From Micromonospora eburnea (GTDB lineage: Bacteria; Actinomycetota; Actinomycetes; Mycobacteriales; Micromonosporaceae), in NCBI RefSeq assembly GCF_900090225.1, contig NZ_FMHY01000002.1, positions 4,402,001 to 4,466,000 on the forward strand: a stretch of DNA of 64,000 nt, written 5' to 3'. The stretch's first letter is position 1; the number at the start of each line of letters is the position of its first letter. The notes below the pieces were generated by a model, which ran no database searches, was not told where the DNA came from, and saw only the letters and a list, made by a program, of their open reading frames with translations. The translations under genes were made by a program, and so were the position numbers. Of the stretch, positions 1-64,000 are shown piece after piece.

Positions 1-375
1 TTTTGCGACACATATTGGCATATTCAACTAGGCCATCGCCTTCCACCTGACATCGCCAGACACTCCACGATAATCATCAAATGTAAATATTTCCTGTTCA
101 CAATGTTCACGGGTTCGCGCCGCTGGCGGGGCCGCCGACACCACGGGTCGCCGGGCACGCCGGACCGCCACCTCGTCACCCCCAGAGCTGGACCGCGCCA
201 GGCTCATCCGGCACCACATCGACGTCGTCCCCTGGCCGCCCGGTCGGTGAAGATCGGGGTAGGGTGCCGAGACGGCGGGCCGGAACATCTCGTCCGATCG
301 CCCCGCCCGGATGAAGAATCCACAGCTCCCATACCCAGCTAGGGGCCACGAGCCGGGCCTGGATTGGATCGCCAC
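1..375. other. Upstream region, no recognised gene
   Basis: The first ~105 bases are clearly richer in A and T than the rest of the window, as expected of an intergenic promoter region. I find no protein I recognise on either strand: the open frames here have arbitrary Arg/Pro/Ser-rich composition and no family motif. No convincing -35/-10 pair could be pinned. The stretch probably holds the promoter of the decarboxylase genes that follow. Confidence 0.5.
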
Positions 376-903
376 ATGACCTTGGAAGTGACCGCCGGCA
401 ATGGCCTCCAGGTGGCGAATGCGGTGGCGACAAGCCTGACGCAGCGCACTTCGGGACCCTTTTACTTCACACCGGACGGCCTACAGGCGCCATTGCTCGA
501 ACGACTCGCCGAGCTCGCCCCCACCCAGAATGTCGTTCGCGAGGACACCGCCGTGGCGATGGCGGCCGGAGCGTGCCTCGCCGGACGTACGCCGGTGGTG
601 CTGATGCAGAACTCCGGCCTCGGGCAGAGCGTCAACGCCCTCGCCTCTCTGGTGCTCCCGTACCGGCTCGCCATGTTGCTCGTGATCGGAATGCGGGGAA
701 CGGACCTCGACACCACCGAGGAAAACCTGGTTATGGGAGCCATTACTGAGAAACTGCTAACCACAATGGGGATTCCGGCACACCAATGCGGTGAGTCGGA
801 TCCGGAAGGCGATGTGACGGCCGCGCTCGCCGACGTCGGCGCGGGACGAACCGCCGCGCTGTTGATCAGGCCTGGCCTGTTCGGATGGGGGGCCGCCAGG
901 TGA
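376..903 (+). CDS. ThDP-dependent decarboxylase, N-terminal (PYR) subunit, phosphonopyruvate/sulfopyruvate decarboxylase-like
   Basis: This is the N-terminal half of a thiamine-diphosphate enzyme of the phosphonopyruvate/sulfopyruvate decarboxylase type, which converts a 3-phosphono- or 3-sulfopyruvate to the acetaldehyde. It shows the REDTAVAMAAG segment, whose Glu activates the cofactor, followed by VVLMQNSGLGQSVNAL, a strong signature of this family. At 175 residues it is only the PYR domain; the PP domain is the next gene. I chose ATG 376; an in-frame TTG at 364 would add four residues. The downstream gene starts at a GTG overlapping this stop (GTGA), so the two subunits are translationally coupled. 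No phosphonate gene such as PEP mutase is visible in the window, so the true substrate is undecided. Confidence 0.85.
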   Translation: MTLEVTAGNGLQVANAVATSLTQRTSGPFYFTPDGLQAPLLERLAELAPTQNVVREDTAVAMAAGACLAGRTPVVLMQNSGLGQSVNALASLVLPYRLAMLLVIGMRGTDLDTTEENLVMGAITEKLLTTMGIPAHQCGESDPEGDVTAALADVGAGRTAALLIRPGLFGWGAAR

Positions 904-1478
904 CGTCCAAGAGGCAGGCGATCGCGGCGATCCTCGATGCCGCCGGGTCCACCCCGGTTATCTGCACAACCGGATACACCTCCCGCATCGCGCAGAGTCT
1001 GGGCCATCGTCCCCACAACCTCTACATGACCGGGTCGATGGGGCTGGCGGCGGCGATCGGCGCCGGAATCGCGTCGGCCACCGGCCGACCGGCCATTGTG
1101 GTCGACGGGGACGGAAGTGTTCTCATGAACACCTCCGTGTTGTGCACGGTAGGCTCCATGCCGGACCTGCCCCTCACGCACATCGTCCTGGACGATGGCC
1201 AGTACGCATCCACGGGCGGACAGCCCACCTACTCCGAGCGCCACGACCTCGCCGGCATCGCGTCGGCGGCGGGCTATCGGTATGTCATGTCGACCAGTGA
1301 GCCGGCCGAGCTCACGGCGACGGTCGCGCGACGAACAGCGGGTGAGGCGGGTCCGTTGTTCGTGCATTGCCGGTTGTCGACATCTGTCGAGGACCCGGGA
1401 CCGCGAATCGCGGAGGCGCTGCACGAGCATGCGGCTCGGTTCCGGCGAGCAGTGCTCGGTCAACCCGCTGCGGGGTGA
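900..1478 (+). CDS. ThDP-dependent decarboxylase, C-terminal (PP) subunit
   Basis: This is the cofactor-binding half of the split decarboxylase, 192 residues from the GTG that overlaps the upstream stop (an in-frame ATG lies 15 nt earlier). The GDGS motif followed by LMNTSVLCTVG is the ThDP/Mg binding element, and the STGGQPT motif is typical of phosphonopyruvate decarboxylases. The position that is usually Asn in the family's LDN motif reads LDD here, so the metal-ligand Asn is replaced by Asp; this could still bind Mg2+ but is unusual. An alpha/beta heteromer with the preceding gene is expected. Families with split subunits include sulfopyruvate decarboxylase (ComD/ComE); single-chain phosphonopyruvate decarboxylase is about 380 residues. 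Confidence 0.85.
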   Translation: MTSKRQAIAAILDAAGSTPVICTTGYTSRIAQSLGHRPHNLYMTGSMGLAAAIGAGIASATGRPAIVVDGDGSVLMNTSVLCTVGSMPDLPLTHIVLDDGQYASTGGQPTYSERHDLAGIASAAGYRYVMSTSEPAELTATVARRTAGEAGPLFVHCRLSTSVEDPGPRIAEALHEHAARFRRAVLGQPAAG

Positions 1479-1535
1479 ACGGCAGACGGCCAGCACCCGG
1501 GCGGGCCGCCACACGCCGGGTGTGGCCGGACACCG

Positions 1536-1821
1536 TTAGCTCACCAGCGCCTGGGGGGGAGAGCTCCTTCAGCTTGGCGTTGGCCCATCGGGCCTGACGC
1601 AGCGTCTCGGGGTGACAGCGTTGGGCCAGAGCGAGCAGTCGCCGGTCCTTGGCCGCCTGAGCCGCCTGTCCGAGCAGTTCCCAGTCGAGGGAGACCCCGG
1701 AGGCGTCCCGGTAGAGCTTCCGCAGCTCGATCAGAAGGAGCAGCGCGGGCTCCGGCCGCCGCCGCAGCAACCTGGCCGTCTTCTGCCGCACCGTGACGAG
1801 CAGGCCGGGCTTTCCGTACAT
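1536..1821 (-). pseudogene. Small conserved actinobacterial protein, frameshifted in a G7 tract
   Basis: Read from ATG 1821 on the minus strand, the frame encodes a compact helical protein with segments such as PALLLLIELRKLYRDA and CHPETLRQARWANAKLKELSP. From memory this resembles a small uncharacterised actinobacterial family. At the G7 run 1553-1559 the frame leaves the expected path and continues into arbitrary sequence antisense to the decarboxylase gene. Removing one base gives the ending SPQALVS and a TAA at once (1536-1538), which looks like the natural C terminus of a ~95-residue protein. This is either a genuine inactivating or phase-variable frameshift or a sequencing error. An in-frame ATG at 1860 and a possible start at 1884 would add up to 21 residues. 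Function unknown. Confidence 0.6.
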
Positions 1822-2040
1822 CCCATCTAGATGATCTTTACGCCTTATCCTCGGTTTCATCCCGTAAGCACGCGGTTCGCGCACGGGTGGCCTGGCCGGG
1901 CCCTAGGATCGGGTGCTGGTCGGGGTGATGCCGCCCGCGGAGCCGGGCCGGCTGCGGGGACGGCGCGTTGGTGCTCGACCAGGTGGGGAGTTCCACGGGT
2001 GCGGGTGACCCGCAGGTGATCCGCGCGGAGGGACGGACCG

Positions 2041-2769
2041 ATGAAGGCTCCACCGTCGCCGAGGGTGACCCGGCCGGTGATGTATCACCGGTGGAATTGG
2101 ATTACGTTCATCCACTGGCGCTATCCGCCCTCGGTACTGCAATCGATGTTGCCGTCCGGGCTCGTGGTGGAGACCTTTGACGGATCGGCCTGGGTCGGCC
2201 TGACGCCGTTCCTCATGCAGGGGCTCCGGGCACCGGCGCTACCTGCCGTACCGTGGTTGTCGGAGTTTCCCGAAACGAACGTTCGCACGTACGTGCGGGA
2301 CCAGCAGGGCCGCGGTGGGATCTGGTTCCTGTCGTTGGACGCGGCGCGGCTGCCCGCGGTCCTGGCCGCCCGGTCGGGCTACTGGTTGCCCTACTTCTGG
2401 TCGGACATGTCGGTGCAGCTCATCGACAAGCAGGTCGCTTATCGCTGTCAGCGCCGCTGGCCCGGCCCTCGACGGCTGCGATGCGACGCCGATGTCAGGC
2501 TGGGCCCGCCCCTCGACGAGACGGCGCGCGACGAGTTGGCCCACTTCCTCACCGCCCGGTACCGACTGTTCACGGTCATCGCCGGCCGGCTCGCCACCGC
2601 CGAGGTGGAACACCCGGAGTGGCCGCTGCGCCGGGCCGAGTTGCTCCGGTTGGAGCAGGACCTGCTGACCGGGGCGGGTCTGGTGGCGCCCGACGGCGAC
2701 CCCCTGCTGCACGCGTCCTCCGGCGTGCCGGTACGGGTAGGGATGTGGCATCGGCTGGACGGGCCGTGA
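2041..2769 (+). CDS. DUF2071 (YqjF-like) protein
   Basis: The 242-residue product has the family layout: a WxxWxxIxFxHWR-type opening (VMYHRWNWITFIHWRYP), the segment DGSAWVGLTPFLMQGLR, then FPETNVRTYVRDQQGRGGIWFLSLDA. These are characteristic of DUF2071, whose biochemical role is unknown; the fold relates to acetoacetate decarboxylase-like proteins. It appears cytoplasmic, without signal peptide or membrane helix. A GGAGGGA ribosome binding site lies 7-9 nt before ATG 2041, which decides the start. It stands alone between the frameshifted gene and the convergent MarR gene. Confidence 0.85.
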   Translation: MKAPPSPRVTRPVMYHRWNWITFIHWRYPPSVLQSMLPSGLVVETFDGSAWVGLTPFLMQGLRAPALPAVPWLSEFPETNVRTYVRDQQGRGGIWFLSLDAARLPAVLAARSGYWLPYFWSDMSVQLIDKQVAYRCQRRWPGPRRLRCDADVRLGPPLDETARDELAHFLTARYRLFTVIAGRLATAEVEHPEWPLRRAELLRLEQDLLTGAGLVAPDGDPLLHASSGVPVRVGMWHRLDGP

Positions 2770-2866
2770 GCCGGGACGGCAACTGAGGCTCCGGTCCCGA
2801 ACCAGCGCGCCGATCAGGACCAGGGTTGGTCGTTGTTCCCACCCGGAACGCCCACCACGGCGATGC

Positions 2867-3361
2867 TCATCCAGGTTCGTGGTGAACGAGCAACTGCCTG
2901 AGCGCGGAGGCGATCGAGTCCCGCTGCTGTCCGCTGAGCGGTTCGAGAAATGCCTCGTTGGCGCCGATCAACTCCCGCAGCGCCTGCCCGGCGACCTCGC
3001 TGCCGCGCGAGGTGAGACGAACGAGCACCCCGCGCCGGTCGGCCGGATCGGGCGTACGGCGGATGAGCTCGGCTCGTTCGAGCCGGTCCAGCCGTGAGGT
3101 CATGGCCCCGGTGGTGATCAGCGAGGACCGGGCCAGGTCGCTCGGCTTGCTGCCCTGCTGGTCACCGACCCGGCGCAAGGTGTTCAGGACGTCGAAGTCG
3201 GCGATGCTCAGCCCGAACCGCTTCAGGACGGTGCCGACCATGCGTTCGTAGTAGCCGGCGCAGAGCAGCAGGCGCCCGGTGACCTCCAGTGAGCTGGAAT
3301 CCAGCTGCGGGTCACGTTCTCGCCACGCCTGCACGATGCGGTCGACGGAGTCAGTCTCCAC
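2867..3361 (-). CDS. MarR-family transcriptional regulator
   Basis: This 164-residue winged-helix protein begins at GTG 3361. Recognisable parts are the central helix FGLSIADFDVLNTLRRVG, the recognition helix region PSDLARSSLITTGAMTSRLDRLERAELI and the wing RTPDPADRRGVLVRLTSRG, all typical of MarR. It is divergently transcribed from a DoxX-like membrane protein gene. The 109-bp gap between them carries two inverted repeats, so it most likely represses itself and that neighbour. The ligand is unknown; MarR/DoxX pairs often answer to redox-active or phenolic compounds (known of the families, not shown here). Confidence 0.92.
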   Translation of the reverse strand: METDSVDRIVQAWRERDPQLDSSSLEVTGRLLLCAGYYERMVGTVLKRFGLSIADFDVLNTLRRVGDQQGSKPSDLARSSLITTGAMTSRLDRLERAELIRRTPDPADRRGVLVRLTSRGSEVAGQALRELIGANEAFLEPLSGQQRDSIASALRQLLVHHEPG

Positions 3362-3375
3362 CTGGAGAAGGTTAG

Positions 3376-3387
3376 CTTGACATCAAG
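3376..3387. promoter_or_regulatory. Candidate MarR operator, short inverted repeat
   Basis: The sequence CTTGACATCAAG has 5-bp arms (CTTGA/TCAAG) around CA. It lies 14 bp upstream of the MarR start and fits the TTGA-N2-TCAA type of site bound by several MarR proteins. It probably mediates autoregulation. Confidence 0.5.
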
Positions 3388-3399
3388 CGAAAGCGCAGT

Positions 3400-3430
3400 A
3401 GCCTGATATTAAGTTACTTAACATCAGGCT
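3400..3430. promoter_or_regulatory. 31-bp palindrome, candidate MarR operator
   Basis: The left arm agcctgatattaagt and the right arm acttaacatcaggct are inverted copies with one mismatch, around a single central T. The palindrome lies 40 bp before the DoxX-like start and is the most AT-rich part of the gap, so it likely overlaps that promoter. Its half-site core TGAT/ATCA resembles the short repeat at 3376-3387. Confidence 0.65.
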
Positions 3431-3470
3431 AATCGAAGGACGAACCCGCTACCCGATGGAGGAGGCCACG

Positions 3471-3836
3471 ATGCTCGCCGCCTACGTCGCGGTCACCGTC
3501 TTGGCTGCGATCGCCTACACCTGCGCCGCCGTCCTGAACCTCACCCACAACAAGTCGGTGGCCGCGACCGCCGAGAGGCTGCGGGTGCCGGCATCGTGGC
3601 ACGTCCCGCTGGGTCTCCTGCTCGCCGCCGGCTCGCTCGGACTGGTCGCCGGCTTCGCCGTTCCGGCGCTCGGAACGGCCGCAGCCTGCGGCCTGGTCCT
3701 GTACTTCCTGGGCGCAGCCGGCGCCCACATCCGGGCACGCGACACCCGGCTCCTCGCCTGGCTCAACTGGGCCGCGTTCTTCTCACTGTCGGTGGCCGCG
3801 CTGGTCGTGGGCCTGGCCCACCACGCTCCCTGGTGA
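3471..3836 (+). CDS. DoxX-like integral membrane protein
   Basis: The product is 121 residues with four hydrophobic segments: YVAVTVLAAIAYTCAAVLNL, LGLLLAAGSLGLVAGFAV, ACGLVLYFLGAAGAHI and WAAFFSLSVAALVVGLA. The small size, four-helix layout and LRVPASWHVPLGLLLAAGSLGL region match the DoxX-like family. An in-frame ATG exists at 3456, but GGAGGAGG at 3458-3465 is a better ribosome binding site for ATG 3471. It is divergent from the MarR gene and probably controlled through the palindrome at 3400. Family members act with membrane redox or detoxification processes; the exact function here is not known. Confidence 0.85.
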   Translation: MLAAYVAVTVLAAIAYTCAAVLNLTHNKSVAATAERLRVPASWHVPLGLLLAAGSLGLVAGFAVPALGTAAACGLVLYFLGAAGAHIRARDTRLLAWLNWAAFFSLSVAALVVGLAHHAPW

Positions 3837-3958
3837 AGGCGTTGGGCCGCCTGGGCCAGCGATGACCCGTCCGGCGAGCCCCGAGAGACCGCCGCGCGTA
3901 CCCGTTCGCCGGCCTTCCAGCTCAATCCCCTGCGCTGGAGGCGTGCCACGCGACTCCG

Positions 3959-4825
3959 TCAGGGCAGTCTGGCCTCCAGCACACCGCCGACGACCCGCAC
4001 CGGCAGGACCTGCTGGTCCGTGCTGGCCGGGCCGTGCACGACCTCGCCGTCCTTCAGTTGGAAGGTGCTGCCGTGCCAGGGGCAGACGACGCAGGGCTGG
4101 CCGTCGACCTGGATCACCTCGCCCTGGTCGAGCGGCCCGCTCTGGTGGGCGCAGCGGGCAAGCATCACGGTGATGTCGGTGCCGTCGCGGAAGACCACCA
4201 CGGGCACGTCGTCGACCTGCCGGCTCAGCAGCCGGCCCTCGGGCAGCGAGTCGACCTCGGCCACCCGGCGCCACCCGTACTCGACCCGGTGCATGTCCGG
4301 GGCGCCCTGATTGACCTGCGCGGTCTGCTTGTAGACCAGGTGGCCGCCGAGGTAGCCGCCCGCGCTCACCGCCGCCAATCCGAACAACCCGAGCGTACGG
4401 CCGAGCCCGTGCCGTCCGCGCAACCGCGCGGCGAGCGAGCCCGCGTAGAGAGCCACCGCCAGGGTGTTCGTGGCGGCATGCACCAGGCCGACCCGCCGTT
4501 CCTCCTGCCAGAGCCACGACCAGTCGTTGATGCCGGTCAGCGCGGCGGGCAGCGCGCCCGCCGTGCCGGCCGCCACCAGCGTCGTCGCGGCCCGCTCCTG
4601 CCCGGGCGTCCGGCCCGGCATCAGGTCGAGGACGGCGCTGCTGATCCACGCGCCCATCGGAATCTGCACCAGCGCCGGATGCAACGGATGGCCCAGCCAC
4701 ACCCCGTGCAGAGCATCCTTGACCCGCTGCGGCCGCAACACCGACCACACCCTCGGCTGCAGCCGGTCCCCCACCCGATCCAGCGCGGACGCCCGCTCCA
4801 GCCTGTTCATCAACGCGGTACGCAT
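3959..4825 (-). CDS. DUF2231-Rieske [2Fe-2S] membrane protein
   Basis: The 288-residue protein joins an N-terminal DUF2231-type membrane domain (about residues 38-165, with GVWLGHPLHPALVQIPMGAW and several hydrophobic helices) to a C-terminal Rieske domain (about 185-285). The Rieske ligands are visible: C225-x-H227 and C248-P-W-H251. It is probably a membrane-anchored electron-transfer protein. A longer open frame runs upstream, but the sequence before ATG 4825 is low-complexity Arg/Pro without homology, so that ATG is the likely start. It follows the MBL-rhodanese gene on the same strand but is separated from it by a strong terminator-like hairpin, so it may have its own promoter. Confidence 0.88.
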   Translation of the reverse strand: MRTALMNRLERASALDRVGDRLQPRVWSVLRPQRVKDALHGVWLGHPLHPALVQIPMGAWISSAVLDLMPGRTPGQERAATTLVAAGTAGALPAALTGINDWSWLWQEERRVGLVHAATNTLAVALYAGSLAARLRGRHGLGRTLGLFGLAAVSAGGYLGGHLVYKQTAQVNQGAPDMHRVEYGWRRVAEVDSLPEGRLLSRQVDDVPVVVFRDGTDITVMLARCAHQSGPLDQGEVIQVDGQPCVVCPWHGSTFQLKDGEVVHGPASTDQQVLPVRVVGGVLEARLP

Positions 4826-4943
4826 GGCCGCCCCTACCCCATCGGCCGGCCCCCAAACGCCCGCCCGCTGAGTACGCGGCCGGGTCGGCCGGCTGCTGGG
4901 CGCGCTGGTCCGGCCGCAGGCGCGAATCCGGCACTCCCGGCAG

Positions 4944-4979
4944 GCGGGTGACCGGGGGCGGATTCCTCCGGTCACCCGC
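4944..4979 (-). terminator. Terminator downstream of the MBL-rhodanese gene
   Basis: A perfect 12-bp stem (GCGGGTGACCGG and its complement) with a 12-nt loop begins 11 nt beyond the stop of the gene ending at 4990. There is no U-tract, as is usual in actinomycetes. Confidence 0.7.
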
Positions 4980-4989
4980 GACCCAGCGG

Positions 4990-6369
4990 TCAGACGGCCG
5001 CGTGCATCGCTTGCCAGGCGTTGTATCCACCGAGGAGGTCGGAGACGTCTGGGTGGCCGGTGTTGCGCAGGAGGCTGGCGGCGACGGAGGAGCGGTAGCC
5101 GCCGGCGCAGTGCACGACGATGGGTCGGTCGGTTGGTACCTCGTCGATCCGGCGGGTCAGTTCGGCGAGGGGGATGTGTAGTGACCCGTTGATGGCGCCG
5201 TGTTCGCGTTCGCTGTTGTTGCGGACGTCGAGCACTACCGGTGGTTCGGCGGTGTCGAGGGCGGTACGCAGGTCGTGGGGGGTGAGTCGGCTGGCGCGGG
5301 TCAGATCGGCGGCCATTTCCAGGAAGGCGGTCTCGGGTTCGGGTAGGTAGCCGGCCACCTGGTCGAAGCCGATGCGGGCGAGGCGTACGACGATTTCTTC
5401 CTCCCGGTCCTGGGGGGCGATCACGAGCACGGTGCGGTCCGGTGTGATCACGCTGCCGGCGGTTTCGGCGAACCGGCCGTCGGCGGGGATGTTGATCGCA
5501 CCCCGCAGGTGGCCGGTGGCGAACTCCTGTGGGTCGCGGGCGTCGACGACCACGGCGCCCGCGGTTCGGGTGGCGGTGAAGTCGGTGGTGGTGAGTGGGT
5601 GTGCGGCGCGGTGGTGGTCGAACAGTTCGCGGGCCTTGCGGTTGAGCACGGCGTCGAAGGCGAAGTAGCCGGGCGCGGCGGGTTGCCCGCCGGTGACCAG
5701 GGAGATGAACTGTTCCTCGTTCATCGGGGCGCAGGCGTAGTTGGTGCGGCGCTGCTCGCCGATGGTGGACTGCCGCTCGGTGGACAGGTTCTTCCCGCAG
5801 GCCGAGCCCGCGCCGTGGGCGGGGAAGACCCGGACCTCGTCGGGCAGGCCCATCAGTTTGTGTTGCACGCTGTGGTAGAGCATCCGGCCCAACTCGTCGG
5901 CGGTGACGCCGAGCGAGGCAAGCAGGTCGGGGCGGCCGACGTCGCCGATGAACAGGGCGTCTCCGGTCATCACCCCGTACGGCACCGGGTCGTCGGCGTG
6001 CTCGTGTACGAGGATGCTGATCGATTCCGGGGTGTGGCCGGGGGTTTCCATGATCTGCAGGGTCACGTCGCCGAGGCTGATCCGTTCCCCGTCGTGCAGT
6101 TTGCGGATCGGGTACTCGGTCTCGGCGCGTTGTCCGTAGCCGATCCAGGCGCCGGTGGCCGCGGCGACCTCGAGGTGGCCGGCGAGGAAGTCGGCGTGGA
6201 AGTGGGTGTTGATCACGCCCTCGATGGTCAGGCCACGGGTGTGGGCGTCGGTGAGGTACTCGTCGATGTCGCGGCGTGGGTCGACCAGCACCGCCCGTCC
6301 GGTGCTCTCGTCGGCGATCAGGTACGAGGCCTGGGACAGGCAGTCCAGGTAGTACTGGGTGAACAACAT
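4990..6369 (-). CDS. MBL-fold persulfide-dioxygenase-like hydrolase with two rhodanese domains
   Basis: The 459-residue protein has a metallo-beta-lactamase domain (about 1-240) with the metal motif THFHAD (55-60), the ETPGHTPES loop and D137; this is the glyoxalase-II/ETHE1-type persulfide dioxygenase branch. Rhodanese domain 1 (about 260-345) has no catalytic Cys. Domain 2 (about 365-459) has the active loop H420-C421-AGGYRS. The family oxidises or transfers sulfane sulfur from glutathione- or low-molecular-weight-thiol persulfides. Start ATG 6369 is preceded by AAGGAG; earlier in-frame codons give non-homologous sequence. The CsoR/CstR-like palindrome 50 bp upstream suggests induction by reactive sulfur. 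Confidence 0.92.
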   Translation of the reverse strand: MLFTQYYLDCLSQASYLIADESTGRAVLVDPRRDIDEYLTDAHTRGLTIEGVINTHFHADFLAGHLEVAAATGAWIGYGQRAETEYPIRKLHDGERISLGDVTLQIMETPGHTPESISILVHEHADDPVPYGVMTGDALFIGDVGRPDLLASLGVTADELGRMLYHSVQHKLMGLPDEVRVFPAHGAGSACGKNLSTERQSTIGEQRRTNYACAPMNEEQFISLVTGGQPAAPGYFAFDAVLNRKARELFDHHRAAHPLTTTDFTATRTAGAVVVDARDPQEFATGHLRGAINIPADGRFAETAGSVITPDRTVLVIAPQDREEEIVVRLARIGFDQVAGYLPEPETAFLEMAADLTRASRLTPHDLRTALDTAEPPVVLDVRNNSEREHGAINGSLHIPLAELTRRIDEVPTDRPIVVHCAGGYRSSVAASLLRNTGHPDVSDLLGGYNAWQAMHAAV

Positions 6370-6419
6370 GGTGGTGTGCTCCTTGGTAGTGATAGCTGGC
6401 GATGCCGCCACGATAGCGG

Positions 6420-6435
6420 ATACCCCTGGGGGTAT
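6420..6435. promoter_or_regulatory. CsoR/CstR-like operator before the MBL-rhodanese gene
   Basis: The 16-mer ATACCCCTGGGGGTAT is a near-perfect palindrome with G-tracts flanked by TAT/ATA, the pattern bound by CsoR/CstR-family repressors. It lies 51 bp upstream of the start at 6369. Two further copies occur at 7189 and 7288. Confidence 0.75.
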
Positions 6436-6448
6436 ATTCCGGGCCGAA

Positions 6449-6468
6449 GGTCCCGTCCCTCCGGGACC
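6449..6468 (-). terminator. Terminator of the rhodanese gene pair
   Basis: The stem GGTCCCG/CGGGACC with a 6-nt loop lies 18 nt past the stop at 6486 and just before the operator of the next unit, so it separates the two transcription units. Confidence 0.5.
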
Positions 6469-6485
6469 CCCGACCCGGGGCGGAC

Positions 6486-6857
6486 TCAAACCAACCGGCC
6501 GGGCCGGCCACCCTTGGCCTGCAGCGCGTAGCCGGCGTCCACCCAGGCCCGCATGCCGCCGGTCAGGTTGTGGACCTGACGGTGATCGCGGGCGAGCCTC
6601 GCGGCGGCCCGCCGCGAGCGCGCCCCGGACCGGCACACGGTCACGATCGGCCGGTCCGCCGGCAGCTCACCGATCCGATCCGCCAACTGGGCGAGCGGGA
6701 TGTGCCGCGCCTGCGGCGCATGGCCGGCCCGCCATTCGGCCGGTTCCCGCACGTCCAGCAGCATTCCCCCGGCACCCACCAGGGCGGCCGCCCGCTCGGG
6801 CCCCACCGACGTGTAGCGGCCGCCGAGGAGCCGCTTCACCGCCTCGCCGAGCCTCAT
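6486..6857 (-). CDS. Single-domain rhodanese sulfurtransferase
   Basis: This 123-residue rhodanese has the MLLDVREPAEWRAGHAPQARHIPL opening and the catalytic loop C75-RSGARS, followed by NLTGGMRAWVDAG at the C-terminal end. The cysteine carries the persulfide during transfer of sulfane sulfur to thiols. It has an N-terminal basic extension of about 20 residues. Its ATG overlaps the stop of the upstream rhodanese by 4 nt (ATGA), so the two are co-translated and share the palindromic operator at 7189. Confidence 0.9.
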   Translation of the reverse strand: MRLGEAVKRLLGGRYTSVGPERAAALVGAGGMLLDVREPAEWRAGHAPQARHIPLAQLADRIGELPADRPIVTVCRSGARSRRAAARLARDHRQVHNLTGGMRAWVDAGYALQAKGGRPGRLV

Positions 6858-7168
6858 GCGCCCACCCCGGTCACGACCGGGCGGCCGCTACGGATCCACC
6901 CGCCGGTACCACCGCTGACCGAACGGGCGTCCACGCCGGCTCGGGCCAGGAACTGCGCGGCGGCCAGGCTCCGGTTGCCGCCGGCACAGATGACGTAGAC
7001 GGGCCGGTTGCGGGGCAGGCCCCCGACCGCCGCGGGCAGCTCGGCCAGCGGCACCGACCGGGCACCGGGCACGTGCCCCTCGGCGTACTCGAACAGTTCC
7101 CGCACGTCCAGCACCACCGCGCCCTGGGCGTGCGCGGCGGCGAAGTCCATCAGGTTGACCTCTTGCAT
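6854..7168 (-). CDS. Single-domain rhodanese sulfurtransferase
   Basis: This is a compact 104-residue rhodanese with VVLDVRELFEYAEGHVPGARSVPL, the active-site loop C61-AGGNRS and the terminal SGGTGGWIRSG. It is the first gene of a two-gene unit; AGGAGGA immediately before ATG 7168 serves as ribosome binding site. A perfect CsoR/CstR-like palindrome lies 21 bp upstream. Its active loop differs from that of the second rhodanese (CAGGNRS against CRSGARS), which may reflect different acceptors. Confidence 0.9.
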   Translation of the reverse strand: MQEVNLMDFAAAHAQGAVVLDVRELFEYAEGHVPGARSVPLAELPAAVGGLPRNRPVYVICAGGNRSLAAAQFLARAGVDARSVSGGTGGWIRSGRPVVTGVGA

Positions 7169-7188
7169 CCTTCCTCCTCAGCTCGCTG

Positions 7189-7204
7189 ATACCCCCGGGG
7201 GTAT
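7189..7204. promoter_or_regulatory. CsoR/CstR-like operator before the rhodanese pair
   Basis: ATACCCCCGGGGGTAT is a perfect 16-bp palindrome 21 bp upstream of the rhodanese start at 7168. It is the best of the three copies in the module and the closest to a start codon. Confidence 0.8.
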
Positions 7205-7287
7205 CCGTATCGACTCTAACCCGTCCGAGGCACTTCGACATTCCGGCCAACGGGCCGGGCGGGCGTGACGGGGAGCACCAGGAATGG

Positions 7288-7303
7288 ATACCCCCTGGGG
7301 TAT
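7288..7303. promoter_or_regulatory. CsoR/CstR-like operator before the thioredoxin gene
   Basis: ATACCCCCTGGGGTAT lies 45 bp upstream of the thioredoxin start at 7348. Together with the site at 7189 it frames the divergent promoter region between the rhodanese pair and thioredoxin. Confidence 0.75.
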
Positions 7304-7347
7304 GTTGTCGCGGACGTTGGAACGCCGTCGAGACACGGAGGTGGGAC

Positions 7348-7716
7348 ATGGCGAGCGTGACGCTGACCGCGGCGAACTTCGAGGAGACCGTGAGCCGGGA
7401 CGGAATCGTGCTGGTCGACTTCTGGGCCAGTTGGTGCGGCCCCTGCCGCAGCTTCGCGCCGGTCTTCGAGAAGGCCAGCGGGCAACACCCGGACATCGTG
7501 TTCGGCAAGGTGGACACCGAGGCGGAGCAGAGCCTCGCCGCCGCCGCCCAGATCCGATCCATCCCGACGCTGATGGCGTTCCGGGACGGGGTACTGGTCT
7601 TCGCCCAGCCCGGCGCGCTGCCGGCCGCCGCGCTGGAGCAGGTGATCCAGGCCGTCCGCGACCTCGACATGGACGCGGTGCGCGCGAAGCTGACCGAGAG
7701 CGCGGCCGGCCGCTGA
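7348..7716 (+). CDS. Thioredoxin
   Basis: The 122-residue thioredoxin carries the redox motif W29-C30-G-P-C33 in VLVDFWASWCGPCRSFAPVF, the cis-Pro segment IRSIPTLMAFRDG and the C-terminal helix ALEQVIQAVRDLDM. It has no signal peptide, so it acts in the cytoplasm. GGAGGTGGGAC before ATG 7348 is the ribosome binding site. Its promoter carries a CsoR/CstR-like palindrome, so it is probably dedicated to reducing persulfides formed by the neighbouring sulfurtransferases rather than being the housekeeping thioredoxin (inference). Confidence 0.95.
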   Translation: MASVTLTAANFEETVSRDGIVLVDFWASWCGPCRSFAPVFEKASGQHPDIVFGKVDTEAEQSLAAAAQIRSIPTLMAFRDGVLVFAQPGALPAAALEQVIQAVRDLDMDAVRAKLTESAAGR

Positions 7717-7722
7717 CCTGGT

Positions 7723-7763
7723 GCCGACGGGGGGCGCGGACGGATGCCGCACCCCCCGTCGGC
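7723..7763. terminator. Bidirectional terminator between thioredoxin and DUF302 genes
   Basis: The perfect 12-bp stem GCCGACGGGGGG and its complement, with an additional inner GCGG/CCGC pairing, sits between the convergent stops at 7716 and 7765 and can end transcription from both sides. Confidence 0.75.
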
Positions 7764-7764
7764 G

Positions 7765-8157
7765 TCAGCTCGACACGACGTCCAGCGCCGCCCGCAGCCG
7801 CGCGGCGGCCTCATCGGCGACCGCCCGCAACTCGGGCGCGTCGCTGAGCTGCACCATCACCTGCGGGTCCATGGCCTGCACCACCGTGCTGCCCGACCCT
7901 TCGGCCCGGACGACGACGTTGCACGGCAGGAGCAGTCCGATGGCCGGGTCCGCCTGCACCGCACGGTGCGCCAGGGGCGGGTTGCAGGCCCCGAGGATGA
8001 CGTAGTCGGTCAGGTCGACGCCGAGCTTCTCGCGCAGCGTCGACCGCAGGTCGATCTCCGTCAGGACCCCGAAGCCCTGCTCCTTCAGCGCCGCCCGGAC
8101 GCGCTCCACCGTCTGGGCGAACTCACCGCGCACCCGGACGGTCATCGCGTAGCTCAT
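7765..8157 (-). CDS. DUF302 protein
   Basis: This 130-residue DUF302 protein has the characteristic order MTVRVRGEFAQTVERVRAALKEQGFGVLTEID, LGACNPPLAHRAV and IGLLLPCNVVVR. The two conserved cysteines (in GACNPP and LPCNVV) are present. DUF302 proteins often accompany sulfur-oxidation or thiol-stress genes but have no assigned reaction. It is the outermost minus-strand gene of the sulfur module; the 238-bp gap to the divergent second MBL-rhodanese gene contains no clean copy of the palindrome seen at 6420, 7189 and 7288. Confidence 0.88.
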   Translation of the reverse strand: MSYAMTVRVRGEFAQTVERVRAALKEQGFGVLTEIDLRSTLREKLGVDLTDYVILGACNPPLAHRAVQADPAIGLLLPCNVVVRAEGSGSTVVQAMDPQVMVQLSDAPELRAVADEAAARLRAALDVVSS

Positions 8158-8395
8158 GTTCTCCTCCCTCAGTTGAGATGATGCCGACGGGAGGAGCCGG
8201 CCGGCGATGATTCGCGGATGCCGGACAAATCAGGCCAGGCCACGCTCGGAACAGCCCTTCCTCGCCCTGCCTGACCGAAGAATCCGCCGCCCGCGCCGCC
8301 TGATCCCCGCACCGGCAGGTAAATCCGCCTTACCAGGTCAAAGCCGGCCTCTCGCGTACCCTCGGGCGGATGGGACACGGAAGGGAGAACGCCAC

Positions 8396-9796
8396 ATGAC
8401 ACTGGACGTGTCGGTCATCGCGACGTCCTCGCTCGGCGATCGCAGCTACCTGGCCTCCGACGGGCAGGTGGCGGTCGTGGTCGATCCCCAGCGGGACATC
8501 GACCGGGTCCTGTACCTGGCCGGGACGCGGGGAGTCCGGATCACCCACGTGGTCGAGACGCATATCCACAACGACTACGTCTCCGGCGGGCTCGAACTGG
8601 CCCGGGTGACCGGCGCCCACTATCTGGTGGCCGGTGCCGACCAGGTCGACTTCGACCGGACGCCGGTCTCCGACGGCGATACGGTGCCCGTCTCGGACGG
8701 CCTGCGTCTGCGCGTGGTCGCCACCCCGGGCCACACCTTCCACCACCTGTCGTACGTCCTCGACGAAGCCACCGACGGTGACTGGCGACCGGCGGGTGTC
8801 TTCACCGGCGGGTCGCTGCTGTTCGGCACCACCGGGCGCACCGACCTGCTCGGCCAGGAGCACGCCCACGAGCTGGCCCGCCACCAGCACGCCTCCGCGC
8901 TCCGGCTGGCCGACCTGCTGCCCGACGGGACGCAGGTGTGGCCGACGCACGGCTTCGGCAGCTTCTGCTCGGCCAGCCAGGCCGACGCCTCCGACTCGAC
9001 GTTGGGCCGGGAGAAGCAGGTCAACCCGGTGCTGCGGCTGGCCGCGGAGCAGTTCGTCACCGAGACCCTGGCCGGGCTGGACGCGTACCCGGCGTACTAC
9101 GCCCACATGGGGGTGGCAAACTCCGCCGGTCCCGCCCCGGTCGACCTCACCCCGGTCGCCCGGGCGGACGCGGCGGAGCTGCGCGAGCGGATCGCCGCCG
9201 GCCAGTGGGTGGTGGACCTGCGCCACCGCAGGGCGTACGCGGCCTCGCACCTGGCCGGCACGGTCAGCCTCGGGCTCGACGGCCCGATGTCGACCTGGCT
9301 CGGCTGGCTGATCGACTGGGGCACACCGGTCACCCTGCTCGCGGAGACGCCGGCGCAGGTGGCCGACGCCCAGCGTGAGCTGGTCCGGATCGGCATCGAC
9401 CGGCCGGCCGCGCGGGCCACCGGCGGGGCCGAGCAGTGGGCGGCCGAGCCCGGGCAGCTCCGGCAGCTGCGGATGGCCGACTTCGGCGCCCTCGCCGCCG
9501 CCCGCGCCGGGCAATCCCCGGCCGTCCTGCCCGACCCCGAGGTGGTCCTCGACGTACGGATGACCTACGAATGGCGCGGCGGCCACATCACGGACGCCGT
9601 GCACATCCCGCTGCCCGACCTGCCCGGGCGGCTCGCCGACGTGCCCGCCGGCACCGTCTGGGTGCACTGCGGCTCCGGCTACCGGGCCACCGCCGCCGCG
9701 TCGCTGCTGGCCAATGCCGGTCGCGAGGTCGTCGTCATCGACGACATGTTCGACCGGGCCGAGGCGGCGGGCGTCGCCATGACCGACGACACCTGA
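8396..9796 (+). CDS. Second MBL-fold hydrolase with two rhodanese domains
   Basis: The 466-residue product is a paralogue of the protein encoded at 4990-6369. The metallo-beta-lactamase domain has THIHND (55-60), TPGHTFHH (110-117) and TGGSLLFGTTGRTDLL. The first rhodanese domain (about 255-345) lacks a catalytic Cys; the second (about 380-460) has H424-C425-GSGYR. It differs from the first copy in the metal motif (HIHND against HFHAD) and in several spacing regions, so the two are old duplicates. Start ATG 8396 is preceded by AAGGGAG; a longer in-frame extension upstream has no homology. No clear CsoR/CstR-like palindrome precedes it, so it may be regulated differently. Confidence 0.9.
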   Translation: MTLDVSVIATSSLGDRSYLASDGQVAVVVDPQRDIDRVLYLAGTRGVRITHVVETHIHNDYVSGGLELARVTGAHYLVAGADQVDFDRTPVSDGDTVPVSDGLRLRVVATPGHTFHHLSYVLDEATDGDWRPAGVFTGGSLLFGTTGRTDLLGQEHAHELARHQHASALRLADLLPDGTQVWPTHGFGSFCSASQADASDSTLGREKQVNPVLRLAAEQFVTETLAGLDAYPAYYAHMGVANSAGPAPVDLTPVARADAAELRERIAAGQWVVDLRHRRAYAASHLAGTVSLGLDGPMSTWLGWLIDWGTPVTLLAETPAQVADAQRELVRIGIDRPAARATGGAEQWAAEPGQLRQLRMADFGALAAARAGQSPAVLPDPEVVLDVRMTYEWRGGHITDAVHIPLPDLPGRLADVPAGTVWVHCGSGYRATAAASLLANAGREVVVIDDMFDRAEAAGVAMTDDT

Positions 9797-9920
9797 CCCG
9801 TTTCCGAGGCCGGCCGGCGCCATCGAGCGTGTGCCGCGGGCGCTCGGCCACCTCCTCGACGTCGGAGATACCAAGATCGTCACCGTTCCGCACTGGGACC
9901 TGGTGCTATACGGTCTGGGG

Positions 9921-10139
9921 GTGAGAACCGAGCGTCACTGGTGGAATGGCGACCGCACCGTGCGAGGGCGTCGCGACGTGTACATCCGCACCGACGGCGA
10001 GTCGTGGGAGGTCGAGGCCCGAGCCGGCGGCGGCGCCGGCCGGTCGAAGATCCACCAGTGCCCGGGCCGGAAGTCGGCGGAGATCCTGGCCCAGGCATGG
10101 ATGGACGGACAGAACCGGTGGCAGGTGGTGGCACCTTGA
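9921..10139 (+). CDS. Small hypothetical protein
   Basis: A 72-residue basic protein is read from GTG 9921 (VRTERHWWNGDRTVRG...). It looks like a small single-domain protein with RRDVYIRTDGESWEVEARAGG and a C-terminal WQVV. The frame is open further upstream to a GTG at 9831, but the added residues look arbitrary. No clear ribosome binding site precedes either start, so a leaderless transcript is possible. Function is unknown; composition and codon use are like real neighbours, which is the main support. Confidence 0.5.
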   Translation: MRTERHWWNGDRTVRGRRDVYIRTDGESWEVEARAGGGAGRSKIHQCPGRKSAEILAQAWMDGQNRWQVVAP

Positions 10140-10319
10140 TCGTCCGACGCCGATGCCCGTTGGCCGCCTGTCGGCTGGCGACGGGCTCCGGCAGCGGGTT
10201 CGAGTAAACTGACAGCACGGCCCGCCCAGCATGGCGGCCGGGTTCGATGTCCCACGCCACGCGCCGCGGTCGAAACGGTCAGCGCCGGGCGGGACGTCCC
10301 TTCGACGTTCGGAGCCTCT

Positions 10320-11714
10320 ATGGCGGCACGCCGCCCGCGCCAGACCAACTCGTCCAACTCCCTGACCTTCGCCGACCTCGGCGTGCCCGACGCGCTCAAC
10401 CGCGTGCTGGCCGCGGCCGGGGTGGACCGCCCGTTCCCGATCCAGGCCGCGACCCTGCCCGACGCGCTCGCCGGGCGGGACGTGCTCGGCCGGGGCCGCA
10501 CCGGTTCGGGCAAGACCTATGCCTTTCTGCTGGCGGTGCTGACCCGCCTGGCCGCCACCGCCACGCCACGGCGGGCCGGGCGCCCCCGGGCGCTGATCCT
10601 GGTACCCACTCGTGAACTGGCCACCCAGATCGACAGCGTGATGGCGCCGCTGGCGCAGGCGCTGTCGCTACGCACGATGACCATCTTCGGTGGCGTCGCC
10701 GCCCGGCCCCAGATCGCCGGGCTGCGCGCCGGGGTCGACGTCCTGGTGGCCTGTCCGGGGCGGCTCGCCGACCACGTCGAGGCCGGTGACGCGCACCTGG
10801 ACGCCGTCGAGATCACCGTGCTCGACGAGGCCGATCACATGGCCGACCTGGGCTTCCTGCCCACCGTACGGCGGCTGCTGGAGCAGACCCCGCGCGGCGG
10901 ACAGCGGCTGCTGTTCTCCGCCACCCTGGACGCCGGCGTCGACGTCCTGGTGCGGCGGTTCCTCACCGATCCGGTCGTGCACAGCGTCGACTCGACGCTG
11001 TCGCCGGTCGCCGCGATGACGCACCACGTCCTGCACGTCCACGCCGACGACCGATTCGCCGTGCTGGTCGAGCTGACCGCCGCACCGGGCCGGGCCGTGG
11101 TCTTCACGCGCACGAAGCAGGGCGCGAAGCGGCTCACCCGCCGGCTGGTCGCGGCCGGCGTGACCGCTGTCGAACTGCATGGCAACCTGGCCCAGGCCGC
11201 GCGTACCAGGAACCTGCGGGCGTTCTCCGACGGGCAGGCGCACACGCTGGTCGCCACCGACATCGCCGCTCGGGGCATCCACATCGACGACGTGGCTCTG
11301 GTTGTGCACGCCGACCCGCCGGTGGAGCACAAGGCCTACCTGCACCGCTCGGGCCGTACCGCCCGGGCCGGCGCGGCCGGGACCGTCGTCACGCTGATGA
11401 CCGACGGGCAGGTGCCCGAGGTACGGGAACTGACCCGCAAGGCGGGCGTCGCGGCCACCACCACCCGGCTGCGCCCGGGTGACGCGCTGCTGCGCCAGCT
11501 CGCCCCAGGGGAGCGGACGCTGGTCCCCCCGCCGGTACCGCAGTCCGCCGGCCCTCGAAACGAGGCGCAGTCCGCCCAGGGCGGCCGGGGCCGGCGCGGC
11601 GCCAAGCCGACGTCGACCGCGTCGAACGCGTCGGTACGATCCGTACCGGCCCGATCCGGTGCGGCGGCCTTTTCCGCCCGGGCCCGGCCGGGCACCCGCA
11701 GCGGTGGGCGCTGA
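10320..11714 (+). CDS. DEAD-box RNA helicase
   Basis: The 464-residue protein has the full helicase core: Q-motif region FPIQAATLPDAL, Walker A GRTGSGKT (59-66), PTREL, the DEAD box D169-E-A-D172, SAT (200-202), and the second lobe with VFTRTKQGAKRL, DIAARGIHIDDV and HRSGRTARAG. The C-terminal ~85 residues are Arg/Ser/Ala-rich and probably bind RNA non-specifically, as in RhlE/CsdA-like helicases. It acts in RNA unwinding, ribosome assembly or mRNA turnover. The ~180-bp upstream region is long for this window and may be a structured 5' leader, as known for cold-induced helicases, but I see no decisive motif. Confidence 0.95.
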   Translation: MAARRPRQTNSSNSLTFADLGVPDALNRVLAAAGVDRPFPIQAATLPDALAGRDVLGRGRTGSGKTYAFLLAVLTRLAATATPRRAGRPRALILVPTRELATQIDSVMAPLAQALSLRTMTIFGGVAARPQIAGLRAGVDVLVACPGRLADHVEAGDAHLDAVEITVLDEADHMADLGFLPTVRRLLEQTPRGGQRLLFSATLDAGVDVLVRRFLTDPVVHSVDSTLSPVAAMTHHVLHVHADDRFAVLVELTAAPGRAVVFTRTKQGAKRLTRRLVAAGVTAVELHGNLAQAARTRNLRAFSDGQAHTLVATDIAARGIHIDDVALVVHADPPVEHKAYLHRSGRTARAGAAGTVVTLMTDGQVPEVRELTRKAGVAATTTRLRPGDALLRQLAPGERTLVPPPVPQSAGPRNEAQSAQGGRGRRGAKPTSTASNASVRSVPARSGAAAFSARARPGTRSGGR

Positions 11715-12085
11715 ACACGCGCTACCCGGCGGGGCCGAGGGGCGGCGCGGTTGAGGCTCGCAGCGCTCCGCTCCTGGCCTGGGTAAGGTCGCGATCGTTG
11801 GGGAACCGGCGTTCCGGCGGGCGCTTACGACGAACACGACGGTGAGGCCGGTGTCCCCGTTCCTTCGCCTCGGCGCCGCACGCCCAACGCCTCGCGGTTC
11901 CGGCTACGTGAGGTCGGAGCACGAGGGCGTGCCCTGTGCATCAGGTGGCGGGGTCGGGAGGCCGGATCCGGATGGACGCGACGTCGACGGCGCCCTGGCA
12001 GATGTGGCCGCGCACGTCGTACCGCGTGGCTACGGCTTCGGTGCTGGCGCGGCTCCCCGGCGTTTGAGCAGCCGGAGCGGGACGA
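11715..12085. other. Intergenic stretch, nothing recognised
   Basis: The 371 bases between the helicase and the convergent MarR gene contain short open frames on both strands, but none has a family motif, a plausible ribosome binding site and natural composition together. I also find no convincing terminator hairpin. Confidence 0.5.
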
Positions 12086-12580
12086 CTACTCATCCGTGAT
12101 CGCCGCGATGTCATCGACGAAGCGGGTGAGCAGTCGGGCCAGGTCGGCGCAGTCCTCGGCCGACCAGTCGCGGAGCGCTTCGGCGATCACCTGCCGTCGG
12201 AAGTCGCGGATCTGCTTCACGGCTGCGTGTCCGTCGGGGGTGAGCGCGAGCAGCGAGCGACGACCGTCGGTCTGATCCGCCTCGCGGCGCAGCAGCCCGG
12301 CGTCAGCGGCCTGGGCGGCCAGCCGGCTGGCCCGGGGCTGGTCGACCGCCAGCGCCGTGGCCGCCTCGGTGACGGTCAGGGCGCGACCCAGCGCGGCGGC
12401 GTGCTCGGCCGCGTCGAGCAGTTGGAACACCGCGTCCGGCAGCGCCCCGACCCGGCCCGACCGGAGGCCGCGGCGCGCCGAGAGGCGCGCGAGGGAGTGC
12501 CTGCTCTGCTGGCGGCGCAGCGCAACCATGGCCCGCTCAACCGCCGCCATCTGTGCGCTCTCACGTGGGGAGTTGCCCAT
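12086..12580 (-). CDS. MarR-family transcriptional regulator
   Basis: A 164-residue MarR-type winged-helix protein: VTEAATALAVDQPRASRLAAQAADAGLL is the helix-turn-helix and RREADQTDGRRSLLALTPDG the wing. The C-terminal helices (FRRQVIAEALRDWSAEDCADLARLLTRFVDDI) form the dimer interface. ATG 12580 is used here; a GTG lies one codon earlier, and the GGCGGAG sequence is too close to both, so a start at the later Met (MAAVERAMV) is possible. It is divergent from a second, unrelated MarR gene across a short AT-rich gap with an inverted repeat. Confidence 0.9.
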   Translation of the reverse strand: MGNSPRESAQMAAVERAMVALRRQQSRHSLARLSARRGLRSGRVGALPDAVFQLLDAAEHAAALGRALTVTEAATALAVDQPRASRLAAQAADAGLLRREADQTDGRRSLLALTPDGHAAVKQIRDFRRQVIAEALRDWSAEDCADLARLLTRFVDDIAAITDE

Positions 12581-12607
12581 CACTCCGCCCTAGTCCATAG
12601 TAGATGA

Positions 12608-12629
12608 CATGTATATGTAATTGTACATG
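12608..12629. promoter_or_regulatory. Inverted repeat between two divergent MarR genes
   Basis: CATGTA (12608-12613) and TACATG (12624-12629) are inverted arms in the most AT-rich part of the 67-bp gap between the two MarR starts. It is a plausible operator for one or both regulators. Confidence 0.45.
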
Positions 12630-12647
12630 CAGTTCGGGGAGGGCGAC

Positions 12648-13118
12648 ATGGACGCGACCGACAAGCCGATCGGCTACTGGCTCAAGCACCTGCACAACCT
12701 GATCGAGGCCCAGTTCGATCGGACGCTGGCCGACTTCGAGGTCAACCGCAGGCAGTGGCAGGTGCTGAACTCATTGAGCCGCGGGCCGCTCAGCCGCCCG
12801 GCGGCCGAGGCGGCACTCGCCCCGTTCTGGCGCAGCGGGCCCGGTGCGGACCGCGGCCCGGCGGAGCTCACGGCGATCCTCGCGGGGCCGACCGGCCTGA
12901 TGACCCGCGGCTGGGTACGCGAGGCGAGCGAGACGGGCGTGCTCACTCTGACCGAGCACGGCACCGCGAGCCACGCCGCCGCCGCAGAGCGCGTCAGGAA
13001 CCTGCGCGGTGCGCTCCTGAACGGTCTGAGTCCGGAGCAGTACGCGCAGACGGTGCGTACTCTCGCGGTCATGGCCGCGAACCTGGAGGCGGCGCTCGGC
13101 GAACACCCGCCGGCTTGA
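12648..13118 (+). CDS. MarR-family transcriptional regulator
   Basis: The 156-residue protein starts at ATG 12648, four bases after an excellent ribosome binding site (GGGGAGGG at 12636-12643); an in-frame ATG at 12627 lacks one. It has the MarR layout: IGYWLKHLHNLIEAQFDRTLADFEVNRRQWQVLNSL, a degenerate recognition region, and the wing/dimer part GWVREASETGVLTLTEHG. The central segment contains an insertion (APFWRSGPGADRGPAELTAIL) compared with typical MarR proteins, similar to a lineage common in actinomycetes. Ligand and targets beyond its own promoter region are unknown. Confidence 0.88.
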   Translation: MDATDKPIGYWLKHLHNLIEAQFDRTLADFEVNRRQWQVLNSLSRGPLSRPAAEAALAPFWRSGPGADRGPAELTAILAGPTGLMTRGWVREASETGVLTLTEHGTASHAAAAERVRNLRGALLNGLSPEQYAQTVRTLAVMAANLEAALGEHPPA

Positions 13119-13462
13119 CAGCAGGTCCGAATTCCGCGAGCACAGCCCTGAGGAGACAGTAGGAACAGGACGGCCCTGCCACCGCGACCTGCCGCCCCTT
13201 GAGGCCGTGGAGGTTGGCGTTCCGAGCAGTGTCACCGATGTTTCCTCTCGCGCAACTGTCGGCATCGGCACTCACCGCGGTCGCGACGCCGCGGGTCCGA
13301 GCAGGACGATGATTCGGTCTCCGCTGCACATCCGGCAGCACCGTTCGGCCCTGGCCGAAGGGTCCGGGTCAGGGACTGCGCCCGTCCGCGGCCTTTTCGT
13401 AGGGTCAGACGGAACCATGGCCGTTCCGGGCAGGGAGCGTGTTCAGTCAGGGAGGTCCATCA
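13119..13462. other. Intergenic stretch, nothing recognised
   Basis: No credible gene is visible on either strand. The 3' end contains GGAGG (13451-13455), the ribosome binding site of the following AraC remnant. No promoter could be assigned with confidence. Confidence 0.5.
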
Positions 13463-13861
13463 GTGCTCACGGTCGTCAGAACCGCGGACGCACCGGCAGC
13501 CGAACGACGCGAAGAGCTGCACCGGCTGTTCGCCGCGGAGCAGACCTCGGTGAGCGCCGGGATCCGCCGGCGACGTCTCGACCGTTGCCGTAGGGACCTC
13601 GCCGATCCGGCGCTGAGCGGACTGGCGGTCGGCACTGTCGGGGGCCGGTGGGGTCTGCCCGACTCCGCGCACTTCAGCCGGCTGTTCCGGGCCGCCTTCG
13701 GCGTACCACCCAGCGACTACCGGCGCATGTCGCTCAATCCTGTCGCCGCCAGTCAAGCTCTCGGCGCCCGCGTCCGTGCCCCGATGGTCGCGCGTGGTCA
13801 CACTGAGGGTCACGAGAGCGGCCCGAGTGGTCGTCGCCGCCATGAGGATCGACCGCAATGA
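13463..13861 (+). CDS. Internally deleted AraC-family regulator
   Basis: The 132-residue product starts at GTG 13463, seven bases after GGAGG. Its first ~25 residues (VLTVVRTADAPAAERREELHRL) look like the extreme N terminus of AraC_binding_2-type regulators. Residues from about 35 onward match only the C-terminal AraC DNA-binding half: RRRRLDRCRRDLADPAL, WGLPDSAHFSRLFRAAFGVPPSDYR. A full-length member is about 320 residues, so roughly 200 internal residues (the cupin sensor and the first HTH) are missing while the frame is kept. The last ~40 residues are an unrelated tail. Its stop overlaps the ATG of the phosphoesterase gene. It may persist as a translational leader for that gene or act as a dominant-negative fragment (inference). 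Confidence 0.65.
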   Translation: MLTVVRTADAPAAERREELHRLFAAEQTSVSAGIRRRRLDRCRRDLADPALSGLAVGTVGGRWGLPDSAHFSRLFRAAFGVPPSDYRRMSLNPVAASQALGARVRAPMVARGHTEGHESGPSGRRRHEDRPQ

Positions 13862-14676
13862 CTGATCTCACCGTTGACGCCGCCTGGCACGCAGCCGCCG
13901 AGGGGGAAGGACCGGCGCCGCGATTCGGGCCAGTGGAGCGCCTCGCCGTGCTGTCCGACGTACACGCCAACGTGCCGGCGTTGTCGGCGGTACTCGACGA
14001 GCCCGAGGTGCGATCGGCGGACCTGGTCGTCTTCTGCGGCGACCTGACCTGGGGGTCGGAGCCGCAACGGACCGCCGAGATCGTCCAGGGGCTCGGAAGC
14101 CGGGCGGTGCTGGTGCGCGGCAACGCCGACCGCGCGGTGGTGGAGCTGGCGCGCGGCGGTCGAGCCGCCGCGTCGCCGCGCGACGACTGGATGCCCGCAC
14201 AACACTCCCCCGCGACCGTCGACTGGCTGGCGGGGTTCCCGTTCACGGCGGTCATCGAGGTCACCGGACTCGGCGCGGTCCGGTTCTGCCACGGCTCGCC
14301 GCGCAGCGACACGGAACTCCTCACGCCCGGCACGCCACCCGAGCGGCTGGCGGAGATCCGTTCCGTGTTCGCCGAGCCGGTGCTCGTGAGCGGCCACTCA
14401 CACATCCAGTTCGACCGGGTCGTGGCGGGCCTGCGTAACGTCAATCCGGGCAGCCTGGGCCTGCCCTACCACGATGGCGTGCCGGGCACCGCGTACTGGG
14501 CGCTGTTCGGTCCGGGCGTGCGGCTACGGAGGACCGGGTACGACCTGGCCGCCGCGATCGCGGGGTGCCACCGTGCCGGCGATCCGGCCGCGGACCGGAT
14601 CGCCGGCCTGCTGACCGCGCCACCCACGGTCAGCGAGGTGACCGCCCATGCCGAGGGTCTGGTGTTCTCCGACTGA
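13858..14676 (+). CDS. Calcineurin-like metallophosphoesterase
   Basis: The 272-residue protein shows the metallophosphoesterase signature set: SDVHAN (33-38), CGDLTWG (60-66), RGNADR (87-92) and GHSHIQF near residue 179, with NPGSLGLP following. These supply the two-metal site. The length and motif spacing fit the YfcE/Metallophos_2 group of cytoplasmic phosphodiesterases or phosphatases; substrate unknown. ATG 13858 overlaps the stop of the AraC remnant (ATGA), so it is translationally coupled to it. Confidence 0.92.
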   Translation: MTDLTVDAAWHAAAEGEGPAPRFGPVERLAVLSDVHANVPALSAVLDEPEVRSADLVVFCGDLTWGSEPQRTAEIVQGLGSRAVLVRGNADRAVVELARGGRAAASPRDDWMPAQHSPATVDWLAGFPFTAVIEVTGLGAVRFCHGSPRSDTELLTPGTPPERLAEIRSVFAEPVLVSGHSHIQFDRVVAGLRNVNPGSLGLPYHDGVPGTAYWALFGPGVRLRRTGYDLAAAIAGCHRAGDPAADRIAGLLTAPPTVSEVTAHAEGLVFSD

Positions 14677-14771
14677 CCCGGACGGTCGCGCCACCTGCGA
14701 GCTGCGTGACGCCAGTCGGATGCCCCATTCCGGGCGGAAACGCTGTGCCCCGCGCCCTCGGACCGCATGAT

Positions 14772-16301
14772 CTATCGGCGGGCGTGGCGGATCGCGACGA
14801 TGGAGATGCCCACCGCCAGCAGCAGTGCCGTGCCGGCGCTCACCAGGATCGGCGACGGTCCGCCGTCCAGTACGCCCAGGTAGTCGAGGCTGGCGATGTC
14901 GTTGACCACGGCGTACCACAGCAGCGGGTAGACAGCCTGGAAGAGCCGGTGCGTCTGGCTCAGTACGCCAAGTGCCAGCGCGAGCGCCGGGATGAAGGTC
15001 GCACCGGCCGCCCAGTCCGCCAGGTCGCCGCTGGCCGCCATCCGTACGCCGGGGCCCAGCCCGACCAGCGCGGTGAGCGCGACGCCGGCCAGCCATTGCG
15101 TGAGCGTGCGGCGGACGGGGGTGCGATAGGCGTCGAGCAACGCGTCGACGCCGTGCTCGCGGGCCTGGGTGCCGAGCCGCGACCAGATCAGCACCGGCCA
15201 GATCCACGCGGCGATCAGCAGCGGCCCCGAGGCGCTCGCGGGTAGGGCCGCGCCGATGACGACCAGCGCCGCGGCACCGAGCCACCACCACCAGGAGACG
15301 CTTCGGGTGAGGATGCGTAGCTCTCCGACGAGCAGGCGGCCGAAGGTGCGACCGTGCCGGGGCATGGTCCGAGGAGACGACAGCACGTACGCCGCAGGGG
15401 GTTCCGGTGCGGCGGGGGCGGCTGGTGCGGGCGCAGCGGACGCGACCGCGCGGGCTGGGTCGAACCGGCCGAACCAGATGGCCGGTAGCGCCGCGGCCGC
15501 GATGGCCAGCAGTACGAGGAGGGACCGTTGCCCCACGAAGCCGGCGGTGAAGTCCACGCCGGTCCAGACGATGGTGCGGGGTGGTTCGTCGAGGTACATC
15601 AGGCCCAGCGCGAATTCGGTGACCGCGATGCCGTGGGCAGCCAGTTCGTCGCGCATGGACTCGGCGAACACGTGCACGCCGAAGCCGCCCAGCGGGGCGT
15701 TGGCCGACTGCCCGGCGATCATCGCGGCCATCGACACGAAGAGCCAGACCACGTTTCCGAACCCGGTACGCAGCACCGGAAGCGTCTCGAACAGCACCGC
15801 GGCGGTCGCGGTGAGCGCCAGCGCCGGCACGGTGAACAGGGCGAACGGCAGCAGGAGAGCGACCGGGTCGACGGCGTGCGACTCGCCACGTGCCAACTGC
15901 ATCACCACCGCCGTGCCGGCGAGCGCCGCCGCCATCGAGCCCAGCACCAGCAGGTTGCTGAGGAACTTGCCGACCAGGTAGCCGGAGACCCGAAGCGGTG
16001 TCGCGGCGAGCAGTTGCCCGACGCCGGTCTGCTCGTCGCGGGCGATCGCCGTCCGGATGACGTAGAAGCCGCCGGCGGACAGCCACAGCGCTCCGGCGAG
16101 CGCGGTGACCGTGCCGATGTAGGCGCTGTTGTAGGCGCCGCGGTACGCCCCCGAGTTGACGATCGTCCAATGGGTCTCCGGGGACGGCGCGGCCAGGTAG
16201 CCCAGACCGACGGCGGCCAGCAGGACCACCAGGTACCCCGGACGGCGCACCCGCTCGCGGAAGTCCGCGACGGCGAGCGCACCCAGTACGCGCGGCCTCA
16301 T
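14772..16301 (-). CDS. ABC transporter permease (ABC-2 type)
   Basis: The 509-residue product is an integral membrane protein with about ten to twelve hydrophobic segments, for example YLVVLLAAVGLGYLAA, ALAGALWLSAGGFYVI, LLVLGSMAAALAGTAVVMQL, and LLVLLAIAAAALPAIWF before a Pro/Ala-rich linker near residue 295. It resembles exporter permeases of the ABC-2/Gld type. Its ATG overlaps the stop of the ATPase gene by 4 nt. Together with the ATPase and the lipoprotein it forms one operon; the exported substrate is unknown. Confidence 0.85.
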   Translation of the reverse strand: MRPRVLGALAVADFRERVRRPGYLVVLLAAVGLGYLAAPSPETHWTIVNSGAYRGAYNSAYIGTVTALAGALWLSAGGFYVIRTAIARDEQTGVGQLLAATPLRVSGYLVGKFLSNLLVLGSMAAALAGTAVVMQLARGESHAVDPVALLLPFALFTVPALALTATAAVLFETLPVLRTGFGNVVWLFVSMAAMIAGQSANAPLGGFGVHVFAESMRDELAAHGIAVTEFALGLMYLDEPPRTIVWTGVDFTAGFVGQRSLLVLLAIAAAALPAIWFGRFDPARAVASAAPAPAAPAAPEPPAAYVLSSPRTMPRHGRTFGRLLVGELRILTRSVSWWWWLGAAALVVIGAALPASASGPLLIAAWIWPVLIWSRLGTQAREHGVDALLDAYRTPVRRTLTQWLAGVALTALVGLGPGVRMAASGDLADWAAGATFIPALALALGVLSQTHRLFQAVYPLLWYAVVNDIASLDYLGVLDGGPSPILVSAGTALLLAVGISIVAIRHARR

Positions 16302-17176
16302 CGCGTCAGCTCCCGGACACCGCCGACCACCCCGAGGTAGGCGTCCTCAAGGTCGGGTGGCACCCGCGTCGCGTCCGGTCCGGGTTGGGTGGCCGACAGC
16401 AGTCGCAGGCGTACGCCGTCCGCGGTGCGGACCATCCGGCTGACCAGGTGTCGGGCCTGCGCCGCGGCGACCTCGTCCGGCCCGACGACCATCTCCCACA
16501 CGTGTCCCGCCACGATGCGCAGCAGCTCCTCCGGGGTGCCGCGGCGCAGCAGCCGGCCCTGGGCCACGATGGCGATGTCCCCGGCCACCGACTCGATATC
16601 CGACACGATGTGGGTGGACAGCAGCACCAGCCGGTCGGCGGCCAGGTCGCTGAGCAGGTTGCGAAACCGCACCCGTTCCTGCGGGTCCAGCCCCGCGGTG
16701 GGCTCGTCGACGATGAGCACCCGCGGGTCGGCCAGCAGCGTCTGCGCGATGCCGACGCGGCGCAGCATGCCGCCTGAGTACTTGCCCAGCGGGCGCTTGG
16801 CCGCCTCGGTCAGGTTGACCAGCTCCAGTAGCTCGTCAACGCGGGCTCGGGCGGACCGGGCCGAGAGGCCCTTGACGGCCGCCAGGTATGACAGGAACTC
16901 GCGCGCGGTCAGGTTGGGGTAGACACCGAAATCCTGCGGCAGGTAGCCGAGCTGCCGGCGGAGCTCGTCCGGCTTGGCGACGACGTCGGTGCCGTCGAGA
17001 AGCATCTGCCCGCTCGTGGGCCTGGTGACCGTGGCGGCGATCCGCATCAGCGATGATTTGCCCGCACCGTTGGGGCCCAGCAGGCCGACCACACCGACGT
17101 CGAGTCGCATGGTCACCCGATCGACCGCCCGCTTCTGCCCCTTGTAGATCTTGGTGACGTCAATCAGCTCGAACAT
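16298..17176 (-). CDS. ABC transporter ATP-binding protein
   Basis: The 292-residue ATPase has Walker A GPNGAGKS (34-41), Q-loop GYLPQDFGVYPNLT, signature YSGGMLRR (133-140), Walker B VLIVDEPTAGLDP (153-165) and the switch His in LLSTHIVSDIE. It energises the permease encoded immediately downstream. ATG 17176 overlaps the lipoprotein stop by one base (TGATG). A longer open frame upstream of this ATG runs antiparallel through the lipoprotein gene region in another frame and has no homology. Confidence 0.95.
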   Translation of the reverse strand: MFELIDVTKIYKGQKRAVDRVTMRLDVGVVGLLGPNGAGKSSLMRIAATVTRPTSGQMLLDGTDVVAKPDELRRQLGYLPQDFGVYPNLTAREFLSYLAAVKGLSARSARARVDELLELVNLTEAAKRPLGKYSGGMLRRVGIAQTLLADPRVLIVDEPTAGLDPQERVRFRNLLSDLAADRLVLLSTHIVSDIESVAGDIAIVAQGRLLRRGTPEELLRIVAGHVWEMVVGPDEVAAAQARHLVSRMVRTADGVRLRLLSATQPGPDATRVPPDLEDAYLGVVGGVRELTR

Positions 17177-17901
17177 CAGCTCGCCTTCCGTACCTGGGCG
17201 GTGTGGCCCTCGCCGGCGGTGGCGGTGATGGTTCGCCTGCTGGTCGCATCGCTGGTCAGAGCGGGGCGGCCGGGGGCGGCGGTGACGCGGTAGGTCTCCG
17301 ATCCAGCGGGCAGGGTGACCGCTACCGATCCGTCGGCCCGGGCGGCGACGCGTGTGGGCGGGCTGGCGAAGGCGAGTTCGACGCTCCGGCCGGTCGACGT
17401 GGCGGTGACGTCCGTCGAGCGTGCGCCGGTGACGTCGACGTTGTACTCGGCGCGCAGCCGCAGGACCCCGGTCGGGTCCTCGACCCGCAGCCAGGCATCG
17501 GTCACCGTCGCGGTGAGGTCGGCGTCGAGCCCGACGGCCCGTACCGGACCGTTGCTGTTCACCTCGACCGCGACGCCGGCCGGCACGCGCACGATGTGCC
17601 GGCCGCCGCAGTCCGGCACGAGACCACTGCACCTGACGCGCAACCGCAGTGTGCCGCCATCCATGGACCAGGAGGCGTTGTCGTCGATGGTGGCCTTGCC
17701 GGTCAGCGACCGCTGGACCTCGATCGTGGTGCCGGCACCGGCGACCAGGCGTAGGTCGGCGCCGTCGTTGTCGATGACCAGACGATCACCGGAGAGGTTG
17801 AACTCGCGCCGGTCGTCGCGGGCTTCGTTGATCGCTTTTATGTCGGCGCAGCCGGCAAGGGCCACAACGGCGGCAAAGGAGAGCAACGGCGCAATGCGCA
17901 T
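17176..17901 (-). CDS. Lipoprotein with DUF4097-like beta-helical domain
   Basis: The 241-residue protein begins with a lipoprotein signal (MRIAPLLSFAAVVALAGCADI; lipobox LAGC, Cys18 acylated), so it is anchored on the outer face of the membrane. The rest is a repetitive beta-rich domain (LVIDNDGADLRLVAGAGTTIEVQRSL, VEVNSNGPVRAVGLDADLTATV) of the DUF4097 type, which forms a parallel beta-helix in related proteins. AGGAGCTGTTC precedes ATG 17901. It is the first gene of the operon with the ABC ATPase and permease, and might act as partner or sensor for that exporter. Confidence 0.85.
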   Translation of the reverse strand: MRIAPLLSFAAVVALAGCADIKAINEARDDRREFNLSGDRLVIDNDGADLRLVAGAGTTIEVQRSLTGKATIDDNASWSMDGGTLRLRVRCSGLVPDCGGRHIVRVPAGVAVEVNSNGPVRAVGLDADLTATVTDAWLRVEDPTGVLRLRAEYNVDVTGARSTDVTATSTGRSVELAFASPPTRVAARADGSVAVTLPAGSETYRVTAAPGRPALTSDATSRRTITATAGEGHTAQVRKAS

Positions 17902-17927
17902 GAACAGCTCCTGTCGGGTGCTATGGG

Positions 17928-18000
17928 ATGCCCAGCACATCACCCGGCGCAGGCTCGGAGCACTACCACCAGACGCCCGAACAGAGGTAGTGCTGGGCAT
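17928..18000. repeat. Nested inverted repeats upstream of the lipoprotein operon
   Basis: ATGCCCAGCAC (17928-17938) and GTGCTGGGCAT (17990-18000) are perfect 11-bp inverted copies. Nested inside, CACTACC (17961-17967) pairs with GGTAGTG (17986-17992), sharing bases with the outer arm, so the two foldings exclude each other. Located 27-99 bp before the lipoprotein start, this could be a pair of operators or a switchable RNA leader. I see no other gene between 17902 and 18196. Confidence 0.5.
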
Positions 18001-18196
18001 ACCGCAGCCGGTCCGGACAGCGGGCAGCACCCACCGGTGCCTGTGGAGCGCCGGGCGCACGGACCCTCTCTCGGCACGGTTCGTACCGCGGTTCCCGCAG
18101 TTCCAGGGGCTGCTGTGGCGGATGCGCCGGCGCCTGGGCGAGTGGGCTGGAGGTGGCCGAGCTCTCCCACACCCTCATGCCCCGGGTACGTGAAAT

Positions 18197-18238
18197 CGGG
18201 TGGGCCGCGACGCCGACCTCGGCGCCGCGGCCCACCCG
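18197..18238 (-). terminator. Terminator of the metallopeptidase gene
   Basis: A very strong hairpin: outer arms CGGGTGGGCCGCG (18197-18209) and CGCGGCCCACCCG (18226-18238), inner arms CGCCGA/TCGGCG with a 2-nt loop. It lies 7 nt past the stop at 18246. Confidence 0.85.
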
Positions 18239-18245
18239 GGCCGTG

Positions 18246-21200
18246 TTACCTGTGGATGACGACGCTGCCCTGGCTGATGGCCTGGGGGTTCGCGCTGTCG
18301 ATATCGTCTGGCGCCCCGGGCACATTGTCGTAGACGACGTTGCCGGTGGCCGTCTCCCAGACCTTGATACGGAAGCGGTCGATGCCCCCGCCGCCCGGTG
18401 CCCGGCCGTCACCGACAGTCACGAGGAAGGCGTATCCGGCCTTGCCGTTGACGGTGCCCTCGCCTCGGTATTGCGCCCTGGCCCCCGTGACGACCAGCCA
18501 CCGGTAGGCCGTACCGCTGAAGTGGAGGCCGCCGACGGCGAGTCGGAAGTCGGTCTCGCCCGACGGTATCGAGTCCCCCTTCTTGTATCGGGACACGAAC
18601 CCGAACGTCGCCTTGCCGGTCGCCGTTGGCCCGGCGGGGTAGGCGCCCGCCGGTGAGGTGATCCATCCGCCTCCGGTGACGAACCCCGCCGTCGGGTCGT
18701 ACACGACGATCTGCCGCGTGGCCTGACTGGCGGCGCCCTCGTCGTCGGTCACGGTGACCCGCACCGAGTAGACGCCGACCTCGAGGATCCGGCTCGCCGT
18801 ACACGTGCCGGTGCCCGCCTGTTCCGCGACCGTGCCCGACACGGCGGGTATCGGCTGGTCGATGTCCCATTCGACGGTGCAGGTATGTGTGTCGAGCACG
18901 CCGGGGTCGGTGAACGAGGTCCGCACGGTGGCTGGTCCGACGGGCAGCAGGGCGTTCTCCGCCGGGGCGGTGATCGTCACCGAGGGCGCCTTGTTGCCCA
19001 CGGTGACCGTGACGTCATCGCTGGTTGTGCCGTGGCGGGCGTCGGTCGCGGTGAGGCGGAAGCGGTAGGTGCCGCTCTCCAGCGCCTGGAACGACGGCCG
19101 TTCGGCCGGCCCGTCCAGCCGCACCGCCGCTCCGAACAGATGACTCGCCGGTTGCCTGACGACCGACCAGGAGAGGGTCACCAGGTCGCCGTCCGGGTCG
19201 GCGGTGCCCGAGGCGTCGAGGGTGACCGTGTCTCCCTCGGCGGCCGTCTGGTCCGGGCCCGCGTCGGCGACCGGTGGGGAGCCTGCGGGGATCGTTCGGC
19301 CCACCGTGACGAGGGTCTGCGCCGTGGCATGCGCTCCGTCGCGGTCGGTGGCGGTGACGGTGATCGTGTGGGTGCCGGCGGACAGCTGCCCGGGTGAGAT
19401 GACGCTGCCGGTCCCGAGGTCGCCGTCGATGTTCGATGACCAACTGACCTCGTTGTCGCTCAGGGTGCCCTGCTCGAGGTCGCCTGTGGTTGCGGCCAGC
19501 GTCACCGTCTGCCCCTGGGCGAAGGCGGCGCCGCGTAGCGGGGCGGTGATTCGGACGGTGGGCGTCTTGCCGCCCACCGTCAGCGCCCCGCTTGTGGCGT
19601 CGGCGGTGTTCACCCCGTCGGTGACCCGGACCCGCAGCCGGCCGGTCGCGGCGCCGCCCGTTCCGGGCAGCACCGAGGCGTCCACGGTGTACGAACCGCC
19701 GGACAGGCCCGACGCGACGACGGTCCAGTTCTGGCCGTCATCGCCGCTGTAGAGCAGGCTGGCGGTCACCGGGTCGCCGTCGGGATCGGATGCCGTCCAC
19801 GACACGGGCACCGGGCCGCTGGCGGGCAGGGTCTCGGGCAGCGGGTCTCCGGCGAGGGAGGCCGTCGGTCGGCCGGCGCTCACCGCGAGGGAGGCGAGCT
19901 GGTCCCCCGTCGCGGTGTCGATCAACGCCACCCGCCGGGTGCCGGGCGCGAAGTCGACGATCTCCCCGAAGCCGAGTCCCAGCGTCGCCTCCCCGGCGGG
20001 CCGGGGCGTGAACGCGTACTCCGCGAGGGTGGCGCCGTCGGCGTCGAGCAGCCGGAACGCGTACGGACCAGGTTGGCGGGTGGGCAGGTACGCGCACTGC
20101 GGGATCCGCTGCCCGGTCAGGGTGGCCGTCTCCGCCGCCGGATCGATGGTGCCGGAAAGTGCGAGGAAGTCACCGGTGGGGTCGGCGGCGGGGAACGCGC
20201 TCTGGATGCGCGCCCGCCACGCCTCGTAGGTGGCGTCGGACGGCCACCGGTCGTGGCAGTAGCTCATGGTGTCACCCACGACCGGGTCACCGTCGGGGGC
20301 CCAGACCACCCGCTGCGGCAGGCCGAGCGATGCGTCGCCCTGGTCGAACCCGGCGAAGGACGGAGCGGTCGGGTCGGGGCCGCCGATGGAGCCTCCGGGG
20401 TACGGGAACCAGGGGGGACTCGGGGTCGCCTCGTCGTTGGGGTCGGGTGTGCACTGGACGTGATAGCGGCCGAGGAGGTGCCCCACCTCGTGCGACGCCG
20501 TGTCCACGTCCTGCCCGGACACCGCCACCCAGCCCGGAATGTCCTCCGCGAGACCGCCCATCATCCGACGGTCCACCAGCACGACGTAGATGACCCCGGG
20601 CCGGCGTGTCCCGGCGGTGTTCTGGCTGTACCGCTCCAGGACCGAGCTGGCGTCGTTGCCCCGCGGGTACCAGGTGCCGTCCTCGCCGATCCAGAAGTAC
20701 GGGTAGTCGTCGCGGTGCTCGGACCGGTTGACGACGATCCGCGATGCCGGCAGCGTCCGGCGCAGCAGCGACTCCACCTGGTCCAGCCGCGAGTCGGGTG
20801 GAAGCACCCACTGGCCGTTCCTCTTGTAGCCGAACTTCACCAGCTCGACCTTCACCGGGTTCGATCCGTTGAAATGGACGGTCTCCGTACGGACGTTGTC
20901 GGCGTATCCGGGCTCGGGGACCCGGTGGTCCGGGTTGACCTCCAGCCGCAGGGTGAGGTCCCCCGCGCTCGTCCACTCCAGGGGCAGTTCGAAGAAGAAG
21001 CCACCGTCAAGCTGGTTTCGGCGCAGGTTGGGCTCGGGGACGAGCGCACCGCCGGGGTTCGACGGGCGCACCGGCACTCCGACCGGGGTGCCGTCGGGCC
21101 GGAAGGCCTGGAGGGTGGCGGTGACCGCGGGACTGGCGACCGACGTGCCGACGTAGGCGCGCACGATCGTGCGCCGGTCGGCGATCAGGTCGACGGAGTT

Positions 21201-22508
21201 CGCCAGGTCCTGGATGACCTGCGTGACCTCCATGCCCTTGACGGTGAGGTTCGGTTCGGGCGCGGTGCAGCCGTTGAGGTAGGTACGCACCGTGCCGTCG
21301 ACCTCGTCGGCGACCACGATGTCCAGCGACTGGTTGTTGTCGAAGCGACCGACCGCCGCCTGCACCGGCCGGCTCCCGGCGGTGAGGGTCAGCGGCGCAC
21401 TGAAGGTGCCGTCGCCGTTGCCCGGGTAGACGTACACCGCGTGCGAGCCGGCGCCGACGACGACCAGGTCCGGCTTGCCGTCCACGTTGAGGTCCGCGAC
21501 GTCGACGTCGTGGGGCACCTCGCGATCGGGCGTCAGCGGGGCGAGGTCCAGCGGAGAGAGCTCGGTGAGGAGGTTCCCGAAGCCTGCCGATGCGGTCCGG
21601 TCCTGCGGGTCGTGCGAGCCGCGCCACAGCCGCACCTTGTCATCGTTGGGGAAAGCCACCGCGACGTCGAGGTTCCCGTCGAGGTCGAAGTCGGCCAGCG
21701 CCGGCCTCCACGCCTCGCCCAGGCCGTTCAGCCGGGTCGCCGAGCCGAGGTTGTTGCGAAACACGGTGACGGACTTCTCGTTGAAGCTGCTGACCACGTA
21801 GTCGGGCACGCCGTTGCCGGTCAGGTCGCCCGCCGCCAGATACTTGGGCGCGGCGAACAGGCGCGGGTGGCTGATCAGGAGACGGTCGTCGAACGAGCCC
21901 GCGCTGTTGAGGTTACGGAAGATCTTCAGCTCGTCGGCCGCCGGATCGAGAGCAGCGATGTCCGACCGCAGGTCGCGGTTGGCGTCGATCACGGCGACGT
22001 CCGGCACGTTCCGGCCGTCGAGGAGCAGCCCGCCGGGCCCGTAGCTCACCTCGCCGCCGGCGGCGCCGAACCAGAGACTGACACCGTCGGTAGTCGCAGC
22101 GGCGAAGTCCGGCTCCGTGTCGTCGTTGAAGAACCCGACCGCGATGGCGTTCGGTGATCCGGACGTCGGATACACCTCGGGCGGCGAGTCCGGACCGAGG
22201 CCGGGCCAGAAGCCGCCAGTGCCGCTCGCGATGAGCTGCCGTACGTTTCCATCCCCGGACGCGTCGGCGATGAGCAGGTCGTCAAAGCCGTTGTGGTTGC
22301 TGTCGGCCACCTCGATATCCCGTGGCTGCCCTGCCGCCGCCGTCACCGGGCCCGCGGTGAACCCGAGTGTGTCGCACCCCGCCGCCCGCGCCGGTGACGC
22401 CGGTATCGCCACCATGGTCACGGCCGGCGCTACCAGCACCGCCGCCACCACCCCGGCACAGCCGGTCCGCCGCGCGTGTCGCTGCCCCCGGAACCAACGA
22501 TTCCTCAT
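18246..22508 (-). CDS. Secreted FG-GAP/PKD-type zinc metallopeptidase
   Basis: The 1420-residue protein has a Sec/Tat-like signal peptide (basic N terminus, VVAAVLVAPAVTMVAIPASPARAA, cleavage near 43). Residues ~50-415 carry FG-GAP/VCBS repeats (DSNHNGFDDLLI, DLTGNGVPDYVV, DFDLDGNLDVAV, DLNVDGKPDLVV), probably a calcium-binding propeller. A CARDB-like segment follows (~420-550), then the metallopeptidase with H673-E-V-G-H677-x5-H683, a metzincin-type zinc site. From ~870 there are Ig/PKD-like modules (PVSWTASDPDGDPVTASLLYS, DPDGDLVTLSWSV), and the last ~140 residues (FVTGGGWITSPAGAY...) form a conserved secreted C-terminal domain of unknown function. It is divergent from the LPMO gene, so it may help degrade extracellular material. 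Confidence 0.88.
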   Translation of the reverse strand: MRNRWFRGQRHARRTGCAGVVAAVLVAPAVTMVAIPASPARAAGCDTLGFTAGPVTAAAGQPRDIEVADSNHNGFDDLLIADASGDGNVRQLIASGTGGFWPGLGPDSPPEVYPTSGSPNAIAVGFFNDDTEPDFAAATTDGVSLWFGAAGGEVSYGPGGLLLDGRNVPDVAVIDANRDLRSDIAALDPAADELKIFRNLNSAGSFDDRLLISHPRLFAAPKYLAAGDLTGNGVPDYVVSSFNEKSVTVFRNNLGSATRLNGLGEAWRPALADFDLDGNLDVAVAFPNDDKVRLWRGSHDPQDRTASAGFGNLLTELSPLDLAPLTPDREVPHDVDVADLNVDGKPDLVVVGAGSHAVYVYPGNGDGTFSAPLTLTAGSRPVQAAVGRFDNNQSLDIVVADEVDGTVRTYLNGCTAPEPNLTVKGMEVTQVIQDLANSVDLIADRRTIVRAYVGTSVASPAVTATLQAFRPDGTPVGVPVRPSNPGGALVPEPNLRRNQLDGGFFFELPLEWTSAGDLTLRLEVNPDHRVPEPGYADNVRTETVHFNGSNPVKVELVKFGYKRNGQWVLPPDSRLDQVESLLRRTLPASRIVVNRSEHRDDYPYFWIGEDGTWYPRGNDASSVLERYSQNTAGTRRPGVIYVVLVDRRMMGGLAEDIPGWVAVSGQDVDTASHEVGHLLGRYHVQCTPDPNDEATPSPPWFPYPGGSIGGPDPTAPSFAGFDQGDASLGLPQRVVWAPDGDPVVGDTMSYCHDRWPSDATYEAWRARIQSAFPAADPTGDFLALSGTIDPAAETATLTGQRIPQCAYLPTRQPGPYAFRLLDADGATLAEYAFTPRPAGEATLGLGFGEIVDFAPGTRRVALIDTATGDQLASLAVSAGRPTASLAGDPLPETLPASGPVPVSWTASDPDGDPVTASLLYSGDDGQNWTVVASGLSGGSYTVDASVLPGTGGAATGRLRVRVTDGVNTADATSGALTVGGKTPTVRITAPLRGAAFAQGQTVTLAATTGDLEQGTLSDNEVSWSSNIDGDLGTGSVISPGQLSAGTHTITVTATDRDGAHATAQTLVTVGRTIPAGSPPVADAGPDQTAAEGDTVTLDASGTADPDGDLVTLSWSVVRQPASHLFGAAVRLDGPAERPSFQALESGTYRFRLTATDARHGTTSDDVTVTVGNKAPSVTITAPAENALLPVGPATVRTSFTDPGVLDTHTCTVEWDIDQPIPAVSGTVAEQAGTGTCTASRILEVGVYSVRVTVTDDEGAASQATRQIVVYDPTAGFVTGGGWITSPAGAYPAGPTATGKATFGFVSRYKKGDSIPSGETDFRLAVGGLHFSGTAYRWLVVTGARAQYRGEGTVNGKAGYAFLVTVGDGRAPGGGGIDRFRIKVWETATGNVVYDNVPGAPDDIDSANPQAISQGSVVIHR

Positions 22509-22795
22509 CCCCCCACCTCTCGGCGGCGCGTCGGCACCCGACCTGACCGCCCATCAACCGAATGGATCCGCGGCGACGGTAGTGAACACGGGGGGTGACC
22601 AACAGTCGCACAGCTGACCACTGTCAGTTAGCCGACGAGGTCGCCGCTCGCTCCCGGCCGGCGGCGTCCCGGAGCACCCATCCCCGCCGAGCCCATAGAT
22701 CATCCATACGCGGTCGGCGCGCTGATCGATAGGCGGCAAACCGCACCTGACGGCGGCTCCGGTCGACTCGACCCAGATCAAGTAATAGACGATTA

Positions 22796-22824
22796 TTGAT
22801 ATGTACGTCTGTAAATGCAATACT
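22796..22824 (+). promoter_or_regulatory. Candidate promoter of the LPMO gene
   Basis: TTGATA (22796-22801) and AATACT (22819-22824) are separated by 17 bp, a good vegetative-type promoter in an AT-rich pocket of the 368-bp divergent region. The predicted start point falls inside the CebR-like operator. The rest of the divergent region (22509-22795) shows no gene I recognise and presumably holds the metallopeptidase promoter. Confidence 0.55.
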
Positions 22825-22826
22825 GA

Positions 22827-22840
22827 TGGAAGCGCTCCCA
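22827..22840. promoter_or_regulatory. CebR-like operator before the LPMO gene
   Basis: TGGAAGCGCTCCCA differs at one base from TGGGAGCGCTCCCA, the palindrome bound by the cellobiose repressor CebR/CelR in streptomycetes and Thermobifida. It directly follows the candidate -10 box and lies 36 bp before the LPMO start, an ideal place for repression. No cebR gene is in the window. Confidence 0.8.
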
Positions 22841-22876
22841 CGGCGATCACCAGTAACGAGGAATGGAGGATGCACC

Positions 22877-23557
22877 GTGCGTTCACCGAAGCTCGATCAA
22901 TCTGCCCGGCGATCCCGATCAGCCGTCCGCCAGCCCGCTCGAGCGCTCGTCCTGCTGCTCACCATGCTGGTCGGCATCCTGCCCTGGAGCGGCGTGGCCC
23001 AGGCCCACGGCACCATCGTCAGCCCGCCGACCCGCGCCTACAAGTGCTGGCAGACCTGGGGAAACAACCACATGGACCCGGCCATGCAGCAACAGGACCC
23101 CATGTGCTGGCAGGCGTTCCAGGCCAACGCCGACACCATGTGGAACTGGATGAGCGCGCTGCGGGACGGCCTCGGCGGGCAATTCCAGGCCCGTACCCCC
23201 GACGGGCAGTTGTGCAGCAACGCCCTCTCGAGGAACGACAGCCTGAACCGGCCCGGCGCATGGAAGACGAGCAACGTCAGCCGCAACTTCTCGATCCAAC
23301 TGTACGATCAGGCCAGCCATGGTGCTGACTTCTTCCGGGTCTACGTCAGCAAGAACGGGTTCAACCCGACCACCCAGAGCCTCGGTTGGGGGAACCTCGA
23401 CTTCATCACGCAGACCGGGCGCTACGCGCCGGCACAGAACATCACGTTCAACATTTCGACCTCCGGATACACCGGACACCACATTCTCTTTGTCATCTGG
23501 CAGGCATCGCACCAGGACCAGACCTACATGTGGTGCAGCGACGTGAACTTCGTCTGA
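22877..23557 (+). CDS. AA10 lytic polysaccharide monooxygenase (cellulose/chitin-active)
   Basis: This secreted copper enzyme oxidatively cleaves crystalline polysaccharide. GTG 22877 follows GGAGGA by six bases. The 43-residue signal peptide (twin-Arg-like basic start, LVLLLTMLVGILPWSGVAQA) ends exactly before HGTIVSPPTRAYKCW, giving His1 of the histidine brace. The second brace His is mature residue 105 in DQASHGADFFRVYV, and the axial Phe is the penultimate residue (DVNF-V). Cysteines in CWQTW, MCW, LCSN and MWCSD would form disulfides. The mature catalytic domain is 183 residues with no carbohydrate-binding module. The CebR-like operator suggests cellulose rather than chitin as target. 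Confidence 0.95.
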   Translation: MRSPKLDQSARRSRSAVRQPARALVLLLTMLVGILPWSGVAQAHGTIVSPPTRAYKCWQTWGNNHMDPAMQQQDPMCWQAFQANADTMWNWMSALRDGLGGQFQARTPDGQLCSNALSRNDSLNRPGAWKTSNVSRNFSIQLYDQASHGADFFRVYVSKNGFNPTTQSLGWGNLDFITQTGRYAPAQNITFNISTSGYTGHHILFVIWQASHQDQTYMWCSDVNFV

Positions 23558-23585
23558 TCGGCACGACCGCAGCCGCGGCACTGCT

Positions 23586-23615
23586 CCGGCCCAGGGCGTT
23601 CGCGTCCTGGGCCGG
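23586..23615 (+). terminator. Terminator of the LPMO gene
   Basis: The perfect 10-bp stem CCGGCCCAGG/CCTGGGCCGG with a 10-nt loop lies 29 nt past the LPMO stop, so the next gene needs its own promoter. Confidence 0.75.
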
Positions 23616-23843
23616 GTTGACGAACAGCGCCGGTTGGAGGACACGGCGGTCGCTGACCACGTCGGGTGGCAGATGTCCCTCGACGTCACCGGGGTTCGGG
23701 AGGACGGCGACCGGACCGGGGCCAGCCGATCAAGCTGGTCGGACTATTGCCGGGACCCATTCACGGGCGTAGGAAGGACACGCGCCGCCCCCGGGCCCGT
23801 CCCGCTACCGCCGGCGCCCGTCCACCGTCGAAGGAGATGCGTG

Positions 23844-25880
23844 GTGACCACCCCCAGGCGATTTCGTTCCGCCGTATCCGTGCTGGTGGCCGCGGCTGTC
23901 CTCCCACTCGGCACAGCCGCCGCAGCAGGGCCGCCCGCGGTGCCGCCGCAGTTGGCCACACACGGTGCCTGCGACCCGATCGACCCGACGGCGTGCCTGC
24001 TGCCCTTCCCGAACGACTACTTCACCGTGCCCGACCCGACCAGCCACACCGGCCGGCGGGTGCAGCTCCCGGCCACCTCGATGCCGGCCAACGTCCGCGG
24101 CGTCCCGATCGACCCGACGGAATGGAACCGGCAGGACGGATACAGCCCCGGCACGCCGATCCTGGTACACGTGGCCGGGCTCGACGCCGCCGCCACCGGC
24201 ATCGCGCCGGTCACCGACATCGGCCGCTCGCTGGCCCCGGACGCGCCGATCGTGCTGCTCAACACCGCCACCGGCGAGCGCACGCCGTACTGGGCGGAGC
24301 TGGACGCGCACGCCGCGGCTCAGCCCGACCGGCGGCTGCTGATCATCCGGCCGGCGGTCGCGCTGACCGAAGGCACCCGATACGTCGTGGGGCTGCGCGG
24401 CCTGCGGGACCGGAACGGCGCGCTGATCCCGGCACCGGCCGCGTTCCGGGCGTACGTCACCGGCGCCGGCGCCAACCCCGGGGACCGCCGCGCCCCGCAG
24501 ATCAAGCGGATCCTCGCCAACCTGACCACCGCCGGCGTCAAGCGGCACGACCTCTACCTGGCCTGGGACTTCACGGTGGCGAGCCGGCAGGGCTTGACCG
24601 GACGGATGCTGGCGATCCGCGACGGCGCGTTCGCCGCCCTCGGCGCGGCCGCGCCATCGTTCACCGTCACCCAGGTCGTGAACTACCCGCCGGAGCAGGA
24701 TCCGCGGATCGCCCGCCAGGTGAGCGGCACCATCGACGTACCGTCCTATCTGACCGGCAGCGGCGGGCCCGGGTCGCGACTGCACTACGGGCCGGCCGAC
24801 GGCGACGGTAAGGCGCACACGCCGGATGCCCTGCCCACGCCGTCGGGCGCCACGGTACGGGCCGACTTCGTCTGCAACATCCCGCGCAGCGCCTCGGCCG
24901 CCGCCCCGGCGCACCTCTCGCTCTACGGCCACGGCCTGCTCGGCCAGCCGACCGAGATCAACGCCGGCAACGTCAAGACCATGTCGGCCGTCCACGACTT
25001 CACCTTCTGCGCTACCAGCTGGATCGGCATGGCCAACGCCGACGTCCCGTACGTGGCCGGCGCCTTCACCGACCTCAGCGCCTTCCCCGCGGTGGCGGAC
25101 CGACTGCAGCAGAGCTTCCTGAACTTCCTCTTCCTGGGCCGGGCGATGATCCACCCGGACGGTTTCGCGGCCCACCCGGCGTTCGAGGACGCCAACGGGC
25201 AGCCGCTGATCGACGGGCCGGGTGGGCTGCACTACGACGGCAACAGCCAGGGCGGCATCAACGGTGGCGCCCTGACCGCTATCGCTCAGGACTGGACCCG
25301 GTCGGTGCTCGGCGTGCCGGCGATGAACTACTCGACGCTGCTGCAACGCAGCGTCGACTTCACGCCGTTTCAGAACATCATGGACCAGTCCTACCCGGAC
25401 AAGGTCGACCAGCAGCTGATCTTCGCGCTGCTGCAGATGCTGTGGGACCGGTCCGAGGCCAACGGGTACGCCCAGCACATGACCGACGACCCCCTGCCGG
25501 GCACCCCGGCGCATCAGGTGCTGATGCACGTGGCCTTCGGCGACCACCAGGTCTCGCCGGCCGCGGCCGAGGTCGAGGCACGCACCATCGGTGCCCGCCT
25601 GCACACCCCGGCGCTCGCCGACGGTTGGTCGCTCGACGTCAAGCCGTACTGGGGCATCACGCCGATCCCGGCGTACCCGTACACCGGCTCGGCGATCGTG
25701 ATCTGGAACAGCGGTGCCGCCGCCGCGCCACCGCCGGCGAACCTCCCGCCGGTCGGGGCGCAGTACGGCGACGATCCGCACGAGTTCCCGCGCGCGCAGC
25801 CCGGGGCACAGGAGCAGAAGGCAAGGTTCCTGCTCACCGGCAGCATCGTCGACGTCTGCGCGGGGGCGCCCTGCCCGTGA
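23844..25880 (+). CDS. Secreted alpha/beta-hydrolase-like protein
   Basis: The 678-residue product starts at GTG 23844 (AAGGAG seven bases before; GTG 23841 is the alternative) with a signal peptide VSVLVAAAVLPLGTAAAA. After ~320 residues of beta-rich sequence comes an alpha/beta-hydrolase region: oxyanion-type YGHGLLG (361-367) and the nucleophile elbow G466-N-S468-Q-G-G. The His may be in HVAFGDHQVSP. Similar large secreted proteins are found in actinomycetes and myxobacteria without assigned substrates; an esterase or lipase role is plausible. It follows the LPMO gene but is separated by a terminator. Confidence 0.75.
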   Translation: MTTPRRFRSAVSVLVAAAVLPLGTAAAAGPPAVPPQLATHGACDPIDPTACLLPFPNDYFTVPDPTSHTGRRVQLPATSMPANVRGVPIDPTEWNRQDGYSPGTPILVHVAGLDAAATGIAPVTDIGRSLAPDAPIVLLNTATGERTPYWAELDAHAAAQPDRRLLIIRPAVALTEGTRYVVGLRGLRDRNGALIPAPAAFRAYVTGAGANPGDRRAPQIKRILANLTTAGVKRHDLYLAWDFTVASRQGLTGRMLAIRDGAFAALGAAAPSFTVTQVVNYPPEQDPRIARQVSGTIDVPSYLTGSGGPGSRLHYGPADGDGKAHTPDALPTPSGATVRADFVCNIPRSASAAAPAHLSLYGHGLLGQPTEINAGNVKTMSAVHDFTFCATSWIGMANADVPYVAGAFTDLSAFPAVADRLQQSFLNFLFLGRAMIHPDGFAAHPAFEDANGQPLIDGPGGLHYDGNSQGGINGGALTAIAQDWTRSVLGVPAMNYSTLLQRSVDFTPFQNIMDQSYPDKVDQQLIFALLQMLWDRSEANGYAQHMTDDPLPGTPAHQVLMHVAFGDHQVSPAAAEVEARTIGARLHTPALADGWSLDVKPYWGITPIPAYPYTGSAIVIWNSGAAAAPPPANLPPVGAQYGDDPHEFPRAQPGAQEQKARFLLTGSIVDVCAGAPCP

Positions 25881-25979
25881 CGAGCGAGCGCGGCCAGATG
25901 TTACGGGCCTCCATGGCCGTCCTGGATGAGGCATGCTGGCTCCGTGGTCGCAGGCGCACCCGTGGAACGAGTTGATCCC

Positions 25980-26987
25980 ATGGCAGGACCTCCCCGGCCG
26001 GAGGAGGCACAGGACGCCGCGGAGCTGGTGGCGGCGCTACGCCGGTTGCGGTTGTGGTCCGGGCTGGCCTACCGCGAGCTGGAGCGCAAGGCGGCGGCGG
26101 ACGGCGCGGTGCTTCCGAGCAGTACGATCGCCACCGCCCTGGGTCGTCCCACATTGCCCCGCGAACAACTTGTCGAGATGCTGGTCAGGGCCTGCGGGCT
26201 CGGCGACGCCGAGGTGGACCGGTGGCTCGCCGCACGCAAGCGCATCGCGATGCTGGACGAGAGCAGCCCACAGGCGGGCGCCCAGAGCGTGGCGGTGGAG
26301 CCGACAGAGCCTGAACCTGCCCTCTCGTCGGCGCCTCCCGAGCCTGGCCCGTCGCGTGCCCGCCGGTCCCGTAGACCGGCGCTGCTGGCGCTTGTCACGG
26401 GCCTTGTCCTGGTCGGACTGGGTGTCGGCGGGTACGCGCTGTCCATCGATGAGGACCGGACGGCGACCACGCGGACGCCGGCTGCGGACGCCGCGACGTC
26501 TGGGCTGGGTCCGCCCATCGGCGATGCCGGTAGTTTCGTCCAGATCCGTGCGGCGCACTCCCCTGAGCTGTGCCTCAGCGAAGGGCGCGACGAGCGGGGC
26601 CGCTACCCGAACGCGGTCGCCGCCCTGCGGCCCTGCCAGGCCGTGCCCCCTCGGACATTCCTGGAACCGGTCGGCGCCGAACTGGTGTTCATCAAGTGGC
26701 TCAGCCCCACGGAGGGCACCGGCTGTCTCACGCTGCTGACCGACGGCGTCGCCGAGAACCTGCTCGAGCCGCAGAACGAATGCAGTGAGGTCCGGTACCA
26801 GCAGCTGTTCCGGTTCGAGCGGCTCGGCCGGGCACCGACCGACCGTTACCGCCTGCGGTCCGCGCACACCGGGCGGTGCATCGGTCTGCTCGACGACACC
26901 GCCACAGCGGGCGCGACCGCGGTGCAGGAGGACTGCACGAAAGCGCCAGAGCAGGAGTTCCTGATCGACCTGTTGCCATCCGCCTGA
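25980..26987 (+). CDS. HTH-membrane-lectin-like protein
   Basis: The 335-residue protein has an N-terminal helix-turn-helix-like domain (about 10-95: LVAALRRLRLWSGLAYRELERKA, STIATALGRPTLPREQLVEMLVRACG), an acidic Pro-rich linker, one transmembrane helix (about 133-154) and an extracellular ricin-type/beta-trefoil-like C-terminal domain (about 175-335, with CLSEG, CLTLL, CIGLLDDTATAGATAVQEDC). Such architecture suggests a membrane-bound DNA-binding or signalling protein that senses a carbohydrate outside. Earlier in-frame start codons add only a short non-conserved stretch. It ends convergently with the giant-gene operon. Confidence 0.8.
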   Translation: MAGPPRPEEAQDAAELVAALRRLRLWSGLAYRELERKAAADGAVLPSSTIATALGRPTLPREQLVEMLVRACGLGDAEVDRWLAARKRIAMLDESSPQAGAQSVAVEPTEPEPALSSAPPEPGPSRARRSRRPALLALVTGLVLVGLGVGGYALSIDEDRTATTRTPAADAATSGLGPPIGDAGSFVQIRAAHSPELCLSEGRDERGRYPNAVAALRPCQAVPPRTFLEPVGAELVFIKWLSPTEGTGCLTLLTDGVAENLLEPQNECSEVRYQQLFRFERLGRAPTDRYRLRSAHTGRCIGLLDDTATAGATAVQEDCTKAPEQEFLIDLLPSA

Positions 26988-27071
26988 GCCGGTCACCCGA
27001 CAGTCGGCGGCCGGTGGCGGCCGTATGGCGCAGCCAGCCGTCGCTGGCAGCCGACCACCACGTCGGCGCGT

Positions 27072-27096
27072 CGGGCCGGGCGGCCCGCCCGGCCCG
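27072..27096. terminator. Bidirectional terminator ending the giant-gene operon
   Basis: The perfect 11-bp stem CGGGCCGGGCG/CGCCCGGCCCG with a 3-nt loop lies between the convergent stops at 26987 and 27154. It defines the 3' end of the seven-gene operon. Confidence 0.8.
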
Positions 27097-27153
27097 GTCA
27101 CGATCAACCGCAGCTGCTGGGGTAGCCGGCGACCTGCCGTCGCTCAACCGGCG

Positions 27154-28170
27154 TCAGTAGGTCACCCGCACCCCCATCTCCCGCCAGGTCTGCCGGCCGA
27201 CGATCCCGTCCACCGCGATCCCCCGCATCCGCTGGTACCAGCGCACCCCGGCCTCGGTCTTGGCCTCGAACCGCCCGGTCACCCGGCCACACCGCCGCTC
27301 GCCGATGAACCGCTGCACGAACGCCACGTCCTCGCCGCTCGTCGCGGCCCGCAGGGTACGCGATCCGGGCTCCCGCCGCGCCGGTTCCGGTGCGGGCGCC
27401 GGTCGGGTGGTCGCCTCGCGCAGCGCGGCGAGCGTCTTCGGGCCGACGACGCCGTCGACGGTGAGCCCCCGCGCCTGCTGGAAGTCGCGTACCCAGGCCT
27501 CCGTCCTGGGGCCGAAGTCGCCGTCCACGGTCAGCTTCGCGCCGAGCCGGTTGGCGAGGGTCTGCAACTCGCGTACGTCGCCGCCCTTACCGCCCCGGCG
27601 CAGGGTCCGGTCGCCGAGTCTGGGCACCGGGGCCTCGGCGATGCCCCAGCCCACGGTGCTGGACTCCAGTGCCCGGTCGTGACTGACGCTGACGTGCAGG
27701 TGCTTGTCGTGCGGGTTGCTGCCGGTGTACCGGGCCGCCGCGAACGTGCGGGTCCGGCTCCAGACCGTCCGGTCGAAGATGACGTACTGGGTGGACGGGT
27801 GGGCGATGCACTTGCGGACGACCAGCATCGGGTCGACACCGTCGATGTCGATGTCGAGGGCGTTGACCGACCGGTTGTCGGCGTCCGGGTTGTGGTCCGA
27901 CCGGGTCGCCTGGTGCGCGGCGTCCCCGATCCAGCCGTCGGATGCCCGGTCCCGGTGCGGCCAGCGCCGGTCGACCTCGTCCCGGAGCGCCTTCAACACC
28001 GGTGCCAGGTGGTAGGCCGCCAGCGCGGCGGACTTCGACCCCGGCCCGTCGGCGGCCTGCTCCTCCTCGTGCCCGAAGAGGTCGTACTCGACCGGCTCGC
28101 CGATCCGGCTCTCCGGGTCGTCGTCCTCGGGAACCCGGTCGAGGTCGGGTTCCACGGCGGGGCTGTTCAT
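27154..28170 (-). CDS. Endolysin-like M15 peptidase with two peptidoglycan-binding repeats
   Basis: The 338-residue protein starts with an acidic tail, then a zinc peptidase domain of the D-alanyl-D-alanine/L-Ala-D-Glu endolysin type (about 45-165): SDHNPD (91-96), ALDIDID (104-110) and HDKHLHVSV (154-162) supply the metal and catalytic residues. Two PG_binding_1 repeats follow (about 188-250 with LTVDGDFGPRTEAWVRDFQQ, and 272-335 with IAVDGIVGRQTWREMG). It should cut peptide cross-links in peptidoglycan. There is no signal peptide, so it needs a holin, cell lysis or another route to reach the wall, as for phage lysins. Its ATG overlaps the previous stop (ATGA). It is the last gene of the operon. 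Confidence 0.88.
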   Translation of the reverse strand: MNSPAVEPDLDRVPEDDDPESRIGEPVEYDLFGHEEEQAADGPGSKSAALAAYHLAPVLKALRDEVDRRWPHRDRASDGWIGDAAHQATRSDHNPDADNRSVNALDIDIDGVDPMLVVRKCIAHPSTQYVIFDRTVWSRTRTFAAARYTGSNPHDKHLHVSVSHDRALESSTVGWGIAEAPVPRLGDRTLRRGGKGGDVRELQTLANRLGAKLTVDGDFGPRTEAWVRDFQQARGLTVDGVVGPKTLAALREATTRPAPAPEPARREPGSRTLRAATSGEDVAFVQRFIGERRCGRVTGRFEAKTEAGVRWYQRMRGIAVDGIVGRQTWREMGVRVTY

Positions 28171-30089
28171 CTCTCCTCCTTCGGCTGGCTGGCGGATTCC
28201 GGCGCGGCGGTGGGAGACGGGACCTCGACGGCGGGCGGGACGGTGGGCATCGCCGCCCGCTCGGCGGCGGCAGCGGCCAGCAAGCCGGAGAACAGCGAGG
28301 CGGCGAGCACCTCCGGCTGCAACGGATCGATGTCCGCCCGGATCGCGGTGACCTGCCAGTAGAACCCGTGCGACGTCCTGGTCCCGTCCACGGTGCGGAC
28401 CCGGAACTCACCGGCGGTGACCCGGGAGGCGGCCAACGGCGACACCGGTTCGTCGCCCTCCAGGATCGGGGTGAGCTGGACCGTCCGGTCCTCCAGCCGG
28501 GTCAGCGCCTCGAAGTAGTCGGGTAGCTCGACCGTGGCGACGCCGTCGACCAGCCGCCCCTCGCCCCGGTAGTAGACCCCCTGCTCGGGCCCCTCCAGCG
28601 CGGCGTGCACGAGCATCCGCCGGTCGGCGGCGGCCGGATCATCGAGGGGGTGGTCGATCAGGAAGGACTTCCCGCCGGAGGCGTAGATCGTGCCGCTCGT
28701 GCCGTTCAGGATGATCTTGTGTGGACCTCGGACCGGCCCGACGTAGACGGCACCGGCCGCGAAGAGGTCCCAGGTGGCGATGCCGCCGCCGCTACCGGGC
28801 GGGATCCAGCCGGGTGCCATCGTTACGCCGAGGTTGCCGACGATCTCCGCGTTGCCGCCGACCCAGGCGCGCTTCTCCACCCGCAACGCGCCCGCGTCCC
28901 CGCCGGTGTTGCCCTCGGAGACGACGCTCACGCCCTCCGGTCCGGCCAGGGTTATTCGCTGCCCCCGCAGGGTCATCCGGCCCGGGGAGTCGACCGTCCG
29001 GTCCCCGCCGCCCAGACGCACGTCGCCGTTGAGTGTGGTGGCGCCGCCCACGACCAGGTCGCCGCTGGCGCCGCTCTCCCGGACCAGGATCAGCCCGCTG
29101 GCGGCCCGGAGCGCCGCCTGGCCGTCGGTGTGCAGGTTGAGCCCGCCCCGCCCGCTGACGCTGGTCGCCCGCAGCTCCCGCACCTGCAGGTCGGCGTACG
29201 GCTTGCTGTGCAGGGCATAGTCCAGGCTCGGCCAGTCGGCGCTGCGGTCGACCAGTTCGAAGCCCCGGCCGGGGCGGAACGAGAACTGCGCGTGCTGCAC
29301 CCCGGGCCCGAAGAAGCCGAGCGCGGCGAGCACCTTGTCGGCCTGCACCGGCGCCCCGTGCAGGCTGCCCATGTGCAGCATGCCGTGGCTGATCCGGAGC
29401 CGGTCCGCCCCGGCCTGGGCGAACGCGATCGCGTCATCCGGGTCGTTGTGGTTGGCGATCCGCAGCACGGTGTTCTCGCCGTCGACGATGGAGTAGCGGA
29501 TGAACGCCTCGTCGCCGCTGGCCCCGACCGGGAACTGGATGCCGGACTGCGGGGTGTCGCCCATGGTGGGCACGATCGCCCCCGCCGGCACCCGCAGCCC
29601 GGCGGCCCGCCGGCCGGTCTCCTCCACCGTCACCACGCCCTGCCGGCGGGCGACCGTGCCCAGCACGATCTGCCGGCCGGGGTCGGCGGGGGCGGTGGTC
29701 GAGACCGTCACCACGCCCCGCTCGGTCCACCGGGTGTCGCCGGCCACGCCGCCCTCGTCACGTCGGTCGGTGAGCTGCTGGAAGTAGCTCAGCACGACCT
29801 GGAACGCGCCATCGCCGGGCAGGCTCACCCGCAGGTCGGACGGAAGCACGATGACCGTGCCGTCGGCGTCGATCGCCACCCCCTCCCGGACGGTGACGTC
29901 GCTGCCGGTGGCGGCCAGTTCCAGCCCGCTGACCACGCCCACCGGTTGCAGCAGGCGGGCGGCGAGATTCTGCCGGGACAGCAGGTAGTCGACCGCCTGG
30001 GCCAGGTCGGCCGCGCGCAGGTACTGGTGGTCGTAGTACCGGGGGCGCGCCATGGGCAGCGGCAGGTTCAGCTTCCAGTTGATCGTCAT
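28167..30089 (-). CDS. Phage-tail-fibre-like protein
   Basis: The 640-residue protein opens with YYDHQYLRAADL and LLQPVGVVSGLEL, then VTVREGVAIDADGTVIVLP, a beta-rich arrangement typical of tail or baseplate-associated proteins. The middle part is low-complexity beta repeats (VSGRGGLNLHTDGQAALRAA, VVGGATTLNGDVRLGGGDRTV) suggesting a trimeric fibre. Near residue 490-570 is a conserved block, SFLIDHPLDDP, LVHAALEGPEQGVYYRGEG and VELPDYFEAL, found in tail-fibre and related adhesion proteins. ATG 30089 is preceded by GGAGATGC. It lies directly before the lysin gene. Function as an adhesive or receptor-binding fibre is inference. Confidence 0.7.
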   Translation of the reverse strand: MTINWKLNLPLPMARPRYYDHQYLRAADLAQAVDYLLSRQNLAARLLQPVGVVSGLELAATGSDVTVREGVAIDADGTVIVLPSDLRVSLPGDGAFQVVLSYFQQLTDRRDEGGVAGDTRWTERGVVTVSTTAPADPGRQIVLGTVARRQGVVTVEETGRRAAGLRVPAGAIVPTMGDTPQSGIQFPVGASGDEAFIRYSIVDGENTVLRIANHNDPDDAIAFAQAGADRLRISHGMLHMGSLHGAPVQADKVLAALGFFGPGVQHAQFSFRPGRGFELVDRSADWPSLDYALHSKPYADLQVRELRATSVSGRGGLNLHTDGQAALRAASGLILVRESGASGDLVVGGATTLNGDVRLGGGDRTVDSPGRMTLRGQRITLAGPEGVSVVSEGNTGGDAGALRVEKRAWVGGNAEIVGNLGVTMAPGWIPPGSGGGIATWDLFAAGAVYVGPVRGPHKIILNGTSGTIYASGGKSFLIDHPLDDPAAADRRMLVHAALEGPEQGVYYRGEGRLVDGVATVELPDYFEALTRLEDRTVQLTPILEGDEPVSPLAASRVTAGEFRVRTVDGTRTSHGFYWQVTAIRADIDPLQPEVLAASLFSGLLAAAAAERAAMPTVPPAVEVPSPTAAPESASQPKEER

Positions 30090-30213
30090 TGCATCTCCGA
30101 ACGGATCGGGGTGTCGGGGACGAGCGGGCCGGCGGGCCCGAAGTCGGTCGAGGCCGGGACCGGTGTCGGCCTCCGGCGGTACGCCGCCGCCCGGGTCGAC
30201 CGGGCGACGGCTC

Positions 30214-32043
30214 TCATCGGGGCTGTACGGCGTCGTAACGCAGGCCGCTGGAGACATCGCCGCCGGTGGCGTGCCGGGACCGGCCCAGCCACAGGTGCAC
30301 CGAACCGTCCGACCAGCGGGCGAGCTGCCAGCGGCGTACCACGCGCAGGCCGGCCCGGCCGACCTCCTCCTCGGGGATGGCGAGTTCCACCAGGCCGGTG
30401 CCGTCCGGTCCGGGGCGCCAGTCGAGCACCTGGCTGTGCCCGGTCGCCGGCACCGGCGGGCCCTGCTCGGAGGCGACCTGGATCGGGACCCGGCGCAGCC
30501 GTACCCGGGTGGGGTCACCGTCCCCGGCGGTGGGCACCAGCGGCACCCAGTTCTCCGGCACGGTGCTGGCCAGCGTGTACGCCAGCTCCGGCACGTCCGC
30601 CCCGGTGGGCGCCGGACGTGGCGGTACGGCCACCCGGGCGACCTGGGCGGTCCGGTCGATCGGCCGGCCGGTGGCCCCGGTGACGGTACGTTCGATCGCC
30701 CAGACCAGGTTCGCCATCTCGTCCCGGCCGAACCGGACCTCCTCCACCGGGTCGGAGTCGACGGTGGTCGCCGCGGTCGGGGGCAACACCAGCACCTCAG
30801 ACGGTTCGCCCGCCACCGGGTTCCAGGGCCGGAACAGCGCCCAGCCCCGGGTGTCGGGCGCGGCCGGCACCAGTGTCTGGGTGCCGAAGGTGTCGGTGAC
30901 GATCAGCGACCGGATCCGGGTGGCCGAGCCGACCGGCAGTTCCAGCGGCACGACGAAGTGGTCGTTGGCGTAGACCAGGCCGAATTCCAGGAGGAACATC
31001 CGGCCCAGGTCGGCGGCGCCCGCCCCGACCTGGGCCAGGTTGATCCGCGAGTCCTCCAGCTCCCAGAACCGGGTCGACGGCATGCCGGCATAGGTGACCG
31101 GCATCGGCAGCGTCACCCGGACCAGGTCGGGGCGGTCCGAGGGCGGGGTCTGGAGGGTCTCGTCGGGCCGGTGGTCGAAGTGGTACCAGTCCAGTCGGTC
31201 GCCGTCGTACTCCCGGGCGGCGAGCACCAGTTCCCCGTCCGGTCCGGCGGCGCCGACGGCGAACTCGTACTCCAGCCGTTCCCGCTGCCAGGCGGAGCCC
31301 TCGGTCCCCGCCACGCTGACCAGCGGATAGAAGTCGCTCGGCGGCCAGGGCGGGGTCGCCGGCCGGGGGTCGACCCCCGGGGAGATCACCGCCGGCAGTT
31401 GCAGCAGGTAGCCGCCGGGCGGGCCGGCGGGCCGCTCGGACACGCCGAGCCAGCCCAGCCAACCGGCGATCGCGGTCCGGACCGCGCCGGCCAGGGCCTC
31501 CGGCACAACCTCGGCGAACGTCCCGTCGGCGATCGCCCGCAGGAGTCGGTCGCCGTGCGGCACCCGGCCCGCCATCAGCCGCAGGTAGCCCGCGGTCTCG
31601 GGGTCGAGCCGGGACGGCGCGTCGGCGGGCACGGCCGGAACCGGGTAGCTCGCGGCCACCACCGGAGCCAGCGATCCGGCGCCGACCTCGGCCAGCAGGC
31701 GCAGGAACTGCTGCCCGGTCTCCACCGAGAACCGCAGGTCGTCGGCGGTGCGGGCGCTCTCCCGCTCGACGTACGCCTCCAGCGGCACCTGGCCGGGCAG
31801 CGGAATGGCGTCTCCGGTCCGCCCGCCGGCCCGGTACCGGGTGAGTGGAAGCACCTCGGCCTGTACCCGGGCCGCCACCGGCGAGCCCGCGTCCTCACCG
31901 AGGAACTCGCCGAGCTGCCACTGCCGGCCCAGCAGCCACAGTGGATCCGCGGTACGCGCCTGCAGCGCCGGGCTCAGGTCCGCGCGCCGGGTCCGCGGCT
32001 CCAGCCTGGTCCAGCTGGTCACCGACGGCGTGCCGTCCGTCAT
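30214..32043 (-). CDS. Unrecognised 609-residue operon protein
   Basis: I do not recognise a named family. The N-terminal 60 residues contain a striking conserved-looking block, RTADPLWLLGRQWQLGEFLGEDAGSP. Further on, LVYANDHFVVPLELPVGSATRIRSLIVTDTFG and the C-terminal RVVRRWQLARWSDGSVHLWLGRS look like conserved cores. The protein is acidic, rich in beta-strand-forming sequence and without signal peptide or membrane helix. Its ATG overlaps the stop of the 1547-residue gene by 4 nt, suggesting the two products are made in fixed ratio and may bind each other. An upstream open frame in the same phase is not homologous to anything visible and was not included. Confidence 0.8.
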   Translation of the reverse strand: MTDGTPSVTSWTRLEPRTRRADLSPALQARTADPLWLLGRQWQLGEFLGEDAGSPVAARVQAEVLPLTRYRAGGRTGDAIPLPGQVPLEAYVERESARTADDLRFSVETGQQFLRLLAEVGAGSLAPVVAASYPVPAVPADAPSRLDPETAGYLRLMAGRVPHGDRLLRAIADGTFAEVVPEALAGAVRTAIAGWLGWLGVSERPAGPPGGYLLQLPAVISPGVDPRPATPPWPPSDFYPLVSVAGTEGSAWQRERLEYEFAVGAAGPDGELVLAAREYDGDRLDWYHFDHRPDETLQTPPSDRPDLVRVTLPMPVTYAGMPSTRFWELEDSRINLAQVGAGAADLGRMFLLEFGLVYANDHFVVPLELPVGSATRIRSLIVTDTFGTQTLVPAAPDTRGWALFRPWNPVAGEPSEVLVLPPTAATTVDSDPVEEVRFGRDEMANLVWAIERTVTGATGRPIDRTAQVARVAVPPRPAPTGADVPELAYTLASTVPENWVPLVPTAGDGDPTRVRLRRVPIQVASEQGPPVPATGHSQVLDWRPGPDGTGLVELAIPEEEVGRAGLRVVRRWQLARWSDGSVHLWLGRSRHATGGDVSSGLRYDAVQPR

Positions 32044-35000
32044 CTCTGCTCCTCGGGAGTCGGCGTGGTGCGGCCGGCGGTGGGTAGGGTCGCCGCGTCG
32101 GGGGCGAAGTCGGTCGTGGCGCCCGGCTGGGCGACGTTGACCGGGAGATAGAGCGCCGGAAGGAACTGCCCGCCGGCACCGAGCGAGTCGACGTCGGTGA
32201 CCCGGGCGATCGCCAGGTCCAGGGCCTCTTCGAGGGTCTGGACCAGCGCCGCCGGCTGCCAGGTCGGGGCACCGTCGGAGCTGACCCCGAGCAGCACCGC
32301 CTGCGGGGCGGCGGCGGCCGGCGCGTCGTACTCGAAGGTGAGGCCGGTCAGCGCGGTGGCGGCTGGCACCACCTCGGTCCACTCGTCGACCAGCAGGCCG
32401 TACACGGGCCGGTGCGGGTCGAGGTCGCCGAGGGTGGCCAGGACCAGCGAGATCGGCCGGGTGTCCGGCCGGGGCGCGGTCTCGCCGACCCACCGGTCGC
32501 CGTCCTGGTACGGCAGTTGCGCCACCTGGACCCGGGCCGGGACGCGCACCGCGCCACCGGCGTCGAGCACCTCGGCGAAGGCCAGCACCTCCTGGAGCCG
32601 GCCGACCGCCGGGCGGACCCGTCCGTACCGGGTGAGCCACCGGCGTACCGCGTGCGGCGTACCGCCCTGGAGGTCGGCGCTGGCGGCGAGTGCGGCGGCC
32701 AGGGTGACCGGATCAGGCGCCCGGCTGAGCGAGAGCACCGGCGCATCGGCGCCGAGCAGCGCCCGGATCCGGGCGACCTGGAGGTCGCGCCGCGCCTGCG
32801 GGGGTGCGGTCGGGTCGTCGAAGTCGGTCGCCGGCACGCAGCCGCAAACGCCGGGCGGGCAGGGGGTACGGCCACGGGGCCCGGCCACCACCGCGCAGTG
32901 CGCGGCGATCCGGCGGGTCAGCTCGTCCCCGGCGTACCGGACCGCCTCGGCGACGACCGCCGCCGACGCCGGCCCCGGCGGTGGGGGCTCGACCCCGACC
33001 ACGCCGAACCCGGCGGCGGTGCGAAGCAGGCGCCGCACCGCCGCGTCGTCGTCCGCCGGAGCCGACGGCGGGTCGAGTTCCCGCAGTGCGGTGGCGGTGG
33101 CCCGGGCGAGCTGCCACAGCTCGTCGGCCGCGTGCCGGGTCTCGGTGTCGAACTGCGGCGGGACGTCCGGTTCCGCGCCGAGGTCGGCGGCGAGCAGTTG
33201 GCGGCTGCGGCCGAACAGGTCCCGCAGGGCCGCGACGGCGGTCAGGAACTCGCTCAGGCTCACCGATCGGCTCGGTGAGCCACCGGTCGGCTCGTAGTTC
33301 AGCTCCAGCCGCCACTGCGGGGTCACCTGTCGCGGGGCGAACCGGGTCCAGGCGACCAGTTCGATCCGCCGGTCCAGATCGGTGCCGGCCGGCGCGCCGG
33401 GATGCGGCGGGGCGGCGACGTGGTCCACCGCCGCCATGCCCAGGTAGTCCAGGGTCGCCGCGACGTACGGCGTCACCTCGGCGCCGTCCGGCGCGTGCCA
33501 ACGCATCCGCCAGTAGACCCGGTTGGCGGACGGCAGCAGCGCCGCGACCAGCGCGTCGACCGCCGCCCCGATGATCCGGGGCTGCTCGGACCGGCCGGCC
33601 GGCCAGTCCACCCGTCGTGCGCCGAACCGGTCGTCGAGGTGGAACAGCAGGGCGACCCGGTGGGTCACCGTCACCCCGCCACCGTCCGGCGTACGGCTGA
33701 AGTGCAGCTCGGGCGGGTGGCCGGCGGCACCGGCAGCGGCGTCCAGCGCCGCGGCGGCCCGGTTGAGATCGCCGGCCGCGAGCTGGTGCACGCCCTCGGC
33801 CAGCAGCGCGTCGCCGACCGCGTCGACGTCGTCGGCCAGCCCGGCCAGCAGGTCGCCGAGGGCTTCTGAGGCGGCACCGGGCAGGGTGGCCAGCTTCGCG
33901 TCGAGCGCGCCGGCCCGGTGCAGCCGGTGCAGTTCGAGCCCGTCGGTGACGGCGGTGGACTCGGTGGTCGAGGCGATCGTGATCGACCGCCCGTCCGGCG
34001 ACGGGTCGACCCGGTGCGCCCGGACCGGCGCCAGGTCCCGGAACAACGGGACGTACTGGTCGAGGGCGCCCCGGGGGTGGTCGTGCAGGCCACGCTCGAA
34101 GCGGTAGCCGAGCAGCGCGCCGAGGGGCTGGCCGTCGCGGAGGCCGGCGAGGATCTGCTCGGCCGTCCGGACCCGGCGGGAGGAGAGGTCCACCGCGACC
34201 GGGTTGTCGGCTCCCCCGCCGTGTGACCGCCAGGCGCTACGCAGTACCGCGGCGGTGACCGCCTGTGGCTGCGACGGGGCGTGTACGTGTCCGGCGTCGG
34301 CGGGGGCCGCCAGCAGTTTCGGCCCGGCCTCGCTGGCCGGCACGTGCGCCGGGCGGTCGACCAGCACCGGCGGCGGCGCCGGAACCAGGTCGGTGACCCA
34401 GCCGTACGCGCCGACGTGCAGCCCGGCCGGCAGGTCGGCGGGGCGGCTGGCGGCCAGCCGGTCCAGCCGGATCGTGGCCAGCGAGGTGATCCAGGCGTCC
34501 AGCCGGTGGGCGGTCAGGCCGAGTGTGCCCGCGACGTACCGTTCCAGGTCGGCCGGGTCGAGGGGCTTCGGTGGCGCCTGCGGCTCGGTGGGGTCGGGCG
34601 GCGGCGGGACGAGCGCGTCGGCCAGCCGGGTCAGCGCGGACCGGAATGCGGTCAGTTCGGCGGTGGCCTGCCGGTGCCGGTCGTCGTCGGGCGCGCTGCC
34701 TGCGAGGTAGTCACCCACGTCCAGCCCGCCGCTGCCGGGCACGGTGATCGCCAACCGCCGGGCCAGGGTGGCGGTACGCTCGCGGGCCCGGACGTCGACC
34801 AGCTCGGGTTCGGGGATCTCCGCGGCGCCGGGCAGCCCGGCCAGCGTGGCGAGCCGGCCGGCGGCGGCCGAATGCTCGGCGATCAGGGCGGCCCGCAGGA
34901 GCCGGTAGAGCAGCGGCACCGGCCGGTCCGGTGCCGACCGGTCCGGGATCCGGTCGCCGCGCAGCGGCACCGCGGCGAGCGCGTCGAGGTAGGCCCGCAC

Positions 35001-36683
35001 CCGGGCCGGGTCCACGGCCTCCGGCCCGTCCAGCAGCGGGGTGCCGAGCGCGAAGGACTTCCTGGCGAACACCGCGAGCGCGAGCCGTGGGTCGGTCTCG
35101 CCGGCCAGTCCGAGCGCGGACAGCAGGGCCCGGCCGGGCTCCACCACCTGCTCCTGCCAGCTCGCGTCGAGGTCGAGCCGGAGGAACCGCCACAGCCAGC
35201 TCACGTACTCGTTGCCGAGGACGCTGCGGGCCCGGACTTCGACGGCCCGGGCGTCGGCGGCCAGGATCTCCAGCAGGGTCTGCTCCGGATCGGCGAGGCC
35301 CGGACGGATCCGGGGCGCCGGTCCGGCGAGCCAGGCCCGCCGCCAGAGGTTCTCCAGCACGGTGACCGCCCGCCGCTCCCCCGGGTCGGCCGTCTGCCAG
35401 CCGCGCAGGGCCGCGACCGGCAGCAGCCCGTACGGCTGCGAGCCGATCCGCAGGGTGGGCAGCGGCCCCTCGGGGTGGACGTGCGCGACGAAGTGCTCGC
35501 GGATCTGCTCCTGCTCGGCCGGGGTGGCGACCGGGAGCAGGTGGCGCAGGGTGTTGCCGAGGCCGGGGTGCCACAGCACCTGGCGGACCAACCGCTCCAC
35601 CGGGCGTTCGTCGAGGCCGGCGTGGGCGGCGCGGGCGAGCGCGGTCGGGGCGCCCGACCGGGGCGTCCGGCGGCGGGCGCTGCTCAGGTCGTCGTCGAGG
35701 TCGTCGGACAGGAGCGGCACCGCGAGCGCCCGGCTGACGAGTGCCGCCGCGCTCTCGTTCGCCGGGTCGACCCCGCCGGGCACCTCGTCGGCGGCGGTGA
35801 CCGGGGCGACCGTGGCGTGGCCGGGCACGGTCACCGTCTCGGTGTGGTTGGTCGGGGTGCCGGGCGGCAGGAAACCCAACCCGTCGGTGGCGGCGTGCGC
35901 CTCCAGCAGCCGGTGCAGGGCCCACGCGGCGTCGTCCGGGCCGGTCGCGTCGTCCACCCCGAAGACCAGCAGGCGCTCCACCGGCCGGGGTCGCCCGCCG
36001 GCATCGGTGGGCACCTCGACCGGGAACGCCATCCCGGCGGACACCGCCGCCTCGTAGTCGACCAGCCAGCGCATCCCGGCGTCGACCGGGGGCAGCCCCG
36101 GCGGGACGTCGGCCGGTACGACGCTCTCCGGCTCCCCGGGCAGCACCGGGGTCAGGCTGACCGCGGGGTCCCGGGTGACCGGCTGCGACACGCCGGTGAA
36201 GAGGACACCGTCGACGGTCCGGCCGACCGCGTACCAGCGGCTGGGCAGCAGCCGGGCCCGGGCCGGCTCGGTCCACGGCGCCGGCCGGGACAGCGGGTCC
36301 AGGGGGTCACCGTCGGCGTCCGGCTCCATCACCCGGGCGATCCAGCCGGCCCGGGCCGCGCCGAACAGGCGGACCAGCTCCGTCCAGGCCGGATCGGTCG
36401 CGGTCGGGCCGCCGCCGGCCAGGTCCGCCCAGTACGCCCGGCCGGCCGCCTCCTCCGCCTCGGTCAGTCCCGGCTCGTGGCTGTCCACGTGGATCTGGTC
36501 CGGGAAGACCCGGATCCGCAGTGTGGCACCGCTGAACCTGCTCTCCAGCCGGACCGGTAGCAACGCCACCGGGTACCAGGTGGAGAGGCTCCACGGCGTC
36601 TCGGTGAACGCGCTCGACAGGCGTACGGGTTCGGTGGCCCGCTCTGGGCCGACGGTACGGCGCGCGGTGCGGGTGCTGGTCAT
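32040..36683 (-). CDS. Unrecognised 1547-residue operon protein
   Basis: I cannot assign a named family. Motifs that look conserved: PVALLPVRLESRF and IRVFPDQIHVDSHEPGL near the start, LRIGSQPYGLLPV near residue 410, a cysteine cluster (CPPGVCGCVP, about 1260-1300, possible metal site), and near the C terminus VYGLLVDEWTEVVP followed by LTFEYDAPAAAAPQAVLLGV. The chain alternates helical Ala/Leu/Arg-rich segments and beta-rich parts, with no signal peptide or membrane helix. ATG 36683 overlaps the stop of the upstream 1671-residue gene by 4 nt. Coupling on both sides argues for a stoichiometric complex with its neighbours. Confidence 0.8.
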   Translation of the reverse strand: MTSTRTARRTVGPERATEPVRLSSAFTETPWSLSTWYPVALLPVRLESRFSGATLRIRVFPDQIHVDSHEPGLTEAEEAAGRAYWADLAGGGPTATDPAWTELVRLFGAARAGWIARVMEPDADGDPLDPLSRPAPWTEPARARLLPSRWYAVGRTVDGVLFTGVSQPVTRDPAVSLTPVLPGEPESVVPADVPPGLPPVDAGMRWLVDYEAAVSAGMAFPVEVPTDAGGRPRPVERLLVFGVDDATGPDDAAWALHRLLEAHAATDGLGFLPPGTPTNHTETVTVPGHATVAPVTAADEVPGGVDPANESAAALVSRALAVPLLSDDLDDDLSSARRRTPRSGAPTALARAAHAGLDERPVERLVRQVLWHPGLGNTLRHLLPVATPAEQEQIREHFVAHVHPEGPLPTLRIGSQPYGLLPVAALRGWQTADPGERRAVTVLENLWRRAWLAGPAPRIRPGLADPEQTLLEILAADARAVEVRARSVLGNEYVSWLWRFLRLDLDASWQEQVVEPGRALLSALGLAGETDPRLALAVFARKSFALGTPLLDGPEAVDPARVRAYLDALAAVPLRGDRIPDRSAPDRPVPLLYRLLRAALIAEHSAAAGRLATLAGLPGAAEIPEPELVDVRARERTATLARRLAITVPGSGGLDVGDYLAGSAPDDDRHRQATAELTAFRSALTRLADALVPPPPDPTEPQAPPKPLDPADLERYVAGTLGLTAHRLDAWITSLATIRLDRLAASRPADLPAGLHVGAYGWVTDLVPAPPPVLVDRPAHVPASEAGPKLLAAPADAGHVHAPSQPQAVTAAVLRSAWRSHGGGADNPVAVDLSSRRVRTAEQILAGLRDGQPLGALLGYRFERGLHDHPRGALDQYVPLFRDLAPVRAHRVDPSPDGRSITIASTTESTAVTDGLELHRLHRAGALDAKLATLPGAASEALGDLLAGLADDVDAVGDALLAEGVHQLAAGDLNRAAAALDAAAGAAGHPPELHFSRTPDGGGVTVTHRVALLFHLDDRFGARRVDWPAGRSEQPRIIGAAVDALVAALLPSANRVYWRMRWHAPDGAEVTPYVAATLDYLGMAAVDHVAAPPHPGAPAGTDLDRRIELVAWTRFAPRQVTPQWRLELNYEPTGGSPSRSVSLSEFLTAVAALRDLFGRSRQLLAADLGAEPDVPPQFDTETRHAADELWQLARATATALRELDPPSAPADDDAAVRRLLRTAAGFGVVGVEPPPPGPASAAVVAEAVRYAGDELTRRIAAHCAVVAGPRGRTPCPPGVCGCVPATDFDDPTAPPQARRDLQVARIRALLGADAPVLSLSRAPDPVTLAAALAASADLQGGTPHAVRRWLTRYGRVRPAVGRLQEVLAFAEVLDAGGAVRVPARVQVAQLPYQDGDRWVGETAPRPDTRPISLVLATLGDLDPHRPVYGLLVDEWTEVVPAATALTGLTFEYDAPAAAAPQAVLLGVSSDGAPTWQPAALVQTLEEALDLAIARVTDVDSLGAGGQFLPALYLPVNVAQPGATTDFAPDAATLPTAGRTTPTPEEQR

Positions 36684-39600
36684 GACGGGTTCTCCGGGGT
36701 CGGTAGCAGGTCGCTGGCGTGCCGGGCGAGCAGGACGGGTTTCTGGAGCACCACCCGGGCCATGTCGGCGGCGGTACGGCCGAACACCGCGCCGTCGATC
36801 GCGTCGGTGGGCAGTCCGGGTGCCGCCGGAGAAAGGAACACCGCGCCGTCCGGCAGGTGACCCCAGTGCAGGTCGTCCCAGCGTTCGAGCGGGTCCGGCG
36901 GAACGGGTGGCGGCCACTCCTCCGGTGCCAGGTCCAGGCCGAACCGGGCCGCGGTGGGCTGTTCCCGGAGCAGGAAGAAGTAGCCGGGGTCGCCGCCGGG
37001 GTCGGGTTCGCCGCGCGCCTCGTCGGCGGTGAACGGGAAACCGAACAGCAGCAGGTCCGGGGAGAGCCAGGCGTTGAAGATCGGTGGCAGGTCCACCCCG
37101 ACCGGTTCCCGCCGCGTCCCGACCCAGGCGGCCCGGCGCATGGTGACGACCGTCGAGGGGAAGCGGCGCAGCACCTCGCCCCGGATGACCAGCACCAGCG
37201 ACTGTTCCCCGGGGGCGCCGACGGCGGTCAGGTGGGTGCCGAGCGGACCGTTGCGCCAGGCGTCGTCGGTCAGTGGCGGAATGTCGGTGAGCGGGTCACC
37301 GGCCGACCGCGCGCCCCGGACGTCCCAGAACTGCCGGAACCAGGTCTGCCGGGGGTCGGCCGGGAAGCCGCGCCAGAGCATCTCCCGGCTCATCTCGTGG
37401 TTGAGTCCGACCAGGAACGCCTCGATGAAGCGGGGGTTGGCGGCGAGCGCGGTCATCGTCTCCGGCGCCACCGCCGGCAGGTTCGGCGCGATGTGCTCCT
37501 GCGACAGCCCACGCAGCAGTTCGTACGCGGGCACGTCGAAGGTGATTCCGGCGAGCAGGGGACGCAGCGGGTCACCGCTGTCCGGCAGAACGTCCACCAG
37601 GGACCGGCCGTCGACGCTCACCTCGGCCAGCACCTCGTCGGGGACGGCGGTCTCCGGGCGGATCAGGGACCGGGCCGCGTACGCGGCGGCGTCGAGCGGG
37701 ATCCGCTCCGGCTCCTCGTCGCGGGCGAGGGCCTGGACCGGGACCAGCCAGCCCTGGTGGGCGTCGGCGGCGAGGATGAACTGGTCGCCCATGGTGGCCC
37801 GGTCGGCGACCAGGTCGGGGCGGAGGTCGCCGAGGAACAGGGTGCATCCGCGCCCGGTGCCCGGGTCGGCCAGCCCGGGGGTGAGCTGCGGTGGGCTCCA
37901 CCGTACCGGCACGCCGGTGGCGTCCAGGTCGAAGCCGACCTGGGTGGCCAGGGTGCCGGCCGCGGCGCGGTACGACACCACGACGTCGGGCTGGCGGGTG
38001 CCGGTCAGGTCCGCGACGGCGGCACCGGCGGCGGGGGCGGCGGCCACCGTCGCCTCGTTGTCGACCGCCCGCAGGACGGTCCAGGCGCCGTCGGCGACCC
38101 GACCCCGGCGGTTGATGCCGCGCCCGGTGCCGTACCGGGCCAGCGGCTGGCCGGCGATGTCCCGCCCGGTGGCGAACAGAAACAGGTCCGGCGTGAGGTC
38201 GCCGGTCATGTCCACCACCTGGACCCCGACCGACCGGACGGTCTGGAAGGCGTACGGGGCGGGCAGCGAGTCGCTCCAGCCCCGGGTGACCCGGCCGGAC
38301 GGGTCCAGCCCCCAGCCGACCCGGTAGTAGACCCGGCTGGTGCCGGCCGGGTCGTTGACGGCGTACGCGACGACGAGTTCGGCGACCTTGTCGCCGTCCA
38401 GGTCGACGACCGTGGCGGCGACCGGGCCGGCGTACCGGCTGATCGGGTCGGGCAGTGCGTACGGTCCGGTCCAGGCGGTCGCGGCGCCGTCCGGGGTGAG
38501 CCCGGTGCCGACCCAGTAGGCCAGGCGCCGGCTGTTGGCGTCCGGTCCGGGCAGCACCGCGACCGCGAACAGCCTGGGCGGGACGGTGGCAGCCGGCGTG
38601 CCGAGCGTCACCGCGACACCCTGCGCCGGCGTGCCGGTACGCGGTCCGGCCGCGGCCGGGGTGAGCACGTTCTCCCGCAGCGCGCCGTGCTCGTCGAGAT
38701 GGTGCACCGACTGGGTACGGACCACACTGTCCGTCCCGTCGTCCACCTGGTACGCCACCAGCAGCGACGACAGCAGCCCGACCCGGGGCGGATATGGGTT
38801 CTCCGCCGGCGGCGGGGCCGGGGCCGGGGCGTCGACCGGGCCGGCGCCGCGCGGGTCGGCGGGCGGGCCGAAGTCGAGCCAGCCGTGGCCCCGGTCCCCC
38901 CACTGGTAGGCGGCCATCCCACCGGCCGCGGTGCGGACGAACAACTCGCCGTCCCGCTCGTTCCCGAGCACCGGGCCGGGCCGGTGCGGGGCGATGCCGC
39001 TGTCCGGCCGGCCGATACCTTCGGTCCAGAGCCAGTTAATGAGCCCCGACTGGCGGTCGTCGGGGACGCTGGTGCGCCCGTACACCTGCAACTCCGACGG
39101 CTGGCCGTCGGGATGGGCGAGCACCAGGATCTCCGGCTCCTCGCCGATGCCACTGGTGGTCGTGCGTTGGGCCAGCGAGACGATCCGCATTTCCCGCAGC
39201 GGCGGACCCGTGAACCGGACCCGGCCGTGGGCACGAAGGTTGCCGTCGCTGAGCCGCACGGTGCCCAGCTGCCCGTCCGGCGTCAGGTACGCCAGCCGCT
39301 CGTCCCCGTAGGGGTCCTGGTGGAGGCTGGCCGGTGAGCCCCAGACCACCGGGCTGGAGACCCGGATGCTCCAGGTTCCGTGGTAGCCGAAGAGCCGGCC
39401 GGTGGAGGTGGCGACGTAGACGCCGCCCGGCACCGGACGCGGGGAACCCCACAGCCGCTCGCCGGGAGCGAGGTCGGGGCGGCCGAGCGGGGTCCAGGTC
39501 CGGGCGACCGGGTCGAAGTGGTGCAGCTGCCCGTCCGCGCCGAGCTGGAAGACGTTCCTGCCGCTGGCGGTGGGCCGGCTCGCCGTACCGCCGGGTGGGC

Positions 39601-41695
39601 CGCCGCAGTCGGTCCAGATCCAGCGGTCGCCGTCCCACCGGCGTTCGAAGAGCCGACGGGCCCGGGTGCCGACGTAGATCCGGTCGGGGGGAGCCACGGC
39701 GCCGGAGGTGGTCACCGTGGTGCCGGGTGGGGTGCCGTGGTCCCGCCACACCCAGGTGCCGTCGAGCCGACGGTGTTCGAAGAGCCGGCCGTCGTGGGTG
39801 GCGACGAAGTAGCGGTCCTCGCCGAGCGGGTCGCCGCCGTTGCTGGCGATGGTGGTGTCCGTGCCGCCGGCCAGGGCTGCCCGGGCAGCGGCCATCCCGG
39901 TCCGGCCGCCGCCGCGCCACCAGGGATCCGCCGCGGCCTGGCGGACCAGTTCCGGGGTGACCGTCTCGATCCCCTCGCCGAGCACGTCGTCGATGAGGGT
40001 GCCGCCGGTGGGGATCCTGGCCGGCGGTACCGCGGTCGCTCCGCGGGCGAGCCGGGACAGGGCACTCTCCCGGCCGGCGGCGGCGAGCGTAGACCGACCG
40101 GCCTCGGGGCGGGCCCGCCGGGCCAACGGGCCCCGGGGCCGAACCAGCCGGCGGTACGGGGCGCTGGTGGCCGCCCGCGCGCCCTCGTTGCCGACGAGCA
40201 GGTCGTCCAGCGACTCGGCGGTGGCGGCGACCGGGCCGGCCGCCAGCGAGGGTGGCGGCGCGGCGACCAGATCGTGCACCGGCCGGGTCAACGTCACCAG
40301 TTGGTCGTTGCCCAGCGCGCCTCCCGGCGTCCCGGGGTCGACCCGCTTGGCGTACAGGGCCGTCGCGGTGTCCCGGGCGGCCCGCCCGCGCCGCAGCTGC
40401 TCGTTCACCTCCCGCAGCTGGGCCGCGCGCTCCCAGGCGGCGGTGGCCAGTTCCTCCTGGTACTTCTGCACCACCTGGGTACCGAGCCCGGCCGCGGCCC
40501 GGTACCGGGGGTCCAGGTTCAGCCCGGCCAGCCAGACCGGCTCGCCCCCGGGGGGCGGCACCCGCCCCTCCTGGAGGTGGATCTCGCCGTACAACGGCGG
40601 GGTGAACCAGTCCTCGACGTGTTCCAGCAGCTCGGCCATGCGGGCCTGCCAGGGCTCGGCGACCTCGGGCGCCCAGGCGTCGGGGGTCATCGAGGGCGAG
40701 GCGAGCGCTCCCTCGAAGGCGAGCACCGACCGGCCCGGCACCCCGGCCGGGGTGATCTCCGGCAGCCCGCCGCCGGCGGCGGAGACGTCCACCTGCCGGC
40801 GGCCGACGTCGGCCGGGAGCGCCCGGGCCCGCAGCCGCCGGACCAGCGACTCGAAGTCGCCGTCCGGCCCGGTCCGGAACGTCCAGTGGTGGTAGACCGG
40901 CAGCAGCACCGGGTCCTGCGGGGCCGTCTCCGGGCCGCCCCAGGCCGGACCGACCTCGGCGGCGTCGGCTGGCAGCCCCAGACCGGCCCGCACCCCGGCG
41001 TCGAAGGCCGGTACGACCGCGGCCAGGTACTCGGTCCCCGGCGCGAGCCGGCGCGGGCAGATCAGCCGGGACAGGGTCCGCTCGGGATGATCGACGAGGG
41101 TGCTCGCCACGTCCTCCTCCGCCGTGGCGAGCAGCACCTGGGCGTGCGCCCAGGCCCACGACTCGGTCAGGTCGGGCAGTTCCTCGACGGTGGTCGCCAG
41201 TCGGGGCAGCGCCCCGCCGATCGGCTTCTCCAGCCGCCCGGTCGGGCCGACCGGGACCACGACCAGCACCAGCCAGGGTTCCAGCCGGCCGAGCGGGTCG
41301 GGTCGGGCCGGGGTGTGGAGCCAGGGCAGGTCGGGACGGTCGAACTCGACCGCGGCGAAGGCGGTCACGTCGACGTTCTCCGCCCCGGCCGCCGGGTAGC
41401 TGCGGATGACCTGCCGGGCGTCCAGGGCGGTGACGTCTCCGGGGCCGTACAGGTAGGCGGTGGTGTCGCCGTCGATGCGGACCGGCTCCGCCGATCCGTC
41501 GGAGTAGCTGCCCTCGACGCTGACCGAGAGCGTCACCCCGGCCCGGGCGGGTCGCCGCCCACCGGTCCCGGCCGGTCCGCCGGCTGGCGGTGCCGTCCCG
41601 ACGAGCGCGGGCGCCGCCCCGGCCTGCGGTACCGGGTCCGAGATCAACCGGGCGACGCCGTCGCGCACCCAGGGAAGGAATCGAAGACCACCCAT
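36680..41695 (-). CDS. 1671-residue protein with lectin-like and FG-GAP-like repeats
   Basis: Three parts are visible. Residues ~1-600 form an unrecognised N-terminal region with EPWLVLVVVP and ESWAWAHAQV. Residues ~625-775 contain W-rich repeats (YFVATHDGRLFEHRRLDGTW, IYVGTRARRLFERRWDGDRW, VYVATSTGRLFGYHGTW) like a tachylectin/PLL-type beta-propeller lectin. Residues ~1090-1330 hold FG-GAP/VCBS-like repeats (VVDLDGDKVAELVVAY, VVDMTGDLTPDLFLFA, VADLTGTRQPDVVVSY). The C-terminal ~290 residues include FIEAFLVGLNHEMSREMLWRGFP, FRQFWDV and LVLVIRGEVLRRFP, which look highly conserved. No signal peptide. The repeats suggest binding of glycans or partner proteins. Confidence 0.8.
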   Translation of the reverse strand: MGGLRFLPWVRDGVARLISDPVPQAGAAPALVGTAPPAGGPAGTGGRRPARAGVTLSVSVEGSYSDGSAEPVRIDGDTTAYLYGPGDVTALDARQVIRSYPAAGAENVDVTAFAAVEFDRPDLPWLHTPARPDPLGRLEPWLVLVVVPVGPTGRLEKPIGGALPRLATTVEELPDLTESWAWAHAQVLLATAEEDVASTLVDHPERTLSRLICPRRLAPGTEYLAAVVPAFDAGVRAGLGLPADAAEVGPAWGGPETAPQDPVLLPVYHHWTFRTGPDGDFESLVRRLRARALPADVGRRQVDVSAAGGGLPEITPAGVPGRSVLAFEGALASPSMTPDAWAPEVAEPWQARMAELLEHVEDWFTPPLYGEIHLQEGRVPPPGGEPVWLAGLNLDPRYRAAAGLGTQVVQKYQEELATAAWERAAQLREVNEQLRRGRAARDTATALYAKRVDPGTPGGALGNDQLVTLTRPVHDLVAAPPPSLAAGPVAATAESLDDLLVGNEGARAATSAPYRRLVRPRGPLARRARPEAGRSTLAAAGRESALSRLARGATAVPPARIPTGGTLIDDVLGEGIETVTPELVRQAAADPWWRGGGRTGMAAARAALAGGTDTTIASNGGDPLGEDRYFVATHDGRLFEHRRLDGTWVWRDHGTPPGTTVTTSGAVAPPDRIYVGTRARRLFERRWDGDRWIWTDCGGPPGGTASRPTASGRNVFQLGADGQLHHFDPVARTWTPLGRPDLAPGERLWGSPRPVPGGVYVATSTGRLFGYHGTWSIRVSSPVVWGSPASLHQDPYGDERLAYLTPDGQLGTVRLSDGNLRAHGRVRFTGPPLREMRIVSLAQRTTTSGIGEEPEILVLAHPDGQPSELQVYGRTSVPDDRQSGLINWLWTEGIGRPDSGIAPHRPGPVLGNERDGELFVRTAAGGMAAYQWGDRGHGWLDFGPPADPRGAGPVDAPAPAPPPAENPYPPRVGLLSSLLVAYQVDDGTDSVVRTQSVHHLDEHGALRENVLTPAAAGPRTGTPAQGVAVTLGTPAATVPPRLFAVAVLPGPDANSRRLAYWVGTGLTPDGAATAWTGPYALPDPISRYAGPVAATVVDLDGDKVAELVVAYAVNDPAGTSRVYYRVGWGLDPSGRVTRGWSDSLPAPYAFQTVRSVGVQVVDMTGDLTPDLFLFATGRDIAGQPLARYGTGRGINRRGRVADGAWTVLRAVDNEATVAAAPAAGAAVADLTGTRQPDVVVSYRAAAGTLATQVGFDLDATGVPVRWSPPQLTPGLADPGTGRGCTLFLGDLRPDLVADRATMGDQFILAADAHQGWLVPVQALARDEEPERIPLDAAAYAARSLIRPETAVPDEVLAEVSVDGRSLVDVLPDSGDPLRPLLAGITFDVPAYELLRGLSQEHIAPNLPAVAPETMTALAANPRFIEAFLVGLNHEMSREMLWRGFPADPRQTWFRQFWDVRGARSAGDPLTDIPPLTDDAWRNGPLGTHLTAVGAPGEQSLVLVIRGEVLRRFPSTVVTMRRAAWVGTRREPVGVDLPPIFNAWLSPDLLLFGFPFTADEARGEPDPGGDPGYFFLLREQPTAARFGLDLAPEEWPPPVPPDPLERWDDLHWGHLPDGAVFLSPAAPGLPTDAIDGAVFGRTAADMARVVLQKPVLLARHASDLLPTPENPS

Positions 41696-41696
41696 G

Positions 41697-44600
41697 TCAA
41701 GACACCTTCCCGGTGGGGGCGAGCGCGATGGTGGGGTACGGGACGGTGACGGTGCGCCGGCGGACCAGCCGGGCCCGGTCGCCACCGGGAGCGACGGCGG
41801 CGGCCTGGGTCGCGGTGGGCAGCGCCTCGACCACCGGCCGGTCGAGGGCGCGGGCGGCGATGCGGCGTGCCCGCCGCGGTACGCCCCGGCCGGGCACCCA
41901 GGACGGTCCCGCGTCGTCCACGCCGAGCCCGGGGCCGGCGAACCGGGTCGCCCCGGTGGTCCGGGTCCGGGCGTTCGCCGCCGGCCCGGTGGCGGCGAAG
42001 AGGGTGAGCAGCCGGTCGGGCTCCGCGGCGGCCAGTGCGTTCCCCGGCCGGGCCGGCATCGGCCGGCCACCGTCCTCGGGGTCGTCGATGATCACCCGGT
42101 CGTACGCCTCGTCTCCGGAGAGCCCGACGAAGACGGTGTTCGCCGGGTCGGGCAGCGCGGTGCCCTCCGGCAGGCGCACCGTCGTTCCGGCGGGCAGCCG
42201 TTCGAAGCCCGGGGTGGTCAGCTGCTCCTCGGGGGTCAGGTCGCGGAACTGGCCGGGCGCGAAGTCGTCCATGATCGCCTCGCCCAGCCCGCCCGGCACC
42301 CCGTCCTCGGCTCCGGCCCGAACCCCCGTGATGGTGAACCGGTTCGGCCCCACGATCCGGGAGGTGCCGATCCGCTCCAGGTCGACGTCGAGCGGAAGCA
42401 CGTTCTGCCGTACGCCGAGGGTGGCGCCCGGGGTGAGCAGCAGGACGTCGCCCGCGGCCTGGACCGGTCGCAGCGTGACCGGTTCGCCGCCGGTACCGGT
42501 CGCGGTGACCTCCCAGGCCCGGGGGTGTCGCACCGCGATCGCGATCAGCCCGGAGGCGTCGAGGTAGCTCGGTTCCCGGTCCTCGGCCTGGCGGCCGTGG
42601 CTCCAGTCGAAGCTCTTCGACACCTCCAGGAACAGGAGTTTGAACCGCAGCCTGCCCCAGGCCCGCCACAGCCCGGGTCCGCTGATGCCGATCACGGCGG
42701 TGAGTCCCAGCAGTTCTCTGCTGCCGATCTTGACGGTCAGAACGATGCCGAGTTCCGCGGTGAACCAGAGCGGATCGAACTGGATCAGCACGTCCAGCCA
42801 GGTCCGGCCGCCGATGACCAGCCCGACCGCCTGGAGGTTCACCTCCACCAGGCCACCGAACTGGACGGTGTTGGCGGTCACCGCCAGGTACGTCTCGGCC
42901 CGGATGCCGTTCCCGATCTGGCCGAGCGCGATCGCGCACCGCCTGAGCTTGGGGAACCACGCCGGGTACGGGCTGCGGGGATGGAACCCGCCGATCGAGA
43001 TCGCGAAGTGCTTGTGCCTCCCCCAGCCGGCGCGCAGGGCCATCTGCCCGGTGACCGGCAGGCCGAAGAGGTTCGAGTCGTACAGACCCGCGTCGACGGC
43101 GACCTCCTGGCGGTCGACGTCGTAGACGCCGGCGGCGTTCAGTTGGAGCTTGCCGACCGTTCCGAGCGTGACGACCAGCTTGCCGAGCAGCAGAATCCGG
43201 ATCGGCTCGGGAAACTCGACCAGCACGGCCAGGTCCGCCACCACGCAGCCGGCGAGGAAGTCGAGCCGGACCATGGCGCCGACGACCGTGCCGGTGGGGT
43301 CGACCGGAAAGAGCCGGCTGAGCGCGGCGACGATCTCCGGCGCCCGGCCGACCGGGTCCTCGGGGAACAACAGGTGGTCGAGGCTTCCCGCGCGGGCGGC
43401 CTTGCCCACCTCCTCCGGGTTGCTGCGCCGGTTGTGTCCCACCAGCAGACCGAGACCGGTGAGCCTGATGCCCCAGAACAGCATCAGGCCGGGGTTCCAG
43501 CGGAGACTGCCGACGGCGAGCATGGAGAAGGTCTCGCCACCGTCGGCCTCGGTGATCCGGGTGCCGTCCGGGTTACGGGTGTCGAGCATCGCGACGAGCT
43601 GCGCCCGGAACCCGCGCGAACCCCCGCTGCCGGCCAGGAAGTCGACGCCGAGTTCCAGCGCGCCGGCGTAGCTCCCGCGCTGCTTGTCGCGGAAGAGGTA
43701 GCCGCCGCCGGTCAGGATGCCGTTGTCGAGGCGCAGGCTCACCCCGTCGGGCGGCTGGAACCGCGGCGTCAGGTCGGCCGGGCCGAGGTTGCCGACCCGG
43801 GTCCCGTCCGCGGTGGTCGGGAGCGCGGACCCGAGGGCCAGGTCGAGGCGTACGCCGAGGTTCGACAGATAGCCGCTCAGCGGGCCGATCCGGGCCCGGA
43901 GGAAGGTGGTCAGCACCAGGCTGACCCGGCCGGCCTCGCTGTCGCCGGAGAGCGCGACCCGCAGCCCGTCGAGCTGGATCACCCCCAGGGTCAGGTGCAG
44001 CGGGTACTCGGCGGTCAACGCGGCGGCGCCGGCCAGGTGCGGACCGGTCCGCAGCGACCAGCCGACGCCGAGGTCGAAGCCGATCCGCAGCCCGTCCGAG
44101 GGCAGCAGCTTGCGGATCAGTCCGTCCCCGTCGCCGGGCTTGACGACCAGCTCGGCCCGGCCGGCGCGGAGCAGCAACTCCACGTCGTCCCGCCCGGTCC
44201 CGAGCGCCGCCCGGGCGTTCAGCACCAACTGCCCGATCGCCAGATGGGTGCCCTGGGGCGCGCCGAAGACCCAGCCGGCCTCGTCCGGTGCGGCGATCCG
44301 GGCGACCTCGGCGCTGAACCGTACCTCCGGCTCCGGACCGGCGACGGTCACCCCCGCCGAGTTGATCGCGAACAGCGGGCCCGTCGCGTGCACCTCGGTG
44401 GCGACGTTCCAGGAACCCACCGCACCGGTCCGGTTCACCTGGCCGGTCGGTGCCAGGATCACGGTGAGCCGGCCGTCCCAGGAGGCCAGGGCGAGGTTGA
44501 ATCCGGCGGTGAACCGGGGGTCCGAGCCGCCGTCGAGGGCACCGGTGGGCTTACCCGGCCCGGAGAACCGGACCCGGAGCAGTCCGTCGGCGAGGCGTCG

Positions 44601-45341
44601 GCCCGCGTCGCCGAGGTCCGGGCCGACGCCGGGACGTACGCCGTGCGTCGCCTCCACCCCGAGCGCGCGGAGCAGCCCGGCGAGCCGGGGCAGGACCCGG
44701 GCGGCCATCACCTCGACCCCGGCCGGGGTGTCCCATCCCAGCGGGGCGTACAGCTCGGCGAAGTGCGCACCGGGGGCGGTGACCAGGTCGGCGAGCCGGT
44801 CCAGGTGCACCTCGTCGCGCCGGCGGGGCAGCCGTACCGGGTTGTCCCCGGCCGGCAGGGCCGGGCTCGGGTCCTGCTCGGCCGCGGGTGTGACCAGGCC
44901 GAGCAGGGTCAGCAGGGGCAGCAGCCAGGGGGCCCGGCGCCGCAGGTAGACCAGGATGAGGTGGTCGATCAGGTCGTCGGAGAGCTCCCCGGCCAGCCCG
45001 TCGGCCGTCCCCGGCCCGCTACCTATGCCGGGTGGCAGCGCGGCCACCGCCTCGAACGCCTTGCCCGCCGCGCCGCCCGCCTCGACCAGGCCGCCGAGCG
45101 AGCCGGACCGGGTGAGCGCGGCGCGCAACGCGTCCATGGCCGGCTCGATCTCGCCCAGCCAGCCCTGGATCGCGGCGGCGTCGTCCCCGGTGAGTGCCAC
45201 CAGGTCCCAGCCGAGCGCCCGCATCAGCCGGGCGCGCCGCCACGGGTCGACCGCGCCGAGCAGCGGCTCGACGATGGTCAGCACCTCGCCCCAGAGCACG
45301 GCGAGGGCGTTGCGGTTCTTTGCGGCGTCCCCGTCGGTCAT
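41697..45341 (-). CDS. DUF6603-domain giant protein
   Basis: The 1214-residue product starts at ATG 45341 (GAGGAGACG before it). From about 480 to 900 it matches what I know of DUF6603: GGGYLFRDKQRGSYAGALEL, FSMLAVGSLRW, LTGLGLLVGHNRRSN, GSLDHLLFPEDPV, VDAGLYDSNLFGLPVTGQMALR and FAISIGGFHPR. These beta-hairpin-rich repeats resemble a large beta-helix or lipid-transfer-like groove, but no function is established. The first ~150 residues are helical (LLGAVDPWRRARLMRALGWDL). The C-terminal ~200 residues are a Pro/Arg-rich tail. It is separated from the next gene by one base. Confidence 0.85.
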   Translation of the reverse strand: MTDGDAAKNRNALAVLWGEVLTIVEPLLGAVDPWRRARLMRALGWDLVALTGDDAAAIQGWLGEIEPAMDALRAALTRSGSLGGLVEAGGAAGKAFEAVAALPPGIGSGPGTADGLAGELSDDLIDHLILVYLRRRAPWLLPLLTLLGLVTPAAEQDPSPALPAGDNPVRLPRRRDEVHLDRLADLVTAPGAHFAELYAPLGWDTPAGVEVMAARVLPRLAGLLRALGVEATHGVRPGVGPDLGDAGRRLADGLLRVRFSGPGKPTGALDGGSDPRFTAGFNLALASWDGRLTVILAPTGQVNRTGAVGSWNVATEVHATGPLFAINSAGVTVAGPEPEVRFSAEVARIAAPDEAGWVFGAPQGTHLAIGQLVLNARAALGTGRDDVELLLRAGRAELVVKPGDGDGLIRKLLPSDGLRIGFDLGVGWSLRTGPHLAGAAALTAEYPLHLTLGVIQLDGLRVALSGDSEAGRVSLVLTTFLRARIGPLSGYLSNLGVRLDLALGSALPTTADGTRVGNLGPADLTPRFQPPDGVSLRLDNGILTGGGYLFRDKQRGSYAGALELGVDFLAGSGGSRGFRAQLVAMLDTRNPDGTRITEADGGETFSMLAVGSLRWNPGLMLFWGIRLTGLGLLVGHNRRSNPEEVGKAARAGSLDHLLFPEDPVGRAPEIVAALSRLFPVDPTGTVVGAMVRLDFLAGCVVADLAVLVEFPEPIRILLLGKLVVTLGTVGKLQLNAAGVYDVDRQEVAVDAGLYDSNLFGLPVTGQMALRAGWGRHKHFAISIGGFHPRSPYPAWFPKLRRCAIALGQIGNGIRAETYLAVTANTVQFGGLVEVNLQAVGLVIGGRTWLDVLIQFDPLWFTAELGIVLTVKIGSRELLGLTAVIGISGPGLWRAWGRLRFKLLFLEVSKSFDWSHGRQAEDREPSYLDASGLIAIAVRHPRAWEVTATGTGGEPVTLRPVQAAGDVLLLTPGATLGVRQNVLPLDVDLERIGTSRIVGPNRFTITGVRAGAEDGVPGGLGEAIMDDFAPGQFRDLTPEEQLTTPGFERLPAGTTVRLPEGTALPDPANTVFVGLSGDEAYDRVIIDDPEDGGRPMPARPGNALAAAEPDRLLTLFAATGPAANARTRTTGATRFAGPGLGVDDAGPSWVPGRGVPRRARRIAARALDRPVVEALPTATQAAAVAPGGDRARLVRRRTVTVPYPTIALAPTGKVS

Positions 45342-45501
45342 GCCCACGTCTCCTCTTCCGTCCACGTCGCGGTCCGTCCGGGACCGCCTCCCCGTCGCGT
45401 CCACCGGTCACCGGCGCCCCGCCGGGCGCCCCCACCGAACGGAGCGGCACCATCGCCCCGGCCGGCGGTGCCTTGCCGGTTGCGGTCCGGAACCCGCCCG
45501 G

Positions 45502-48500
45502 TCACCGGGTGCCCCAGGGCAGGTCGCCGATGTCCAGCCGCAGCGAGCCGCGCCGTGCCGACAGGCCCGGCCCCACACCCGGCTCACCCGCCTCGCCGTC
45601 CAGCGCCTCGATCGGCAGCGCGTAGCCGCGGCCGTCCGGCCAGTCCGGCCAGGTCCCCACCGCGGTCAGGGCCGCGGCCACCTCCGGGTCGGCCCCGGCG
45701 ACCTGAGCAAGGGCGGTGATCAGGGCCGCCTCGTGCGCGTCGGTCCAGCCCGTCGGCGGCCCGGAGAAGTCCGGGCCGAGGGTCCGCGCCCGGGCGAGCA
45801 CGTTCCGCAGTTCCCTGGCGGCCCGGGGTCGCTTCCGCTCGTCCTGCGGCTCGCCGTCGTTCGGCGTGCCGAGCACGACGAGTTGGTGCGCCCGGTACGT
45901 CTGCCAGCAGGCGAGCAGGGCGACCGCGCGTTCGGAGGTGAACAGGTCGCCGATCCGTACCCGGCGCGGGGTGCCGTCCGCGCCGGGTACGTCCGGCACG
46001 CTCCGCCGGGCCGGGTTGGGCGGGTCCCAGGCGATGCCGAGCAGGTCCCGCAGCCCTTGCCGGGCGAAGTGCCAGATCGAGCGGCGCACCCCGTCATGGG
46101 TCCGCAGTGCGAGGGTGAACCGGTGCACCCAGTGCCAGGCCCGCAGGTCGAGCACGTCGACGAGGTTCTCGATGGTGAACGGCACCCCCGCGTCCGGGCC
46201 GGAGAGCCCCATCCGGGCCCGCCGCAACCCCAGCTCCGGGCACCACAGGCTGTTCCCGTCCCGGCCCCAACCCGGGGTGGCGGAGAGCCCGGCGAGCCCG
46301 CCCAGCGCCTCGTACGCGTCCCGGTCGGTCGCGCGCAGTGCGGCCAACCACGCCCAGAGCTGGCCCGGCTCGCAGCGCAGGGTGAAGACCGGCGGGTTCA
46401 CCGGCGCCGGACGCGGACCGTCGGCGGGCCAACCGAACGGGCCGAGCCGCAGCAGGGCCCGGTCGCTGCCGTCAACCACGTCGAAGTAGCCGCCGGCCGA
46501 GCCGGTGCGGGTGTTCTCGGCGACGGCGCGCAGCACCTTGAAGGTGGAGAGCCGGCGTAGGGCCGGCTCGGCGACCACCGGTTCGGCGTGCCGCGCGGTC
46601 GCCACGAGCATCGGCAGCGACGGCCCGGTGGCCTGCCCCGCCGGCCGTGGCAGCAGCGCCTCCGGGAGCAGTTCGGAGACCGGCTCCACCACCGGGCCGG
46701 ACCATTCCGGCTGGTCGGGGCGGGTGACCCGGAAGCCGAGCGGGATCAGCTCGGGATGGGTCACCGGGGCCGGGCCGGCGTCGGCGGGACGCCCGGTCAC
46801 CATCCGGGAGTAGAGCCGCTGGTCGGCCGGGCGTTCGGTGTCGGAACGCCACACGTTCGCCGCCGCCAGGTGCTGTGGTGTGCCGCCGGTGACCTGCCAC
46901 GCCTCCACCACCACCGGGGCCCGCCAGCGCTTCTCCAGCCAGTGCTGGATGGCGACCTGGGTGGGCAGGTCCGCCACCCCGTGGATCGGGCCGTGGTAGC
47001 GCTCGGCCTCGGGCACCTCGACCGGCTCCAGCCGGTCGGAGTAGCGGGGGGCGGTGGCACCGGCCGGCTCACGGGCGGCCCACCCCGACCGGGCGTAGGT
47101 CTGGAACTCCCGCACCGCCCGGTAGGTGTGCGCGTCGTACCTGCCGAGCGCCGGTTGCTGGTCGAAGCCGAGTGTGGCCAGGTCGGCGTGCAGCCGGCCG
47201 ACCCAGTTCTCGGTGACGAGGTCGGCCGGCCGGTCGGCCCCGCCGTACCGGGCCTGCTCTCCCGCCGTCGCGTCGTGGTCGTCGCGTTCCAGCAGGTAAC
47301 CGCCGTACGGTGCCGGAGCCAGCAGCGAGCAGCCGTAGGACAGGTCGACCCGGTGCGCGGTGAGCGGGGCGATCCGTCCGTCCGGCCCGTACCACCAGAG
47401 CCGCTGGGTGGCCGACTTGCCCTCCCCGGCCGGCCAGCTGAAGGTGACCTCGCCGAGATTGTTGTGTCCGACGATCTCCCGGCCGGCGCCGGGCAGGGCG
47501 ATCCACCGTTCGAGGTTGGCGACGGCGGCGGCGTACTGCTCCAGCTTCTCCCGGTCGGGCAGGCCGGCCGGGTCCCACACCGGCTCCGGTGTGGTGTCGT
47601 CCGGCGCCTGCGGGTCGCTCTCGTCGTGGCGGAGGAACTGCACCTGGACGATCCACTCCGGTGGCCGGGAGAGCAGCTTCAGCCCGTCGTAGTCGCCGAC
47701 GGCGGGCCGCCCGGAGACCCACCAGCCCACCCCGGCGTCGGCGGCGACCGCCACCTCCGTGCCGGCCGGGAACCGTTCGCCGGCCCGGCCCGCCTCCTCG
47801 TTCGCCCAGCCGACCAGGTCGAGCCGGCGGCCGACGGGCAGCACCGGGGCGTAGCCGGTCGTGTGCAGGATCTTGGTCTTGTCGTCCTCGTTGCGCAGGG
47901 CGCTGGAGACGAAACCGGCGATCACCCCCTCGGTCCGGTTGACCCCCTCGAACGGCCGGGCCGGGTCGGGCCCGCAGCCGTACGGCAGCGTCGCCGAGTA
48001 CCGGATCCGCTCGGCGGAGCCGAAGTGGATGTCGCCGCCGAGCAGCACCACCCGGCGCCGTCGTACGCCGTCCGGGCCGGGCGGAGCGGCGGCCAGCAGC
48101 CGGCCAAGGAACTTGTGCGCCGCTGCCTCGCTGGCCAGCCAGGCGTCCTCCAGGTCGGCGGCGTACCGGCCGGCGGCGACCAGCGCCAACGGCTGGACCA
48201 CCCGTTCCAGCAGCGGCATCCCGAAGACCGCGATCGGCTGGGCCACCACGGTGACCGCCTCGTCGTCCAGGACCCCGCCACCGCTGACCATCTCGATCAG
48301 CGGGTGGTCGGCCAGGAGCAGTCCGCCGGGCCTCGTGGCGGTCGGGAACTCCCGCCAGGTCCGGGTGTCCAGGGCCAGGAGCTGGTACCGCGGCCAGGTC
48401 ACCGCGAAGTGGTAGACCAGCGCACCGCCGGGTCGGGCGATCCGGCCCTCCGGGGTGATCCCGGTCGGCAGCCCGAGCCGGGTGCGCAGCCGCTGGTCGT

Positions 48501-49998
48501 CCGGGTCGTTGGGGGCGGCGAGCCAGCCACCCAGCGCCGACAGCAGCTCCCGGCCGGGCTCGCCGGCCGCGCCCTCCTCGGCGAACCGGGTCGGGTCGTT
48601 GCCCCAGGCCTGGAACACGACGTACGCGGACATCGCGTTCCGGACGATGCGCCGACCCAGCGGAGAGCCGATCACCGCGTTCTCGACCCAGTCGCGGGTG
48701 ATGTTCCAGTCGTCGCTGACCTCGTGGTCGTCGGCGACCATGTACGTCGGCACGTTGGCGAGTTGGCGACGGACCTCGGGCAGCCCCTGCTGGAAGAAGC
48801 GGAGCCGGATCGCCTGCTCGTGCCACCGCAGGTACCGCTCCGCGATCGGCCGCTGCACCCCGCTCGGCGAGTAGGCCCGGCCGCTTACCAGCAGGTCGTA
48901 AACGGTCTCCCCGGGGCGGCGGCCCTGCGGATCCTGCAGGATCCGGGTGTCGGCCGGGAAGACGTCCTCGAACCTCGGGTACGTCGCCGGCCAGAGCTGG
49001 TCGGACCAGACCATCAGGTACATGCAGACGTACTCGCGCAGCGACATCAGGTGGCTGTCGGCCGCACCCGAGGTGAACTTCGCGGCCGTGGCGAGGGTCT
49101 CGGCCCGGCGGCCCGGCACCAGCGACCGGTCGGTCGGCTCGCCGGGCATCGGCAGCGATTCCGGTGGCATGCCGAGGCTGACGGCGACCCCGGGCGAGGC
49201 GGGCACGGCTGGCTGCCCGTCCCGGGCCGGCACGGCGTCGTGTCCCTGGATCATCGCCAGCAGCACGTCCGCGACGTCGTCGGCGTAGATCTGGTCACCG
49301 GTGAGGACGAGCTGGTGCGGGCGTCGGCCCGGGTCGCCGACGGTCTCGGCGATGGCCTGGTCCAGTGCCGGCAACGCGTCCCTGCCCTCGCCGTGCGGCT
49401 TGCGGCACGAGCCGTGGAAGATCCGCAGTTGGCCGGGGTCGGCCGGCGGGGTGGCGAAACTCGGGTACTCCGGCGCCGCGCCGGGCTTGTCGGGGTCGAC
49501 GTAGGTCAGCAGTTTGAGTGCCTCGTCGCCGGACGCGGCCACCACCGTCGGGGCCAGCAGCGAATCCCAGGAGCCGGCGGCACCGGAGAAGGAGAGGTCG
49601 TAGCCGTACAGCCGGCCCGGCTCAAGGGTCCCGCTGGCCCGCACCGCGACCACGTACAGCCGCTCACCCAGCCGGATCGCCGACCGGCTGCCGGTTGCCA
49701 CGACCGGCCCGCGGATGTGGCCCGGACCGCTCTCGAACACGGTCAGCGTGACCGTGCACGCCGAGCGGACGGCGACGAAGACGGTCGCACTGCCCGGGTC
49801 GACCCGGCGCAGGACCGGCCCACAGACGACGAACGGCGCCGGCCCGGCGGCGAGTTCCGACCGCGCGGTACCCGGTCGATCCGCTGTCGACGGTGCGGCG
49901 GCGTCCAGTGCCGACGAATACGCGGCGGGCGGCGGGTCTGCGTGGGGCCCGACGGGTACGGCCGGGTACCCGTCAATCGGGGCGGGGGCGTCGGTCAT
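45502..49998 (-). CDS. PhoD-like phosphatase fused to peptidoglycan-binding-like and unknown domains
   Basis: The 1498-residue protein has a PhoD-type metallophosphatase region (about 50-800): HGSCRKP (195-201), TGDQIYADD (233-241), VADDHEVSDDWN (421-432) and GGDIHFG (654-660) provide the metal ligands. Near residues ~965-1005 is a PG_binding_1-like repeat (LATLGFDQQPALGRYDAHTYRAVREFQ); the last ~450 residues are unrecognised. Classical PhoD enzymes are ~500-550 residues and exported by Tat; here the twin-Arg signal is missing, so the protein is cytoplasmic or released otherwise. It is the first large gene of the operon, translationally coupled to a tiny leader ORF. Confidence 0.85.
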   Translation of the reverse strand: MTDAPAPIDGYPAVPVGPHADPPPAAYSSALDAAAPSTADRPGTARSELAAGPAPFVVCGPVLRRVDPGSATVFVAVRSACTVTLTVFESGPGHIRGPVVATGSRSAIRLGERLYVVAVRASGTLEPGRLYGYDLSFSGAAGSWDSLLAPTVVAASGDEALKLLTYVDPDKPGAAPEYPSFATPPADPGQLRIFHGSCRKPHGEGRDALPALDQAIAETVGDPGRRPHQLVLTGDQIYADDVADVLLAMIQGHDAVPARDGQPAVPASPGVAVSLGMPPESLPMPGEPTDRSLVPGRRAETLATAAKFTSGAADSHLMSLREYVCMYLMVWSDQLWPATYPRFEDVFPADTRILQDPQGRRPGETVYDLLVSGRAYSPSGVQRPIAERYLRWHEQAIRLRFFQQGLPEVRRQLANVPTYMVADDHEVSDDWNITRDWVENAVIGSPLGRRIVRNAMSAYVVFQAWGNDPTRFAEEGAAGEPGRELLSALGGWLAAPNDPDDQRLRTRLGLPTGITPEGRIARPGGALVYHFAVTWPRYQLLALDTRTWREFPTATRPGGLLLADHPLIEMVSGGGVLDDEAVTVVAQPIAVFGMPLLERVVQPLALVAAGRYAADLEDAWLASEAAAHKFLGRLLAAAPPGPDGVRRRRVVLLGGDIHFGSAERIRYSATLPYGCGPDPARPFEGVNRTEGVIAGFVSSALRNEDDKTKILHTTGYAPVLPVGRRLDLVGWANEEAGRAGERFPAGTEVAVAADAGVGWWVSGRPAVGDYDGLKLLSRPPEWIVQVQFLRHDESDPQAPDDTTPEPVWDPAGLPDREKLEQYAAAVANLERWIALPGAGREIVGHNNLGEVTFSWPAGEGKSATQRLWWYGPDGRIAPLTAHRVDLSYGCSLLAPAPYGGYLLERDDHDATAGEQARYGGADRPADLVTENWVGRLHADLATLGFDQQPALGRYDAHTYRAVREFQTYARSGWAAREPAGATAPRYSDRLEPVEVPEAERYHGPIHGVADLPTQVAIQHWLEKRWRAPVVVEAWQVTGGTPQHLAAANVWRSDTERPADQRLYSRMVTGRPADAGPAPVTHPELIPLGFRVTRPDQPEWSGPVVEPVSELLPEALLPRPAGQATGPSLPMLVATARHAEPVVAEPALRRLSTFKVLRAVAENTRTGSAGGYFDVVDGSDRALLRLGPFGWPADGPRPAPVNPPVFTLRCEPGQLWAWLAALRATDRDAYEALGGLAGLSATPGWGRDGNSLWCPELGLRRARMGLSGPDAGVPFTIENLVDVLDLRAWHWVHRFTLALRTHDGVRRSIWHFARQGLRDLLGIAWDPPNPARRSVPDVPGADGTPRRVRIGDLFTSERAVALLACWQTYRAHQLVVLGTPNDGEPQDERKRPRAARELRNVLARARTLGPDFSGPPTGWTDAHEAALITALAQVAGADPEVAAALTAVGTWPDWPDGRGYALPIEALDGEAGEPGVGPGLSARRGSLRLDIGDLPWGTR

Positions 49999-50024
49999 CG
50001 GGGACGCCCGGACCTCTGTGACAT
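49995..50024 (-). CDS. Putative 9-residue leader peptide
   Basis: ATG 50024 has a GGGAG ribosome binding site six bases upstream, better than anything in front of the large gene. The frame reads MSQRSGRPR and its TGA overlaps the ATG of the PhoD-like gene (ATGA). It could recruit ribosomes for the giant gene by coupled re-initiation. Alternatively the overlap is chance, since the peptide is too short for composition to be informative. Confidence 0.4.
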   Translation of the reverse strand: MSQRSGRPR

Positions 50025-50111
50025 GGTGAACTCCCGTTCGCTGCTGCTCGGAACCGCGCTCGGCGAGGAGCCCGCGCGGGGGTGGCGACCCAGGCGCCGG
50101 TGACCGCTGAT

Positions 50112-50143
50112 CCGGGTCACCGGGGCACCGCCCGGTCACCCGG
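50112..50143 (-). terminator. Hairpin between monooxygenase gene and giant operon
   Basis: CCGGGTCACCGG (50112-50123) and CCGGTCACCCGG (50132-50143) form a 12-bp stem with one mismatch and an 8-nt loop, 12 nt past the monooxygenase stop. It may end that transcript or only attenuate read-through into the giant operon. Confidence 0.5.
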
Positions 50144-50154
50144 AGGGGCGGTGG

Positions 50155-51888
50155 CTACCGTCGTTCGGCCGCGCGGGGTCGGCCCACCCGGTCGCGACTT
50201 CGGGGCCGACCCGGTGCCGCTGGCGCGCCCCCGAACCATCCGACCGGGACCGATCCGGTGCGCCCGAGGGCGGCCGAGAGGTCCCACCCGACCCGGTCGA
50301 TCCCGTCGGCCGCCGTCAGGGCGAACACGAACCGGTCCGGCCGCAGCACCACCAGGTCGGCCTGGTGGCGCCGGAGCCAGCCGCCGAGCACACCGTCGAC
50401 GTCAACCACGTCGACCCGGTCCGGCTGGCCGTCGCCGGGTGGGGCCGGCAGGTCGGGCACCGGGGTGCCGGACGGGTGGACGGCGACGAACCGCACCGGC
50501 AGCCCCCGCCACTGCGATCCGAGCGGACTGCCCGGCGTGGCGGGGCCGAGCACGGCGAAGCCGTCGCCGAGCGCCTCGTCGAGCAGGCACGAATCGGGTG
50601 ATCCCGGGATGAGGATCCGCGGCTGGGGAAACATCGTCCCGACCGCGCCGTCCCGCCGACCGCCGGCCATCAGGCCCCGCCGGTACGCCGGCACCGGCTT
50701 GAACTCGAACCGTTCCACGAACCGCCGTACCCGGGGAATCGCCTGGACCGCCCGCAGCACGGTGTCCCGCATCCAGGCGGTGTACCGGTTGCGGGCCAGG
50801 AAGACACGTCCCAGCCGTACGCTGGTCCGCGCCATCTCCACGGTGTGCGGGCGCCGCTCGGTCTCGTACGTGTCCAGTACCGTGGCGTCGGCGGCGCCGG
50901 ACAGCACCAGGGCCAGCTTCCACGACAGGTTCGCCGCGTCCCGCAGGCCGCTGCACAGTCCCTGGCCGAGAAACGGGGGCATCTGGTGGGCCGCGTCGCC
51001 CAGCAGGAAGACCCGCCGCTCCCGCCACCGCTGCGCGATGAGGTGGTGGAAGGTGTAGACCACCGCCCGGGTGACGGTGAACCGCGCCGGGTCGACGTAC
51101 GGCGAGACGAGCGCGGCGACGTTCTCCGGTCGCTGCACCTCGGCATCGGTCTCGCCGGGGCGCAGCATGAACTCCAGGCGGTAGCTGCCGACCGCGCCGG
51201 GTGACACGAACGCCGGCCGCTGCCAGTCGCAGACGAATGTGGTGTCCCTGACCCGCACGGCGTCGGGCGGCACGTCGCCGGAGATCGCCAGCCACGGCTC
51301 GGCGTAGCTCTCCCCGGCCAACCCGATCCGGACGGCGGACCGGGTGGTGCTGCGGGCACCGTCGCAACCGAGCACGTACCTGGCGCGGACCGCCCGCCGC
51401 TGCCGGGTGACCGTGTCGGACAGGAGCACCATCACCCCGTCGTCGTCCTGCTCCAGGCCGACCAGCTCGGTGCCGAGCGAGAGCTGGACGTGCGCGAAGC
51501 GGTCCAGCCCGGCCCGCAGCGTCCGTTCCAGCCGTGGCTGGTCGAAGAAGCGCAGCGGCGCGTGCCCGTACCCGAAGTCCGTCTCGGACAGCGCCATCCG
51601 GGCGAAGACCCGGCCCGCGTGGTTGACGTACTCGACGAGCGGCGGGGCGATCATCTCGCCGCGTACCTCGTCGAGCAGGCCGGCCTGCTGGTAGATGCGT
51701 AGCGCCTCGTCGTCGCAGGAAAAGGCCCGCGGCTGGCCGTGCGGGGCCACGCCGCGCTCCACGACCAGCGTGGTGACGCCGCGGGCGCCGAGCAGGTTGG
51801 CGGCGAGCGCGCCCACCGGCCCGCAGCCGATGACGGCCACCTCGACCTCCTCGACCGGGTGGTGAGCCAACGGCTGAACTGGGCGCAT
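50155..51888 (-). CDS. FAD-dependent aromatic monooxygenase (MhpA-like)
   Basis: The 577-residue flavoprotein has the Rossmann FAD motif GCGPVG (21-26), the DG motif LGCDGARSTTR and the second FAD motif LLGDAAHQMPP with GQGLCSGLRDAANLSWKL, typical of group A hydroxylases of the 3-(3-hydroxyphenyl)propionate hydroxylase/PgaE type. The C-terminal ~160 residues form the usual thioredoxin-like extension. It hydroxylates an aromatic or polyketide substrate using NAD(P)H and O2. Start ATG 51888 follows AAGGGC; ATG 51909 is an alternative without spacing for its GGAG. It lies 128 bp downstream of the SARP regulator gene, with 11-bp repeats in that gap, so it is a likely target of it. Confidence 0.92.
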   Translation of the reverse strand: MRPVQPLAHHPVEEVEVAVIGCGPVGALAANLLGARGVTTLVVERGVAPHGQPRAFSCDDEALRIYQQAGLLDEVRGEMIAPPLVEYVNHAGRVFARMALSETDFGYGHAPLRFFDQPRLERTLRAGLDRFAHVQLSLGTELVGLEQDDDGVMVLLSDTVTRQRRAVRARYVLGCDGARSTTRSAVRIGLAGESYAEPWLAISGDVPPDAVRVRDTTFVCDWQRPAFVSPGAVGSYRLEFMLRPGETDAEVQRPENVAALVSPYVDPARFTVTRAVVYTFHHLIAQRWRERRVFLLGDAAHQMPPFLGQGLCSGLRDAANLSWKLALVLSGAADATVLDTYETERRPHTVEMARTSVRLGRVFLARNRYTAWMRDTVLRAVQAIPRVRRFVERFEFKPVPAYRRGLMAGGRRDGAVGTMFPQPRILIPGSPDSCLLDEALGDGFAVLGPATPGSPLGSQWRGLPVRFVAVHPSGTPVPDLPAPPGDGQPDRVDVVDVDGVLGGWLRRHQADLVVLRPDRFVFALTAADGIDRVGWDLSAALGRTGSVPVGWFGGAPAAPGRPRSRDRVGRPRAAERR

Positions 51889-51964
51889 CCTGGTGCCCTT
51901 CCGGAACATGCTCCTGTGGGACGGCTCCGGCCGTCCGCTCTCGACGCAGACCAGGGCACCAGGT

Positions 51965-51997
51965 CGACGTAGAGAAGTTGTGGAGAGGATGTGGAGA
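51965..51997 (-). promoter_or_regulatory. Three 11-bp direct repeats, SARP-type operator
   Basis: Read on the minus strand there are three adjacent 11-mers: TCTCCACATCC, TCTCCACAACT and TCTCTACGTCG. SARP proteins bind heptamer direct repeats spaced by 11 bp, so both spacing and position (between a SARP gene and the next gene, 77 bp before its start) fit. An inverted copy of the motif (TGTGGAG) lies just upstream at the 52003-52009 side. A clear -10 box eight bases after the last repeat is not visible. Confidence 0.6.
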
Positions 51998-52015
51998 CCG
52001 GACTCCACAGCGCGG

Positions 52016-55000
52016 TCAGAAACCGCCCTCGCTGGCGAACCGGGGCAGCAGCAGGCCGGCCCCCTGCTCGGCGGCGATCCGGGCCCCGATGTCCCACTCG
52101 GCACGGTCGCGGCGGGCGACACCGCGGATCCGGTGCAGTTCCGCGACGAACACCCGCTCGCCCACCCGGTCGGCCACGGCCAGTCCCTCCTCGGCCAGCG
52201 TCGCCGCGGTCTCCGGGTCACCGGCCGTCAGGTACGCCTCGGCCATTGCGGAGAGCACGATGGTCCGGGTGGACCGCAGTCCGGGACGGTAGATCCCGTC
52301 GCTGGCGACTCGCATCGCTTCGAGCCGGCCGTGGTCGCCGCCCCGCGCGGCAGCCCACTCGGCGTAGAACGCCCCGGTCGTCAACATGTGCGGCAGGCCG
52401 GTGACCCGCCCGATGTGCCGGCACCGCCACGCCGCGACCCGGGCCGCGGCGGCGTCGTGTTCCTGCATCGCCAGCCAGCCGGCGAAGAGTGCCGCGTTCG
52501 CCCGGCCGTACGGGTCGTCGAGCTCCTCGGCGAGGGCCTCGGCGTCGGCGATGTCCGCCCAGGCACCGGACGGGTTGCCGCGCGCCGAGCGGACCAGCGC
52601 CCGGAAGTTGTAGCAGCCCAGGACCGGGTGCCGACCGACTTCCCGGCGGAGCAGCCCCCGGTCGACCGTGCGTAGCCGGTCGATCGCGGCGGTGAGCCGG
52701 CGCTCGCCGTCCGCCAGCCGGCCGGTGAAGTAGCCGACCGCGCCCAGCAGGTACTCGCCGGCCACGGCGATCAGCTTGGTGCCGTCGTCCTCGGCCCGGA
52801 CCAGCCGTTCGGCGAGGTCGGTGCAGATCGCGTACTCGGCCCGGTTGGCGGCCAACTCGCCCAGTGCCCAGAGCGCGTGACGGATGTCGGCATCCGGCCC
52901 CACCAGCGTCAGCAGCTCACGGGCGCGGGCGCAGACCTGGTCGACCGCGTCGCTGCCGACGCCGACCGTCATCTGCAACAGCGCCGCGCGGCGCAACTGG
53001 ACGGTCAGTTCGGTCCGCGCCACGTCGGGCGAGACCTCGGCGGTCGGGGCCAACCGGTGCGCGGCGCGTTCGAGGTGACCGAGCGCGTCCTCGTAGGCGA
53101 CCCGCCGGGTCGCGTCGTCGGCGGCGAGCAGCGACCACCGCAGGTGGTCCTCGCCGTGGCCGAGCCCGATCGCCTGACCGTAGTGGTGGGCCAGTTCGGC
53201 CGGCGCGACATCGGCGGCCCGCTCGTATGCCTTGGCCAGCCGGGCGTGCAGTGCGGCCCGGCGCGGCGGGACCAGCTCGGCGTAGGTGACCTCGGCGATG
53301 AGCGGATGACGGAAGGTGACCGCGCCCGGTCCGGCCTCGGTCACCAGTGCGGCCGTGTAGGCCGGGGCGAGCCCGTCGGCGACGGCCGGTGCCGTGGTGC
53401 CCAGCGCCGCCGCCATCACCTGGAGGTCGAGGTCGTGTCCGGCCACGCTGAGCAGGTCGAGGCAGCGCCGGGCGGGATCGGGCAGCCCGCCGAGCCGCAG
53501 CCGTACGGTGTCCCGGATGCTCGGCGGCAGCTCCGCGGCGGCTGCCGGGTCGGCCCGCGACCGGAGCAGCTCCGTGATGAAGAACGGATTCCCGCCGGTA
53601 CGGGTGACGAGTCGGGCCACGACCGGCTCCGTCGGCGCCACCCCGGTCCGGTTCCGGACGAGGTCGGCGACCGAGGGCGCGTCCAGCCCGGCGAGCCGGA
53701 GCTGGCTGAAACCCTGCCCGCGAGCCAGCTCGGCGACGGTCGCCACCAGGGCCGGATCGTGGTCGTACGGTCGGAGGGTGGCGACCACCAGGGCCCGGGC
53801 CGCCGACAGCTCGGCGGAGAGGAACCGCAGCAACAGCAGCGAGTCCGGGTCCGCGGCGTGCAGGTCGTCCAACACGACCAGCAGACCGCACGGCCGGGCC
53901 ACCGCGTGCACCAGTTCCGACACCGCCTCGTACGCCTGGAACCGCGCCGTCGGGTCGAGTCCGCCACTGCCGGCCGGGCCGGACAGCGATCCGGCGGCGA
54001 ACCCGTCCAGCCGGCTCGTCGAGCCCGTGGCGCTGGCCTCCGGCATCGCCGCGAGGGCGCGTACCACCTGGCTCCACAGCCAGAACGGTGGCGCCTGCCC
54101 GACGTCGGGACAGCGGCCCCAGACCACCGGAACGCCGTCCGCGGCCGCCTGCGCCCCGAGTGCCGCGGCGAGGCTGGTCTTGCCGATGCCGGCCTCCCCC
54201 ACCAGAGCCAGCACCCGCCCGCCGTGCCGGGTGGCCACGTACAGCGTCTCCCGCAGCCGCTCCAGCTCTGCGCCACGGCCCACCAGCGGGCCCGTCCAGT
54301 CCGGCCGCACACCGGCCAGGGCCGGGCCCCGCCCGGGCGGCGTCCCGGCCGGCTCGGCCCCGCTCTCCTCGGAACGCGCCCCGACGGGGTCCACATTGGC
54401 CGCGTCCTCGCCCGGCAGGGGTCCGGTCTCGTCCGGCAGCACCGCGCCGGGTGTCGGTCCAGCGTCGACCCGGGGCGACGGGATCTCGGCGACCCGCGCG
54501 ACGTCCGCAGCGACCGCCACCGGCCGGCCGGGCTCCGCTGGTACGGACTGCTCCAGGATCATCCGGTGCGCCGCCCGCAGTTGTTCGCCGGGGTCGAGCC
54601 CGTACTCGCTGGCCAGGGTCCGGCGCCCCTCGTCGAAGGCCGCCAGCGCCTCGGTCTGCCGGCCGGACCGGTACAGCGCCAACATCAACTGCGCGCGGGC
54701 CCCCTCGCGCAGCGGGTTCGCCGACACGAACCGGCGCAGTTCCGCCAGCAGCGCCGCGTGCCGGCCGGCCGCGACGGCGGCGGTGAACCGCCCCTCCTCG
54801 GCGCTCAGCCGCAGCTCAGCCAGCCGCGCCGCCTCCGGGCGCACGGCGGCCAACTCCGCGACGCCCGCCAGCGGATCGCCACGCCACAACGCCAACGCCT
54901 CGACGTAGCTCCGCTCGGCGACCGCCGGTTCCCCGGCCGCGAGCGCGTCCGCCGCCCGGTCCACGAGGCGGCCGAACCGGACCGCGTCGATGGCCTCGGC

Positions 55001-55294
55001 TTCCACCCGCAGCTCGTACCCCCTCGGGTGGCTGCGCAGGATTCGCGACGGCTCGCGGTGGGACCGCTCGGGCTCCACGGCCCGGCGCAGCCCGGCGACG
55101 TACGTGCGCAGCGTCATCTGGGCGCTGGCCGGCGGTCGCCCGTCCCACAGCGCCTCGACCAGCCAGTCGGCGGCGACGACCCGGTTGGGTCGCAGCAGGA
55201 ACAGGGCCAGCAGTGCCTGCTGCTTGGGCCCCCCGAGGGGCACCACCCGCCCGTCCCGAACGATCTCCGGTGGACCTAGCACCCGGAACTGCAC
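52016..55294 (-). CDS. SARP/AfsR-type transcriptional regulator with ATPase domain
   Basis: The 1092-residue protein starts at GTG 55294. Residues ~1-95 form the OmpR-like winged helix (MQFRVLGPPEIVRDGRVVPLGG, LRTYVAGLRRAVEPE), ~100-248 the bacterial transcriptional activation (BTAD) domain (ALALWRGDPLAGV, ALYRSGRQTEALAAFDEGRR), then a ~90-residue Pro/Gly-rich linker, an AAA/STAND ATPase with Walker A GEAGIGKT (366-373) and LLVVLDDLHAADPDSLLLLRFL, and C-terminal TPR-like helices. Such large SARPs activate secondary-metabolite genes in an ATP-dependent way. Likely targets are the monooxygenase gene just downstream (via the repeats at 51965) and perhaps the giant-gene operon. Confidence 0.93.
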   Translation of the reverse strand: MQFRVLGPPEIVRDGRVVPLGGPKQQALLALFLLRPNRVVAADWLVEALWDGRPPASAQMTLRTYVAGLRRAVEPERSHREPSRILRSHPRGYELRVEAEAIDAVRFGRLVDRAADALAAGEPAVAERSYVEALALWRGDPLAGVAELAAVRPEAARLAELRLSAEEGRFTAAVAAGRHAALLAELRRFVSANPLREGARAQLMLALYRSGRQTEALAAFDEGRRTLASEYGLDPGEQLRAAHRMILEQSVPAEPGRPVAVAADVARVAEIPSPRVDAGPTPGAVLPDETGPLPGEDAANVDPVGARSEESGAEPAGTPPGRGPALAGVRPDWTGPLVGRGAELERLRETLYVATRHGGRVLALVGEAGIGKTSLAAALGAQAAADGVPVVWGRCPDVGQAPPFWLWSQVVRALAAMPEASATGSTSRLDGFAAGSLSGPAGSGGLDPTARFQAYEAVSELVHAVARPCGLLVVLDDLHAADPDSLLLLRFLSAELSAARALVVATLRPYDHDPALVATVAELARGQGFSQLRLAGLDAPSVADLVRNRTGVAPTEPVVARLVTRTGGNPFFITELLRSRADPAAAAELPPSIRDTVRLRLGGLPDPARRCLDLLSVAGHDLDLQVMAAALGTTAPAVADGLAPAYTAALVTEAGPGAVTFRHPLIAEVTYAELVPPRRAALHARLAKAYERAADVAPAELAHHYGQAIGLGHGEDHLRWSLLAADDATRRVAYEDALGHLERAAHRLAPTAEVSPDVARTELTVQLRRAALLQMTVGVGSDAVDQVCARARELLTLVGPDADIRHALWALGELAANRAEYAICTDLAERLVRAEDDGTKLIAVAGEYLLGAVGYFTGRLADGERRLTAAIDRLRTVDRGLLRREVGRHPVLGCYNFRALVRSARGNPSGAWADIADAEALAEELDDPYGRANAALFAGWLAMQEHDAAAARVAAWRCRHIGRVTGLPHMLTTGAFYAEWAAARGGDHGRLEAMRVASDGIYRPGLRSTRTIVLSAMAEAYLTAGDPETAATLAEEGLAVADRVGERVFVAELHRIRGVARRDRAEWDIGARIAAEQGAGLLLPRFASEGGF

Positions 55295-55419
55295 ACCATC
55301 ACCACATCGACGGTCCCGACATGTCCGGTGCCGAGTATGGCAGCGATCGGGCCGCACCGCGCACCCGCCGTCCATCCGGTCACGCGCGCGGGCGCAGGCG
55401 TGGTCCGGTCACCTTGGCA

Positions 55420-55455
55420 GCGCGGCGGTCGCGGGAACACCCGCGACCGCCGCGC
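55420..55455 (-). terminator. Terminator of the RibD-like/cupin operon
   Basis: A perfect 15-bp stem (GCGCGGCGGTCGCGG and its complement, extendable by one pair) with a short loop lies 8 nt past the cupin stop. It insulates the SARP gene further downstream. Confidence 0.85.
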
Positions 55456-55463
55456 GTGCACGC

Positions 55464-55943
55464 TCAGAGCCAGTACGTGTCGTGGCGAAGGAAGAACTCG
55501 GTCCGTTCCTCCTCGCTCAGCTCCGCCAGCCCGGCCAGCCCCTCGAAGTAGCCCTCCCGAGGGGCGCCCGGCGCGAAGTGCAGCAACATCGAGGCGGGTT
55601 CGCCGGACTCGTTGCGGAACGCGTGCACCCCGCCCTCGGGCACGTGGACGAAGTCGCCCGGCTCGGTGTCGATCCAGCGTCTGCCGTCGTAAATGCGTAC
55701 CGAGCCGGCCAGGATGAAGAACGACTCGGAGATGCTGCGGTGGAAGTGCGGTGCCGGGCCGCTGACGGTCGGGCCCATGTCCCAGCGGTAGAGGCCGAAC
55801 TGACCGTTCGTCGTGGCGCCGGTGGCCAGGTAGTGCGCCCCGCCGCCGTTGGCGTGGCGCAGCTCGGGCGCGGCGTCCGCCGTGCGGTACGTCGCGCTGG
55901 TCTCCCCGGTGGCCCCGTGGTACCGCGGTCGCGGGTACGTCAT
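55464..55943 (-). CDS. Cupin-domain protein
   Basis: This 159-residue single-domain cupin has the metal motif PHFHRSISESFFILAGSVRIYDG (cupin 1) and PGDFVHVPEGGVHAFRNES (cupin 2), so it binds a divalent metal. Substrate is unknown; small cupins of this type include dioxygenases and isomerases. The gene starts 27 nt after the RibD-like gene on the same strand, with GGAGGGACG before its ATG, so both form one operon ended by the terminator at 55420. Confidence 0.9.
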   Translation of the reverse strand: MTYPRPRYHGATGETSATYRTADAAPELRHANGGGAHYLATGATTNGQFGLYRWDMGPTVSGPAPHFHRSISESFFILAGSVRIYDGRRWIDTEPGDFVHVPEGGVHAFRNESGEPASMLLHFAPGAPREGYFEGLAGLAELSEEERTEFFLRHDTYWL

Positions 55944-55970
55944 GCGCGTCCCTCCTTCGACGACCGTGGC

Positions 55971-56552
55971 CTACCGCTTCTCCGCGGGCTGGTAGCGCAG
56001 GATGACGACGCCGGAGCTGAGCACGGTCTGTCCGGCCAGTCGCAGGTTCGCCGCGCCGCCGTCGCGGAACAGCAGGTCGCCGCTCTCCACCCGTCCCTCG
56101 CCCACCAGGACCGGGTGCACCCAGAACCGCAGCTCGTCGATCAGATCGTGCTCGAGCAGGGTGCGGGCGAGCCGACCGAAGCCGTACATCAGGATGTCCT
56201 TGCCAAGCTGTCGCTTGAGCTCCGCGACCTCCTTCGCGACGTCCCCGCCGATAATGGTGGAGTTCTCCCAGTCGGCCCGCTCCAGCGTCGTCGAGACGAC
56301 GTACTTCGGCAGGCTGTTCATCCGGTCGGCGAAGCCGGCCTCGTCGCGGGGCATGCTCGGCCACGCCTGGGCGAACCCCTCGTACGTGTCCCGTCCGAGC
56401 AGCAGTGCGTCGCTGGCGAACAGCTGCTCCAGGGCGTACTGCTGCCCCTCCTCGGTCATGTACGAGAGCATCCACAGGTGCGGGTTCGCGATGACCCCGT
56501 CGAGGGAGACATACGTCGACGCGATCACCTTGCGGGTCGGGGTGTCGGTCAT
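55971..56552 (-). CDS. Dihydrofolate-reductase-fold (RibD C-terminal) protein
   Basis: The 193-residue protein belongs to the RibD C-terminal/DHFR-like reductase family: VIASTYVSLDGVIANP at the start, DALLLGRDTYEGFAQAWPS, KYVVSTTLERADWENSTII and LMYGFGRLARTLLEHDLIDELRFWVHPVLVGEG. These residues bind NADPH. Such stand-alone proteins are common in actinomycetes and have no proven substrate. First gene of an operon with the cupin. Its promoter lies in the 164-bp region shared with the divergent LuxR-type gene. Confidence 0.93.
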   Translation of the reverse strand: MTDTPTRKVIASTYVSLDGVIANPHLWMLSYMTEEGQQYALEQLFASDALLLGRDTYEGFAQAWPSMPRDEAGFADRMNSLPKYVVSTTLERADWENSTIIGGDVAKEVAELKRQLGKDILMYGFGRLARTLLEHDLIDELRFWVHPVLVGEGRVESGDLLFRDGGAANLRLAGQTVLSSGVVILRYQPAEKR

Positions 56553-56716
56553 GGTGGCGGTCCTCTCGCTCGTGCCGGCCGGACCTCGGCGCCGGCCTGC
56601 TCTTCACACGGGGACCAGCCTGCGGCCGAGGCGGGTCGGCGGGCATCCGTGACGGCCACGGATCCGGGTACGGAAAGCCGGCACGGACGCCCCACCCGGG
56701 TACGGGACAATGGGGC

Positions 56717-59503
56717 GTGCGCCTGACACCCACCGAACGACCGTCAAAGCGCGAGGCGGAGGTCCTCGCCCTGCTCGGGCTGCGCCTGTCGAACGCCGAG
56801 ATCGCCGAGCGGCTCTTCATCTCGGTGCGCACGGTGGAGAGCCATGTCTCGTCGTTGCTGCGCAAGTACGGCGTCGCCGACCGGTTCGATCTCGCGGCAT
56901 CCGCCCAGCCACCGCAGGGCGCCACCCCGGCGGGCGAGCTGGCCGGGCTGCCCGACCCGCGTACGGCCTTCGTCGGGCGCGAGCGCGAGCGGGACGCTCT
57001 TCTCACCGCGCTGCGGCACAACCGGCTGGTGACCCTGGTCGGACCGGGCGGGGTCGGCAAGACCCGGCTGGCCTGTGTGGTGGGCGCGGCGGCGGCGCCG
57101 GCGTTCCCGCTCGGCGGGGCTTTCGTCGATCTCGTACCGGTCCGGGACGGCTTCGTGGCCCAGGCCGTGGCGGCCGCCCTCGGGGTCACCGAGCAGGCGC
57201 AGCAACCGCTGGCGGCCGCCATCACCGACCGCCTCGGCCAGGGCCGTACCCTGCTCGTGCTGGACAACTGCGAGCACCTGCTCGACCCGGTGGCCGGCTT
57301 CGTCGAGCGGATCCTGTCCACCTGCCCGGACACCACCGTCCTGGCCACCAGCCGGGAGCGGCTCGCCGTACCCGGCGAACAGATCATCCCGGTGGCCCCG
57401 CTGCCGCCGGAGACCGACGCGGTCGCCCTGTTCCAGGACCGGGCCCGGGCCGCCGACCCGCACTTCAGCGCGGACCCGGCGATCGTGGCCGAACTCTGCG
57501 CCCGACTCGACGGGATGCCGCTGGCGATCGAGTTGGCCGCCGCCCGCAGCGCGTCCCTGGGTGCGGCGGGCCTGCTGGCCGCGCTGGACGACGCCCCGCG
57601 CCTGCTGTCGGGTGGGCGCGGCGCGGACCGGCGGCACCGTTCGCTGCGCGCCGTGATCGGCTGGAGCCACGACCTGCTGGACGACGAGGAGCGCGCCCTG
57701 TTCCGGCGCCTGGCGGTGTTCGTGGGGAGCTTCGACCTCGCCGCGGCGGTGGCGGTCAGCCAGGCCGGCGGGCACGGCACGGTCGCCGACCTGCTCGGCC
57801 GGCTGGCGGACAAGAGCCTCGTCGTCCACCAGCGAGGGGCGATGAGCAGGTGGCGGCTGCTGGAGACGGTCCGGGCCTTCGCCGCCGAACAGCTCGCCAC
57901 GGCCGGCGAGGAGCCGACGCTACGCGAACGGCACCTGCGCTGGGCCGCCGCGACGGCGGCGGGCCTGCGGCGGCGCCTGGCCGACCGACCGCGCGAGCAC
58001 TCGCGGACGGGAGCGCAGGCCGCACCGGTCGACCACTACGGCGACGAGTTCCTCGCCGTCGCCGACGATCTCCGGGCCGCCCTGGCGAACTGCCCGCCGG
58101 GGCCGAGCCCGCTCGCCCACCAACTGGCCGACGCGCTCGGACACATTGCGTACGCGCACCGGTTCCTGCTGGAAGCCGCAGATCATTTCGAGCGCGCGGC
58201 CGCGCACGCTCCCGACCCCGATGCGGCCGTGCGGGACCTGCGTCACGCGGCGGACTGCCTCGTGGTCGCCACCAACTCGAGCCCCCGGGCGTTCCGCCAG
58301 TTGCTGGCCGCGGCGGAACGGGCCGGCGCGGCCGGCGACGGCGACGCGCGTGCCGTCGCGCTGGCCCGGGCCGTGGAGCTGGCCAACCGGTTCAACTCGG
58401 TGCCGGGCGCCGAGATATCCCAGCAGCGGCTACGCGACCTGCTCGACCACACGGTCGCCGCGGGGGCAGCGCACCGGCCCGCAGTGGCGGCCGGCCTGGC
58501 GTTGGCGCGGGCGTGGACGGCCGGTGGGCAGTGGCGCGACCCGGATCCTGATCTCGCCGCCACCGCGGTCGCGGCGGCTCGGAGGGCGGGCGACACCGTG
58601 CTGGTCAGCGCGGCACTGGAGGCGGTCAGCGCGGCGGCCACCAGGAGGGGCCGGCTGCGCGAGGCGCACCAGGTGGCCGGCGAACGCCTCGCCCTGCTGC
58701 CCGCGCTGCCGCGCGACGACCCGTACGCCGGTCCGGAGATCGTCGACGCGTTGCACATGGCGGTGACCTACGCGATCGCGGCGGGTGACCTGCCGGCCGC
58801 GCTTGCCGCCGCCCAGCGGGCGCAGCGGGACGACCTGTTGAGCAACCACCCGTACGCCTCGGCGAGCAAGCTGATCCCGGCCCTCGCCCTCACCGGGCAG
58901 TTCCGGGCGGCGATACGACAGGCCGACGCCACCTGGGCCGGTTGGCAGCGGGCGGGCAGCCGGCCCGCGCCCTGGCTGTCTCCGGCAGTCCTGGCGGCCG
59001 CGCTCGCGCACGGTCTGCTCGGCGACGACGCGAGCTTCGGCCGGTGGCGGAGCCGCGCGCTTCAGGTCACCGGCCTCGCCGGGGCCGAGGACCTGCCCAG
59101 TGTCGTCCCGTTCCTCGCCTTCGTCGACGCGCGCGTCGCCGTCCACACCGGCCGGTTGGGCGAGGCGGCGGCGCTGACCGAACGCGCGTTCGGCCACTAC
59201 CCGCAGAGCAGGTACGAGCCGTACGCCCGAGCGGCCGCGGCCGAACTCGCCGTCGTGGCCGGGCTGCCCGACGCGGCCGAACGCCTCGCCACGGCGGCGC
59301 CGGCGGGCGCGGAGAACGACTGGGCGGCGGCCTGCCTCGCCCGGGCGACCGGGCGGCTGCATCGCGACGAGAAGGCGCTGGCCGCCTCGGTCGAGGCCTG
59401 GAGGCGCATCGGCGCCCGGTTCGAACGCGCCTGCACGCTGCTGTTGCTGCCCGCGCGGGCGGCCGAGGGCCGCGCGGAACTGGCCGAGCTGACCGGCCGG
59501 TGA
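56717..59503 (+). CDS. LuxR-type ATPase regulator with N-terminal HTH
   Basis: The 928-residue protein starts at GTG 56717. Unlike ordinary LAL regulators, the LuxR-type helix-turn-helix is at the N terminus (about 8-60: PSKREAEVLALLGLRLSNAEIAERLF, SVRTVESHVSSLLRKYGV). It is followed by a STAND/NB-ARC ATPase with Walker A GPGGVGKT (109-116), LLVLDNCEHLLDPV and GMPLAIELAAAR, then ~500 residues of helical TPR-like repeats. It is expected to act as an ATP-dependent activator responding to a signal bound by the repeats. It is divergent from the RibD-like/cupin operon, which it may control. Confidence 0.92.
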   Translation: MRLTPTERPSKREAEVLALLGLRLSNAEIAERLFISVRTVESHVSSLLRKYGVADRFDLAASAQPPQGATPAGELAGLPDPRTAFVGRERERDALLTALRHNRLVTLVGPGGVGKTRLACVVGAAAAPAFPLGGAFVDLVPVRDGFVAQAVAAALGVTEQAQQPLAAAITDRLGQGRTLLVLDNCEHLLDPVAGFVERILSTCPDTTVLATSRERLAVPGEQIIPVAPLPPETDAVALFQDRARAADPHFSADPAIVAELCARLDGMPLAIELAAARSASLGAAGLLAALDDAPRLLSGGRGADRRHRSLRAVIGWSHDLLDDEERALFRRLAVFVGSFDLAAAVAVSQAGGHGTVADLLGRLADKSLVVHQRGAMSRWRLLETVRAFAAEQLATAGEEPTLRERHLRWAAATAAGLRRRLADRPREHSRTGAQAAPVDHYGDEFLAVADDLRAALANCPPGPSPLAHQLADALGHIAYAHRFLLEAADHFERAAAHAPDPDAAVRDLRHAADCLVVATNSSPRAFRQLLAAAERAGAAGDGDARAVALARAVELANRFNSVPGAEISQQRLRDLLDHTVAAGAAHRPAVAAGLALARAWTAGGQWRDPDPDLAATAVAAARRAGDTVLVSAALEAVSAAATRRGRLREAHQVAGERLALLPALPRDDPYAGPEIVDALHMAVTYAIAAGDLPAALAAAQRAQRDDLLSNHPYASASKLIPALALTGQFRAAIRQADATWAGWQRAGSRPAPWLSPAVLAAALAHGLLGDDASFGRWRSRALQVTGLAGAEDLPSVVPFLAFVDARVAVHTGRLGEAAALTERAFGHYPQSRYEPYARAAAAELAVVAGLPDAAERLATAAPAGAENDWAAACLARATGRLHRDEKALAASVEAWRRIGARFERACTLLLLPARAAEGRAELAELTGR

Positions 59504-60023
59504 GCACGGCGGCGCGCTGACCGCGATCTTCGAGAAGCGCATGGCCAGCACGCTGGCGGCAGCTGTGCCGTAGGCGGCGCGGGTCGAACCGCGGCGTGGT
59601 TGGCGGCATCCGTCCAGGGCAACGCGCCACAGCCGCCGCCTGGATCATCGCCACGGACTTTCCTCGGCCACGCCGCTCCCGTTTCGCGCCCGCCCAGCCG
59701 GGTGGGCCGCTCCGTGCCGTCGGGTACGTCGGCGGAGGGGCGGATCGCCGGCCACGGCCAGCCGGAGAGGCCATGTCGGGATTTCCCCCTGCTGTCGGAG
59801 ATATTCCTGCCGTGCGCACGGGGTTCGGCATGCGAGCTGGGAGCGGGCCGGGTGAGCAGGGCCGGCGGCCACACGAATGCGCTGCGTGTCGTCTTTCGGC
59901 TGGCCAGGGGCCACCGGCCGGCTCTCTTCCAACGGCCCGGCTGCGAATGGTGGTGAGTAGGTGGGGGTACGCGGCTGGTGTTCCGGGCTGCACCTGGCGC
60001 GGAGCTGAGGAGAGGAGCACGCG
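59504..60023. other. Intergenic stretch, no convincing gene
   Basis: Between the LuxR-type gene and the stress operon I find several open frames on both strands, but all are Arg/Pro/Gly-rich without recognisable motifs. The 3' end carries GGAGAGGAG, the ribosome binding site of the next gene. A promoter for the downstream operon must lie here; I cannot place it confidently. Confidence 0.5.
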
Positions 60024-60698
60024 ATGACGGCGATCAACCAGAGCAGACCGCCGGGCGGCGCTACCGAGCAGGCCCGCCAGGCGACGTCCCAGGTGGGTAA
60101 GCAGACCGCGCAGGCGGGCGGCCAGGTCGGTCACGCCGCCGCCGAGCAGGGCCGGCAGGTGGCCGCGCAGGCGCGGCAGGAGGCGCGGCACCTGACGGGG
60201 GAGGCCACCTCGCAGCTGCGCGACCAGGCCCGGAATCAGCAGCATCGGGCCGCGGAGGGGTTGCGCGGTCTCGGCCGCGAGTTCGGCTCGATGGTCGACG
60301 GCGGCAGGGACAGCGGGCTGGCCGGTGAAACCGTCCGGCGGGCGGCGACGGTCGCGGATCGGGCCGCCGGGTGGCTCGACGAGCGTGAACCCGGCGAGAT
60401 GCTGGACGACATCCGCGGGTACGCCCGCCAGCACCCGGGCGTGTTCCTCGCCGGCGCGGCGATCGCCGGCGTGATAGCCGGCCGGCTCACCCGAAACCTG
60501 ACCTCCGGGAACGGGAAGCGCTCAAGCGAACCGATGGGTCAGACGGCGCAGCCGGGCCAGCCGATGCCGCAGCCGCACGAGCGGGCGGTCGAGGCGCCGT
60601 ACGCCGGCGAAGACGTCTACACCGGGGCGGCGCGAGCGCAGAACGTGTCGCCGACGGGCCGGCGCGAGACGGACATCCCCGGCGGGGTGGCACCGTGA
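60024..60698 (+). CDS. Ala/Gln-rich membrane-associated stress protein
   Basis: The 224-residue protein has ~100 residues of Gln/Ala/Arg-rich amphipathic helix (TSQVGKQTAQAGGQVGHAAAEQGRQ), resembling LEA-like or YtxH-like stress proteins, then one membrane helix (about 136-152: GVFLAGAAIAGVIAGRL) and a disordered Pro-rich tail. It is first in a three-gene operon; the next gene starts at a GTG overlapping its TGA. Similar trios are common in actinobacteria and are linked to envelope or osmotic stress by association only. Confidence 0.85.
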   Translation: MTAINQSRPPGGATEQARQATSQVGKQTAQAGGQVGHAAAEQGRQVAAQARQEARHLTGEATSQLRDQARNQQHRAAEGLRGLGREFGSMVDGGRDSGLAGETVRRAATVADRAAGWLDEREPGEMLDDIRGYARQHPGVFLAGAAIAGVIAGRLTRNLTSGNGKRSSEPMGQTAQPGQPMPQPHERAVEAPYAGEDVYTGAARAQNVSPTGRRETDIPGGVAP

Positions 60699-61087
60699 GC
60701 GCCCCGGAGAAGGAGCGCATCCAGTCGGTCGGTGAGCTGCTGGGTGACGTGACCCGTGACATGTCGACGCTGTTCCGCCAGGAGATCGAACTGGCCAAGG
60801 CGGAGCTGCGCGAGGAGGCGAGCCAGGCCGGCAAGGCCGGCGGCATGTTCGCCGGTTCCGCGCTGGCCGGATTCCTGACCGTGCTGTTCGTCTCGTACGC
60901 GGCCTGGTGGGGCCTGTCCAACGTGATGGACCAGAGCTGGGCCGCGCTCATCGTGGCGGGGGTGTGGGCGATCGTCACCGCCATCCTCCTCACGATCGGG
61001 CGGGCGAAGCTGCGGCAGCTCCGCGCGGTGTTGCCGCGCACGCAACAGACCGCACGGCAGATGCCGAACGCCATGCGCGGCCAGTGA
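60695..61087 (+). CDS. Holin-X/phage-holin-3_6 family membrane protein
   Basis: The 130-residue product has an amphipathic N-terminal helix (SVGELLGDVTRDMSTLFRQEIELAKAEL) followed by two membrane helices (about 48-70 and 80-101) and a basic tail, the standard layout of the actinobacterial Holin-X family. Despite the name these chromosomal proteins are thought to be envelope-associated rather than lytic. It begins at GTG 60695, overlapping the previous stop, and is followed closely by the DUF3618 gene. Confidence 0.9.
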   Translation: MSAPEKERIQSVGELLGDVTRDMSTLFRQEIELAKAELREEASQAGKAGGMFAGSALAGFLTVLFVSYAAWWGLSNVMDQSWAALIVAGVWAIVTAILLTIGRAKLRQLRAVLPRTQQTARQMPNAMRGQ

Positions 61088-61110
61088 ACGAGCCGGAAGG
61101 GAGCATGACC

Positions 61111-61695
61111 ATGTCGAACGATCCAGATCGGATCCGACAGCAGATCGAGCAGACCCGCAGCGAGCTGGTCAGCGACGTCGACGCGCTGACCGACAAGGTC
61201 GACCCACGGCGTATCGCCGGTGACCGTGTCGGCCAGGCGCGCGGCGCGATCACCCGGGTCAAGGAGAAGATGATGGGCACACCCACGGACGGGCACCACC
61301 CCGGCCAGCAGATGTCGTCGGCTGGCGGGTCCATGCGGAGCCACGCCCGCGAGGTCGGGCAGCAGGCTCAGGGCAACCCGGTGGCGGCCGGCCTGATCGC
61401 CTTCGGCGCCGGGCTGCTGGTTTCCGCGCTGATCCCGCCGAGCCGGTCCGAGCGGCACTGGGCCGGACAGGCCAAGGGCATGGCCAGCCAGCACTCCGAC
61501 GAGCTGCGCGAGCAGGCCAGCCAGGTCGGCCATCAGATGCGGGACAACCTGCGCGAGCCCGCTATGCAGGCAGCCCAGTCGGTGGGGTCCACCGCCATGC
61601 ACGGGGCATCCGCCGTGCGCGGCCAGGCCCGGTCGGCCGCCCAACAGGTACAGGGGCGGGCGCAGGAAACCGCGGGTGAGCTTCGGCAGAGCTAG
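61111..61695 (+). CDS. DUF3618 protein
   Basis: The 194-residue protein begins with the diagnostic DUF3618 segment SNDPDRIRQQIEQTRSELVSDVDAL, then VDPRRIAGDRVGQARGAI, one membrane helix near residue 100 (VAAGLIAFGAGLLVSALIPP) and a long Gln/Ala/Arg-rich helical tail. ATG 61111 is chosen because GGAAGGGAG lies 7 nt upstream; ATG 61105 and GTG 61084 are alternatives. Together with the two preceding genes it forms a co-translated envelope-stress unit, ended by the hairpin at 61710. Confidence 0.9.
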   Translation: MSNDPDRIRQQIEQTRSELVSDVDALTDKVDPRRIAGDRVGQARGAITRVKEKMMGTPTDGHHPGQQMSSAGGSMRSHAREVGQQAQGNPVAAGLIAFGAGLLVSALIPPSRSERHWAGQAKGMASQHSDELREQASQVGHQMRDNLREPAMQAAQSVGSTAMHGASAVRGQARSAAQQVQGRAQETAGELRQS

Positions 61696-61709
61696 CCGGG
61701 GGTGGTGAC

Positions 61710-61740
61710 GGGGCGGGCCCGCCTTACGCGGGTCCGCCCC
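61710..61740. terminator. Terminator of the stress operon
   Basis: GGGGCGGGCCCGC and GCGGGTCCGCCCC form a 13-bp stem with one G-U pair and a 5-nt loop, 14 nt past the DUF3618 stop. Confidence 0.85.
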
Positions 61741-61910
61741 GCAGTGCCGTTCCACCAACCTTGGTCACTGGTCCGTTCGGGGCAGGCGGCGGCGACTCGC
61801 CGCCTCTCCCCCGCCCTGGATCTTGCACGCCGTGCCTGCCGGCCGCCCTGACGCAACCCGGAACGCTCAGATCCTGCCGGCGAGCAGACCGGAATACGTC
61901 GGCCCGCGCG

Positions 61911-62894
61911 TCAGACGGTGATGACGACCTTCGCCCGCGCGTGCTCACCTTCGAGGTACCGGATGGCTTGGGGTACCTCGTGGAGTGGATAGGTCCGGTC
62001 GATGACCGGTGTAAGACGGCCGGCCTCGGCGTGGGCACGGAGCGTGTCGAGGTGCTGCCGGCTGGGTGCCGTCGTGAGTGTGACGATGCGGTGGCGGACG
62101 AAGTGCGCCAGCAGCCGCCCGCGCGCGATCAGCCAGACCGGTCCGATGAGGCTGCCGCCGTGGTACACGCCGCCGCCGGAGAGCACCAGCGTCCCGTCCG
62201 GGGTCAGCGCCCGCCGGAGCGCGGTCAGTGAGCGGTTGCCGACCAGATCGAGCACGACCTCGTGGCGGCGCGTCTCGCGGGCGAAGTCTTCGTGGGTGTA
62301 GTCGACGACGTGGTCGGCGCCGAGGGAGCGGACCAGGCCGACATTGCGGGTGCTGCACACCCCGGTCACGGTCGCGCCGAGCGCCTTGGCCAGCTGAACC
62401 GCCAGGGTGCCGACGCCGCCGGAGGCGCCGTTGATGAGGACGCGGTGGCCGGGCTCGACCCGCCCGACGTCGCACAGTCCCATGAGCGCGGTGGTGCCGG
62501 CCAACGGCAGCGCGGCCGCCTGCTGCGGCGTCAGGTTCGCCGGCTTTGGCGCGACCGACGTCTCGGGCACGCATACGTACTCGGCGAACGCGCCGTTGGC
62601 GTCGCCGAGATCGCCGAAGACGGAGTCGCCGGGGCGCACCCGTCGAACGTCGGCGCCGACGGTCTCGACCCGGCCGGCGAAGTCGCGGCCACGGATGCGT
62701 GCCCGGGGCCTTGCCGGGCCCATTGTCAACCGCGCCATCCAGGGATCGCCACGCATGGCGTGCCAGTCGTACGCGTTCAGCGCCGCGGCCTCGACTCGCA
62801 CGAGCACCTCGCCGGCGGCGGGTACGGGCGCGGCGACGTCCGCGAGCGTAAGGGTTTCCGGCGGACCGTATCGGTCTTGGACGACTGCCTTCAT
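61911..62894 (-). CDS. NADPH:quinone oxidoreductase-like (zinc-independent MDR) protein
   Basis: The 327-residue medium-chain reductase has MKAVVQDRYGPPETLTLADV, the catalytic-domain block RGRDFAGRVETVGADV, and the nucleotide-binding GASGGVGTLAVQLAK with SLGADHVVDY. Zinc-ligand cysteines are absent, placing it with quinone oxidoreductase/zeta-crystallin-like enzymes. GGAGGGGAAC precedes ATG 62894. Twin 15-bp palindromes in its promoter, shared with the divergent TetR gene, indicate repression by that regulator and induction by a small, probably electrophilic, compound (inference). Confidence 0.95.
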   Translation of the reverse strand: MKAVVQDRYGPPETLTLADVAAPVPAAGEVLVRVEAAALNAYDWHAMRGDPWMARLTMGPARPRARIRGRDFAGRVETVGADVRRVRPGDSVFGDLGDANGAFAEYVCVPETSVAPKPANLTPQQAAALPLAGTTALMGLCDVGRVEPGHRVLINGASGGVGTLAVQLAKALGATVTGVCSTRNVGLVRSLGADHVVDYTHEDFARETRRHEVVLDLVGNRSLTALRRALTPDGTLVLSGGGVYHGGSLIGPVWLIARGRLLAHFVRHRIVTLTTAPSRQHLDTLRAHAEAGRLTPVIDRTYPLHEVPQAIRYLEGEHARAKVVITV

Positions 62895-62909
62895 GTTCCC
62901 CTCCTCCGA

Positions 62910-62924
62910 GTGTACGGCGTACAC
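62910..62924. promoter_or_regulatory. TetR operator, copy 1
   Basis: GTGTACGGCGTACAC is a perfect inverted repeat around its central base, 15 bp before the oxidoreductase start. It is one of two copies whose centres are 34 bp apart. Confidence 0.85.
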
Positions 62925-62943
62925 CTCCAAGGGAAAAGGGTAG

Positions 62944-62958
62944 GTGTACGCCGTACAC
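62944..62958. promoter_or_regulatory. TetR operator, copy 2
   Basis: GTGTACGCCGTACAC is the same palindrome with the central base changed. It lies 47 bp before the TetR start. Two sites suggest that both divergent promoters are covered. Confidence 0.85.
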
Positions 62959-63005
62959 CCGTCAAGGCGGATAGGGTTCAACCGCCACCGAAAGACGAGG
63001 ACGAG

Positions 63006-63713
63006 ATGGCTGAGATGCTGCGTCGGGCACCGCTGAGCAGGGATCGGGTCCTGCATGCCGCCGTCGCGCTCGCCGACGAGGCCGGGATCGAATCCCTCAG
63101 CATGCGTAACCTCGCCCAGGATCTGGGCGTCGTGCCGATGGCCCTCTACAAGCATGTGGCCAACAAAGACGAGCTGCTCGACGGCATGATCGACGTGGTC
63201 GTCAGCGAGATCGACCCGCCGGTGCCCGACGCCGGCTGGAAAGACGTCGTCCGCCGGCGCATCCTCTCGGCGCGGCAGGTGCTACGGCGCCACCCCTGGG
63301 CGCCGCTCGCGATCGAGTCGAGGAACATGGCCACGCCGGCCCTACTCGCCTACCTCGACTCGATGGTCGAGGCGTTCCGGGCCGGCGGGTTCTCCGCCGA
63401 CCTCGCCCACCACGTGATGCACGCGATGGGCAGCCGGATCCTTGGATTCAGCCAAGAACTGTTCGACGCATCCCGCAACGCCGGCAGATCCGGCACGACC
63501 AACCCCGATCCGCCGGCAGCTCTACCACCGGAGGTCGCCGCCCGGTTCCCGCATCTCGCGGAGATCGCCATGGCGGCATCCCACGACAACGAGTCGGTCG
63601 TGGGGCAGGGCTGCGACGACCAGTTCGAGTTCGAGTTTGCGCTGGACCTGCTGCTGGACGGCATCGAACGGCTGCACCGGCAAGGCTGGACGTCCTCACG
63701 CCGGCTCCGGTGA
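63006..63713 (+). CDS. TetR-family transcriptional regulator
   Basis: The 235-residue regulator has the TetR helix-turn-helix (about 10-55: LSRDRVLHAAVALADEAGIESLSMRNLAQDLGVVPMALYKHVANKDELLDGMID) and a C-terminal ligand domain of the TetR_C class 1 type (PWAPLAIESRNM, GFSADLAHHVMHAMGSRILGF, FEFALDLLLDGIERL). It is divergent from the quinone-oxidoreductase-like gene, and two identical palindromes lie between them, so autorepression and repression of the neighbour are very likely. ATG 63006 is used; ATG 63015 is an alternative. Confidence 0.93.
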   Translation: MAEMLRRAPLSRDRVLHAAVALADEAGIESLSMRNLAQDLGVVPMALYKHVANKDELLDGMIDVVVSEIDPPVPDAGWKDVVRRRILSARQVLRRHPWAPLAIESRNMATPALLAYLDSMVEAFRAGGFSADLAHHVMHAMGSRILGFSQELFDASRNAGRSGTTNPDPPAALPPEVAARFPHLAEIAMAASHDNESVVGQGCDDQFEFEFALDLLLDGIERLHRQGWTSSRRLR

Positions 63714-63815
63714 GGCGTTGGGAAACCCAGCCGCTACGAGTGGCCGGGCCAGATGCCCCATGAGGCTGCCGGGTGGCTCATGCGCTGCTCATCGCCCGAG
63801 CTGCCACCTCATCCT

Positions 63816-64000
63816 TCAGCCGGTCGTCGAGGCCCGCTGGAGCGCCTGACGGACCTGCTGGATCGGCGGCGTTCCCGTCAATCCCGTGTCACCCGGGTAG
63901 AGCCGGCAGGCCAGACCGGACGCCATGGCCGGATCGGCAAAAGGGTCACGACCGTCGATCATCACGGTGGGTGAACCGACGAAGCCGAGTTGCTCAGCCT
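63816..64000 (-). CDS. DF-family (seleno)protein, 3' part
   Basis: The minus strand is open from the window edge to TGA 63816-63818 and encodes 60 residues with GFVGSPTVMIDGRDPFADP and ACRLYPGDTGLTGTPPIQQV, the C-terminal half of a small thioredoxin-like DF-family protein. The N-terminal redox motif (Cys or selenocysteine) lies outside the window. These proteins are found near metal- or thiol-stress genes; function unproven. Confidence 0.8.
   Translation of the reverse strand, partial: AEQLGFVGSPTVMIDGRDPFADPAMASGLACRLYPGDTGLTGTPPIQQVRQALQRASTTG

Follow-up and report, generated by a model that had tools for sequence, protein, structure and literature searches.

In Streptomyces coelicolor, the repressor ScCsoR binds a 16-bp ATACC-N6-GGTAT site before a persulfide dioxygenase (PDO) gene and in the intergenic region between the regulator and a rhodanese gene (PMC7533328). 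It is released by polysulfide, both of its cysteines are needed, and the PDO and TauE genes are co-transcribed (PMC7533328). The CsoR of Streptomyces lividans belongs to the same family and recognizes a G-tract TAC/GTA inverted repeat, but its effector is Cu(I) and its operator is TAC-X9-GTA (PMC3902906). TAC-X9-GTA is described there as common to the CsoR sites of several species, and type 2 sites are given two to four intervening bases (PMC3902906).

We analysed a 64,000-nucleotide stretch of the Micromonospora eburnea genome (the window), for which a first-pass annotation had reported ATACCCC-NN-GGGGTAT palindromes at 6420, 7189 and 7288, the second of them perfect, preceding an MBL-rhodanese, a rhodanese pair and a thioredoxin. 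The letters bear this out, with 0 mismatches to ATACCCCNNGGGGTAT at all three places in a scan of the window. The sites, which carry no strand, are ATACCCCTGGGGGTAT at 6420..6435, 50 bp before PDO1; ATACCCCCGGGGGTAT, the perfect palindrome, at 7189..7204, 20 bp before rhodanese B; and ATACCCCCTGGGGTAT at 7288..7303, 44 bp before the thioredoxin gene. The sites at 6420 and 7288 deviate only at the two central bases. PDO1 (4990..6369, minus strand, ATG at 6369) has an MBL-fold persulfide dioxygenase-like domain and two rhodanese-like stretches (Pfam Lactamase_B and, twice, Rhodanese); oxidation of persulfides by this protein is predicted from the domain match. Rhodanese A (6486..6857) and rhodanese B (6854..7168), both on the minus strand and overlapping by 4 bp, each match Pfam PF00581. 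The thioredoxin gene (7348..7716, plus strand) scores above the cut-off of NCBIfam TIGR01068 and matches Pfam PF00085.

In a genome of 73% GC, G-tract repeats of this kind might arise by chance, and 14 of 100 shuffles of the window did reach three matches when up to 3 mismatches were allowed, a test that disregards the exactness of all three sites. The whole-genome count argues strongly against this reading. The exact 16-mer occurs six times in the 7,185,375 bases of the two contigs, against 0.013 copies expected from base composition under an independent-bases model. The six fall into two groups. One is made up of the window sites; the other consists of three sites within C2:4,221,838-4,222,447, around a CsoR-family gene, where there is also a copy with one mismatch. 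The next best matches are three sites elsewhere in the genome with two mismatches each, and the looser TACCCNNNNGGGTA gave nine matches, seven of which are the sites of the window and of this second locus. The scan for the 16-mer, as the first-pass annotation had proposed, thus placed every exact N8 site of the genome at sulfur genes. Across 150 genomes of the family the exact 16-mer was found in 49 (100 sites, summed from the table), with the present genome having the highest copy number, six; the reversed control 16-mer was found in none of the 150. The places of the sites are also kept in relatives (see below). A chance origin is contradicted by the genome count, the reversed control and the synteny, and we regard it as hardly credible.

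Reading such palindromes as CsoR/CstR operators presupposes a protein of this family in the genome, and a PF02583 profile search returned two CsoR-family (DUF156) genes. One of these, a CstR-type repressor gene (C2:4,221,948-4,222,217, minus strand; L007:7949-8218), is on the same contig at a distance of 186 kb, so that the regulator gene is indeed outside the window, as had been stated. Its product scores 74 bits against PF02583 (cut-off 22.8), in keeping with the DUF156/CsoR family. It has two cysteines, Cys35 and Cys64, with Gly60 at the position of the copper sensors' His; the Cys-His-Cys copper ligands are therefore incomplete in the regulator nearest to window-type sites. Comparison with PDB and NCBIfam entries did not separate CstR from other family members. 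One flank of cstR carries an MBL-rhodanese gene (operator 24 bp upstream of the start), followed by a rhodanese gene with a YgaP-like membrane part and by TauE; the other carries a rhodanese gene (operator 20 bp upstream of the start), followed by an SQR-like gene. The regulator thus has PDO, rhodanese, TauE and SQR genes as neighbours, and G-tract operators precede both its own gene and its presumed targets. The sites of this locus and those of the window all fit ATACC-N6-GGTAT before PDO and rhodanese genes.

A shortened copy of PDO1 lies beside the SQR gene at the cstR locus (L007:10044-10457, corresponding to 4995-5330 and 6428-6480 in the window). It comprises the start region of PDO1 and, at 98.8% identity, 336 bp from its end, and the ∼1.1 kb between them is missing. 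This copy suggests a recent exchange between the two loci.

The second CsoR-family gene (C2:447,129-447,425) encodes a Cys-His-Cys protein matched by PF02583 and lies near a small copZ-like gene and a P-type ATPase (copA-like) gene, the names coming from reading the translations. Its own sites read TACCCC-N3-GGGGTA and have one spacer base more than the window sites, which are of the form TAC-N8-GTA and depart from the copper-type TAC-X9-GTA. Other N9 sites precede an MFS transporter gene in the vicinity of cstR (L007:2763, 2796 and 2879) and heavy-metal P-type ATPase and FAD oxidoreductase genes (L009:5853, 6294 and 6440), again named from translations; these genes are candidate members of a copper regulon.

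To compare spacers more widely, the CsoR-family genes of the fetched loci were classed by ligand residues and TACC-n-GGTA sites were counted within 600 bp. The main counts cover genes found by protein or profile; four loci, and those fetched with an N8 pattern (23 genes), stand outside them. The latter take in the 30 loci from a class-wide scan with the loose TACCCNNNNGGGTA, which was uninformative, many control counts being as high as the real ones. The 72 Cys-x-Cys genes had 129 N8 sites and no N9 site, with at least one N8 site at 65 of the 72; the other spacings were one N7, one N11 and two N12. The 65 Cys-His-Cys genes had 64 N9 sites and one N8 site, with at least one N9 site at 47 of the 65; here the other spacings were one N10, three N4, one N12 and one N5. 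Under this pattern, 7 of the 72 and 18 of the 65 genes were without a site of the expected spacing. Fisher's test on genes gave 3e-31, a value that ignores relatedness and serves as an index only. Micromonospora accounts for most of the Cys-x-Cys genes, which are therefore not independent; within each of two plasmid-locus pairs (L188 and L209; L191 and L210) an identical protein is encoded.

The sample also takes in Actinomadura, Arachnia, Corynebacterium, Nonomuraea, Rhodococcus, Mycolicibacterium, Nocardia, Microbacterium, Arthrobacter, Streptomyces, Staphylococcus, Niallia and Lacticaseibacillus. Copper-type N9 sites were found outside the main groups in Rhodococcus jostii, Staphylococcus capitis and Jiella (Alphaproteobacteria). 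Staphylococcus obeys the spacer rule; Deinococcus does not. In the Deinococcus locus L193, N9 sites (at 1188 and 1384) accompany a regulator that by eye has two Cys and no His and is without the conserved Gln. The script left this gene unclassed. Neither it nor a further Deinococcus gene (L206), which has no sites, enters the counts; the L193 protein may represent another subfamily. The L193 regulator gene adjoins an MBL-fold gene. No N8 site was present within 600 bp of the Cys-x-Cys genes of Clavibacter (L200) and of both Leuconostoc loci.

These counts bear on whether the window palindromes could be operators of the copper sensor CsoR, with a copper-induced cluster. The half-sites and G-tracts are the same, both proteins are of one family, and the exception among the copper-type genes, in a relative (L075), does have an N8 site. 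However, the copper sensor's own sites are one spacer base longer, as in S. lividans (PMC3902906), copper-type genes show 64 N9 sites to a single N8 when the N8-fetched sets are set aside, and the exact N8 sites of this genome are all at sulfur genes. Spacer length and ligand residues led us to reject the copper sensor as controller of the window cluster, and we consider such control very unlikely. A variant would have both paralogues binding the window sites, with a response to persulfide and a weaker one to copper. The half-sites are alike and only the spacer differs, which would allow such cross-talk, but spacers are near-completely separated by regulator type and S. aureus CsoR is said to be unresponsive to sulfide stress (PMC5480029); we think dual binding very improbable.

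The separation raises the possibility of a one-base spacer code that keeps paralogous circuits apart: with identical half-sites, CstR would read TAC-N8-GTA and CsoR TAC-N9-GTA. The code would hold in Actinomycetota and Bacillota and, for copper, also in one alphaproteobacterium. We would give this generalization even odds. When 66 copper-type sequences were compared with 92 of CstR type, the clearest differences included a Tyr-to-Asp change ahead of the first Cys, a His-to-Gly change and a C-terminal Glu-to-Lys change; no difference by itself accounts for N8 versus N9. Our literature search, which took in PMC3902906, PMC7533328, PMC9918477, PMC9405070, PMC5480029, PMC10318464 and PMC4938975, found no statement of a one-base difference between CstR and CsoR sites; the original S. 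aureus papers may contain one. Assigning an effector to a CsoR-family gene is difficult, and a spacing of 8 or 9 bases between TAC and GTA sorts sulfur from copper in nearly all cases sampled. If the code holds, the operators could suffice to type family members whose effector is unknown, and one base pair added or removed would switch a promoter from sulfur induction to copper induction or the reverse. The avoidance of cross-talk by paralogues with the same half-site can thus be tested by a one-base insertion.

The distance between cstR and the window sites counts against control by CstR. With the CstR protein, 56 loci were fetched, mostly from Micromonospora, and synteny was printed for the window, the cstR locus (L007) and 8 of the 56. 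A single block unites the window genes with cstR in M. globispora (L018), M. orduensis (L041) and M. solifontis (L057), and also in M. fulviviridis (L016), there without rhodanese A and thioredoxin. The order is PDO1, rhodanese A, rhodanese B, thioredoxin, DUF302, SQR, cstR, PDO2, rhodanese-TM and TauE, with SQR inside the block in L018 and L041 only among these four, and operators lie at matching places. The window has the same gene order, but cstR and SQR are absent between DUF302 and PDO2; the spot occupied in relatives by SQR and cstR, or by cstR alone, is 8158..8395 (no strand). A once-contiguous regulon therefore appears to be split in the present genome, and with cstR missing from the window block, control must be in trans.

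At the 56 loci fetched by protein, one of 11 sulfur-regulon genes follows within 250 bp for 110 of the 112 N8 sites. Loci fetched with the bare pattern give a similar result: 49 of the 60 N8 sites at 29 loci are upstream of one of these genes, and a cstR or PDO homologue is present in 25 of the 29. In four of the 29 (1.5 kb around each was covered) none of the 11 genes was found, which counts against the CstR reading.

Two further genes of the window block deserve comment. PDO2 (8396..9796, plus strand) is a second MBL-rhodanese, above the Pfam cut-off for Rhodanese and just below it for Lactamase_B, and shares 83% nucleotide identity with the MBL-rhodanese at the cstR locus. Comparison with that locus revealed a decayed operator, GTACCCTCGGGCGGAT, at 8356..8371 (no strand), with 4 mismatches; it lies 24 bp before the ATG, the exact place of the paralogue's intact site, and 10 of the 63,985 window positions reach this degree of match. 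The window PDO2 may thus be out of CstR control. This loss is a further point against the CstR reading, since some former members would be uncontrolled. The DUF302 gene (7765..8157, minus strand; Pfam PF03625) belongs by synteny to the cstR block of the relatives. DUF302 genes also adjoin CstR-type regulators in Niallia and Nocardia (L190:849-1145; L208:2088-2507), and this recurrence in three genera hints at a part for DUF302 in sulfane-sulfur handling.

Direct observations are the sites, their exclusive genomic distribution, the regulator and the residues at its ligand positions, and the gene order in relatives. With a probability of about 0.9, we read the window palindromes as operators of the CstR-type persulfide-sensing repressor encoded 186 kb away, which would control PDO1, the rhodanese pair and the thioredoxin gene along with the cstR locus. 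The persulfide-detoxification regulon of CsoR/CstR type suggested in the first-pass annotation is supported by the CstR-type protein, by three exact palindromes and one with a single mismatch at its locus, by the surrounding PDO, rhodanese, TauE and SQR genes, by the different spacing of copper CsoR sites and by the contiguous blocks of relatives. Binding, repression and the persulfide effector we infer from the published orthologous circuits. On this analogy, reduced CstR would sit on the palindromes at rest and repress PDO1, the rhodanese pair and thioredoxin, as well as its own locus (PDO, rhodanese-TauE and rhodanese-SQR). A rise in persulfide or polysulfide would make Cys35 and Cys64 react and CstR leave the DNA; the derepressed genes would then provide sulfide oxidation, sulfane-sulfur carriage and oxidation, persulfide reduction and sulfite export. 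Regulator, sites and targets of a predicted persulfide regulon are thereby assigned for a Micromonospora genome.

The closest described circuit, sco0618-0621 of S. coelicolor, likewise combines a two-cysteine CsoR-like repressor, a PDO with a C-terminal rhodanese, TauE and a rhodanese, and no role of a copper-type His is reported for ScCsoR (PMC7533328). Its four genes form one locus (PMC7533328), whereas the present genome has two loci, separated by 186 kb, and thioredoxin, DUF302 and SQR belong to the regulon or adjoin it. Neither thioredoxin nor DUF302 belongs to the four-gene S. coelicolor circuit (PMC7533328). In Lacticaseibacillus, a thioredoxin-family gene (L192:1121-1441) lies directly behind an N8 site (L192:1067) and before the regulator, much as the window thioredoxin gene lies behind its own site. 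In S. aureus, cstR, tauE, cstA, cstB and sqr are described as one cst operon (PMC5480029), and the staphylococcal cstR loci that we fetched have TAC-N8-GTA sites like those here, with less G-rich half-sites. YrkD of Bacillus licheniformis is CstR-like, senses sulfane sulfur and controls sqr and pdo, as proposed here, and works alongside the two-component system NreBC (PMC9918477). TTHA1953 of Thermus thermophilus is also a CsoR-family regulator of sulfur oxidation with targets far from its gene, but its motif, TACNNTACNNNNGTANNGTA, is without G-tracts and it controls Sox genes (PMC10318464); with so different a motif it stands against the spacer rule. The parts that go beyond the original finding are the split regulon and the one-base spacer difference.

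Follow-up and report, generated by a model that had tools for sequence, protein, structure and literature searches.

The window analyzed here is the whole 64,000-nt stretch of the Micromonospora eburnea contig NZ_FMHY01000002.1 (positions 4,402,001 to 4,466,000), and all positions below refer to it. Its minus strand harbored an operon of four giant core proteins, namely DUF6603, P0003, P0001 and P0002, with an enzyme gene at a variable position (hereafter the slot) on the 5' side of DUF6603 and two accessory genes downstream of P0002:

45502-49998, minus strand: slot gene, PhoD-like metallophosphoesterase with GDQIYADD, DDHE and GGDIH motifs (start inferred)
41697-45341, minus strand: DUF6603 protein (PF20248), core protein 1 (start inferred)
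36680-41695, minus strand: P0003, 1671 aa, core protein 2, ATGA overlap with P0001
32040-36683, minus strand: P0001, 1547 aa, ATG start, core protein 3, without curated family
36465-36500, minus strand: P0001 motif DQIHVDSHEPGL, residues 62-73
32832-32861, minus strand: P0001 CPPGVCGCVP, clade-specific cysteine stretch
32364-32393, minus strand: P0001 motif LVDEWTEVVP, residues 1431-1440
32040-32043, minus strand: 4-nt ATGA overlap between the P0001 stop and the P0002 start
30214-32043, minus strand: P0002, 609 aa, ATG start, core protein 4, without curated family
31903-31947, minus strand: P0002 motif DPLWLLGRQWQLGEF, residues 33-47, near-invariant, interface candidate
28167-30089, minus strand: accessory gene, 640 aa, beta-helix/fibre-like
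27154-28170, minus strand: accessory gene, M15-peptidase-like N-terminus (by eye) and PG_binding_1

On the minus strand, P0001 and P0002 each had a complete open reading frame, and the plus-strand translation of the same stretch was broken by stops. The two large reading frames and their 4-nt overlap (ATGA, 32040-32043) were real, although the interval of the original prediction (32040-36683) covered P0001 and left most of P0002 outside. The conserved-looking blocks that it had pointed out (DPLWLLGRQWQLGEF, DQIHVDSHEPGL and LVDEWTEVVP) were all present and were retained in relatives, with conservation far above chance. Residues D33, W36, R40, Q41, W42, Q43 and E46 of P0002 were invariant among 65 relatives, and the two P0001 blocks read PD.ih.d.Hep.LT and l.DEW.E.vP in an alignment of 81 sequences. 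When the P0002 start was taken as the one nearest to the P0001 stop, the junction distance was -4 in 11/70 cases, -1 in 5/70 and between -20 and +30 nt in 50/70. Equimolar production, which had been deduced from the overlap, was thus unsupported, the overlap being only occasional and no measure of stoichiometry. All four cysteines of the P0001 cluster (C1263, C1275, C1280 and C1282) occurred in the 8 Micromonospora/Actinomadura sequences (8/8), and none of the four in the other P0001 relatives. Given this restriction to one clade, the suggested metal binding was not supported as a property of the system, while the cluster possibly forms a metal site of the Micromonospora/Actinomadura clade.

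The DUF6603 profile matched the window ORF 41697-45404 with 308.9 bits against a cut-off of 27 (E 8e-92); P0001 and P0002 themselves displayed no PF20248 match. PQQ-like and FG-GAP-like repeat inserts were found in P0003, and the slot gene (mechanical ORF) matched PG_binding_1 weakly around residue 1000, all below the Pfam cut-off. None of the window P0001, P0002 and P0003 had a strongly hydrophobic N-terminus; that of DUF6603 contained a moderately hydrophobic stretch (KD12 2.07). The downstream 640-aa protein had an N-terminal RPRYYDHQYLRAADL segment and a beta-helix-like middle, giving it a fibre-like look, and its C-terminal part matched two PHROGs of unknown function. Its homologues lay directly downstream of P0002 in a few actinomycete loci, and its gene overlapped the 27154-28170 gene by ATGA. 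Upstream of the operon, and likewise on the minus strand, lay a FAD-binding monooxygenase-type gene and a BTAD/AAA regulator (50155-55375); the window also contained an LPMO_10 family lytic polysaccharide mono-oxygenase (22796-23557).

Searches in Pfam, NCBIfam, PHROGs and PADLOC returned nothing usable for P0001 or P0002; an assignment of P0001 to NNH6 (E 0.008, below cut-off) was discarded. Sequence-profile searches of the PDB gave no convincing relative for the P0001 and P0002 families, and no match for P0003 and DUF6603. AlphaFold2 models were obtained for P0002 (pLDDT 79.4, pTM 0.78) and for residues 351-1547 of P0001 (pLDDT 82.1, pTM 0.54). Used as larger models rather than single domains in a fold search of the PDB, they reached best Foldseek E values of 0.26 and 0.90, respectively, and a best VIA Z of 4.1 in both cases; choline-kinase fold rows for P0001 had Z <4 and were rejected. 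A known sub-fold may therefore lie within P0001 or P0002. The DPLWLLGRQWQLGEF motif of P0002 had a pLDDT of about 40-48 in the lone-chain model.

Profile searches placed neither P0001 nor P0002 in a characterised family, and their earlier description as uncharacterised held, with no curated family, PDB sequence relative or convincing fold match for either protein. At the level of sequence, the four core families had no characterised relative in any library tried, and the system matched no machine tested. Neither DUF6603, PF20248 nor the system was found in the literature searched; as subscription papers and preprints lay outside this search, a prior description may exist elsewhere.

In a profile-guided scan of a species-level genome collection, relatives of P0002 were encoded in at least 397 stretches. 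Only the 80 best were retained for analysis, so that the synteny figures lean to closer relatives; the loci from plasmids and haloarchaea were obtained by a different search. The order DUF6603 > P0003 > P0001 > P0002 was invariant wherever the contig permitted, across at least 10 bacterial phyla and haloarchaea. With profiles of the four families, the plain four-gene string was obtained in 55 loci, the remaining ones being mostly cut by contig ends or having a family split across several frames. P0001 lay directly upstream of P0002 in 96 of the 97 P0002 loci. DUF6603 was found in 44 of the 47 P0002-bearing genomes searched (19/19 and 25/28), and in the three genomes without it the P0002 locus sat on a short or end-truncated contig. 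The earlier view of the two proteins as the core of an unknown system was hence correct but incomplete: its core has four genes, not two, and the variable hydrolase slot, the most telling feature, had been missed. The single exception among the 97 loci, a lone P0002 without P0001, lay near IS5 transposases on an S. anthocyanicus plasmid (L022) and is likely a remnant. Nine loci (Nitrospira, e.g., L056, 3839-4648) had an extra coiled-coil ORF between P0003 and P0001.

Fusions were found at two places in the gene string. A finished actinomycete genome (L029) encoded P0001 and P0002 in a single open frame, which, together with their invariant adjacency, supported the predicted partnership; they were also in one frame in L044, a MAG in which a stop may have been lost. 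The DUF6603 ORF of Polyangium (L120) encoded, upstream of DUF6603, an alpha/beta hydrolase domain (PF00561, E 1e-9). A run of N accounted for an apparent DUF6603-P0003 fusion in L039, which was rejected as an artefact. Between P0001 and P0002, pairwise identities were strongly correlated (r 0.96; r 0.84 for pairs below 45% identity), as is equally expected under simple co-inheritance. Haloarchaeal P0002 carried an LTD (lamin-tail) insert, and one haloarchaeal P0001 had decapeptide repeats inserted; a separate lamin-tail lead belonged to other haloarchaeal proteins and was dropped.

The slot was occupied by different genes in different loci. In a census of the upstream DNA of 41 regions and of the earlier plasmid loci, a PhoD-like phosphoesterase was the commonest occupant (26 loci; a script recognised 24 of them but missed L128 and L131, where the mechanical DUF6603 frames were too long and the genes upstream align to the PhoD-like family). 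The slot gene was a phospholipase D (PLD) in 3 loci, a peptidase M64 in 2, a haloarchaeal family without Pfam match in 4, and a DUF2515 protein, an Rv2525c-like glycoside hydrolase and a beta-lactamase-family protein in 1 locus each. In 3 loci it was tentatively assigned as NAL1/trypsin-like (protease-like), the best Pfam match being below cut-off. Four slot genes had no Pfam match (the immediate neighbour in L134, and those of L139, L141 and L143), and a few loci had no recognisable gene beside DUF6603 (e.g., L018, L019, L023 and L025). On the P0002 tree, at least 3 changes for PhoD and at least 2 for PLD fell on starred (well-supported) branches, which indicates that the slot enzyme was exchanged between lineages. 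Among the PhoD-like members, the GD motif was found in 26/26 and GD[VI]H in 24/26, and the window gene displayed all three metal-site motifs; catalytic motifs appear intact in most of them. The PF09423 score of the window slot gene was 21.9 bits (E 1e-4) against a cut-off of 27, and that of L123 was 29.1 bits.

We propose, with about even confidence, that DUF6603, P0003, P0001 and P0002 would assemble into one complex, a chassis that carries an exchangeable hydrolase and has P0001 and P0002 as its last two subunits. The hydrolase would be the product of the slot gene, a PhoD-like phosphoesterase in M. eburnea, and would be held by DUF6603, as suggested by the fusion of an alpha/beta hydrolase to DUF6603 in Polyangium. 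P0001 would bind P0002, and a likely contact is the N-terminal motif of the latter, which is conserved almost without exception but unfolded when P0002 is modelled alone. The case for assembly is a genomic one, since none of the core proteins is related to a characterised protein. That the particle works outside the producing cell is a guess, to which we would give somewhat less than an even chance; it comes from the peptidoglycan-binding, lamin-tail and FG-GAP/PQQ-type modules and from enzyme types that suit envelope or extracellular targets. Release would require lysis or an unknown route, since the window core proteins have no clear signal peptide.

P0002 hosts included members of Actinomycetota, Acidobacteriota, Nitrospirota, Verrucomicrobiota, Chloroflexota, Bacteroidota, Bacillota, Pseudomonadota, Myxococcota and Goldiibacteriota, and plasmid searches added haloarchaea and Gemmatimonadota; the system was thus carried by plasmids and chromosomes, in bacteria and archaea. 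Many hosts were free-living bacteria of soil, water and sludge. The distribution was patchy, P0002 being found in 7 of the 296 sampled Actinomycetota genomes. Such hosts, the dominance of PhoD-like enzymes in the slot and the peptidoglycan-binding and lamin-tail modules are consistent with extracellular scavenging or digestion, in which a scaffolded hydrolase, rather than a weapon, would be held at or near the cell surface to release nutrients (phosphate bound in teichoic acid, nucleic acid or phospholipid). We consider this unlikely, as the patchiness and the plasmids are equally or better explained by an accessory weapon or defence and the window core proteins have no clear secretion signals. 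Two or three DUF6603 genes per genome were observed in G329, G296, G308, G314 and G328, so that several cassettes or types may coexist in a genome. The four-gene cassette was also observed in a GenBank entry labelled "Bacteriophage sp." (L020, MT835531, 76% GC); its phage origin was rejected, other ORFs looking chromosomal by eye (BTAD-type regulator, LysR-type, ComEC-like), and it is probably a mislabelled bacterial contig.

Mobility, patchiness, interchangeable effectors and the lack of clear signal peptides would also suit an intracellular defence or conflict module, in which the four proteins would detect some trigger and turn the hydrolase loose within the cell. This reading is rather improbable too, because PADLOC models matched none of the five proteins (0 families), the core has no NTPase or known sensor domain, and the associated modules are of extracellular type. 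A degenerate or unusual phage-tail derivative, related to contractile injection or type VI secretion, was brought to mind by weak T6SS_Vgr and PHROG tail-type matches of the downstream 28167-30089 product. It is very unlikely in view of the scanned window genes, which gave no sheath, tube or baseplate match, of the viral contigs, which held no relatives, and of P0002, which had no match in a viral fold search. That the genes are merely co-transcribed without physical association, as could be argued from an association read in gene order alone and from an overlap that is not conserved, is scarcely credible against an order invariant across phyla and domains and the fusions.

The proposed chassis with its exchangeable hydrolase resembles several known systems in part. 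DUF6603 (PF20248) marks nearly every locus, one of the four core proteins matching it, but this family has no known function, is uninformative on P0001 and P0002 and occurs with other partners as well. The commonest slot enzyme shares metallophosphoesterase motifs with PhoD-like phosphatases (PF09423), whereas the window enzyme matches this family weakly, has no hydrophobic export signal and accompanies an operon of four giant proteins. Tc toxin complexes (TcA-TcB-TcC) likewise combine several giant proteins without classical signals and an exchangeable enzyme, an analogy of working only: no TcA, TcB or TcC domain was found by Pfam in P0001, P0002, P0003 or the DUF6603 protein, and neither the gene order nor the domains are alike. 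Extracellular contractile injection systems are, again by analogy of working only, multi-gene systems of bacteria and archaea with possibly exchangeable cargo, but no sheath, tube or baseplate was found among the scanned window genes, nor in the core proteins by PHROGs. Polymorphic toxin systems share the constant chassis and variable enzyme; here, however, the variability lies in a separate gene upstream rather than in a C-terminal domain, and no immunity gene was recognised in a non-systematic look.

DUF6603 with other partners was found in three sibling clusters. In L113 (G204, of the same genus as the window), its neighbours were a metallo-beta-lactamase-like gene, a distant P0003-like protein and an unrelated protein of 1271 aa, and L114 and L115 are relatives of this cluster. 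Of the three, L114 had a clear link to P0003 (hhalign 96%), and L113 and L115 a weak one. These clusters suggest at least two classes of DUF6603 systems.

More tentatively than for the complex itself, we consider that the four giant proteins may represent a new class of delivery or display machine common to bacteria and archaea and unrelated to known secretion and toxin systems, a carrier with an interchangeable hydrolase cargo bound by DUF6603. A conserved multi-gene system of about 5,000 residues with swappable enzymes would be a sizeable gap in the maps of microbial interaction and nutrient acquisition, and the gene-order rule and the slot provide a ready means to find further members and to test cargo binding.
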